From positions 1 to 33,654 of the forward strand of contig JAFXGY010000023.1 in the NCBI GenBank assembly GCA_017536625.1: a stretch of DNA of 33,654 nt. The letters run 5' to 3'. The stretch is from Oscillospiraceae bacterium (GTDB taxonomy: Bacteria > Bacillota > Clostridia > Oscillospirales > Ruminococcaceae). Positions within the stretch are counted from its first letter, which is position 1. The number at the start of each line of letters is the position of its first letter. The notes below the pieces were generated by a model that did not search any database, had not been told where the DNA came from, and was given only the letters and a program-made list of their open reading frames with translations. Below are positions 1 to 33,654 of this stretch, one piece after another. A program made the translations under genes and the position numbers.

Positions 1-143
1 CCTTGTCAAAGGGAGGGGGACCATCGCCATTTTGGCGATGGTGGAGGGATTCATTATAAAAAACACATATAATTAAAGAAAGAATCCCCCAGTCTTTTTT
101 AACCGCAAGCGGTTAAAAAATCCAGCCCCCTTTAACAAGGGAG
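1..143. repeat. MITE-like inverted-repeat element, cut by the left window edge
   Basis: Bases 1-20 and 121-140 form imperfect terminal inverted repeats (16 of 20 pairs match; core CCTTGTCAAAGGG against the complement of CCCTTTAACAAGG). Inside are two perfect palindromes: CCATCGCCA/TGGCGATGG at 21-29/33-41 and TTTTTTAACCGC/GCGGTTAAAAAA at 95-106/109-120. There is no coding capacity. This architecture resembles the non-autonomous palindromic elements common in gut Firmicutes; that link is from memory. The left end is probably missing a few bases because the right arm continues into GGAGC. Confidence 0.65.
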
Positions 144-188
144 CTTAATAGGATAAACAACAATTTACTTTAAAAACCGAGGTGAACC

Positions 189-1325
189 ATGAAAAAGTTT
201 TTATCGTTTTTACTTTTGTTCTCGCTGATTTTCTCTTTCCCGATAACGGCCATGGCCGATGGAATTACCATTTCGGCAAAATCCGCGATATTGATGGAAC
301 GCTCCACCGGAAGGGTGCTCTTTGAATACGAAGCGGATACTCCGATGCCGCCCGCTTCCATAACAAAAATAATGACTCTTCTTCTGGTGATGGAAGCGAT
401 GGAAGGCGGAAAACTTGATGAAAAAACTGAAGTTACAGCAAGCGAACACGCCTGCTCCATGGGCGGAAGCCAGATCTGGCTGGAACCGGGGGAGGTTATG
501 ACCGTTCACGAACTGCTGAAAGCCGCCGCTATCGCTTCTGCAAACGATGCCTGCGTAGCGCTCGGCGAAGCAGTTTCCGGAACGGAAGAGGCCTTTGTGG
601 AGCTTATGAACAAAAGGGCAGAAGAACTCGGCATGAAGAACACGACCTTTAAAAACTGCACCGGTCTTGATGCCGAAGGCCATCTTTCAACGGCCCGGGA
701 TATTGCCATAATGTCCGCGGAACTTTTAAAGCACGAAAAAATCAAAGAATATTCCACCGTTTGGATGGATAGCCTTCGCGGCGGAGAAACGGAACTTACC
801 AACACCAACAAACTTGTGCGGTTTTATAAAGGCTGCACAGGGCTTAAAACCGGTTCCACCGATGGCGCGGGCTGCTGCCTTGCGGCTTCTGCTGAAAGGG
901 ATGGAATGGAGCTTATTTCCGTAACTCTCGGTTCAGGGAATACTGACGAGCGTTTTGCTTCCGGAAGAAAACTTCTCGATTACGGCTTTGCAAATTTCGC
1001 CGTTGCGAAGCCGAATCCGCCGGCGGAGGAACTCCGGGAAATTCCGGTTGTTCACGGAACGGCGGAAAAAATAATGCCGATTTTCGATATCCCGGAAAAT
1101 TATCTTCTTCCGAAAGGGCAGGAAACGCTTATTGAACAAAAGGTAGAACTTCCGGAAAGTCTTGAAGCACCGGTGGAAAAAGGTCAGGTAATAGGGAAGG
1201 TGAAAGTCAGCCTTGGCGGCGGAGAAATCGGCGAATATAACATTCTTGCGGGGGAATCCTGCGAAAAAATGAGCTTTTTTGCGGCTCTTAGAATACTTTT
1301 CCTCGAAGCTGTTTCAACAGAATAA
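189..1325 (+). CDS. D-alanyl-D-alanine carboxypeptidase (DacF/PBP5-type, S11 family)
   Basis: This 378-residue penicillin-binding protein trims the terminal D-Ala from peptidoglycan pentapeptides outside the membrane. Residues 1 to about 23 are a signal peptide ending near AMA. The three active-site motifs of the S11 family are present: SITK (PASITKIMTL, about residue 57), SAN (ASANDACVAL) and KTG (GLKTGSTDGAG). A PBP5 C-terminal beta domain follows from about residue 270, and a final amphipathic or hydrophobic stretch (FFAALRILFLEAV) probably tethers it to the membrane. The ATG at 189 is preceded by GAGGTGA. The gene stands alone after a palindromic repeat and ends at a terminator. The family call is firm; dacF versus dacA is not decided. 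Confidence 0.95.
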   Translation: MKKFLSFLLLFSLIFSFPITAMADGITISAKSAILMERSTGRVLFEYEADTPMPPASITKIMTLLLVMEAMEGGKLDEKTEVTASEHACSMGGSQIWLEPGEVMTVHELLKAAAIASANDACVALGEAVSGTEEAFVELMNKRAEELGMKNTTFKNCTGLDAEGHLSTARDIAIMSAELLKHEKIKEYSTVWMDSLRGGETELTNTNKLVRFYKGCTGLKTGSTDGAGCCLAASAERDGMELISVTLGSGNTDERFASGRKLLDYGFANFAVAKPNPPAEELREIPVVHGTAEKIMPIFDIPENYLLPKGQETLIEQKVELPESLEAPVEKGQVIGKVKVSLGGGEIGEYNILAGESCEKMSFFAALRILFLEAVSTE

Positions 1326-1337
1326 AAATTTTTTGAT

Positions 1338-1363
1338 GGGAGCGTAATTTCGCTCCCTTTTTT
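1338..1363 (+). terminator. Rho-independent terminator after the carboxypeptidase gene
   Basis: GGGAGCG (1338-1344) pairs with CGCTCCC (1351-1357) and is followed by six T residues. Confidence 0.85.
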
Positions 1364-1365
1364 AC

Positions 1366-1394
1366 TTGCAAAAATCTGCGTTTTAGTTTATTAT
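1366..1394 (+). promoter_or_regulatory. Predicted sigma-A promoter for pgi
   Basis: TTGCAA (1366-1371) and TATTAT (1389-1394) are separated by 17 bases and sit about 40 bases before the pgi start. The -35 overlaps the end of the previous terminator. Confidence 0.55.
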
Positions 1395-1431
1395 ATATGC
1401 AGGATAATATCATTATTCAGGAGGTGCTTTA

Positions 1432-2766
1432 ATGCCGAAGCTTGATTTTCGGTATCTGAAAGACTTTATCTCCGAAGAAGAATTTTCCGCAAAAGCCGCA
1501 AAAGCCGAAGAAGCCCACCGCACCCTTTTGACAAAATCCGGTGCGGGGAATGACTTCACAGGTTTTGTGGAACTTCCGGAAGAATATGACCGGGAAGAAT
1601 TTTCCCGCATAATTTCCGCGGCGGAAAAGATAAGGAACCAGAGCGATGTTCTTATCGTCATCGGAATCGGCGGTTCCTATCTTGGAGCAAGGGCGGTTAT
1701 CGAACTTGCAACTTCTTCTCTTCGCAACAGGCTTTGCAAAAACGGCCCGGAAATTTATTTCGCCGGCTGCAACCTCAGCCCGGATTATATGGCAGAAATT
1801 GCCGAAATTTGCGAAGATAAAGATTTTTCGGTAAATGTTATTTCTAAATCCGGCACCACAACAGAACCCGCAATCGCTTTCCGCTTCTTCCGCGAACTTC
1901 TTGAAAAGAAGTACGGCAAGGAAGGCGCAAAGGAAAGAATCTTCTGCACCACAGATAAAGCAAGAGGAACCCTCAAGGCTGTTGCAGATAAAGAAGGCTG
2001 GGAAACCTTTGTTGTTCCGGATGATATCGGCGGAAGATTTTCCGTCCTCACACCCGTAGGCCTTCTTCCCATCGCCGCTGCAGGCATTGATATCAATGAA
2101 CTTATGGTCGGCGCCGCGGAAGCAAAGAAAGAATATGAAAATCCCGTTTTCGCAGAAAACGAAGCCATGCAGTATGCCGCAGCAAGAAATATCCTTCTTG
2201 AAAAAGGCAAAGCGCTCGAACTTCTCGTAAGCTATGAACCTTCCTTCACCCAGATGGCGGAATGGTGGAAACAGCTCTTCGGTGAAAGCGAAGGAAAGGA
2301 CGGAAAAGGAATTTTCCCTTGTTCCGCAATTTTCTCCATGGATCTTCATTCCCTCGGACAGTTTGTCCAGGACGGAACAAGAAATCTTTTCGAAACGGTA
2401 GTCCGCTTCGAAAAGGCTCAGAAAAAGCTTGCTGTTGCTTTTGATGAGGAAAATTCCGACGGACTCAACTTCCTTTCCGGAATGGATATGCAGGAAATCA
2501 ACGAAAAGGCAAGGCTCGGAACTTTGGTAGCCCATACCGAAGGCGGCGTCCCGAACATCGTGATCACCTGCGAAGAGAGAAATCCGAAAGAAATCGGAAA
2601 GCTCATCTATTTCTTTGAAATCGCCTGTGCGGTTTCGGGCTATATGCTTGGGGTAAACCCCTTCAATCAGCCCGGCGTCGAAAGCTATAAAAAGAATATG
2701 TTCGCACTTCTCGGAAAACCGGGGTACGAAGATATGAAAGCGGCTATCGAAGCAAAACTCGACTGA
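1432..2766 (+). CDS. pgi: Glucose-6-phosphate isomerase
   Basis: This enzyme interconverts glucose 6-phosphate and fructose 6-phosphate in cytoplasmic glycolysis and gluconeogenesis. The 444-residue length is typical of the short Firmicutes form. Recognisable family motifs are IGIGGSYLGARA (about 78-89), SKSGTTTEPA (phosphate-binding loop), GGRFSVLTPVGLLP, the HSLGQFVQDGTRN segment and the C-terminal NPFNQPGVESYKKNMF with the catalytic lysine region. The ATG at 1432 has a strong AGGAGGTG site eight bases upstream. A sigma-A promoter precedes it. No terminator is visible before the next gene, so the P-loop gene at 2828 may be co-transcribed. Confidence 0.97.
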   Translation: MPKLDFRYLKDFISEEEFSAKAAKAEEAHRTLLTKSGAGNDFTGFVELPEEYDREEFSRIISAAEKIRNQSDVLIVIGIGGSYLGARAVIELATSSLRNRLCKNGPEIYFAGCNLSPDYMAEIAEICEDKDFSVNVISKSGTTTEPAIAFRFFRELLEKKYGKEGAKERIFCTTDKARGTLKAVADKEGWETFVVPDDIGGRFSVLTPVGLLPIAAAGIDINELMVGAAEAKKEYENPVFAENEAMQYAAARNILLEKGKALELLVSYEPSFTQMAEWWKQLFGESEGKDGKGIFPCSAIFSMDLHSLGQFVQDGTRNLFETVVRFEKAQKKLAVAFDEENSDGLNFLSGMDMQEINEKARLGTLVAHTEGGVPNIVITCEERNPKEIGKLIYFFEIACAVSGYMLGVNPFNQPGVESYKKNMFALLGKPGYEDMKAAIEAKLD

Positions 2767-2827
2767 TTTTCGGTCAAACTGCGTTCGCGCAATGATAATA
2801 CATTATGAACAGAGGGAGACAATCACC

Positions 2828-3244
2828 ATGATCAATCTTATCCTTGGCCTCAAAGGCTCCGGCAAAACCAAATACCTCATCGACAACATCGAAGAAGCAG
2901 TAAAAACCAGCAACGGCTGCGTAGTAGCAATCGAAAGAGGCGCAACCCTTCGTTTCGACGTAAGCCATGACGTACGTCTTATCGATATCGATGAATATGA
3001 TATTACCGATTTCAATTCCTTCTACGGATTCCTTTCCGGCCTTATCGCAGGCAACTACGATATCAGCCACATCTTTGTTGACGCAACCTTCAAAATCGGC
3101 GGCCGCGATTACGATGCATTCGCAAAAATGACCGATAAACTCAAAAGACTTTGCGATGATTCCGAAATCACCATGACCTTCACCGCTTCCTGCGAAAAAG
3201 AAGATCTTCCCGAAAGAATCCACAAATACATCGTCGAAAGATAA
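2828..3244 (+). CDS. Small P-loop NTPase of unknown function
   Basis: A 138-residue protein beginning MINLILGLKGSGKTKYL, so a Walker A motif (GLKGSGKT) sits at residues 7-14. An IFVDATF strand near residue 80 could be the Walker B equivalent (hhhDA). No other domain or membrane segment is visible, and the protein is too short for most known P-loop kinases. I do not recognise a specific family. ATG 2828 is chosen over the upstream in-frame ATG at 2792 because GAGGGAG lies nine bases before it. Codon choice is strikingly uniform (GCA, GAA, ATC, CTT, AAA, AAC), like the EF-G gene at 6904 and unlike most neighbours, which suggests high expression. It lies 61 bases after pgi and is followed by a terminator. 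Confidence 0.8.
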   Translation: MINLILGLKGSGKTKYLIDNIEEAVKTSNGCVVAIERGATLRFDVSHDVRLIDIDEYDITDFNSFYGFLSGLIAGNYDISHIFVDATFKIGGRDYDAFAKMTDKLKRLCDDSEITMTFTASCEKEDLPERIHKYIVER

Positions 3245-3264
3245 TCGAAAATGTAATAAAAACG

Positions 3265-3298
3265 GCGCAGTCCACCGGCGGTGGATTGCGCTTTTTTA
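3265..3298 (+). terminator. Rho-independent terminator after the P-loop gene
   Basis: A 12-base-pair stem, GCGCAGTCCACC (3265-3276) with GGTGGATTGCGC (3280-3291), including one G-T pair, is followed by a run of T residues. Confidence 0.85.
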
Positions 3299-3408
3299 TT
3301 TGACGGGATATAATTATTACCGTAAGGAAGGATATCATCTTCCCGAAAATGATTGCAAATTAAAAATGTGGCAGGGGATTTTTCCTGCCGAAAGAAAGCG
3401 GTGATTTT

Positions 3409-4140
3409 ATGACAAAAGAAAATCTTGGAAAATTCATTGCAGAAAACCGCAAAGCCCTTGGAATGACCCAGGAGGAGCTTGCGCAGAAACTTTTTGTCAC
3501 GAACAAAGCCGTTTCAAAATGGGAAAAAGGATTAAGCTTTCCGGATATTGCGATGTTTGAACCTTTGGCGGAAGCTCTCGGTGTTTCCGTCGCGGAACTT
3601 TTTTCCGGCGAAAAGGAAGAAAAAGATGTTTCCGTAAAAGCCGTTCTGGAACTTTCCGGAGCTGTCATAAGGAAAGAGAAAAAGAAACTTCATACTGCGG
3701 TCGGAATTTTATTTTCGGTTATAATTGCGCTGCTTATAATTTTTTCCGAAAGTATAGCGGATGCCATCGACGCCAGAAATATGGATTATCTTTATTGGAA
3801 AGGGTTTTATTATGTTCCGACGAATGAAGGAGTTCCCGCAAACTGGCTTGAACCTATCGGGACCGTAAGAAAAGCAGGAATCCGAAACGAAGAAAATTAC
3901 GGCGGCGATTCAAATATCGCCGACCCGGATACGGAAATTTATATCATCGTACCGCCAAAAGATGCGGAATGGAGAGAATATGCGGATTATGAGGATACTC
4001 TTGCCGCAAGGGTGGACGGAAAACTGACACTTTTCCGTTTTACTTTTTGGGGAAGGCAGGATTTTGAAAGATACGAGAGGGTAAACATAAAAGAAGGCGA
4101 ATGGGGAAAAGGCTATTTAAAAACTGAGGATTTTTATTGA
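3409..4140 (+). CDS. XRE-family regulator with a membrane-anchored C-terminal region
   Basis: Residues 1 to about 58 are a classical HTH_3 domain (LGMTQEELAQKLFVTNKAVSKWEKG, cut here to its key part: TQEELA, NKAVSKWEKG, FPDIAMFEPLAEALGVS). A basic linker and one transmembrane helix follow (about residues 92-112, VGILFSVIIALLIIFSESIA). Roughly 130 residues come after the helix and would lie outside the cell; they contain Trp and Tyr but no recognised domain. This layout, a cytoplasmic DNA-binding domain joined to an extracytoplasmic tail, suggests regulation by a membrane or extracellular signal, but no target is known. Start ATG 3409 follows an AAAGCGGTG site. It is monocistronic between two terminators. 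Confidence 0.85.
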   Translation: MTKENLGKFIAENRKALGMTQEELAQKLFVTNKAVSKWEKGLSFPDIAMFEPLAEALGVSVAELFSGEKEEKDVSVKAVLELSGAVIRKEKKKLHTAVGILFSVIIALLIIFSESIADAIDARNMDYLYWKGFYYVPTNEGVPANWLEPIGTVRKAGIRNEENYGGDSNIADPDTEIYIIVPPKDAEWREYADYEDTLAARVDGKLTLFRFTFWGRQDFERYERVNIKEGEWGKGYLKTEDFY

Positions 4141-4150
4141 TGAATAACTG

Positions 4151-4190
4151 AAAAAACACCTTTGCATATTCGGTGCAAAGGTGTTTTTTT
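4151..4190 (+). terminator. Rho-independent terminator after the XRE gene
   Basis: AAAAAACACCTTTGCA (4151-4166) pairs with TGCAAAGGTGTTTTTT (4174-4189), ending in a T-run. Confidence 0.9.
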
Positions 4191-4229
4191 CGAAAATTAT
4201 GAATTTTTGGTAAAAATAAAATAAAATTC

Positions 4230-4257
4230 TTGACATGGAAAGAGATTTGCCTATAAT
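4230..4257 (+). promoter_or_regulatory. Near-consensus sigma-A promoter for the gpx operon
   Basis: TTGACA (4230-4235) and TATAAT (4252-4257) match both consensus hexamers exactly, with a 16-base spacer. The predicted start near 4264 falls inside the operator at 4257-4280, as expected for a strong promoter held down by a repressor. Confidence 0.85.
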
Positions 4258-4280
4258 TTAATTGAGCACAATTAAATTGT
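4257..4280. promoter_or_regulatory. Tandem OhrR-type operator over the gpx transcription start
   Basis: Two overlapping perfect inverted repeats are present: TTTAATTG-AGCA-CAATTAAA (4257-4276) and ACAATT-A-AATTGT (4268-4280). The second equals the half-unit of the operator I recall for Bacillus subtilis ohrA, and the two units have the same tandem arrangement. It follows the -10 directly. An ohrR homologue lies two genes downstream. Confidence 0.75.
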
Positions 4281-4311
4281 GATAAATCAAATTTGCGGAG
4301 GAGAAGATTTT

Positions 4312-4785
4312 ATGAGTATTTACGATTTTTCAGTAAAAGATGCAGCAAGGAATGAGGTAAGCCTTGAGGATTATAAAGGCAAGGTTCTTCTTATAGTGAA
4401 CACCGCCACCGGCTGCGGATTCACCCCACAATATGAAGGCCTTCAGGACCTTTATGAAAAATATGCGGAAAAAGGGTTCGAAATCCTTGATTTTCCGTGC
4501 AATCAGTTCGGCGGTCAGGCACCGGGAACGGAAGATGAAATAATCGATTTCTGCCAAAGCCGTTATGGTGTAACATTCAAACAGTTCGCAAAAATCGAAG
4601 TAAACGGAGAAAACGAAGAACCGCTTTATAAATTCCTTAAAAAAGAAAAAGGCGGAATGCTTGGAAGCAAAATTAAATGGAATTTTACCAAATTCCTCGT
4701 TGACAGAAACGGAAAGGTCGTCGAAAGATTTGCGCCGATGGTTACTCCGGATAAAATCGAAGAAAAAATAAAGGAGCTTCTTTGA
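4312..4785 (+). CDS. Glutathione peroxidase-family thiol peroxidase
   Basis: A 157-residue cytoplasmic peroxidase of the Cys-GPx type, which reduces hydroperoxides, usually with thioredoxin. Peroxidatic Cys35 lies in NTATGCGFTPQY, Gln69 in FPCNQFGGQ, and Trp123-Asn124 in KWNFTKFLVD, so the catalytic tetrad positions are filled. Cys81 (DFCQSRYGVTF) matches the resolving Cys of the two-Cys type. No selenocysteine is implied. ATG 4312 has GGAGGAG eight bases upstream; the in-frame ATA-region start at 4279 is less likely because it lies inside the operator. The stop codon overlaps the next start (TGATG). It heads an operon with the TSCPD and OhrR genes. Confidence 0.93.
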   Translation: MSIYDFSVKDAARNEVSLEDYKGKVLLIVNTATGCGFTPQYEGLQDLYEKYAEKGFEILDFPCNQFGGQAPGTEDEIIDFCQSRYGVTFKQFAKIEVNGENEEPLYKFLKKEKGGMLGSKIKWNFTKFLVDRNGKVVERFAPMVTPDKIEEKIKELL

Positions 4786-5045
4786 TGGAATATATTTATG
4801 AACCGGAAGGCGTTTGTCCGATGCAGATAAAATTTGATATAAACGGCGATATCATCACAAATATCGAATTTTTCGGCGGCTGTAACGGAAACCTTAAAAT
4901 TATCGCAAAACTTCTTGAAGGCAAAACCGTAAATGAAATATATGAAAAACTGATCGGCAACACCTGCGGAAGAAAAAATACATCCTGTGCAGATCAGCTT
5001 GCAAAAGCGGTAAAAGAAGCTTACGAAAAATCAACGGCCGCTTGA
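4785..5045 (+). CDS. TSCPD domain protein (TIGR03905 type)
   Basis: An 86-residue protein consisting of one TSCPD domain, the Cys-rich module also found at the C terminus of some vitamin B12-dependent ribonucleotide reductases. Conserved features are GVCP near the N terminus, FFGGCNGNLKII, the LIGNTCGRKNTSCADQLAKAV block and an acidic-basic C-terminal helix. Its function is not established; the cysteines suggest metal or redox chemistry. ATG 4785 overlaps the gpx stop by one base with AAGGAG (4771-4776) upstream; a TTG at 4782 is possible but less well spaced. Translational coupling to the peroxidase suggests a linked redox role, which is an inference. Confidence 0.85.
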   Translation: MEYIYEPEGVCPMQIKFDINGDIITNIEFFGGCNGNLKIIAKLLEGKTVNEIYEKLIGNTCGRKNTSCADQLAKAVKEAYEKSTAA

Positions 5046-5077
5046 AAAAAACCAAAGGCTGTGGTAAATTAAATTAT
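5042..5077 (+). promoter_or_regulatory. Possible ohrR promoter with degenerate OhrR box
   Basis: TTGAAA (5042-5047) and TAAATT (5065-5070) are 17 bases apart. The -10 overlaps TAAATTAAATTAT (5065-5077), which matches the 13-base box at 4268-4280 in 10 positions. This would allow weak autoregulation. Confidence 0.4.
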
Positions 5078-5108
5078 ATAAAATCACTTCCGGGAAGGGG
5101 GATGTTCA

Positions 5109-5552
5109 ATGGGTGCTGAATACGATGTTCTGAAACTGAAAAACCAGATATGTTTTCCGCTTTATGCGGCTTCAAGGGAGGTCGTTAAACGATACAGACC
5201 ATTTCTTGAAGAACTTGGAATAACATATACCCAGTATATTGCCATGATGGTTTTTTGGGAAGAAAAGAAAATAAGCGTCAAAGAACTCGGAAAAAAGCTC
5301 TACCTCGATTCCGGAACGCTTACGCCGGTGCTTAAAAGCCTTGAAGCAAAAGGGTTTGTGCGAAGATATCGTTCGGACGAGGATGAAAGGGTCCTTCTTG
5401 TTGAAATAACTCCGGAAGGTGAAAAAATAAAGGAAAAGGCTGTTTCAATTCCGCAGAAAATTGCGGGTTGCGTAAAGCTCGAAGCGGAAGAAGCGGTTCA
5501 GCTTTATCAGTTGCTCTATAAAGTTCTCGGAACTTCCGAAGAAAAAACGTAA
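5109..5552 (+). CDS. ohrR: OhrR-type MarR-family organic peroxide sensor/repressor
   Basis: A 147-residue winged-helix repressor. In the OhrR family a reactive N-terminal Cys is oxidised by organic hydroperoxides and the dimer leaves its operator. Here Cys15 lies in KNQICFPLYAASR, and Tyr29 and Tyr40, which hydrogen-bond that Cys in B. subtilis OhrR, are both conserved in position. Cys121 (IAGCVKLE) is spaced like the resolving Cys of two-Cys OhrR proteins. The winged HTH covers about residues 55-100 (ELGKKLYLDSGTLTPVLKSL, then RRYRSDEDERVLLV). The gene sits downstream of gpx and TSCPD, with an OhrR-like operator on the gpx promoter. No ohr gene is present nearby. ATG 5109 follows GGAAGGGGG. 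Confidence 0.9.
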   Translation: MGAEYDVLKLKNQICFPLYAASREVVKRYRPFLEELGITYTQYIAMMVFWEEKKISVKELGKKLYLDSGTLTPVLKSLEAKGFVRRYRSDEDERVLLVEITPEGEKIKEKAVSIPQKIAGCVKLEAEEAVQLYQLLYKVLGTSEEKT

Positions 5553-5560
5553 TATAAACA

Positions 5561-5596
5561 AAAACACCTCCGTATATTTTATGCGGAGGTGTTTTT
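5561..5596 (+). terminator. Terminator hairpin that also contains the ddh ribosome binding site
   Basis: AAAACACCTCCG (5561-5572) pairs perfectly with CGGAGGTGTTTT (5584-5595). It ends ohrR transcription, but GGAGGTG in its 3' arm is also the only Shine-Dalgarno sequence for ddh, whose ATG follows the T-tract at once. Confidence 0.8.
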
Positions 5597-6475
5597 ATGA
5601 AGAAAATCGCCGTAATCGGCGCCGGGAACCTTGGAATCTCGGCGGCAAAAGCTCTCGAACTCTCACCGGATATGGAAATTTGCGGATTTATCCGCAGAAA
5701 AAATCAAAAGGTAAACGGCTTTGCGGATATTCCGGTTGCGGAAAGCTTTTTTGATTTGCCGGAAAAGCCGGATGGCGCAATAATCGCACTGCCTTCAAGA
5801 CTTGCGGAAGAAGCGGAAAAACAGCTCCTCGAAGCGGGAATTTTCACAGCCGATGCTTTCGATATCCACGAAGAACTTTCGGGAATGCGCCAAAGGCTTT
5901 CCGTGTTCGCCAAAAAAGGCGGTGTTTCCGCCATAATCGGAGCAGGTTGGGATCCTGGGCTGGATTCAGTAATAAGAACTCTGATGCTTTCTGCGGCGCC
6001 AAGCGGAATAACCTTTACCGATTTCGGTCCGGGGATGAGCATGGGACATTCCGCAGCGGCAAAATCCGTTGAAGGTGTCGCGGATGCACTTTCGTTCACT
6101 TTGCCGCTGGGGCATGGAAAGCACCTGCGAAAAATATATGCGGTGCTCAAAGAAAATGCGGATAAAACGGAAGTTGAGCACGCTGTTCTCTCCGATGGAT
6201 ACTTTGAGCACGATGAGTGCTCGGTTTCTTTTTCGGATTCAGCTTCGGATTATTTCACAGCAGGGCACAGGGTAAAAATCAACCGCTTCGGTTCTTCTTC
6301 CGGAACGGGAAATCAGCATATCGAATTTTCCATGGAAATCGATAATCCTTCCCTTACGGGGCAGATTCTTGTTTCGGCGATGCGTGCGGCGTTTTTACAA
6401 AAACCGGGCGCATATTTTATGCCGGAAATTCCACCCTGCGATTTTTGTGCAGGAGAATGGGAAAATGTGCTGTAA
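5597..6475 (+). CDS. ddh: meso-Diaminopimelate D-dehydrogenase
   Basis: This NADPH enzyme makes meso-diaminopimelate from tetrahydrodipicolinate and ammonia in one step, feeding lysine and peptidoglycan synthesis. The 292-residue protein has an N-terminal Rossmann motif GAGNLG (8-13), the GWDPGLDSVIRTL segment, and the family signature FGPGMSMGHSAAAKSVEGV with THT-like substrate loops further on. The C-terminal half shows the dimerisation region and a final Cys-containing tail (PPCDFCAGEW). The start at 5597 lies directly after a terminator T-tract. The downstream XRE gene converges on it. The assignment is firm; the unusual leader is discussed under findings. Confidence 0.92.
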   Translation: MKKIAVIGAGNLGISAAKALELSPDMEICGFIRRKNQKVNGFADIPVAESFFDLPEKPDGAIIALPSRLAEEAEKQLLEAGIFTADAFDIHEELSGMRQRLSVFAKKGGVSAIIGAGWDPGLDSVIRTLMLSAAPSGITFTDFGPGMSMGHSAAAKSVEGVADALSFTLPLGHGKHLRKIYAVLKENADKTEVEHAVLSDGYFEHDECSVSFSDSASDYFTAGHRVKINRFGSSSGTGNQHIEFSMEIDNPSLTGQILVSAMRAAFLQKPGAYFMPEIPPCDFCAGEWENVL

Positions 6476-6496
6476 AGATTTATCCGGATGGGAAAA

Positions 6497-6691
6497 TTAT
6501 TTTTCGCCTCTCACAAATTCATCAACGGTGACTTCAAAAAAATCCGACATTTTAATAAGCATCTCAATATCCGGTTCGGATTCCCCCCGTTCATATTTGC
6601 TTACGGAAGTTTGTGAAATATGTAAAGCGTCTGCAAGGGCGCGCTGGGTAAGTCTTTTCTTTTTTCTCAATATTTTAAGCATTGTAAGCAT
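6497..6691 (-). CDS. Small XRE-family HTH regulator
   Basis: A 64-residue protein that is essentially one HTH_3 domain: LRKKKRLTQRALADALHIS, then SQTSVSKYERGESEPDIEML and a last helix FFEVTVDEFVRGEK. It probably binds DNA as a dimer; the target is unknown. ATG 6691 is preferred over the GTG at 6700 because GAGGTG, read on this strand, lies six bases before the ATG and no site precedes the GTG. It is convergent with ddh and divergent from the EF-G gene. The bipartite 32-base motif described in the findings lies 117 bases upstream. Confidence 0.85.
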   Translation of the reverse strand: MLTMLKILRKKKRLTQRALADALHISQTSVSKYERGESEPDIEMLIKMSDFFEVTVDEFVRGEK

Positions 6692-6808
6692 CTTTTTCAC
6701 CTCGAAAATATTATATAATAAACAAAAAGATAAAAATACAGGTATGTTTTTGCAGGCATTTTTGCAAAATTTAACAGTATTTGGGCTTTTTTTAATAAAG
6801 TTCTATAA

Positions 6809-6840
6809 TAATAGTAACTTTTTTTGCCGTTTTTGTTGCA
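6809..6840 (-). promoter_or_regulatory. Bipartite motif, copy A
   Basis: Read on the minus strand: TGCAACAAAA, 15 bases, ACTATTA. The same blocks at the same spacing recur at 11230-11261 and 14037-14068. It overlaps the -35 of the plus-strand EF-G promoter. Confidence 0.55.
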
Positions 6841-6865
6841 ATGTATAATAATTTTTTGTTATAAT
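6836..6865 (+). promoter_or_regulatory. Predicted sigma-A promoter for the EF-G gene
   Basis: TTGCAA (6836-6841) and TATAAT (6860-6865) are 18 bases apart, about 40 bases before the TTG start. Confidence 0.6.
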
Positions 6866-6903
6866 AGCGTTGTACGACACATTGTGAAAGGGGATTAACA
6901 ACT

Positions 6904-8976
6904 TTGAAACAGTACAAAGCAAAAGATATCAGAAATATCGCACTTGCAGGTCACGGCGGCGATGGTAAAACCAGCCTTGCAGAAGCCCTGCTCTTCATGT
7001 CCGGCGCAACCGACAGACTCGGTTCTGTTCCGGAAGGCAACACCGTTTGCGACTTCGACCCCGAAGAAACCAAACGCCACATTTCCGTAAGCTCCGCAGT
7101 AGCTCCTTTCGAGTATGACGGTGTTAAAGTAAACATCATCGATACTCCCGGACTCTTCGACTTCGCCGGAGGTTTTTATGAAGGCGTTCGCGCAGCAGAT
7201 GCAGTAATCATCACTCTTTCTGCAAAATCCGGTGTTCTTGTCGGTACCGAAAAAGCATGGAAACTTGCAACCGCACAGAAAAAAGCAAAAGCATTCTATA
7301 TTTCCAAAATGGACCTCGAGAATGCAGACTTCAACAAAGTTCTTGAAGCTCTTAAAGAAAAATTCGGCAGCGCAGTTTGCCCCGCAGTAATTCCTGTAGG
7401 CAATGTTTACGTTGACCTTATTACCAAAAAAGCTTTCACCTTCGACGCAAAAGGCAAGAGCACCAAAGTTGATCTTCCCGATGACCCGATTATCGAAGAA
7501 CTTGAAGACGCAATCAATGAAGCAATTGCAGAAGCAGATGACGAACTTATGGAAAAATTCTTCGAAGGCGAAGAATTCACCGAAGAAGAACGTTTCCGCG
7601 GATTTGAAGAAGGCGTTGCAGCCGGAATCATCGCTCCCGTATATTGCGGCGACTCCGTAACCCTTCGCGGAATTGAAATGCTCCTTCACGAATTCAAAAA
7701 AATCTTCCCCTCCGCAGAAGAAGCTGCTTCCGAAGTTGCTTTTGATGCAGACGGCAAAGAAGTCAAACTTGCCTGCAGCGAAGACGAACCTCTTGCAGCA
7801 TACGTTTTCAAAACCGTTGCAGACCCCTTCGTCGGCAAACTTTCTTTCGTAAAAGTTGTTTCCGGCGTTCTTTCCGCAACTTCCGCTGTTACCAACTCCA
7901 GAACCGGTAACCCCGAAAGACTCGGCAAACTTGTTATCATGCACGGCAAAACCCAGGAACCCACCGAAGCAGTCGGCGCTGGCGATATCTGCGCAATCAC
8001 CAAACTTGCAGAAGCACAGACCGGTGATACTCTTTGCGACCCGAAACGCGTTGTTTCCTGCAAAAAGACCGATTTCCCCGTTGCCTGCCTCAGAATGGCA
8101 ATGTATCCCAAAGGCAAAACCGATGATTCCAAGATCGCAGGCGCAATCGCAAGAATCATGGAAGAGGATGCAACCGTTGCTTATGAAAACAACGCAGAAA
8201 CCAAACAGCAGATCCTTGCAGGTCTTGGCGAACAGCATCTTGACGTAATCTGCAGCAAACTCAAATCCAAATTCGGCGTAGAGCTTGGTCTTGAAAAACC
8301 CCGTGTACCTTATCGCGAAACCATCCGCAAAAAGGTCAAAGTTCAGGGTAAACATAAAAAACAGTCCGGCGGTCATGGCCAGTATGGTGACGTTTGGATC
8401 GAATTCGAACCTACCGAATCCGAAGAAATGGTATTCGAAGAAGCAGTATTCGGCGGTTCCGTTCCGAGAAACTTCTTCCCCGCAGTAGAAAAAGGCCTCC
8501 GCGAAGCTTGCAAAACCGGTATGCTTGCAGGTTATCCGATGGTCGGCGTTCTCGGCAGACTTGTTGATGGTTCCTATCATCCCGTTGACTCCAACGATAT
8601 GTCCTTCCAGATGGCAGCAAGACTTGCTTATAAAGCAGGTATCCCCCAGGCAGGCCCCGCAATCCTTGAACCTATCGGCTCCCTCAAAGTTGTCGTTCCG
8701 GATTCCAACACCGGCGATATCATCGGCGATGTAAACAAACGCCGCGGCCGTGTTCTTGGTATGAACCCTGTTGAAGGCGAAGACGGCTATTCCGAAGTTG
8801 AAGCAGAAGTTCCCATGAGCGAAATGCACGACTTCACCACCTCTCTCCGTTCCTCCACCCAGGGCAGAGGTTCCTTCACCTTCGCATTCGACCACTATGA
8901 AGAGCTCCGCGATGAAACCCTCAAACAGGCTGTAATCGAAGAAGCAAAACAGTGGATGACCGAAGAAAAAGAATAA
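6904..8976 (+). CDS. Elongation factor G paralogue (EF-G2-like translational GTPase)
   Basis: A 690-residue translational GTPase with all EF-G domains. The G1 loop is AGHGGDGKT (15-23), G3 is DTPGL (80-84) and G4 is SKMD (134-137) instead of NKMD. Domain IV (GHGQYGDVWIEFEP) and domain V (SNTGDIIGDVNKRRGRVLGM, EMHDFTTSLRS) are intact. In canonical EF-G the residue after DTPG is the catalytic His; here it is Leu84, as in the EF-G2-like group, which carries non-His residues there. The gene is alone, not beside rpsL/rpsG, so it is probably not the main fusA. The TTG start at 6904 follows AAAGGGG. Codon use is extremely biased, pointing to heavy expression. A terminator follows. Confidence 0.9.
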   Translation: MKQYKAKDIRNIALAGHGGDGKTSLAEALLFMSGATDRLGSVPEGNTVCDFDPEETKRHISVSSAVAPFEYDGVKVNIIDTPGLFDFAGGFYEGVRAADAVIITLSAKSGVLVGTEKAWKLATAQKKAKAFYISKMDLENADFNKVLEALKEKFGSAVCPAVIPVGNVYVDLITKKAFTFDAKGKSTKVDLPDDPIIEELEDAINEAIAEADDELMEKFFEGEEFTEEERFRGFEEGVAAGIIAPVYCGDSVTLRGIEMLLHEFKKIFPSAEEAASEVAFDADGKEVKLACSEDEPLAAYVFKTVADPFVGKLSFVKVVSGVLSATSAVTNSRTGNPERLGKLVIMHGKTQEPTEAVGAGDICAITKLAEAQTGDTLCDPKRVVSCKKTDFPVACLRMAMYPKGKTDDSKIAGAIARIMEEDATVAYENNAETKQQILAGLGEQHLDVICSKLKSKFGVELGLEKPRVPYRETIRKKVKVQGKHKKQSGGHGQYGDVWIEFEPTESEEMVFEEAVFGGSVPRNFFPAVEKGLREACKTGMLAGYPMVGVLGRLVDGSYHPVDSNDMSFQMAARLAYKAGIPQAGPAILEPIGSLKVVVPDSNTGDIIGDVNKRRGRVLGMNPVEGEDGYSEVEAEVPMSEMHDFTTSLRSSTQGRGSFTFAFDHYEELRDETLKQAVIEEAKQWMTEEKE

Positions 8977-8993
8977 TTCATCCGAATAATAAA

Positions 8994-9030
8994 AAAAGCC
9001 CTGTCATATTATTGACAGGGCTTTTATTTT
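8994..9030 (+). terminator. Rho-independent terminator after the EF-G gene
   Basis: AAAAGCCCTGTCA (8994-9006) pairs with TGACAGGGCTTTT (9013-9025), followed by a T-rich stretch. Confidence 0.9.
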
Positions 9031-9040
9031 TCCTAGAAAA

Positions 9041-9091
9041 CCTTCCATACCGGGGAAGGCGTCATTTGCGCAGCAAATGACGCAAGGGTGT
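9041..9091. repeat. Short double-hairpin palindromic repeat
   Basis: Two adjacent hairpins: CCTTCC/GGAAGG (9041-9046/9054-9059) and CGTCATTTGC/GCAAATGACG (9060-9069/9073-9082, three-base loop), then CAAGGGTGTA. The pattern resembles dispersed repeats common in gut Clostridia (from memory). It lies between a terminator and the next gene and has no coding capacity. Confidence 0.55.
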
Positions 9092-9131
9092 ATTAATCGT
9101 CCAATAAAGATTTTTTCCGGAGATGATTTTT

Positions 9132-9593
9132 TTGCTTACAGCTTCCGTAAAAACCACAAAAACAAAGATGATCGGAACCCTTTGCATAATTCTTGCCCTG
9201 ATTATTGCCGTGATACTTTTCTTCGGCGGGAACGGTTCTTCAGAAGCCGCAGAATCCATTTCACGCCGTGCTTCTGATAACAAAGAAAGATTGGATTACC
9301 TTACGGCAAAAGGCTTTGAAGCGGCCTCGGAGCCTTCTGCAGTGGAAGAGGTGCTTCTTCCGGAAGAGATGGATGAAATCCTTTCGGAATATAATGAAAT
9401 CCAGCTGGAATCCGGGTTCGACCTTTCGCCTTATCTTGGAAAAAAGGTGAAAAAATACGTTTATCCCATTGACAGCGAAGAAGAAACTTTTGCCACCCTT
9501 TATATTTACGAAGAAAAAATAATTGCAGCGGATATCGCTTCCCATACGGAAGGCTGGCAAAGACCTATTGACGGCGGCGAAAAATTCGGATAA
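9132..9593 (+). CDS. Membrane-anchored DUF4830 protein
   Basis: A protein of about 153 residues with one N-terminal transmembrane segment (IGTLCIILALIIAVILFFGG) and an exported C-terminal domain. The block beginning RLDYLTAKGFEA, through LLPEEMDEILSEYNEIQLESGFDLSPY, to the YIYEEKIIAADIAS strand matches the DUF4830 family as I know it; its role is unknown. The start is uncertain. The ATG at 9123 abuts the CCGGAG site with no spacing, so TTG 9132, nine bases from GGAG, is preferred; ATG 9168 is a third option. It is followed 35 bases later by an acetyltransferase gene, with no terminator between them. Confidence 0.75.
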   Translation: MLTASVKTTKTKMIGTLCIILALIIAVILFFGGNGSSEAAESISRRASDNKERLDYLTAKGFEAASEPSAVEEVLLPEEMDEILSEYNEIQLESGFDLSPYLGKKVKKYVYPIDSEEETFATLYIYEEKIIAADIASHTEGWQRPIDGGEKFG

Positions 9594-9628
9594 TATAAAT
9601 ATATAAAATCAAAAGCTGAGAGGATAAA

Positions 9629-10060
9629 ATGGATTACAGAAAAATTGTTATCGAAGATGTGCCGGAACTTGCGAAAATCTATGCCGAAACCTTCAATTCC
9701 GACCCCTGGTATGATAAATGGACCCAAAAAACAGCCGAAAAGCGACTTTCCCGAATGATAGAAAACGGGGGATTTTTCGGCATTGTTTCATTCAATGAAG
9801 AAGGCATAACAGGAATGATACTCGGGGAAGAGGAACAGTATTTTGACGGCGTTATTTTCAATATAAAGGAATTCTGCGTCCGCAACGACCTTCGCGGAAA
9901 AGGAATCGGAACCGAACTTCTTGCGGAATTTGAACGCCGGCTTAAAGGTATGGGAATCCGGGAAACGGTTCTTATGACCAATATTGAAGACGAGGAATTT
10001 TATAAAAAACGCGGTTTCCACCGCAGCCGCGGAATAATCAATATGGGAAAAGAACTCTGA
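9629..10060 (+). CDS. GNAT-family N-acetyltransferase
   Basis: A 143-residue single-domain protein of the GNAT fold. The N-terminal half has the typical beta1-alpha1 start (YRKIVIEDVPELAKIYAETF). The acetyl-CoA pyrophosphate-binding motif A is RNDLRGKGIGTELLAEFE (about 90-107), and the final strand-helix pair ends EEFYKKRGFHRSRGI. The substrate cannot be told from sequence. ATG 9629 follows GAGAGG. It is probably co-transcribed with the DUF4830 gene, and converges with the minus-strand DUF4349 gene on a shared terminator. Confidence 0.9.
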   Translation: MDYRKIVIEDVPELAKIYAETFNSDPWYDKWTQKTAEKRLSRMIENGGFFGIVSFNEEGITGMILGEEEQYFDGVIFNIKEFCVRNDLRGKGIGTELLAEFERRLKGMGIRETVLMTNIEDEEFYKKRGFHRSRGIINMGKEL

Positions 10061-10104
10061 TTAAAGGTGAATCGAATTTTGGAAAAACTTTTTCATAAAT
10101 ATAG

Positions 10105-10141
10105 AAAAATCTCCGTGCTCAAATGAGCACGGAGATTTTTT
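10105..10141. terminator. Bidirectional terminator between convergent genes
   Basis: A perfect 16-base-pair stem, AAAAATCTCCGTGCTC (10105-10120) with GAGCACGGAGATTTTT (10125-10140), has A and T tracts on both sides. It can serve the acetyltransferase gene (+) and the DUF4349 gene (-). Confidence 0.9.
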
Positions 10142-10157
10142 GCTTTATTTTATTTTT

Positions 10158-11207
10158 TTATTTTTCTTCGAGAGTTTCTTCTGCTTCGGCGGAAGCGTTT
10201 TTCTTTGCAAGTTTCTGCGCCTTTTTATATTCTTTTCTGGCTTTTCTTGCTGCTTTGCGTTCCTGATATTTTGCGGATTTACCAAGGATAAATCTGATTA
10301 CAAAGATTATCGCGGCGATAATCACGCCCCAGATGAGGAAATAGGGGATATTCGCAACGAACCAAACGAAGAAATCCTGCGCGCCGACCCAGATATCATA
10401 AATGTTATCGGAAAAATCGCTTCTGATGCGTTCAAAAACGGTTTCCTGTTCCGGGGCGGTAATGCGTTTTACTTCATTGATGCTGAGGTTTACGGTGCTG
10501 TAATCCACAAGGTTGTCATAGGTGCGAAGCTGGCTTTCGTAACTTTCAAGCTGATAGCGGACTTCCGTAAGGCGCTGCTGAAGAAGAATGATGGTATCAA
10601 TATTTTCTGCTTCCGCAAGAAGTTCGAGAAGCTGGTCATATTCGGTCTGGAGGGATTTTATTCTTGCTTCGGTATCAACGTAATGAAGGGTGACGTCCTC
10701 GGTATCCTCATAGCAATATGTTATGTTTCCAAGCCCGCCGACGGTATTGATGAATTCATCAAGCTTTCCGGAAGGCACACGGCAGACAAAGTTTGCATAG
10801 CGGCTGGAAGAATAGTTATAGGAATTTCCGCTGGTGCTGGAACTTTCGATATATCCGCCAAGGGAATTTACCTCCGCTTTTATTGAAGCGACGAAGGAAT
10901 CAAATTCAAGGGTTTCGATATCAAGGTTGAATGTGCGGATAAGCTTTCTTCCGGCGGGTTTAATTTCGGCGCTGTTTCCGCCGCCGGTATTGACGTTTTC
11001 GGAAGTCATGCTGTCAAAAAGGGAATCTTCGACTGCTATTTCTTCCTCGGGCATTGCTTCCGGTTCTTCCATCGGCGCATCAATGAAAAAATCACCTTTG
11101 TTAATGGATTCGCTCATGGAATCCATTGCCATTTCGTTGCTCGCACCGCATCCGCTGAAAACAACCAAAAAAGCAAGGATAAGGGCAAAAATTCTGATTT
11201 TTTTCAT
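10158..11207 (-). CDS. DUF4349 lipoprotein
   Basis: A 349-residue surface lipoprotein. The signal peptide ends in a lipobox, VFSGC, with the lipidated Cys at residue 20. An acidic, low-complexity spacer precedes the DUF4349 domain (about 95-325), which starts RKLIRTFNLDIET and includes the conserved GGYIESS turn and FVCRVPSGKLDEF. A coiled coil (EARIKSLQTEYDQLLELLAEAE region) and a C-terminal transmembrane helix (FLIWGVIIAAIIFVIRFIL) follow, ending in a Lys/Ala/Glu-rich cytoplasmic tail. So it has both a lipid anchor and a membrane helix. Function is unknown. ATG 11207 follows AAGGAGG. Motif copy C lies 22 bases upstream. Confidence 0.88.
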   Translation of the reverse strand: MKKIRIFALILAFLVVFSGCGASNEMAMDSMSESINKGDFFIDAPMEEPEAMPEEEIAVEDSLFDSMTSENVNTGGGNSAEIKPAGRKLIRTFNLDIETLEFDSFVASIKAEVNSLGGYIESSSTSGNSYNYSSSRYANFVCRVPSGKLDEFINTVGGLGNITYCYEDTEDVTLHYVDTEARIKSLQTEYDQLLELLAEAENIDTIILLQQRLTEVRYQLESYESQLRTYDNLVDYSTVNLSINEVKRITAPEQETVFERIRSDFSDNIYDIWVGAQDFFVWFVANIPYFLIWGVIIAAIIFVIRFILGKSAKYQERKAARKARKEYKKAQKLAKKNASAEAEETLEEK

Positions 11208-11229
11208 GGTATCAAACCTCCTTACACTA

Positions 11230-11261
11230 TAATAGTGCGAAAAATTTTCCATTTTGTTGCA
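11230..11261 (-). promoter_or_regulatory. Bipartite motif, copy C
   Basis: Read on the minus strand: TGCAACAAAA, 15 bases, ACTATTA, in the gap between the YfhO stop and the DUF4349 start. It is 22 bases before that ATG. No plus-strand gene starts nearby, which orients the motif. Confidence 0.55.
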
Positions 11262-11267
11262 TCAAAA

Positions 11268-13790
11268 TCAAAGTTCGGGATAAATTTTTTCTTCGGGACC
11301 GGTATATTTCGAAGCAGGAGGAACGTCTTCGGGGCTTCGGACGATTGTAAGGTCCTCTTCCGGGGAAAGTTCCTTTTCAAAAATATCGGTACTTTCAAGG
11401 CTGCGGTCCTCGTAATATTTGCTCATAAGTTCGTTGTCCGCTTCTCTTCTGCGTTTTTCATAATAGAACAAAGCGGTATATGCAATAAGTGCGATGAAGG
11501 AAACCGCGCTTATCAAAGCGCCTGCCTTAAGACTGGGAGTTTCATAAACAAAGACGATTTCGTTTATGCCTTTTTCTGCAAAAACAGCCATAAAGCCAAT
11601 GTCAACTTTTTCAATTACCGTTTCCGCACCGTTCACATAAGCTTTCCAGCCTTTTTCATAAGGGACGGAGAAGAAAACAAGGTTATCTTCAATAAGGTGG
11701 ATTTTGGCGGTGAAGCCTTTGTGGTCATAATTGAAGCTGTAAGCGGAAGACATTCTTCTTTCGCGCACTTCATGCTGGAATTCTTCATAAGGAACTCCCA
11801 CATAGGGCGCTATGTTGTGGCTGAGATACGGCCCATAAAGTTTTGCCTGGCTTTCGGTAAGAACAATGTTGGAAACAAGGATTTCGCTGCGCTGTGCTTC
11901 AAAAATATTGTAATATTGCTCTTCCGTAATATATTGGTCAAAGGTGAATCCCATGGGAATATAGTTTTCGTTTTTATAAATGTGATATCCGTTTTCGGTT
12001 TTATAATAATTGAACCCTTGGCAAAGTACGGATTCTTCAGAAGCTTCATCTGCATCCGCATAAAGATAACGTACAGAAAGCAGCGCCCGAAGTTCATAAA
12101 GGTCAAATTCAGGTTTGCTCGAAACATCGCGGGTAACATCGACGGTCGGATAAAATTCCATAATGGAAGGGGTGACGACGCTGTGGAAGCAGCGGATGGA
12201 AGGAATGTTCCAATAAAGCCCCATATTTTCGAAGCATTCATAAAAATCCGCTCTCGCAAAAGCTTCTCCTTCGCTGGGAAGTTCCATTTCTTCCGCAAGT
12301 CCGACAGCGTCCTCGATGATTTCATCGTGGTCGCCGGCAAAGGTATAGCCGAGATTGATATATGCCATGCCGTAAAGGGCACAGATGAACGCAGTCATAA
12401 GAACAAGAAGGTTTTTATAGAATTTCCGGTTCTTAACAAGCCAGAGAAGCAGAGAAAAACCAAGGCAGACTATGGCGAAGGAAGCGCTGAGAATGAACCA
12501 TCCGTCGTCATAAAGAAGTCCCATTTCCCAGTTTCCGTCGTTATAATGCACCGGGGTGAGGAAAAGGATAAGTGTGAGCCCGATTACAAAGCAGAAAGAG
12601 GGAATAAGTCCTTTTTTATAATCGATTTCCTCGTGACTTTCGTCCTCACCGGGAAGTTCAAGAGCCTTCACTGTTGCAAGGATAAGCACAAGCTCGAACA
12701 TATAGAACCATCTGGCATAATAAGAATGGTTAAAAAGTATGAAAAGCGAATTGAGAGCGGGAACAAGTGCAAAAACAGTGCAGGCGATTATCATTTTTTT
12801 AAGCCAGCTGTTTTTTACAGAGCGAACATAGGCAAGAACGCCGGTCATTCCGAAAAGAGGAAGCCAGCCCGCCATGGAAGCCCATTGTGCACCCTGGCCG
12901 GTGAACATATTCTGCTTGGAAGGCATATCCGGAGGGAAGAAAAAGCTTGTTATGATGGCGGGAACACGCTGTTCGCTGTAATAAAGCCAAAGACTCCAGC
13001 CGTTGATGAAGTTATCAACTCCGGTTCTCGGGTTTTCGGTTATTGCAAGAACCGAAGGAAGAACAGCCACCGCCGCAACGCAAAGCCCGATGACGGATTC
13101 CAGCGCAACATAAAGGAAGCAGCGGAATTTTCTGCTTATGTTTTTATCGGTTATGCGTATGAAGAAATAAAGCACCACAAAAACAACTTCGCCGATGAAA
13201 AACCAATAGTTGACTATGGCGTTGAGCGCCACCGCAGCGGCAAAAGGTCCGTGCTTATCTTCGGTAATAAGCATTTCAAGCCCGATGAGAATGAGAGGGA
13301 AGAATGCGACCACATCAAGGAAATGGTTGAAGAAAACGTTATAAATGCAGTATCCGCTGAAAGCATAAAGAAGTCCGCCGATGACCGCATAGCGTTTATC
13401 CTTCACAAAGCGCGCGACATAAAAATATGCGGTGAATGCGCTTGCCGCGAATTTAAGAACAAAAAGCGGTGCCATAAGATAAGGAACCATGGCGGTATCA
13501 AAAGGAAGAGTCAGCCAGAAGAACGGGCTGAAAAGAAGATAGAAAGAATATGCACCGATGAAGTTTACACCAAGGTCGGTGTTCCAGTCCCAGCCGATCT
13601 GACCGTTTGTAACAAGCTCGTGGGTGTGCATATAAAAAGCGATCTGCTGGCAGTTATAATCCCCGTAATATGTAAAAATTCCGCCGTTTCTCAAAACGAC
13701 AATGCCGACAGTAATTATTCCGCAGACAGCCGCAAGAATAAGCGCCCACCAGCAAAGATTTTTTGTTTGAAAGTCTTTTGTCTTTATCAT
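11268..13790 (-). CDS. YfhO-family multi-spanning membrane protein
   Basis: An 840-residue integral membrane protein. It has an N-terminal transmembrane helix (LCWWALILAAVCGIITVGIVVL), then about eleven more helices within the first 480 residues, a large extracytoplasmic region (about 490-740), a final helix (GALISAVSFIALIAYTALFYY) and a charged cytoplasmic tail. The early YYGDYNCQQIAFYMHTHELV region and the pattern of helices fit the YfhO/GT-C-like family; in Bacillus, YfhO has been linked to lipoteichoic acid glycosylation. The acidic residues typical of GT-C enzymes in the first loop may be DYN near residue 43. ATG 13790 is preceded, on this strand, by GGGGAT. No terminator separates it from the DUF4349 gene, so both may be one unit. 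Confidence 0.85.
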   Translation of the reverse strand: MIKTKDFQTKNLCWWALILAAVCGIITVGIVVLRNGGIFTYYGDYNCQQIAFYMHTHELVTNGQIGWDWNTDLGVNFIGAYSFYLLFSPFFWLTLPFDTAMVPYLMAPLFVLKFAASAFTAYFYVARFVKDKRYAVIGGLLYAFSGYCIYNVFFNHFLDVVAFFPLILIGLEMLITEDKHGPFAAAVALNAIVNYWFFIGEVVFVVLYFFIRITDKNISRKFRCFLYVALESVIGLCVAAVAVLPSVLAITENPRTGVDNFINGWSLWLYYSEQRVPAIITSFFFPPDMPSKQNMFTGQGAQWASMAGWLPLFGMTGVLAYVRSVKNSWLKKMIIACTVFALVPALNSLFILFNHSYYARWFYMFELVLILATVKALELPGEDESHEEIDYKKGLIPSFCFVIGLTLILFLTPVHYNDGNWEMGLLYDDGWFILSASFAIVCLGFSLLLWLVKNRKFYKNLLVLMTAFICALYGMAYINLGYTFAGDHDEIIEDAVGLAEEMELPSEGEAFARADFYECFENMGLYWNIPSIRCFHSVVTPSIMEFYPTVDVTRDVSSKPEFDLYELRALLSVRYLYADADEASEESVLCQGFNYYKTENGYHIYKNENYIPMGFTFDQYITEEQYYNIFEAQRSEILVSNIVLTESQAKLYGPYLSHNIAPYVGVPYEEFQHEVRERRMSSAYSFNYDHKGFTAKIHLIEDNLVFFSVPYEKGWKAYVNGAETVIEKVDIGFMAVFAEKGINEIVFVYETPSLKAGALISAVSFIALIAYTALFYYEKRRREADNELMSKYYEDRSLESTDIFEKELSPEEDLTIVRSPEDVPPASKYTGPEEKIYPEL

Positions 13791-13819
13791 AATAAAAATC
13801 CCCGTATATCAAAAATAGA

Positions 13820-13833
13820 GCGGGTTTTCCCGC
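13820..13833 (-). terminator. Small hairpin in the yfhO leader, possible attenuator
   Basis: GCGGG/CCCGC with a four-base loop; on the minus strand it is followed by TCTATTTTTG, 30 bases before the yfhO start. The stem is short, so termination would be weak. Confidence 0.3.
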
Positions 13834-13899
13834 AGAATAAAATAATCCAATATAATTATATATCTTTTTACATTATTTTTAAAGAGGAAAATATAAAAA

Positions 13900-14007
13900 T
13901 AACCCGCGGCGGCATCGGAATATGCAAAAAAGACTGTTTTTTTCGGCGAAAAAGTCTTATAATATATTCATTACATAAATCCGTTTGGTGGCAGCCGCCG
14001 CGGGTTA
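13900..14007. other. Element of about 108 bases closed by a 14-bp GC-rich inverted repeat
   Basis: TAACCCGCGGCGGC (13900-13913) is perfectly complementary to GCCGCCGCGGGTTA (13994-14007). The 80 bases between are AT-rich and hold a second hairpin (AAGACT...AGTCTT around 13930-13958, with TTTTC/GAAAA inside). No open frame is supported. It could be a structured RNA, the yfhO leader on the minus strand, or a small mobile palindromic element. Confidence 0.45.
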
Positions 14008-14018
14008 AAATTTTTTTC

Positions 14019-14032
14019 GGAACGCGCGTTCC
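14019..14032. repeat. Perfect 14-base palindrome
   Basis: GGAACGCGCGTTCC is its own reverse complement and lies five bases before motif copy B. It may be a protein-binding site; no regulator is identified. Confidence 0.35.
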
Positions 14033-14036
14033 ATAA

Positions 14037-14068
14037 TAATAGTGTAAAAAAATCCCGTTTTTGTTGCA
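14037..14068 (-). promoter_or_regulatory. Bipartite motif, copy B
   Basis: Read on the minus strand: TGCAACAAAA, 15 bases, ACTATTA. Copies A and B also share ACGG after the first block and a second ATTAT after the last. It lies 246 bases before yfhO (-) and 16 bases before yfbR (+). Confidence 0.55.
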
Positions 14069-14084
14069 TAAGGAGGATAAAAAT

Positions 14085-14669
14085 TTGAAGGAAAGCAGAT
14101 TTTATGCATATATTTCAAGAATGAAACATATTTTTCGCTGGTCGCTGATGAAAAACAGCAAGGAAGAATCCCTTTCCGTCCACACCCTTGATACCGCAGT
14201 TATTGCGCATTGCCTTGGGGCACTTCGCAACCGTCGCTTTGGCGGAAGCTGCGATATCGAAAGGCTTGTTATGCTTGCTATGTATCATGACTGCAGCGAA
14301 ATCCTCACCGGCGATATGCCAACCCCAATAAAATATTATAACCCGGAAATCAAAGAAGCATATAAAAAAGTCGAGGTAATTGCGAATAAAAAGCTTCTCG
14401 ATATGCTTCCGGAAGATCTTCGCCCGGAATATGAACCTTATTTTGACCATTCGGGCGAAGATCCGGAACTTTTGAAGCTCCTTAAAGCGGCGGATAAAAT
14501 TTCCGCCCTTATAAAATGCGTTGAGGAAGAAAACGCCGGCAACCGGGAATTTTCGAAAGCAAAATCAAGCATTATGCAGTCCATTGCTGAAATGAATCTT
14601 CCGGAAGCGGATACTTTCATAAGCGATTTTCTTCCAAGCTACGGGCTCACCATTGATGAACTCAATTAA
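14085..14669 (+). CDS. yfbR: YfbR-type HD-domain 5'-deoxynucleotidase
   Basis: A 194-residue HD-superfamily phosphohydrolase. The YfbR family removes phosphate from dNMPs in nucleotide salvage. Metal-binding residues are visible: His in SVHTLDTAVIAH, the HD doublet in AMYHDCSEILTGDMPTPIKY, and a distal Asp in LLKAADKISALIKC. The RWSLM motif near residue 22 and EESLSVHT are also typical. The TTG at 14085 is chosen because AGGAGG (14071-14076) lies eight bases upstream; the earlier in-frame TTG at 14061 would put that site inside the gene. It overlaps the convergent 60-residue gene by four bases at the stop codons. Confidence 0.9.
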   Translation: MKESRFYAYISRMKHIFRWSLMKNSKEESLSVHTLDTAVIAHCLGALRNRRFGGSCDIERLVMLAMYHDCSEILTGDMPTPIKYYNPEIKEAYKKVEVIANKKLLDMLPEDLRPEYEPYFDHSGEDPELLKLLKAADKISALIKCVEEENAGNREFSKAKSSIMQSIAEMNLPEADTFISDFLPSYGLTIDELN

Positions 14670-14848
14670 CGCATAATGCTAGAAATTCCGTTTGCAATGT
14701 TACCGACCGCTTTTACGGTTTTTGCGGCGCTTCGGCGCATTTTCCGGACGTTTGTGTGATTTTTTCGTCCGTTCATCATATAAACCGCAGTCCCAACTGC
14801 GGCAGCAGCCGCGGCGCCGGACATAACGGCAGAAACAGTTTTGTTCAT
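14666..14848 (-). CDS. Small Ala-rich membrane protein of unknown function
   Basis: A 60-residue protein: MNKTVSAVMSGAAAAAAVG begins a short hydrophobic Ala-rich segment (about residues 5-25), then a strongly basic region (NGRKNHTNVRKMRRSAAKTVKAV) and an amphipathic end. It resembles YtxH-like small envelope proteins in layout but I do not recognise a family. GGAGG sits seven bases before ATG 14848 on this strand, a good site that supports it being real. It overlaps the end of yfbR and is divergent from pdxK. Confidence 0.65.
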   Translation of the reverse strand: MNKTVSAVMSGAAAAAAVGTAVYMMNGRKNHTNVRKMRRSAAKTVKAVGNIANGISSIMR

Positions 14849-15006
14849 CAAAAAACCTCCAATCATATTTGGTGATATTATTTTTTGATGAAAAATTTAT
14901 CGGATACGCGGAATTTTCCGGCGATTTATTTGGCGAAAATTTTTTGAAAAGCTTTGGCGGATTGGGTAAAGCCGCAAAAGCGGCGCTGAAAAAAAGAGGT
15001 GTTTTT

Positions 15007-15870
15007 ATGGAAAAAAGGCCCGCAAGAGTTGCGGCAATACAGGATCTTTCCGGCTTCGGAAGATGTTCGATTTCGGTAATACTTCCGGTGCTTTCCGCCA
15101 TGGGGGTGCAAGTTTGTCCGGTTCTTACCGCTGTGCTTTCGACCCATACCGGAGGCTTCGGAGAAGTTGTTTTCCGTGATCTTACGGATTATATAAAACC
15201 AGCGCTGGAACATTATAAAAGCCTTGATATAGATTTCGAGGCGGTATATTCCGGATTCCTCGGAAGTGAGGAACAGGTGGATTCCTGCATCGAATTTTTC
15301 AAAAGCTATCCCAAAAGCCTTAAAATCGTCGATCCGGTAATGGGCGATAACGGAAAAGCATATAAAACCTGTACGAAGGAACTTCGCCTTCGGATGAAGG
15401 AACTTGTCGCCGTGGCGGATGTTATAACCCCGAACCTTACGGAAGCGGCAATGCTCCTCGGGGAAAATTATCATCAGGAACCCATGACTGTAAATGAAGC
15501 CAGAAGTCTTCTTTTAAGGCTCCATGGTCTTGGCCCGAAAAATATAGTAGTTACCGGGGTCGAACTTGCGACGGGAATTCTCGCGAATATCGGGTATGAC
15601 GGCGAACACGGTTCTTTCTGGTATTCGCCCTGCGAATATATTCCGGTGCATTATCCCGGCTGCGGAGATATTTTTGCTTCGGTGCTCATCGGCGCAATGC
15701 TTGGCGGAGCAAGCCTTCCCATCGCTATCGGAAAAGCAACGGATTTTGCCGAAACCTGCGTTAAAACCACCTTCAGCTACGGAAGCGACACCCGCCACGG
15801 AGTTATGTTTGAATCCGTGCTCGGAAATCTCATCAGGGGAGAAAACACCGGAAGCTATAAAACCCTCTGA
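15007..15870 (+). CDS. Pyridoxamine/pyridoxal kinase (PdxY/PdxK type)
   Basis: A 287-residue ribokinase-fold enzyme that phosphorylates pyridoxal, pyridoxine or pyridoxamine in vitamin B6 salvage. Family marks include VAAIQDLSGFGRCS at the start, VYSGFLGSEEQV, IVDPVMGDNGKAY, the ADVITPNLTEAAMLLG segment, and the anion hole and catalytic Asp in YPGCGDIFASVLIGAML. ATG 15007 is used because AAGAGGTG precedes it by six bases and homology begins there; the frame is open back to 14869 but that stretch (Gly/Ala/Lys-rich) has no site. A small GCCGC/GCGGC hairpin lies about 25 bases before the start. Confidence 0.92.
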   Translation: MEKRPARVAAIQDLSGFGRCSISVILPVLSAMGVQVCPVLTAVLSTHTGGFGEVVFRDLTDYIKPALEHYKSLDIDFEAVYSGFLGSEEQVDSCIEFFKSYPKSLKIVDPVMGDNGKAYKTCTKELRLRMKELVAVADVITPNLTEAAMLLGENYHQEPMTVNEARSLLLRLHGLGPKNIVVTGVELATGILANIGYDGEHGSFWYSPCEYIPVHYPGCGDIFASVLIGAMLGGASLPIAIGKATDFAETCVKTTFSYGSDTRHGVMFESVLGNLIRGENTGSYKTL

Positions 15871-15907
15871 TGCTCAAGCAGTTGCAACATATAAAAATGT
15901 ATAAAAT

Positions 15908-15954
15908 GCCGCCTTTTCGGGGAAAATATTCCGAAGAAAGGCGGCGTTTTTTTT
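15908..15954 (+). terminator. Terminator hairpin running into the gerA-like start codon
   Basis: GCCGCCTTT (15908-15916) pairs with AAAGGCGGC (15937-15945), and TCGG with CCGA inside it. Eight T residues (15947-15954) follow, and the next ATG is at 15955. The only Shine-Dalgarno-like sequence (AAAGGCGG) lies in the 3' arm. Confidence 0.8.
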
Positions 15955-17343
15955 ATGAAGATATCAACGGATATAGAAGTCAACAAACGGCATTTTGATG
16001 CGCTTTTTTGCACAAACAGAAATTTTGATCTGAAGAAAAGGGAAATTTCATTTGCGGGAAAATCCGCCGTGCTTTATATGATAGACGGTTTTCTCCGAAG
16101 CGACGTTCTCGAAAGGATCCTTGCGGAATTCACCTTTTTGAATAAGGGAGATGCGCAGGATGAGCAGGAATTTTTTCTTCATCATATACCGTTTGCAGGC
16201 GTGAGCACCGAATGTGACGATTCGGAAATAGCAACCGCCGTGCTCAGCGGAAGAACCGTGCTCATGGTGGATGGTTTTGCTTCGGCGTTCGTTTTCGAAC
16301 TTCGGAATTATCCCCAAAGGGATAATGCGGAACCTGACCGTGATAAAGTTATGCGCGGTTCAAGGGATGGTTTTACCGAAACCATGCTCTTCAATGCGGC
16401 GCTGATTCGCCGCCGCATAAGGGATTGCGATTTAAGCATTGAATATCAGTCTATCGGAAAAGTTTCAAAAACGGATATAGCCCTTTGCTATCTGAACGAT
16501 AAGGTGGATAAAACCATGCTTGAAGATGTGCGAAGCAAAATAAAAAATTCAAAAATCGAAGCCCTGACCATGAGCCAGGAGGATATGGCTAACGTCATAA
16601 ACGGAAAAAAACGCTGGAATCCGTTCCCGAAATATAAATTCACCGAAAGACCGGACGTCGCCGCGGCGCAGATCATGCAGGGTGATCTTATTGTTCTTGT
16701 GGATAACACCCCCACCGCAATGATAATGCCCTCGACGATTTTTGATATTGCGGAGGACGCAAACGATTATTATTTTCCGCCGCTTACCGGCGCATATCTT
16801 CGCATAACAAGAATCCTTACAATGGTCGTTACTCTTTTCCTGACTCCGGTCTGGCTTCTTGCTCTTCGATATCCGGAATTTGTTCCGGAGGTATTCAAAT
16901 TCGTGCTGGTGGAAGAAGAACAGAACATCCCGATAATCTGGCAGCTGCTGATACTGGAATTTGTCATCGACGGTCTGAAGCTTTCTTCCCTTAATACTCC
17001 CGGAATGCTTTCTTCCACATTTTCAATTATCGCGGGTATCATAGTCAGCGATTTTGCGGTAAAAAGCGGCTGGTTCGATGCGGAAACAATGCTTTATATG
17101 GCTTTTGTGGCCATGGCGAATTACAGCCAGCCCGGTTATGAGCTTGGATATGCCATAAAATTCATGCGCATGGCTCTTCTGATCGGAACAGCGCTTTTCG
17201 GAATCTGGGGATTCATCGGCGGAACAGCGCTCACACTTGCGCTGATTCTTTCAACAAAAATCCACGGAAAAGAAGGATATTTTTCTCCGGTTATTCCTTT
17301 TTCGCCGAAAGGTTTTGCAAAGCTTATCTTCCGGCTGAAATAA
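15955..17343 (+). CDS. GerA-family spore germination protein (SpoVAF-like)
   Basis: A 462-residue membrane protein of the GerA (Spore_GerA) family. The N-terminal soluble domain (about 1-280) carries the family segments IGKVSKTDIALCYLND, RWNPFPKYKFTERPDVAAAQIMQGDLIVLVDNTP and IFDIAEDANDYYFPP. Four or five membrane helices follow (TRILTMVVTLFLTPVWLLAL; later MALLIGTALFGIWGFIGGTALTL, given here in part). WNPFP and TERPD are shared with SpoVAF and GerAA proteins. No GerAB or GerAC gene and no spoVA gene is adjacent, so it is an orphan A subunit; this layout fits SpoVAF-like proteins better than a complete receptor. Its transcript would have to pass the hairpin at 15908. Confidence 0.9.
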   Translation: MKISTDIEVNKRHFDALFCTNRNFDLKKREISFAGKSAVLYMIDGFLRSDVLERILAEFTFLNKGDAQDEQEFFLHHIPFAGVSTECDDSEIATAVLSGRTVLMVDGFASAFVFELRNYPQRDNAEPDRDKVMRGSRDGFTETMLFNAALIRRRIRDCDLSIEYQSIGKVSKTDIALCYLNDKVDKTMLEDVRSKIKNSKIEALTMSQEDMANVINGKKRWNPFPKYKFTERPDVAAAQIMQGDLIVLVDNTPTAMIMPSTIFDIAEDANDYYFPPLTGAYLRITRILTMVVTLFLTPVWLLALRYPEFVPEVFKFVLVEEEQNIPIIWQLLILEFVIDGLKLSSLNTPGMLSSTFSIIAGIIVSDFAVKSGWFDAETMLYMAFVAMANYSQPGYELGYAIKFMRMALLIGTALFGIWGFIGGTALTLALILSTKIHGKEGYFSPVIPFSPKGFAKLIFRLK

Positions 17344-17503
17344 TCTTTTCCGGAATAATTTGTTATGAAATTATTAAAATAAACGAATTATATTGAAATA
17401 GGAAACAAAATAAGTTATTATTATTTTATTGTCGTGACAGAAAGTTCGCTTAAAAAACGACATCATATAGATAAAACAAAAAAATTAAGGACGGACAAAA
17501 AAT

Positions 17504-18904
17504 ATGGTATTTGCAAACTTATTTTTTCTCTATTTTTTTCTGCCGCTTAACCTGATTCTCTATTTTTCAACGAAGAACAGAAATTTCAGGAATGCGGTGC
17601 TTATTTTCTTTTCGCTGTTTTTCTATGCATGGGGGGAACCGGTCTGGATAACCCTTCTTATATTCAGCGCAACCATTGACTATATTCACGGCCGTATAAT
17701 CGAAAAGCATAAGAATGACATCGGCGCAAAGCTTGCGCTTATTTCCTCTCTTGTGCTTAATCTCGGTTTGCTCGGAATTTTCAAATACAGCGGATTTTTT
17801 GTGGAAAATATCAATGCCGTAACGGGTCTTGCGCTTCCGGTTCCGGATTTTGCTCTGCCCATAGGCATCAGCTTTTATACTTTCCAGACCCTCAGCTATA
17901 CCATTGATGTTTACCGCGGAAACGTTGAAGCTCAGCATGATTATATGAAATATTTCATGTATGTTTCCCTTTATGCCCAGCTTGTTGCGGGTCCCATCGT
18001 AAGATATGTGGATGTCGCCATCGAAGTTAATAACCGTCAGGAAACTCTCGATGATATCTGGGCCGGAACAGCAAGATTCCTTGTGGGCCTTACCAAAAAA
18101 GTATTCATCGCGAACGTTGCGGGAAAATTTGCAGAAACCTATCTCACCGGTGATCTCACAAATCAGAGCACGGCGGCGGTGTGGTTCGGTGTGCTTATGT
18201 TCTCCATTCAGATTTATTACGATTTTTCCGGTTATTCCGATATGGCAATAGGCCTTGGCAGAATTTTCGGTTTCCATTTCCTCGAAAACTTCAATTATCC
18301 CTATATTTCCCGTTCTGCAACGGAATTCTGGCGCAGATGGCATATGTCCCTCGGCGGATTCTTCCGTGACTATGTCTATATTCCCCTTGGCGGCAACAGA
18401 AAACACCAGATTCTCAATCTCTTCATCGTCTGGTTCCTTACCGGTTTCTGGCATGGCGCAAGCTGGAACTTCATTTTCTGGGGACTCTGGTTCGGCGTTC
18501 TTATCATCATCGAAAAACTCTTCCTCCTCAAATGGCTCAAAAAAGCTCCGGTCATTTCCAATATATACTGTCTTCTTGCGGCGGTGCTCGGATGGGTAAT
18601 GTTCTATTTCGAGGATATGGGAAGAATGCTTGATTGCTTTGCGGTTATGTTCGGCGCAAAAGGCACCGGATTCTGGGATGTTTCCCTCGAAATCACCTTG
18701 CTCAATAACATCTTCTGGATCATTCTTGCGGTTTTGTTCTGCATGCCAATCGTTCCGACGGTCAAAAAATTCATCGAAGACCGTCCGAAGCTCCGGATGC
18801 CCGCAAAAATCATGCAGATTCCCGCAAACGCGGTTATGCTCATCGTCAATACCTCTCTTCTTGTCGGTATGAGCTATAACCCGTTCCTCTATTATAAATT
18901 CTGA
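17504..18904 (+). CDS. MBOAT-family membrane O-acyltransferase (AlgI/DltB-like)
   Basis: A 466-residue, multi-helix acyltransferase. It matches AlgI-type proteins that move acetyl groups across the membrane for polysaccharide O-acetylation. Visible motifs are PIGISFYTFQTLSYTIDVY, the YDFSGYSDMAIGLGRIFGF segment, SATEFWRRWHMSLGGFFRDY-type core (WRRWHMSL) with YIPLGGNR, and the catalytic His in FLTGFWHGASWNFIFWG. At least ten membrane helices can be drawn. ATG 17504 has a weakly placed AAGGA site 12 bases upstream. The next gene begins 18 bases after it and encodes the usual DHHW partner, so the pair probably modifies a cell-surface polymer whose identity is not shown here. Confidence 0.93.
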   Translation: MVFANLFFLYFFLPLNLILYFSTKNRNFRNAVLIFFSLFFYAWGEPVWITLLIFSATIDYIHGRIIEKHKNDIGAKLALISSLVLNLGLLGIFKYSGFFVENINAVTGLALPVPDFALPIGISFYTFQTLSYTIDVYRGNVEAQHDYMKYFMYVSLYAQLVAGPIVRYVDVAIEVNNRQETLDDIWAGTARFLVGLTKKVFIANVAGKFAETYLTGDLTNQSTAAVWFGVLMFSIQIYYDFSGYSDMAIGLGRIFGFHFLENFNYPYISRSATEFWRRWHMSLGGFFRDYVYIPLGGNRKHQILNLFIVWFLTGFWHGASWNFIFWGLWFGVLIIIEKLFLLKWLKKAPVISNIYCLLAAVLGWVMFYFEDMGRMLDCFAVMFGAKGTGFWDVSLEITLLNNIFWIILAVLFCMPIVPTVKKFIEDRPKLRMPAKIMQIPANAVMLIVNTSLLVGMSYNPFLYYKF

Positions 18905-18921
18905 GAAAGGAGGCGGCTTTG

Positions 18922-20385
18922 ATGAAAATTGATAAATCCGCTTACGGCGAAGATTATAACAAAGAACGCAACGACAAAATCGTAAAGATCGCAAGCATAG
19001 CCGTCTGCCTTGTGATAATTTTTACCATCGGAATTCTTGCCTGGGCTTTGCCGCAGCCGACTTATTCCGAATATGAAAAACGCGACCTTAACCAAATGCC
19101 CGAATTCAGCATGGAATCCCTTATGAAAGGTGAATATACCCTTGGGGTCGAACTTGCCTATGCGGATACTTTCGCGTTCCGCGAATCTTTCGTAAGGCTT
19201 CAGGCAATGCTTGAAGAGGCAAGGGGAGTGCGCATCGAAGGTGCGGCGATTTATGGCCCCGTTCCGGGAAATCAGAATGAAGATGAAGTAATTCCTCCGG
19301 CTTCTTCCGAAACTTCCACCGATAATGAAAGCCAGCAGAGCAGCGAAAGCTCTTCTTCCGAAGATATTAGCCAAAGCGAAAACAGCCAGACTTCTTCCGA
19401 AGTTTCCTCCGAACCTTCTTCCTCCGAAAGCAGTTCTTCCGAACCTGTTGATGACGGTGCCCAGGGAGAAACCGTCGCAGGTATTTTCGTTTATAAAGGC
19501 ATAGGCTTCGAACTTTTCGGCGGAAGCAAAAAAGCGGCTGATTATTATGCATCCGTAATCAATAAATACGGCGATGCCTTCGGCAGCAATGTAAGAGTTT
19601 ATAACATGATTATTCCGAAGCACGCGGAATTCTATCCTTTCCCGAGGAAATATCAGAATCTTTCCAATTCCGAAAAGGACAGCATCGATTATATCTATTC
19701 CATGATAGATTCCGACGTAACAAAGGTCGATGCTTACAGCGTGCTCGAAGCGCATTCTGACGAATATATCTATTTCAATACCGACCACCATTGGACAGGA
19801 CTCGGCGCATATTATGCCTATACCGCATTCATGCAGGCTGCGGGACTCAATTCTTATGATTATGAAAGCTATACCAAGCACATAATCGAACCTTTCCGCG
19901 GAACCCTTTATGCAGGCACCAATGACCAGAGTATGTATGATAACCCCGACTATGTTGAATGGTGCGATTTCCCCGTTGCAAACAGCACCTATCAGTATAA
20001 AAAAGGCGATCTTGCAAATTATTTTGCTTCTTCCGTAATGCACGGATATGCGAAGGGCGCAAACTCCTATGGCGTATTCCTCGGCGGCGACTTCCCGCTG
20101 ACTATAATTAAAACAAATGTAAATAACGGAAGAAAACTTGTTATCATCAAGGAATCTTACGGCAACGCACCGGCAACTTATATAGCTTCCGGATTTGAGG
20201 AAACTTATGTTGTTGATGAGCGTTATTATGACGGAAACCTCGTCGAACTTGTGAACAGCCGCGGAATCACCGACGTTCTTGTTATCAATAACTGTGCTGC
20301 CGCAAACACCAACTTCCATATTGCGAACATCGAAAGCCTTCTTACCCAAAGCTATTCCGGCGCAATAGCATATCCGGAGGGTTAA
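18922..20385 (+). CDS. DHHW-family (AlgJ/AlgX-like) exported protein
   Basis: A 487-residue type II membrane protein with one N-terminal helix (ASIAVCLVIIFTIGILAWAL) and an extracytoplasmic SGNH-like domain. The defining DHHW motif lies in YFNTDHHWTGLGAYYAY, and the late KESYGNAPATYI block supplies the Ser-containing nucleophile region. Between about residues 113 and 175 a Ser/Glu-rich low-complexity linker interrupts the domain after IYGPVPG. Such proteins accept acetyl groups from an MBOAT partner and place them on an extracellular glycan. AAAGGAGG (18906-18913) serves ATG 18922; a TTG at 18919 is possible but less likely. It is in one operon with the MBOAT gene and is almost joined to rlmD. 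Confidence 0.88.
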   Translation: MKIDKSAYGEDYNKERNDKIVKIASIAVCLVIIFTIGILAWALPQPTYSEYEKRDLNQMPEFSMESLMKGEYTLGVELAYADTFAFRESFVRLQAMLEEARGVRIEGAAIYGPVPGNQNEDEVIPPASSETSTDNESQQSSESSSSEDISQSENSQTSSEVSSEPSSSESSSSEPVDDGAQGETVAGIFVYKGIGFELFGGSKKAADYYASVINKYGDAFGSNVRVYNMIIPKHAEFYPFPRKYQNLSNSEKDSIDYIYSMIDSDVTKVDAYSVLEAHSDEYIYFNTDHHWTGLGAYYAYTAFMQAAGLNSYDYESYTKHIIEPFRGTLYAGTNDQSMYDNPDYVEWCDFPVANSTYQYKKGDLANYFASSVMHGYAKGANSYGVFLGGDFPLTIIKTNVNNGRKLVIIKESYGNAPATYIASGFEETYVVDERYYDGNLVELVNSRGITDVLVINNCAAANTNFHIANIESLLTQSYSGAIAYPEG

Positions 20386-20386
20386 A

Positions 20387-21763
20387 ATGGAAAAGAAACT
20401 TTTGATAAAAGAAAAAAGTTTTATCGAAACCGAAATAACCGCTGTCACCAATGAGGGCAGCGGTATTTCGCGTTATGAGGGAATGGTAGTTTTCACTCCG
20501 TTTACCGCCCCCGGAGATAAAGCAAGGGTAAAAATCGCCAAAGTGGGCAAAAACTGTATCTATGGCGAACTGGATTCTGTGCTTGTTCCTTCAGATGAAA
20601 GAACCGAGCCGGAATGCGATGTTTTCGGCGAATGCGGCGGGTGCTCGCTCCGCCATATAAAATATGAAGCGGAACTTCGCGAAAAGACAAATTGGGTCAG
20701 GGACCACGTTCAGCGCATCGGCGGATTTGATATTGAACCTCTGCCTGCCATAGGTTCGCCGAAAACCGAAGAATACCGCAACAAAGCCATTTATCAGGTG
20801 GGCAAAGGCGCAAAAGGCGAACCGGTTTTCGGCTTTTACCGCAAAAAAAGCCACGAAGTTATGGATTGCAGAAATTGCCGCCTTCAGCCGAAGGAATTTT
20901 CAGATATCCTTGAAGCCGTCGGATTTTTTGTTAAGCAAAACAGAATTTCCATATATGATGAACGCAGCCACAGCGGGCTTTTGCGCGCAGTTTATATCAG
21001 GAAGGCAGAAGCCACCGGCGAAACCGGAATCTGCCTTGTGCTCAACGGAGATAAACTTCCCGGCGAAAAACTTCTTGTTTCTCTTTTGAGCACGCAGTTT
21101 AAAAACATTGTGAGCATCGTGCTCAACACCAACAAAGAACGCACCAATGTGGTGCTCGGCAAAAAATCAAGGACGATTTTCGGCAAGGACGGCATAACGG
21201 ATGTTCTTTGCGGGGTAACGGTGGATATTTCTCCCGCGGCTTTTTATCAGGTAAACCGCTCCGGTGCGGAAATCCTTTATAAAACCGCCGCTGAATTTGC
21301 AAATCTTTCCGGTGGAGAGCTTCTTCTCGACCTTTATTGCGGCGCCGGAACCATCGGGCTTTCCATGGCGGAAAAAGCAGGAAAGCTCATCGGGGTGGAA
21401 ATTGTTCCCGAAGCTATCGAAAACGCGAAGATAAACGCGGAGCGAATGGGTGTTAAAAACGCGGAATTTATCTGCGGAGATGCGGGTTCTGCCGCTTCGG
21501 AACTCGAAAAACGCGGCACCGCACCGGATGTTATAATCCTCGACCCTCCGCGCAAAGGCTGCAGCGAAGATACTCTTGAAGCTGTTGCGAAGATGGCGCC
21601 GAAGCGGGTTGTTTATGTTTCCTGCAACACTGCCACCATGGCAAGAGATTTTAAAATTATGCAGAGCTTTGGCTATGAACCTGTGAAGGTTCAGCCGGTG
21701 GATATGTTCCCAAAGACCGCACATGTTGAAGGCGTGGGTCTGATGATAAAAAATTTTGACTGA
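20387..21763 (+). CDS. rlmD: 23S rRNA (uracil-5-)-methyltransferase, RlmD/RumA type
   Basis: A 458-residue SAM-dependent enzyme that makes 5-methyluridine in 23S rRNA (U1939 in E. coli for RlmD). A TRAM domain occupies about residues 5-62. An iron-sulfur motif follows (CDVFGECGGC, with a later Cys in DCRNC). The methyltransferase domain has LLDLYCGAGTIGLSMA (SAM loop), DPPRKG and the catalytic Cys in VYVSCNTATMARD; the usual Pro after SCN is Thr here. The start follows GGAGG and sits two bases after the previous stop. Clostridia often carry several paralogues of this enzyme, so the exact target uridine is uncertain. Confidence 0.9.
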   Translation: MEKKLLIKEKSFIETEITAVTNEGSGISRYEGMVVFTPFTAPGDKARVKIAKVGKNCIYGELDSVLVPSDERTEPECDVFGECGGCSLRHIKYEAELREKTNWVRDHVQRIGGFDIEPLPAIGSPKTEEYRNKAIYQVGKGAKGEPVFGFYRKKSHEVMDCRNCRLQPKEFSDILEAVGFFVKQNRISIYDERSHSGLLRAVYIRKAEATGETGICLVLNGDKLPGEKLLVSLLSTQFKNIVSIVLNTNKERTNVVLGKKSRTIFGKDGITDVLCGVTVDISPAAFYQVNRSGAEILYKTAAEFANLSGGELLLDLYCGAGTIGLSMAEKAGKLIGVEIVPEAIENAKINAERMGVKNAEFICGDAGSAASELEKRGTAPDVIILDPPRKGCSEDTLEAVAKMAPKRVVYVSCNTATMARDFKIMQSFGYEPVKVQPVDMFPKTAHVEGVGLMIKNFD

Positions 21764-21777
21764 CAGAGGTGTTAATA

Positions 21778-22803
21778 ATGAGCAGAACGAGAAAATTTGC
21801 AGGTATATGGAAAAAATTGATAATATTTGCCGCAATGGTGCTTGTTTTGCTGTCCGGATGTGCTGCGGAACTTGATAAAGAACAGCTTGAAGATTTTATA
21901 ATTAACTTTGCTGATCCGAATGAAATAAAAGCCGAACTTTCCGATGGAGAAATTATCGAAAATATTTCTAAAAGTACGGTAAAAATTAAAAATCTTGAAG
22001 AGGCTTTGGAAGACGGAGAGTTCAGTGGAATCGGAATAATTATAAGCGAAAACGGTTACATAATCGCAAATGCAAAAATTCTTGGAAAAGATAACGAAGT
22101 TATAGCCCCCGATGGAAATGTATATAGCGCGGAACTTAAGAAAACTTTTGCCGAGGATAGGCTTGCTTTAATAAAAATAGAAGCGGAAGGTCTTCTTCCG
22201 GTCAAAATTGCGGATACCGCAAATATTGAAAAAGGCGAAACTGTTGTTATGCTGAAAAATTTTGTGCAGAGTTTTTCTTCCGTAACGGTAATCCGCGGCA
22301 CAGTTTCTGCCGATGTCGGAGAGGAAAATATACAGACCGATATTGAAGAAAGCGCGGATGACGCAAACAGCCTTCTTTTGAATTCCTATGGACAAGTTAT
22401 CGGGATGAGCGGTTACGTAAATCCGGAAACGGGTACGGAATTTTCTAATGCTAATGAAGTGGTTGATGATTTGATAGTTAAGGGTTATAAAGTGCTTGAA
22501 AAACTTGGCATAGTAGGCAGACCGGTTTCAGAGATCGAAGCAAAAACTCATTCCGTACCACAGGGAATTCTCATAACGGAAATAAGCAAGGAGTCTGATT
22601 TATCTGCAAACGGTGGTCAGGTAGGAGATATTATTGAGAAAATAAATGGGGTGGAAATTCGGTCATTTATTGACGCATATTTTGTTCTTGAAAAGTATGC
22701 CCCCGGCGATGTAGTCAAGCTTAGCCTTCACCGTCAAGACCCAAACCGTGCAAGCGGATACCGCTTTGAAGTTGACGTAACTGTTCAAGACGTAACTGTT
22801 TAA
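21778..22803 (+). CDS. HtrA-like lipoprotein with PDZ domain, catalytic triad lost
   Basis: A 341-residue lipoprotein (lipobox LLSGC, Cys28) with a trypsin-like HtrA domain (about 60-235) and a PDZ domain (about 245-335; GQVGDIIEKINGVEI). The fold is clear from GIGIIISENGYIIANA, RLALIKIEAEGLLPVKIAD, IQTDIEES and LLLNSYGQVIGMSG. By alignment with HtrA the catalytic His becomes Lys100, the Asp becomes Arg128 (Asp127 is next to it), and the Ser of GNSGG becomes Ala196 in SADDANSLLLN. It is therefore very probably not a protease but a binding or scaffold protein at the membrane surface. ATG 21778 is 14 bases after rlmD with GAGGTG before it. Its codons are more AT-rich than those of rlmD. Confidence 0.85.
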   Translation: MSRTRKFAGIWKKLIIFAAMVLVLLSGCAAELDKEQLEDFIINFADPNEIKAELSDGEIIENISKSTVKIKNLEEALEDGEFSGIGIIISENGYIIANAKILGKDNEVIAPDGNVYSAELKKTFAEDRLALIKIEAEGLLPVKIADTANIEKGETVVMLKNFVQSFSSVTVIRGTVSADVGEENIQTDIEESADDANSLLLNSYGQVIGMSGYVNPETGTEFSNANEVVDDLIVKGYKVLEKLGIVGRPVSEIEAKTHSVPQGILITEISKESDLSANGGQVGDIIEKINGVEIRSFIDAYFVLEKYAPGDVVKLSLHRQDPNRASGYRFEVDVTVQDVTV

Positions 22804-22828
22804 TGAAAGGAATTAAATAAGTGACCCC

Positions 22829-23527
22829 ATGAACGAAGAATGCCTTATCTGCAAAGCACCGCTTACATATTTTGAAAAAGATGAACCCATGGAGTGCGTC
22901 CTTTGCCATAAAAAAGAAATGAGCAAAACCCGCTGTGAAAAGGGGCATTACGTTTGCGATGAATGCCATACCAAAGGGATGGATACCGTTCTCGCTTTCT
23001 GCCTTGCGGAAAAATCGAAAAATCCCGTGGAAATCATCGAAAAAATGATGCACATGCCTTTTTGCCATATGCATGGACCGGAACACCACGTTATGGTGGG
23101 TTCTGCGCTTCTGACGGCATATAAAAATGCCGGCGGAGAAATTGATTTGCCCGAAGCACTTCTTGAAATGCAAAGCAGGGGAAAGAAAGTTCCCGGGGGT
23201 GCCTGCGGATTCTGGGGGGCATGCGGCGCCGCCATCAGCAGCGGAATGTTCGTTTCCATAATCTCAAAATCAAATCCTTTGGCAAACGAGGCATGGGGCT
23301 TTTCCAACCTTATGACATCCGCTTCACTTGCCGCAATCGGCAAAATCGGCGGTCCCCGCTGCTGCAAGCGTGATTCCTTCCTCGCAATAAAATCCGCGGT
23401 GGATTTTGCGGCGGAAAACTTCGGAATAAAGATGGAATATCAAAAACCTGTCTGCGAATTTTATGAAAAAAACAATCAATGTATAAAAGAACGCTGTCCG
23501 TTCAATCCTTGTAATAATAAAGTTTGA
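22829..23527 (+). CDS. DUF5714 Cys-rich protein
   Basis: A 232-residue protein that matches the DUF5714 family. It opens with a zinc-ribbon-like region (CLICKAP, ECVLCHKKEM, RCEKGHYVCDECH), has MPFCHMHGPEHHVMVG in the middle, then a Gly-rich PGGACGFWGACGAAISSG core, GGPRCCKRDSFLA, and a last Cys cluster, CIKERCPF. The many conserved Cys and His residues suggest metal or iron-sulfur binding; the activity is unknown. The ATG at 22829 has no normally spaced ribosome site: AAAGG lies 18 bases away. A three-codon frame, GTG ACC CCA TGA, overlaps the start (see findings). Confidence 0.85.
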   Translation: MNEECLICKAPLTYFEKDEPMECVLCHKKEMSKTRCEKGHYVCDECHTKGMDTVLAFCLAEKSKNPVEIIEKMMHMPFCHMHGPEHHVMVGSALLTAYKNAGGEIDLPEALLEMQSRGKKVPGGACGFWGACGAAISSGMFVSIISKSNPLANEAWGFSNLMTSASLAAIGKIGGPRCCKRDSFLAIKSAVDFAAENFGIKMEYQKPVCEFYEKNNQCIKERCPFNPCNNKV

Positions 23528-23545
23528 TTGAAAAGAGGAATATAT

Positions 23546-24124
23546 ATGAAAAAACTTCTCTATATCGATTCCTGCATCCGCGGCGAACTTTCCCGCACAA
23601 GGCGTATTGCAACACCCATAATCGAAAAGCTTTCCGAGCGTTATGAGGTGGAAACCATTGTTATCAATGACCTTGATCTCGTACCGGTGCAGATTGAGGA
23701 AAACCGCAGAAGAGCAAACGGAATCGTTTCCGATGAAGCTCTTTGCTGGGCAAATAAAATCAAAAATGCGGACAGAATCGTAATCGCCGCACCTTTCTGG
23801 GATATGTCCATTCCCGCGGCGCTTAAAACTTTTTTCGAACTTTGCTCCCTTTTCGGCGTGACTTTTGACAGTGACGACAAAACCTGCTTCGGGCTTTGCA
23901 AAGCGGAAAATCTTCTTTTCATAACAACCCGCGGCATGGCAATAAAAACCGGCGACCCGCTGGAACAGGCAACTCCCTATATCAAGGCCCTTTCCTGGCT
24001 TTGGGGAATAAAAGGTTTTGAAGTTGTGGCAAGGGATAATTTTGATTATATCCCTGCGGAAGAAATCGAAAAACAGATAGAATCCGCCATAAATGAGGGA
24101 ATCGAAATTGCGGAAAAATTCTGA
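23546..24124 (+). CDS. Flavodoxin-fold NAD(P)H oxidoreductase (azoreductase-like)
   Basis: A 192-residue protein of the flavodoxin-2/FMN-dependent NADH reductase family. The first strand and phosphate loop are LLYIDSCIRGELSRTRRIA. The FMN ring-binding region is APFWDMSIPAALKTFFELC, with LLFITTRGM later. It resembles AzoR, which reduces quinones and azo compounds with NAD(P)H. ATG 23546 follows AAGAGGAATA. It comes 18 bases after the DUF5714 stop and overlaps the VanZ-like gene, so the three are probably one transcript. Substrate cannot be deduced. Confidence 0.88.
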   Translation: MKKLLYIDSCIRGELSRTRRIATPIIEKLSERYEVETIVINDLDLVPVQIEENRRRANGIVSDEALCWANKIKNADRIVIAAPFWDMSIPAALKTFFELCSLFGVTFDSDDKTCFGLCKAENLLFITTRGMAIKTGDPLEQATPYIKALSWLWGIKGFEVVARDNFDYIPAEEIEKQIESAINEGIEIAEKF

Positions 24125-24788
24125 TTATATAAAAATTTTCGCGTGGATTTCCTATGCTGTGGGAACGCTCTTTTTCGGAACCTACGCCGTTTTTGAAATT
24201 ATTCCGGGATTTCAGCTTTCCACCTTCGGAAGGCTGTTCCTGCTTGGGGTTTGCTGCTTGTTCCTCTGGATCGGAGGATTTCTTCTTGCGAAGCAGAGCG
24301 GAAATAACAGACCGATGAAAATCAATCTTTGGATTTTCATCGGGCTTTTCCTTCTGCTTTTTGCAACACTCACTCTTTTTGACCCCATGTGGGGAAGAAA
24401 CGGCGGCTTTGTGATTTGGAACAAGGAACTTTTCAGGAATTATGCCGAAAATCAGCTGAATCTTATTCCTTTTAAAACGATAATTCAGTTTTTCAAAAAC
24501 GGAACATTCAGAACTTTTCTTGTGAATATCATTGGAAACCTCATCTGCCTTATGCCGCTCGGAATCCTTCTTCCGCTGGCTTTCGAAAAACAGCGGAAGA
24601 CATGGTTCTTTCTTCTGACGGTTTCGCTTGTTGTGATTTTGGTGGAATTCCTCCAGTTTGCAACTCTTGCGGGCAGCTGTGATATTGATGATCTGATTCT
24701 TAATGTCGGTGGGGCGTTCCTCATCTATCTTTTTACAAAAAACAAAGAAGCGTTCAGCTTCCTCAGATTTGCATTACTTTTGGAATAA
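24108..24788 (+). CDS. VanZ-family membrane protein
   Basis: A 226-residue integral membrane protein with five predicted helices. The family signature is the C-terminal CDIDDLILNVGGAFLIYLF block and the NLICLMPLGILLPLAF helix. VanZ from Tn1546 raises teicoplanin resistance by an unknown mechanism; chromosomal homologues are common in Clostridia. The start is placed at TTG 24108 because GAGGGA lies seven bases before it; ATG 24093 would have no site. Either start overlaps the flavin reductase gene. It converges with the VanY-like gene on one terminator, so VanY and VanZ homologues sit side by side. Confidence 0.88.
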   Translation: MRKNSDYIKIFAWISYAVGTLFFGTYAVFEIIPGFQLSTFGRLFLLGVCCLFLWIGGFLLAKQSGNNRPMKINLWIFIGLFLLLFATLTLFDPMWGRNGGFVIWNKELFRNYAENQLNLIPFKTIIQFFKNGTFRTFLVNIIGNLICLMPLGILLPLAFEKQRKTWFFLLTVSLVVILVEFLQFATLAGSCDIDDLILNVGGAFLIYLFTKNKEAFSFLRFALLLE

Positions 24789-24790
24789 CA

Positions 24791-24823
24791 AAAAAACCGA
24801 ACGCTTTCTGCGTTCGGTTTTTT
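24791..24823. terminator. Bidirectional terminator between vanZ-like and vanY-like genes
   Basis: AAAAAACCGAACGC pairs with GCGTTCGGTTTTTT around a five-base loop; A and T tracts flank both sides. Confidence 0.9.
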
Positions 24824-24832
24824 GCTGTTTTA

Positions 24833-25711
24833 TTATTCCTGCAAAAGATATTCTTCAAGGCAAAGTCCGGATTCTTTGATGAGCAGGGCCTGTTCTTTTC
24901 CGACATAGCGGAAATGCCAGGGTTCATGGGTAAAGCCGGTGATATCTTCTTTTCCTTCCGGATAGCGAAGAATGAATCCATATTCATGCGCATGTTCAAG
25001 AAGCCATGCTTCTTCCGGGGAACCTTCGAATTCGCCAAAGGTGCAGCCAATATCAATTCCAAGTCCGCTGTTGTGTTCGCTTGCACCGCCGGGAACATCG
25101 GTTTTGCCTGCGGCAAAAAGTTCGTTCTGTTTTTCGATGGTACGGTAGGCGGTATAAAGAGTAAAACGAAGTCCTTCGCTTTCGCCGGAATCTATCATTG
25201 CGGAAAGGTCGCCGAAAATTCTTGCGTCAACGATATGTCCGTCATCGTCGATTGCGGCACCGTCAAGAGCAAAATCGGCGGGAAGGGGATTTTCGCGGTT
25301 TACGAGGAGCATATACCATTCGTCCTTCGGAATTTCGGGTTTTTCCGGCTCCGGGGATTCTTTGTTTTCTTCCGGTTCTTCGGTTATTTCGGGTTCTGCG
25401 GGAATTTCAGGCTGTTCTTCCGGAACAGATTCGGGTTCCGCCGGAACTTCCGGTTCTTTGTTTTCTTCGGGAATTTCCTCTTCGGAAGAGTTTTCAACGA
25501 AAGGTTCTTCGTTTCCTTTTTCGAAAAATCCGATTTTCGGAAATTCAAAATTATCTCCGAAGGCAAAAAATGCAAGGGTGCCTGCGGCGATTATGATTAC
25601 TGCGGAAAAAACACCGAAAAATATTTTAAGACCCTTGTGCTTTTTCGGCTGCCTTATTTTAATGGCGCGGGGTTCGCGCTCTTCCGGGTCGATTCTTGTG
25701 CCGTTGGACAT
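24833..25711 (-). CDS. VanY/DdcY-type M15B D-alanyl-D-alanine carboxypeptidase
   Basis: A 292-residue zinc D,D-carboxypeptidase that cleaves the terminal D-Ala of peptidoglycan precursors. It has a short cytoplasmic basic start, one membrane helix (about 29-51, IFFGVFSAVIIIAAGTLAFFA), a Glu/Pro-rich spacer of about 60 residues, then the M15 domain. Zinc-binding and catalytic residues are in GGASEHNSGLGIDIG (His and Asp) and FTHEPWHFRYVG (Glu and His). AGGAGA lies eight bases before ATG 25711 on this strand. It lies beside a VanZ homologue, but no VanA ligase or VanX is present, so this need not mean glycopeptide resistance; housekeeping wall trimming is equally likely. Confidence 0.92.
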   Translation of the reverse strand: MSNGTRIDPEEREPRAIKIRQPKKHKGLKIFFGVFSAVIIIAAGTLAFFAFGDNFEFPKIGFFEKGNEEPFVENSSEEEIPEENKEPEVPAEPESVPEEQPEIPAEPEITEEPEENKESPEPEKPEIPKDEWYMLLVNRENPLPADFALDGAAIDDDGHIVDARIFGDLSAMIDSGESEGLRFTLYTAYRTIEKQNELFAAGKTDVPGGASEHNSGLGIDIGCTFGEFEGSPEEAWLLEHAHEYGFILRYPEGKEDITGFTHEPWHFRYVGKEQALLIKESGLCLEEYLLQE

Positions 25712-25771
25712 TTCGTTTTCTCCTTTTCTATGAAAAAGGTAATTGGCGGAACATAAATTTCCACATATACA

Positions 25772-25800
25772 AATATAGTAAAAAATTTCATTTTTGTCAA
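25772..25800 (-). promoter_or_regulatory. Sigma-A promoter for the vanY-like gene
   Basis: On the minus strand TTGACA (25795-25800) and TATATT (25772-25777) are 17 bases apart. Confidence 0.75.
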
Positions 25801-25852
25801 CCGCGGCAAAAATGGACTTGGCTCAAATAGTAAAAAACGGTTCCGAATATAC

Positions 25853-25881
25853 TTGATTTTGCCTGTGAAAAAGCGTATTAT
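25853..25881 (+). promoter_or_regulatory. Sigma-A promoter for the acetyltransferase gene
   Basis: TTGATT (25853-25858), 17 bases, TATTAT (25876-25881). An inverted repeat ATATCC-N9-GGATAT (25880-25900) lies across the predicted start and could be an operator. Confidence 0.6.
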
Positions 25882-25912
25882 ATCCTATATTAATGGATAT
25901 AAGAGGTGTGTT

Positions 25913-26479
25913 ATGACCGAACTTGAAAAACGCGATCTCGGGCTTATGTACAGTCCCATGGTTTGCATAAAAGAAATGTTTGAAGCAAGGGATAAATGTA
26001 CTCAATATAACAATATCCCTTATTCCGAACAGGAAAAAAGAACGGCCTTTATCAAAAACCTTTTCGGAAAAACCGGAAAAAACGTTACCGTCGAAAACGG
26101 TTTTAAATGCAATATGGGAAGCAACATTTTTGTGGGAGAAAATTTTTACTGCAATTTCAACTGCACAATTTATGATGCGGGCCCTGTTATTATAGGCGAT
26201 AACGTAATGTTCGGACCATGCGTAACCCTTTGCACGGCTACCCACCCGACCAAAGCAAACGAAAGAATCAACGAAAAAGGCGAAGAACTTTCATTCCCGA
26301 TAACCATCGGCGATAATGTCTGGATAGGCGGGGGTGCCTTCATAAATCCCGGTGTAACCATCGGAAAAGGCGCTGTGGTTGCTTCCGGTTCGGTTGTAAC
26401 AAAAGATGTGCCAGAAAACGCACTCGTTGCGGGTGTTCCGGCCGTTGTCAAAAAAATCATTGATAACAGCGCAGAATAA
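25913..26479 (+). CDS. Sugar O-acetyltransferase (maltose/galactoside O-acetyltransferase type)
   Basis: A 188-residue left-handed beta-helix enzyme of the Maa/LacA family, which acetylates free sugars with acetyl-CoA. The N-terminal Mac domain ([21 protein letters not shown] region) precedes hexapeptide repeats. The catalytic His lies in [13 protein letters not shown], and the later coils are [22 protein letters not shown] and [24 protein letters not shown]-type (ending AGVPAVV). ATG 25913 follows AAGAGGTG and gives the expected N terminus; the frame extends to 25853 but that includes the promoter. It is transcribed divergently from the VanY-like gene. Confidence 0.92.
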
Positions 26480-26523
26480 TCCTTTTGAAAATATAAAATA
26501 TCTAATCCGAAAGGAACAGAAAA

Positions 26524-27885
26524 ATGAAAATAGTTGTAATTGGCGCAGGAAAAGTCGGAAGCACCCTTGCGGCACAGCTTGTTAAAGAAGGACATGAAGT
26601 ACTTGTTCTTGATACAAACCAGGAGCGCCTTGAAATGCTCCAGAACAGAATAGATATCATGACTCTTTGCGGAAACGGTGCTTCAAAGGAATGCCTCGAG
26701 GAAGCGGAAGCTGCAGATTGTGATATCGTAATTGCGGCAACCTCCGCAGACGAAGTAAACATTCTTTCCTGCTTCATTGCCCGCCAGATAGGTGTTTCGA
26801 AAACAATTGCAAGGGTCCGCAACCCGGAATACAGAACACAGCTTGAAATGATGAAGGAAGAACTGGGCCTTTCCATGATAGTAAACCCGGAACTTTCCGC
26901 CGCAAACGAAATTTCGAGGATTCTGCGTTTCCCTTCCGCAAACGATGTGGAACTTTTCTGCCGCGGTCATGTGGAACTTGTTGAATATACTATCGGAAAA
27001 GAATGTCCTCTTTGCAATCTTGCGCTCAAGGATATTTATACCAAATATAAAATAAAGGTTCTTATCTGCGCAGTCCGCAGGGGAGAAGACATCACCATTC
27101 CGAAAGGTGATTTTGTTCTTAGGGAAGGGGATAAAATCAATATCACCGCTTCGCCGAAAAATATCCACGACTTTTTCAGTGCAATCGGTTCGTTTAAACG
27201 CCCCGTAAAAAGCGTTATGATAGTCGGCGGTTCCATGATCGCTTATTATCTTGCAAATCAGCTTATCGATATGAATATCGACGTAAAAATAGTAGAACAG
27301 AATACAAGACGCTGCGAAGAACTTTCCGAATTGATTCCAAAAGCTTCAATAGTCTGCGCAAACGCAACAGAAAACGACCTTCTGCTTGAAGAAGGAATCA
27401 TGGATTTTGATGGTTTTGTCGCTCTTACCGGACTTGATGAAATGAACATCATTTATGGTATGTATGCTAAAACAAAAAATGTTGAAAAAGTTATCACAAA
27501 GGTTCATCATCTTTCTTTCCCGGAGGTTATTGAAAGCAGCGGAATCGAAAGCGTTGTTTCTCCGAAGCTGATAACCGCCGAACGTATAAGTTCCTATGTC
27601 CGCGCGGTACAGAATTCTTACAGCAAGAACAAAGTAGAATCTCTTCGCCGCATAGTTGATAACCGCATAGAAGCTCTTGAATTCATAGTCAGGGATGAGG
27701 AAGAATTCATCGGAGTTCAGCTCAAAGATCTTTCCATAAAGGATAATGTTCTTGTGGCGGCAATAGTCCGCAAAGGCCATGCAATTATTCCCGGCGGTTA
27801 TGATACCATAAAAAGAGGCGATGCCGTTGTTGTAATAACTCCGAATATCGCGACTATAGAAGAACTTAATGATATTCTGAGGTAA
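26524..27885 (+). CDS. trkA: Trk potassium uptake regulatory subunit TrkA
   Basis: A 453-residue cytoplasmic, peripheral membrane protein that gates the TrkH potassium channel in response to nucleotides. It has the full duplicated layout: RCK-N (GAGKVGSTLA, residues 6-15), RCK-C (about 140-225), second RCK-N (about 226-350) and second RCK-C (about 370-453, ending VVVITPNIATIEELNDILR). The first nucleotide motif is canonical. The second reads GGSMIAYYLA and lacks the usual GxGxxG glycines, so NAD binding there may be changed. ATG 26524 follows AAAGGAA. trkH begins two bases after its stop. Confidence 0.95.
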   Translation: MKIVVIGAGKVGSTLAAQLVKEGHEVLVLDTNQERLEMLQNRIDIMTLCGNGASKECLEEAEAADCDIVIAATSADEVNILSCFIARQIGVSKTIARVRNPEYRTQLEMMKEELGLSMIVNPELSAANEISRILRFPSANDVELFCRGHVELVEYTIGKECPLCNLALKDIYTKYKIKVLICAVRRGEDITIPKGDFVLREGDKINITASPKNIHDFFSAIGSFKRPVKSVMIVGGSMIAYYLANQLIDMNIDVKIVEQNTRRCEELSELIPKASIVCANATENDLLLEEGIMDFDGFVALTGLDEMNIIYGMYAKTKNVEKVITKVHHLSFPEVIESSGIESVVSPKLITAERISSYVRAVQNSYSKNKVESLRRIVDNRIEALEFIVRDEEEFIGVQLKDLSIKDNVLVAAIVRKGHAIIPGGYDTIKRGDAVVVITPNIATIEELNDILR

Positions 27886-27887
27886 TT

Positions 27888-29333
27888 ATGAACTATAAAA
27901 TGATACGCTACATCATCGGAATGATATTGATGGCAGAATCCGGTTTTATGGTTCTTCCGATGGCGGTTTCACTTTTTTATAAAGAATTTGATATCTTGAT
28001 GCCGTTTGTTTACAGCATTATGCTCACTTTCTGTGTGGCGGCAATGTTCGGGCTTAAAAAGCCGAAAAACGACCTTGTTTTCGCGCGAGAAAGCTATATC
28101 GCTGTTTCCGCGGGATGGATGCTGGTATCTTTCTTCGGGGCAATGCCTTTTTTCCTCAGCGGAGAGATTCCTTCTTTCATTGATGCGTTTTTCGAAACGG
28201 TTTCCGGATTCACAACCACAGGCGCAACGATTCTTTCCACGGTGGAAACCATGTCAAAAGGACTTCTTTTCTGGCGTGCGTTCACCCATTGGATCGGCGG
28301 TATGGGAATTATCATGTTCCTTCTGATGCTGACACAGTTTTCCGAAGGGCATTCCCTTTATATTATGCGTGCGGAAGTTCCGGGACCTTCCGTCGGCAAA
28401 ATAGCGCCGAAATCAACTTCAAATGCCCATATCCTTTACGGAATTTACACGGCGCTCACCATTTTTGAAGCGGTTCTGCTTCTTTTCGGCGGAATGCCTG
28501 TTTTCGATGCGGTAACCACAGCTTTTTCAACCGCGGGAACCGGAGGTTTCAGCGTAAAGGATGCGGGAATTGCCGCTTATGAAAGCGCCTATATCGAATG
28601 GGTCGTTTCGATTTTTATGTTGCTATTCGGTGTAAACTTCAACCTTTATTTCCTTATGCTTATCGGCAAATTCAAAATCGCTCTTAAAAGTGAAGAACTT
28701 CGGGTTTTCCTTGCTGTAATTGCTGTCTGCACGGTAATAATGGGCGTGAACAGCGCAGAGTATTACGGGGATTTGAGCGTTGCAATAAGAAAAGCATTCT
28801 TCCAGACCACCGCAACAATTTCCACAACCGGTTTCGGCGGCGTGGAATTTATGAACTGGCCAATGCTTTGCCATTCGGTTGTTCTTGTTCTTCTTTTCCT
28901 CGGAGGCTGTGCGGGTTCCACCGCAGGCGGACTTAAAATCGGAAGAGTCATAATGACATTTAAAATGCTTCGGAAGGAAGCCCACCGCCTTGCACACCCG
29001 CATGAAATTACAACAATAAAATTCGAAGGCAAATTTATTGACAAAGAAACAAGAAGTTTTATAATGGTATATACGAGCGCGTTCTTCGTAATTCTCGCGG
29101 TTTCAAGTATCGCGGTGATGATAATGGGGCATGATTATGAAACCGCCTTCAGCGCGGTGCTTTCCTGCCTCAATAACGTAGGTCCTGCGCTCGGAGAAGT
29201 AGGTCACAGCGGACTTTATACCGGATTTAACGGTATAACAAAGCTTTTTATGTCACTTCTTATGCTTACCGGAAGGCTCGAAATTTTCCCGATGCTGATC
29301 CTTTTTATGCCGTCAACATGGAGAAAACATTGA
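27888..29333 (+). CDS. trkH: Trk potassium transporter membrane subunit TrkH
   Basis: A 481-residue potassium channel-like transporter with the four-repeat M1-P-M2 fold. Selectivity-filter regions are visible in the pore loops: SGFTTTGATIL, STAGTGGFSVKD, ISTTGFGGVEF and LNNVGPALGEVG. A conserved TrkH loop, GGCAGSTAGGLKIGR, lies before the last repeat. It probably forms a dimer gated by the TrkA ring encoded just before it. The start ATG lies two bases from the trkA stop with AGG inside trkA, so translation is coupled. mscL follows 21 bases later. Confidence 0.95.
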   Translation: MNYKMIRYIIGMILMAESGFMVLPMAVSLFYKEFDILMPFVYSIMLTFCVAAMFGLKKPKNDLVFARESYIAVSAGWMLVSFFGAMPFFLSGEIPSFIDAFFETVSGFTTTGATILSTVETMSKGLLFWRAFTHWIGGMGIIMFLLMLTQFSEGHSLYIMRAEVPGPSVGKIAPKSTSNAHILYGIYTALTIFEAVLLLFGGMPVFDAVTTAFSTAGTGGFSVKDAGIAAYESAYIEWVVSIFMLLFGVNFNLYFLMLIGKFKIALKSEELRVFLAVIAVCTVIMGVNSAEYYGDLSVAIRKAFFQTTATISTTGFGGVEFMNWPMLCHSVVLVLLFLGGCAGSTAGGLKIGRVIMTFKMLRKEAHRLAHPHEITTIKFEGKFIDKETRSFIMVYTSAFFVILAVSSIAVMIMGHDYETAFSAVLSCLNNVGPALGEVGHSGLYTGFNGITKLFMSLLMLTGRLEIFPMLILFMPSTWRKH

Positions 29334-29354
29334 TAAAAGAAAGGAAAGATAACG

Positions 29355-29810
29355 ATGAAAAAAATTATCGAAGAATTCAAAACATTTATCGCAAAGGGCA
29401 ATGTCCTTGATATGGCAGTGGGCGTAATCATCGCCACCGCTTTCGGAAAAATCACAACTTCCCTCGTAAACGATGTTTTCATGCCTTTAATCGGCTGGAT
29501 AATCGGTGATATCAATCTTTCCGAACTGAACATAGTTCTTACACCGGAAGTTCTCAACGAAGCCGGCGAAGTTGTAACCCCCGCTGTTGTGGTCGCAATC
29601 GGAACCTTTATTTCTACCGTAATTGATTTTGTTCTTATCGCATTCGTCGTATTCCTTATCGTCAAAGCCTTCAATACCGCAAAAGAAAAGGCCGAAGCGA
29701 AGAAAAAGGCAGAGGAAGAAGCCGCAGCTGCCGCAGAGGAAGAAGCACCCGCGGAACCTTCCGAAGAAGTTAAACTTCTTATGGAAATCAGAGATTTGCT
29801 CAAAAAATAA
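29355..29810 (+). CDS. mscL: Large-conductance mechanosensitive channel MscL
   Basis: A 151-residue channel that opens at high membrane tension to release solutes after osmotic downshock. The first helix and gate (FIAKGNVLDMAVGVIIATAFGKI) are standard, as are SLVNDVFMPLIGWI and the second helix VIDFVLIAFVVFLIVKAFN. The periplasmic loop carries an acidic insert. The C-terminal bundle is preceded by a long Lys/Glu/Ala-rich stretch with a run of alanines and ends EEVKLLMEIRDLLKK. Placement after trkA-trkH couples potassium uptake with emergency efflux, so the three genes form an osmotic unit. ATG 29355 follows AAAGGAAAG. Confidence 0.95.
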   Translation: MKKIIEEFKTFIAKGNVLDMAVGVIIATAFGKITTSLVNDVFMPLIGWIIGDINLSELNIVLTPEVLNEAGEVVTPAVVVAIGTFISTVIDFVLIAFVVFLIVKAFNTAKEKAEAKKKAEEEAAAAAEEEAPAEPSEEVKLLMEIRDLLKK

Positions 29811-29828
29811 AAAAATAAAAATGATAAA

Positions 29829-29857
29829 GGCGGGGGCTTGCTCCCGCCATAATTTTT
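29829..29857 (+). terminator. Probable terminator after mscL
   Basis: GGCGGGGGC (29829-29837) pairs with GCTCCCGCC (29840-29848); only five consecutive T residues follow after a short gap, so leakage into rluA is possible. Confidence 0.65.
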
Positions 29858-29874
29858 GAAAGGAGCATCGGAAA

Positions 29875-30744
29875 ATGCGCGAACTTGTGTTCAATATTAC
29901 AGCCGAGCACGACGGAAAACAGGCATATCACTATCTGCGTTATAACGAGCATTTTTCCTATGCTCTTATAGTAAAAATGCGCCATACCGAAAATTCGCTG
30001 CTGCTCGATGGGGTGCCAATACGCACCATCGACAGAATAAAGGCCGGCAGCGTGCTCAAAGCATATATCCCGGATTCCGAGAGTATGTTCACCCCGAACC
30101 CGGATCTTAAACTTGATATCCTTTATGAGGACGAAGATATCGTTGTTTTCGATAAACCGGTGAATATGCCGGTGCATCCTTCGAAAAACCACCAGACGGA
30201 TACGGTGGCAAATTACTGCGCCGCAAGATACGGAAACGCAAAATTCCATGTTGTGGGCCGTCTTGATATGGATACTTCCGGGATAATCGTCATAGGAAGG
30301 CATTCTCATGCGGCGGCGGTGCTCACAAAGAACGGCGGAGAAAAGGAATATATCGCAATAGTGGAAGGCGTGCTCGAAAACCCGAATGGAAACATAGATG
30401 CACCCATTGATGACAGCGACCCTGCTGTTCATAAAAGTTTTATTGCGGAAACAGGACAAAAATCGGTTACAGAATACGAAACAATAGCCACAAACGGTGT
30501 TTTAACGGCTGTAAAGGTAAAACCGCTTACAGGCAGAACTCACCAGATTCGCGTGCATTTTGCCCATATAGGACACCCTCTCTGCGGAGATGAACTTTAT
30601 GGAGGAAGCCTTGAGCACATAAATCGCCAGGCGCTTCACCGGGGAAGAATGGTTTTCGCTCACCCTATAACCGGCGAGATACTCAGCTTCGAAACTCCTC
30701 TTCCGGAAGATATGCAAAAGCTTATGGAAGAAATAAAAAAATAA
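29875..30744 (+). CDS. RluA-family pseudouridine synthase
   Basis: A 289-residue rRNA or tRNA pseudouridine synthase. The N-terminal part has an S4-like region (about 1-75, HYLRYNEHFSYALIVKMRH). The catalytic domain starts DILYEDEDIVVFDKPVNMPVHP, and the catalytic Asp is in VGRLDMDTSGIIVIGR, where the usual HRLD is GRLD. The second core motif is PLTGRTHQIRVHFAHIGHPLCGD. These identify the RluA/RluC/RluD group but not the target base. ATG 29875 follows AAAGGAG. Confidence 0.92.
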   Translation: MRELVFNITAEHDGKQAYHYLRYNEHFSYALIVKMRHTENSLLLDGVPIRTIDRIKAGSVLKAYIPDSESMFTPNPDLKLDILYEDEDIVVFDKPVNMPVHPSKNHQTDTVANYCAARYGNAKFHVVGRLDMDTSGIIVIGRHSHAAAVLTKNGGEKEYIAIVEGVLENPNGNIDAPIDDSDPAVHKSFIAETGQKSVTEYETIATNGVLTAVKVKPLTGRTHQIRVHFAHIGHPLCGDELYGGSLEHINRQALHRGRMVFAHPITGEILSFETPLPEDMQKLMEEIKK

Positions 30745-30755
30745 AAATGCTTTAT

Positions 30756-30784
30756 TTGTTCATATTTTTCCGATAAAATATAAA
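30756..30784 (+). promoter_or_regulatory. Predicted sigma-A promoter for the sseB-like gene
   Basis: TTGTTC (30756-30761) and TATAAA (30779-30784) with a 17-base spacer, 22 bases before the start. Confidence 0.5.
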
Positions 30785-30806
30785 GCGGAAAGGCGGTTGA
30801 TTTTTT

Positions 30807-31508
30807 ATGAATATTGATTACGCTGATTTCAATAACGGTCTTGAAGTGGATGAAACCGTCGATAAACTTGAAAAAGACGGTTATGATGAAGAAGTGGTCA
30901 GAGATTTTTTTATGCGTGCTCAGGACGTAAAATATATCGTTCCCTATCGCGATAAAGTGAATGCCATTCCTCTTTTTAATTCGAAGGACGGGCTGAAGCT
31001 TATTCCCGTTTTTGCAAGTTTTTCCGCGTTCGAAAAATGCCCTCTTCCTAAGGAAAAAGCAAGCATCATGCATTTTGATAAAGTGAACGATATCGTAAAA
31101 AACAGCAAAGGCCAGATCGGCGGAATCATAATCAATCCCCATGGAAAATCCATGATTTTCCGCCATAACGGCGCAGAAACCAAAAAGAACCAACAGGGTA
31201 CCGCCATGAAGTTTATGAGTCCTGCTTTTGTTCCGGAAAATCTTGTTAATGCGCTGAAAAATTATTTTTCTGAATGCGAAAATGTTTATGCCGCATATAT
31301 TCTTTGGGCACAGAAGGAAGAAGAACTTGCGCCCCATATCTTCCTTGTAGTGGATTTCGACGGAAAGAAGGAAGATTTCTTCCCGAAAGTTATCGAAGCG
31401 ATTAAACCCTGCCTTAAACCGGGTGATAATCTCGAAATGGCAAAGGCGGATTTCAAGCTCCTCAAAGCGTCGGAAAAAATTGTCAAACCGATTTATAAAA
31501 AATCTTGA
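30807..31508 (+). CDS. SseB-family protein
   Basis: A 233-residue cytoplasmic protein with the SseB N-terminal fold (VNAIPLFNSKDGLKLIPVFASFSAFEK through INPHGKSMIFRH) and an SseB C-terminal-like domain (about 150-230, VYAAYILWAQKEEELAPHIFLVVDFDG). SseB was named for serine sensitivity in E. coli, but its molecular role is unclear. The protein has no signal or membrane segment. ATG 30807 lies 15 bases after GGAAAGGCGG, an ordinary but slightly distant site. It has its own promoter and no clear terminator before cobO. Confidence 0.82.
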   Translation: MNIDYADFNNGLEVDETVDKLEKDGYDEEVVRDFFMRAQDVKYIVPYRDKVNAIPLFNSKDGLKLIPVFASFSAFEKCPLPKEKASIMHFDKVNDIVKNSKGQIGGIIINPHGKSMIFRHNGAETKKNQQGTAMKFMSPAFVPENLVNALKNYFSECENVYAAYILWAQKEEELAPHIFLVVDFDGKKEDFFPKVIEAIKPCLKPGDNLEMAKADFKLLKASEKIVKPIYKKS

Positions 31509-31533
31509 TATCTTCATCGTTTTGGTGTATATT
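31505..31533 (+). promoter_or_regulatory. Predicted sigma-A promoter for cobO
   Basis: TTGATA (31505-31510), 17 bases, TATATT (31528-31533). Confidence 0.65.
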
Positions 31534-31569
31534 TAATATGTAAAAATCCCGAAAGGAGGCGTTTCTTCC

Positions 31570-32073
31570 ATGAATAAAGGCATAACAAGGCTTTATACCG
31601 GAAACGGAAAAGGCAAAACCACAATGGCCCTGGGGCTTGCTCTTCGCGTTGCGGGGGAAGGAAGACGCGTCTTTATCGGTCAGTTCATTAAAGATGATCC
31701 GAAAGGGGATATAATGGCCCTTCGAAAGGCGATTCCCGGAATTGTGACCGCACAATTTGGCTGCGGAACAGGCTGCATTGCCGGAAGAGAACCGGATAAA
31801 ACCGATCTCGACTGCGCGAAAAAAGGCCTTGCAAGGGCAAAACAGGCGCTTTCAAGTGCGGCGTTCGGGCTTGTGGTTCTTGACGAAATCACCATTCCGA
31901 TGTATTTCGGACTTATCACAATGGACGATGTAAAAGAGCTTTTGGCGCTTAAAACTCCAGGAACGGAACTTGTTTTTACCGGAAGATACGCTTCCGATGA
32001 ACTCAAAGCCCTTTGCGATATGGTAACGGTGGTCGAAAGCGAAAAAATGCCGAAGCACGTTCCGGAACTTTAA
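31570..32073 (+). CDS. cobO: Corrinoid (cob(I)yrinate) adenosyltransferase
   Basis: A 167-residue CobA/CobO/BtuR-type ATP:corrinoid adenosyltransferase, making the adenosyl form of vitamin B12. The atypical P-loop of this family is GNGKGKTTMALGLALR (residues 11-26), followed by VFIGQFIKD, LVVLDEITIPMYFGL and the C-terminal VFTGRYASDELKALCDMVTVVESEK. The short N terminus and overall length fit the family. ATG 31570 follows AAAGGAGG. A cobalamin riboswitch begins 75 bases after the gene rather than before it. No other B12 synthesis or transport gene is in the window. Confidence 0.94.
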   Translation: MNKGITRLYTGNGKGKTTMALGLALRVAGEGRRVFIGQFIKDDPKGDIMALRKAIPGIVTAQFGCGTGCIAGREPDKTDLDCAKKGLARAKQALSSAAFGLVVLDEITIPMYFGLITMDDVKELLALKTPGTELVFTGRYASDELKALCDMVTVVESEKMPKHVPEL

Positions 32074-32089
32074 TTCAGCAAAAACGGAC

Positions 32090-32118
32090 TTGATTAAAAA
32101 AGAGTGCAATGATAAAAT
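32090..32118 (+). promoter_or_regulatory. Promoter for the cobalamin riboswitch transcript
   Basis: TTGATT (32090-32095), 17 bases, TAAAAT (32113-32118). The predicted start, about 32125, is just before the P1 stem, so the riboswitch has its own promoter. Confidence 0.6.
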
Positions 32119-32148
32119 AAGATTGCAGTTTGAAAAGTAAATATTGTG

Positions 32149-32327
32149 GGTCTTGCGGTTGCCTTTTATGGCTTTCGCTTTTGCGAAAGGGAAAACGGTG
32201 TGAATCCGTTACTGTTACCTCAACTGTATTTGCCGACGAAGAAGGCATTATGCCACTGTTTTTATTAAAAAAATGGGAAGGCGCCTTCGGAGGATGAAGC
32301 ATAAGTCAGGATAATTTCCGTAAGATC
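32149..32327 (+). ncRNA. Cobalamin (B12) riboswitch aptamer
   Basis: The conserved core is present in order: AAAGGGAAAACGGTGTGAA and ATCCG, then ACTGTTACCTCAACTGTA, the GCCACTG element (32252-32258), GGGAAGGCGCCTTCGG and AGGATGAAGCATAAGTCAGG. P1 is supported by GGTCTTGCGG (32149-32158) pairing with CCGTAAGATC (32318-32327), ten pairs with two G-U. It matches the AdoCbl-type class I consensus. No gene follows before two terminators. Confidence 0.93.
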
Positions 32328-32380
32328 AATTCTCGGGTTAAGGGGAGTCCGCAAGATTTTATATTTGTTTTTCCTAAGGT

Positions 32381-32408
32381 GGCTGTCAGTAACTGGCAGC
32401 CCTTTTTT
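32381..32408 (+). terminator. Terminator 1 below the riboswitch (possible expression platform)
   Basis: GGCTGTCAG (32381-32389) pairs with CTGGCAGCC (32393-32401), one G-U pair, then six T residues. It lies 54 bases after the aptamer. Confidence 0.8.
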
Positions 32409-32415
32409 ATTGAAG

Positions 32416-32461
32416 AAAACGGACATTCCGAAACCCGGAATGTCCGTTTTTGCTTTTTTTA
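32416..32461 (+). terminator. Terminator 2 below the riboswitch
   Basis: A perfect 15-base-pair stem, AAAACGGACATTCCG (32416-32430) with CGGAATGTCCGTTTT (32436-32450), five-base loop, then T-rich sequence. It immediately follows terminator 1. Confidence 0.88.
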
Positions 32462-32502
32462 TTTTCTGCATGAATAACAGATATTTGTCATCTCCGAATT
32501 GC

Positions 32503-32565
32503 CGGCGCAAAAGTTAATTCTCACTCCTGCTTTTGCGCCGACCTCCCGAAATTTAAGCCGAAAAG
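32503..32565 (+). promoter_or_regulatory. Structured leader of the araC-type gene
   Basis: CGGCGCAAAAG (32503-32513) pairs perfectly with CTTTTGCGCCG (32530-32540). Next, ACCTC just after the stem can pair with the GAGGT of the ribosome binding site, which would hide it. This stretch fills most of the gap between terminator 2 and the araC start; no clear promoter was found in it. Confidence 0.4.
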
Positions 32566-32576
32566 AGGTTTGATAT

Positions 32577-32894
32577 ATGGATTATTCAGAAAGCATCGAA
32601 AAAACAAAGGAATTCATTGCGGCGCATCTTTCAGAAGAACTTACCGCCGAAATAATAGCAGGTGAAGCAGGATATTCCGTTTTTCACTATTGCAGGGTTT
32701 TCAAGGAATATACCGGAAAATGCCTTATGACCTATGTTCGGGAAAAAAGGCTTGATGCCGCGAAGGAGAAAATAAAAAAAGGAATAACCGCCGCGGAAGC
32801 CGCTTTTGAATGCGGATTTGAAACCCCAAGCGGTTTTTACCGCGCTTTCGAACGAAAATTCGGCGAACGACCCACAAAAAGAATGCACGCATGA
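32577..32894 (+). CDS. Minimal AraC-family regulator (DNA-binding domain only)
   Basis: A 105-residue protein that is only the double-HTH AraC domain, like MarA or SoxS. HTH 1 is ELTAEIIAGEAGYSVFHYCRVFKEYTG (in two parts: LTAEIIAGEAGYS and HYCRVFKEYTG), and HTH 2 is ITAAEAAFECGFETPSGFYRAF followed by FGERPTKRM. There is no ligand-binding domain, so activity is likely set by its amount. ATG 32577 has AAGAGG upstream, possibly masked by leader structure. It is followed 80 bases later by a VOC gene with its own promoter. Confidence 0.9.
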   Translation: MDYSESIEKTKEFIAAHLSEELTAEIIAGEAGYSVFHYCRVFKEYTGKCLMTYVREKRLDAAKEKIKKGITAAEAAFECGFETPSGFYRAFERKFGERPTKRMHA

Positions 32895-32909
32895 AAAACA
32901 GCGTTTTAC

Positions 32910-32938
32910 TTGTTCCGCTTTATCTTTTGTGTTATGAT
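32910..32938 (+). promoter_or_regulatory. Predicted sigma-A promoter for the VOC gene
   Basis: TTGTTC (32910-32915), 17 bases, TATGAT (32933-32938). Confidence 0.5.
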
Positions 32939-32974
32939 AAAAATACAGAGATTCTTCAAAAGGGGAGTTTTATT

Positions 32975-33349
32975 ATGAATATCATCCATCATATTGCAAT
33001 TATTTGCTCCGATAAAGAAGAGGCACTCGATTTTTATGCAAAAAAGCTTGGGTTTTCGGTTATCAGGGAAAATTATCGTCCGGAAAGAGATGACTGGAAA
33101 ATCGATTTGAGGATAAACGAAACAACGGAACTGGAACTTTTTATAATGAAGGATCATCCAAAAAGGCTTTCGCCGGAAGCTTACGGGCTTCGGCACCTTG
33201 CTTTTAAAGTCGATGATATCTATTCTGCAGTAAAGGAACTTTCTGAAAAAGGGATAGAATGTGAGCCCATAAGAACAGATACTTTTTCCGGAGGAAAAGC
33301 AACGTTCTTTCATGATCCTGACGGACTGCCTCTTGAAATACACGAATAA
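32975..33349 (+). CDS. VOC-family metalloenzyme (glyoxalase I/YaeR-like)
   Basis: A 124-residue protein with two beta-alpha-beta-beta-beta modules. The first begins MNIIHHIAIICSDKEEALDFYAKKLGF; the second begins LRHLAFKVDDIYSAVKEL. Metal ligands by family comparison are His6 (HHIAI), Glu in TELELF, His in LRHLAF and Glu in DGLPLEIHE. It most resembles the YaeR/GloA2 group; a methylmalonyl-CoA epimerase role would be tempting near a B12 riboswitch but is not supported by sequence. ATG 32975 follows AGGGGAG; the frame extends to 32891 but that would overlap araC and the promoter. Confidence 0.88.
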   Translation: MNIIHHIAIICSDKEEALDFYAKKLGFSVIRENYRPERDDWKIDLRINETTELELFIMKDHPKRLSPEAYGLRHLAFKVDDIYSAVKELSEKGIECEPIRTDTFSGGKATFFHDPDGLPLEIHE

Positions 33350-33356
33350 AAAACAA

Positions 33357-33388
33357 AAAAAGAGATACGCGAAAGCGTATCTCTTTTT
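33357..33388 (+). terminator. Rho-independent terminator after the VOC gene
   Basis: A perfect 14-base-pair stem, AAAAAGAGATACGC with GCGTATCTCTTTTT, and a GAAA tetraloop. Confidence 0.92.
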
Positions 33389-33416
33389 AGCTGAATTGGA
33401 TTGATAAAAATGATAC

Positions 33417-33496
33417 GGTTTCATATGGTTTCAAAAGGTTTCACTTGGAAATGAAACTATTAAACGGGAAGTGAAACTCTCTTTTAGGACTGAAAC
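33417..33496. repeat. Phased GGTTTCA / TGAAAC repeat cluster
   Basis: GGTTTCA begins at 33417, 33427 and 33437 (10-base steps); its partial complement TGAAAC begins at 33452, 33472 and 33491 (20- and 19-base steps). GTTTCACTT (33438-33446) is fully complementary to AAGTGAAAC (33469-33477). It lies between a terminator and the end of a convergent gene. Confidence 0.5.
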
Positions 33497-33524
33497 TACG
33501 CTAATCAGTTTGTCAAATTGGAAT

Positions 33525-33654
33525 TTACGTTTTACAAATATGAACTTCTCCGTCTATAAACACTCCATCACCGTCGTTTATACGGATAACATTTACATTA
33601 TGTTCTTTTTCGTAAACACAGCACTTTTCTTCAAATCGCTCAAACCTTGAAAGG
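33525..33654 (-). CDS. 3' end of an unidentified minus-strand gene, cut by the window edge
   Basis: The minus frame is open from the window edge to a TAA at 33525-33527 and gives a 42-residue C-terminal piece, ending INDGDGVFIDGEVHICKT. The mixed charged and hydrophobic composition looks protein-like, and the alternative plus-strand frame (33541-33651) is Phe-rich with no ribosome site. No family is recognised. The start lies beyond the window. Confidence 0.45.
   Translation of the reverse strand, partial: LSRFERFEEKCCVYEKEHNVNVIRINDGDGVFIDGEVHICKT

Follow-up and report, generated by a model that had tools for sequence, protein, structure and literature searches.

A bipartite motif in an Oscillospiraceae genome is very probably (roughly 90%, judging from its sequence context) the autoregulated promoter of an ECF sigma factor, with a -35 element of TGCAACAAAA, a gap of 15 nt, and a CACTAT-like -10 element. 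The window, which is the whole 33,654-nt stretch of DNA that we analyzed, contains exactly three exact copies of TGCAACAAAA-N15-ACTATTA, all on the minus strand (6809-6840, 11230-11261, and 14037-14068). This bears out the first-pass annotation, which had reported three exact copies with a fixed 15-base gap. If three mismatches are tolerated, the same three sites are found in the window, versus 0.17 expected, and none of 100 shuffles reached three. The ACGG and ATTATTAT flanks are common to the copies at 6809 and 14037, and not, as had been claimed for ACGG and a repeat, to the first two copies. The spacer and the region are AT-rich, so we considered a mobile repeat or a chance similarity. But the spacers and flanks differ while the gap is fixed, chance predicts far fewer sites, and relatives have the copies at orthologous positions (see below), so we find this explanation barely credible. 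The three copies and the features around them are:

6497..6691, minus strand: 64-aa XRE/HTH_3 regulator (HTH_3, E = 3.2e-19; ATG start at 6691)
6809..6840, minus strand: copy A of the putative ECF promoter motif (-35 block 6831-6840, -10 block 6809-6815; exact match)
6836..6865, plus strand: probable promoter of fusA (EF-G), sigma-A-like TTGCAA-N18-TATAAT
10158..11207, minus strand: DUF4349 lipoprotein gene (E = 6.6e-64; lipobox FSGC; start 22 nt after copy B)
11230..11261, minus strand: copy B (-35 block 11252-11261, -10 block 11230-11236; exact match)
14037..14068, minus strand: copy C (-35 block 14059-14068, -10 block 14037-14043; exact match)
14082..14669, plus strand: YfbR-like 5'-deoxynucleotidase (E = 1.5e-74; AAGGAGG, then a TTG start; divergent from copy C)

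The first-pass annotation saw no plus-strand gene near copy C and took this copy to fix the orientation of the motif. Because the YfbR-like gene adjoins copy C, beginning at 14082, the orientation cannot be derived there; it follows from the same-strand genes that stand behind the other sites. A minus-strand gene had also been placed behind each copy. This holds for the XRE and DUF4349 genes, but yfhO is not the first feature behind copy C, as a structured RNA intervenes. That annotation overlooked the sigma factor, the small RNA that follows copy C, and the plus-strand neighbor.

In the organism's own genome (1,904,325 bases), we found five exact copies of the motif, three copies with one mismatch, and five with two mismatches, three of which end in ACTATAT. 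The total rises to 31 once matches with three mismatches are counted, but the reversed pattern then gives 27, which makes the three-mismatch matches background. A search for GCAACAA and ACTAT with a free gap of 14-21 gave 13 matches (5 for the reversed pattern), and 12 of the 13 have the spacing originally reported. Variable spacing, with a single deviating match, is unsupported. We also rejected a sigma-A promoter, as the spacing of the blocks does not suit one and the 11 own-genome copies show no conserved T ahead of TGCAAC (letter counts over the sites are partly fixed by the pattern that found them). AAC in the -35 element is among the hallmarks of ECF promoters, while CGT in the -10 element was an early hallmark that was later dropped as defining (PMC8103513). 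The ECF-like AAC had been pointed out in the first block, and it is found more widely: the element reads TGCAAC across the genus and TGCA(A/G)(C/T) before relatives' ECF genes. The classical CGT is replaced by CACT(A/T).

One sigma factor gene in the genome carries the motif:

Contig C28 of the organism's own genome: ECF sigma factor gene (180 aa), with the motif directly upstream

The C28 protein contains Sigma70_r2 (residues 24-80) and Sigma70_r4_2 (119-170), and it scores 106.7 bits against sigma70-ECF (cut-off 42.9). Like other group IV sigma-70 factors, it has only the sigma2 and sigma4 domains, with a linker of under 50 residues. Among 20 Sigma70_r2 loci that we examined (of 22 matches; the other two had no locus), this is the only one with the motif. 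We rejected the other sigma factors as owners, including the paralog on contig C34, although that paralog is 59% identical and might share the sites. We infer that the C28 ECF binds the sites.

In relatives, the motif is present on the sense strand in 47 of 79 ECF upstream regions (250 nt; 80 loci minus L132, which has no upstream sequence) and on the antisense strand in none, versus 0.05 expected from 3 matches in 1,131,552 control bases. The regular expression missed the other 32, a number of which show a diverged form by eye. The same element before the sigma factor's own gene, kept in relatives, points to autoregulation. The upstream regions of orthologs, which the first-pass annotation had suggested comparing, also keep the motif at the places of copies A, B, and C. 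The gene after the ECF gene starts at a median of +10 from the ECF stop and has one predicted transmembrane segment in 74 of 80 loci (none in 1, two in 4, three in 1). This layout suggests that it encodes a membrane anti-sigma factor. The one candidate anti-sigma that we scanned gave no Pfam or NCBIfam family over the cut-off. (Alignment A1 comprises P0001, L102, and 25 of 30 loci; we omitted L072, which is the same as P0001, L076, which is cut, and L079, L095, and L099 [stop inside].)

Within the genus, 14 of 15 genomes have 3-16 sites each, with 126 sites in total versus 4 for the reversed pattern. Of the 14 genomes besides our own, 12 encode an ECF that is 76-84% identical; in G061, which has no sites, the ECF is only 58% identical. 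The ECF upstream region of G061 lacks the -35 block, yet a variant of the motif precedes its copy of the small RNA. G148 (87% complete) has 4 sites and no match to the ECF. Across 148 genomes from the family, we found 24 sites outside our own genome, versus 4 in all for the reversed pattern, counting the exact form only (the diverged consensus TGCARTAAA is outside that scan). Ten of the 24 lie within ~145 nt upstream of a matched ECF gene, and the other 14 do not adjoin it.

Behind 135 sites, our script found 77 lipoproteins, 14 instances of the RNA and then yfhO, 14 XRE regulators, 10 ECF genes, 7 other proteins with a signal or transmembrane segment, and 13 others. The "other" class is overstated because the script missed nearer starts at L306, L310, L312, and L354; we kept the counts as computed. 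Further RNAs at these four loci, suggested by their distant starts, were rejected given the nearer starts in the sequence. A permissive classifier calls lipoproteins for 28 of 159 nearby genes without the motif, so the lipoprotein enrichment is strong but not absolute. Of seven target proteins from our own genome that we scanned, five had no Pfam match at E <= 0.01. The distance to start codons is tight (16-41 nt at 75 of 77 lipoprotein sites), and the scatter inside genes that would have told against a promoter is absent, with 0 of 102 sites within ORFs. As the motif precedes ECF and lipoprotein genes, these results support the earlier suggestion of an alternative sigma factor's promoter or a regulator's site for an envelope regulon.

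A DNA-binding activator or repressor could also recognize a pair of fixed blocks, and operators too can be autoregulatory. But neither block repeats the other, their spacing is rigid, the sites lie close before starts, and it is an ECF sigma factor gene that has the site across the family. An operator is therefore very unlikely, and we favor an ECF promoter.

Copy A stands 117 nt upstream of the XRE regulator, and 12 relatives that we examined have it at the orthologous position, with a leader of 116-119 nt. Its -35 block overlaps the -35 element of the putative EF-G promoter, as had been observed before; at this promoter, TTGCAACAAA is invariant in all 13 aligned sequences, the window included. 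In the relatives examined, the DUF4349 start comes 21-23 nt after copy B.

Copy C quite likely makes a discrete small RNA, with its own terminator, ahead of yfhO, as judged from conserved sequence and structure. The features of this region are:

11268..13790, minus strand: gene for a membrane protein of the yfhO family (YfhO, E = 6e-76)
13855..13883, minus strand: putative sigma-A-like promoter TTTAAA-N17-TATAAT, past the predicted terminator of the RNA and ahead of yfhO
13895..14033, minus strand: candidate ECF-dependent small RNA of ~140 nt (both ends predicted)
13981..13991, minus strand: CCACCAAACGG element within the RNA, conserved and unpaired (alignments A2 and A3)

The RNA folds into a 5' hairpin and a closing stem (arms 13994-14006 and 13901-13913), with a U-run at 13895-13899. 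Its z-score is -4.38, and 11 of 31 pairs show a compensatory change. The CCACCAAACGG element reads CCACCACCAAGCGG in most aligned relatives. The RNA is present in 14 of 15 genomes of the genus, with one diverged (G061). The motif precedes 14 of 14 strong copies in the genus, and a variant precedes the diverged one, so all 15 copies fit a 5' end at an ECF promoter. These 15 copies, which we kept, score 56.8 bits or more. We discarded, without reading them, nine weak rows from the genus (25.9-30.8 bits), at least two of which lie antisense to the RNA. We also discarded four weak matches from the family (27-33 bits), L297-L299 after reading and L300 unread. When we searched 148 genomes for the RNA outside the genus, with a covariance model and a pattern, only our own genome (by the model only) and G061 were convincing.

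Copy C could instead drive yfhO via a long structured 5' leader, such as an attenuator or riboswitch, with no separate small RNA. Within the genus, the RNA does remain a neighbor of yfhO, whose start is 231-296 nt past the motif at 14 sites, and the closing stem could serve as an attenuator. But in the aligned relatives, an invariant ATTTTT comes after the closing stem, ahead of a conserved promoter-like sequence, TTTAAA-N17-TATA(A/C)T, in which CTTTAAA and TATA-T are invariant or nearly so across 14 aligned sequences. Also, the RNA has no match in Rfam at the gathering score (five matches at E <= 5 are far below it), so by Rfam it is not a member of a described family, as a known riboswitch or leader would be. 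We consider such a leader improbable and prefer the discrete small RNA.

The small RNA might repress the mRNA of the sigma factor itself: the CCACCACCAA loop of the RNA could pair with UUGGUGGUG in the leader just before the ECF start, which would give negative feedback. As many as 9 consecutive base pairs could form. Among 13 ECF genes of the genus (our own and 12 orthologs), the 26 nt immediately ahead of the start are the same, and G061 deviates at a single position, despite 58-84% protein identity. Depending on which species' loop is used, only 1-21 of 285 other leaders pair equally well or better. However, the upper figure is for our own species' loop, and 25-117 of 1000 shuffled loops equal the pairing. 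Many ECF leaders also retain GGTGGTG in genera in which we did not find the RNA, so this sequence may be nothing more than a weak Shine-Dalgarno. The pairing with the sigma factor's leader is weakly supported and suggestive only, and we view the feedback as doubtful.

We propose that the candidate membrane anti-sigma encoded just downstream holds the C28 ECF. Once released, the ECF would transcribe its own operon and would turn on mostly lipoprotein genes, including the DUF4349 gene behind copy B, as well as the XRE regulator via copy A. Via copy C, it would produce the ~140-nt structured RNA, which would end at its own terminator before yfhO and may form the non-coding arm of the response.

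This arrangement resembles autoregulated ECF/anti-sigma modules (hallmarks from PMC8103513) in having only sigma2 and sigma4, a neighboring gene for a candidate anti-sigma with one TM segment, AAC in the -35 element, a copy of the same promoter before the sigma factor's own gene, and an envelope regulon. It differs in having CACT(A/T) rather than CGT in the -10 element and in targeting mostly lipoproteins. Escherichia coli sigma-E, with MicA, RybB, and MicL, is likewise an ECF whose response has both a protein and a non-coding arm, and MicL concerns a lipoprotein (PMC8103513). By analogy, the copy C RNA is similar to the sRNA arm found in sigma-E responses. Unlike in E. coli, the ECF promoters here precede lipoprotein genes, the RNA has no Rfam family at the gathering score, and the named relatives are Oscillospiraceae. 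In Fusobacterium nucleatum, FoxI and FoxJ are sigma-E dependent, and FoxJ (~156 nt) was formerly misannotated as the next gene's 5' UTR (PMC11005410); similarly, the copy C RNA could be mistaken for the 5' UTR of yfhO. The phylum and the neighboring gene differ, and the likeness is by description rather than by sequence. In Bacillus subtilis, YfhO (of CsbB-YfhO) acts in lipoteichoic-acid glycosylation, and its trapped lipid-linked substrate leads to activation of the ECF SigM (PMC11898649). In contrast, yfhO here apparently has its own predicted sigma-A-like promoter.

A fuller scenario, which we consider rather improbable, is that this genus of gut Oscillospiraceae has an ECF-controlled lipoprotein stress regulon with an unusual -10 element, in which the RNA dampens translation of the sigma factor and the promoter at copy A competes with that of EF-G, lowering the capacity for translation whenever the regulon is active. 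Among the literature matches listed, which mostly leave out subscription papers, the regulon and the RNA are undescribed, and searching for the letters of the motif gave only unrelated work among the matches listed.

An anonymous repeat thus becomes a defined regulon, with one probable sigma factor and a promoter consensus with which relatives can be scanned. Lipoproteins that are mostly uncharacterized now have a likely common regulator. ECF responses with an sRNA arm have been described in Proteobacteria and Fusobacteria (PMC8103513 and PMC11005410); if the RNA is real and ECF-driven, such responses would extend to these gut bacteria.

The first-pass annotation had described three copies of a two-block motif in the window, and there are indeed exactly three matches to TGCAACAAAA-N15-ACTATTA, all on the minus strand, where 0.17 would be expected by chance even with three mismatches permitted.

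6809-6840, minus strand: copy A
11230-11261, minus strand: copy B
14037-14068, minus strand: copy C

The organism's own draft genome (1,904,325 bases in 60 contigs) contains five exact copies, three copies with one mismatch, and five with two mismatches, of which three end in ACTATAT. When we allowed the gap to vary from 14 to 21, 12 of 13 matches kept one spacing (reversed pattern: 5). With three-mismatch matches included, the motif has 31 matches and the reversed pattern has 27, so we confined the analysis to the 11 best copies.

Inspection of the flanks showed that 8 of these 11 copies are followed, on the same strand, by a gene for a lipoprotein or another protein with a signal peptide, and one by an ECF sigma factor gene (on contig C28). 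Behind copy A is a gene for a 64-amino-acid XRE regulator, with a leader of 117 nt, and the 246 nt downstream of copy C contain no gene start. We also inspected 135 distinct sites from loci across the genus, including this genome, with start codons and lipoproteins assigned by script. By this assignment, the next feature is a lipoprotein gene at 77 sites, an RNA and then yfhO at 14, an XRE gene at 14, the ECF gene at 10, another signal-peptide or transmembrane protein at 7, and something else at 13. The distance from the site to the lipoprotein's start codon has a median of 29 nt and is 16-41 nt in 75 of the 77 cases. The same permissive classifier scored 28 of 159 motif-free neighboring genes as lipoproteins. 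Of 102 sites, none was located within an ORF.

A search of this genome with Sigma70_r2 from Pfam gave 22 matches. The match on C28 lies directly behind a motif copy (C28:16411-16442), and it is the only one of the 20 sigma factor loci examined to have the motif. The protein (180 amino acids) contains sigma2 and sigma4 domains only and matches the sigma70-ECF model at 106.7 bits; the best-matching solved structures are named SigH/SigE, SigW, and SigE. We found no motif upstream of its paralog on C34 (59% identical; locus L102, 2746-3270, minus strand), which has a GGTGGTG leader. The gene after the ECF gene starts near its stop codon and encodes one predicted transmembrane segment in 74 of 80 loci, which is the layout of a putative anti-sigma factor. 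According to PMC8103513, the hallmarks of ECF systems are AAC in the -35 element, CGT in the -10 element, two domains (to which the definition was later narrowed), a cotranscribed anti-sigma factor, and autoregulation. As far as sequence can tell, the C28 system appears to have all of these except for the CGT. A 2020 account of Clostridioides difficile describes the consensus sequences of its three ECF sigma factors as still to be identified (PMC7438776).

At ECF locus L064, the operon continues (3197-6892, minus strand) with small lipoproteins and one large lipoprotein, which, judging by eye, resembles a phosphate-type binding protein. Ahead of lipoprotein genes that lie beyond the ECF gene, a stretch recurs about 20-35 nt from the start:

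GGCGGCGGCA, near starts at 2261-3215 of the oriented locus, in L064, L241, L243, L244, L251, L252, and L365

We examined the best 80 of 164 encoded ECF relatives from named genomes. These 80 are from records for Oscillospiraceae or Ruminococcaceae, Anaerotruncus, Angelakisella, and others, and the closest are from the guts of deer, goat, sheep, cattle, and buffalo. One locus (L132) had too little upstream sequence, which left 79. Within 250 nt upstream of the ECF gene, the pattern [TC]GCA[AG][CT]AA-N16-[CT]ACT is present on the sense strand in 47 of 79 cases and on the antisense strand in none; the remaining locus sequence has 3 matches in 1,131,552 bases, which corresponds to 0.05 expected. 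Close relatives (76-84% identical) make up 11 of the 79 and supply 10 of the 47 matches. The pattern is missing from 32 upstream regions, a number of which (uncounted) have a diverged form by eye. More broadly, exact TGCAACAAA-N15-CACTA occurs at 24 places in 148 genomes from the family, beyond this genome (reversed pattern: 4 overall), and 10 of the 24 sit upstream of the matched ECF gene, at a distance of up to about 145 nt. Within the genus, 14 of 15 genomes have sites (3-16 apiece, 126 in total; reversed pattern: 4), and 12 of the 14 other genomes encode an ECF that is 76-84% identical. The genus scan found no sites in G061, whose ECF is just 58% identical; G148 (87% complete) has four sites and no match to the ECF.

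Downstream of copy C, the minus-strand sequence has a folding z-score of -4.38.

13895-14033, minus strand: candidate structured RNA of about 140 nt, between copy C and yfhO

We aligned nine and later 14 orthologous sequences (the 14 are from 13 genomes, excluding G061), and the alignable stretch runs from behind the motif towards yfhO. The RNA has a 5' hairpin (GGAAC...GTTCC) whose letters are altered yet still pair in several sequences, an inner stem, a well-conserved unpaired CCACCACCAAGCGG, and a closing stem (AACCCGC.../...GCGGGTT), after which comes ATTTTT. RNAalifold predicted 31 pairs, with compensatory changes in 11. Paired cells (95.1%, versus 88.0% if shuffled and 32-49% with partners slid by 1-3 columns) and covariation (0.284 versus 0.145; as high in 0 of 500 shuffles) support this structure, although its derivation from the same alignment biases the comparison in its favor.

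A covariance model built from nine of the aligned sequences detected the RNA in 14 of the 15 genomes from the genus: strong matches to 14 copies in 13 genomes (G149 has two) and a diverged copy in G061 (E = 2.4e-8), with nine weak rows excluded. The only genus genome without a match to this model was G152 (73% complete). We found no further convincing copy in the 148 family genomes, and Rfam had no match at the gathering score at this position. The motif precedes all 15 copies, as TGCAGGAAA-N15-CACTTA in G061. The second copy in G149 (L287; G149:C37:104081-104236) lies behind a motif and is followed by a yfhO-like start. Between the RNA's predicted terminator and yfhO is a conserved TTTAAA-N17-TATA(A/C)T, a predicted sigma-A-like promoter for yfhO. 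We therefore take copy C to be the promoter for a putative ECF-dependent small RNA. This RNA seems to closely parallel FoxJ from Fusobacterium, which PMC11005410 describes as a sigma-E-dependent small RNA of ~156 nt that was formerly taken for a 5' UTR. Sigma-E of E. coli is described as driving MicA, RybB, and MicL (PMC8103513). YfhO of B. subtilis is tied to ECF signaling via SigM and the lipid carrier, as described in PMC11898649.

As many as nine base pairs could form between the loop of the RNA and UUGGUGGUG, which lies immediately upstream of the ECF start codon. Over its final 26 nt, this leader does not vary among the 13 ECF genes inspected in the genus, and one position differs in G061. 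But the pairing is equaled or bettered by 1 to 21 of 285 other leaders (21 with the species' own loop), 25-117 of 1,000 shuffled loops pair as well with the ECF leader, and GGTGGTG is also retained in genera without a detected RNA. So feedback of the RNA on the sigma factor is only a candidate, and we consider it unlikely. Many ECF leaders in the family have GGTGGTG or a near form right before the start (such as L064 around 8382-8412, and L074-L101), often with GAACCG further upstream.

Other features noted in the window are listed below; the germination protein suggests that the organism may form spores:

4279-4785: glutathione peroxidase family gene (E = 6e-42)
15955-17340: GerA-type spore germination protein (E = 2.7e-128)
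32139-32336, plus strand: cobalamin riboswitch (Rfam RF00174, 77.6 bits)

Copies A and B are both conserved at the orthologous position in the relatives that we fetched: the spacing to the XRE start is 116-119 nt for copy A, and copy B sits 21-23 nt ahead of the start of the DUF4349 lipoprotein gene. The -35 block of copy A overlaps the -35 element of a predicted divergent sigma-A-like promoter for fusA, which encodes EF-G (TTGCAA-N18-TATAAT; 6836-6865). In 13 of 13 aligned sequences, the two promoters point away from each other with overlapping -35 elements, and TTGCAACAAA, which is common to both elements, is invariant in all 13. Two polymerases could hardly bind there simultaneously, so the ECF sigma factor may hold back the transcription of EF-G.
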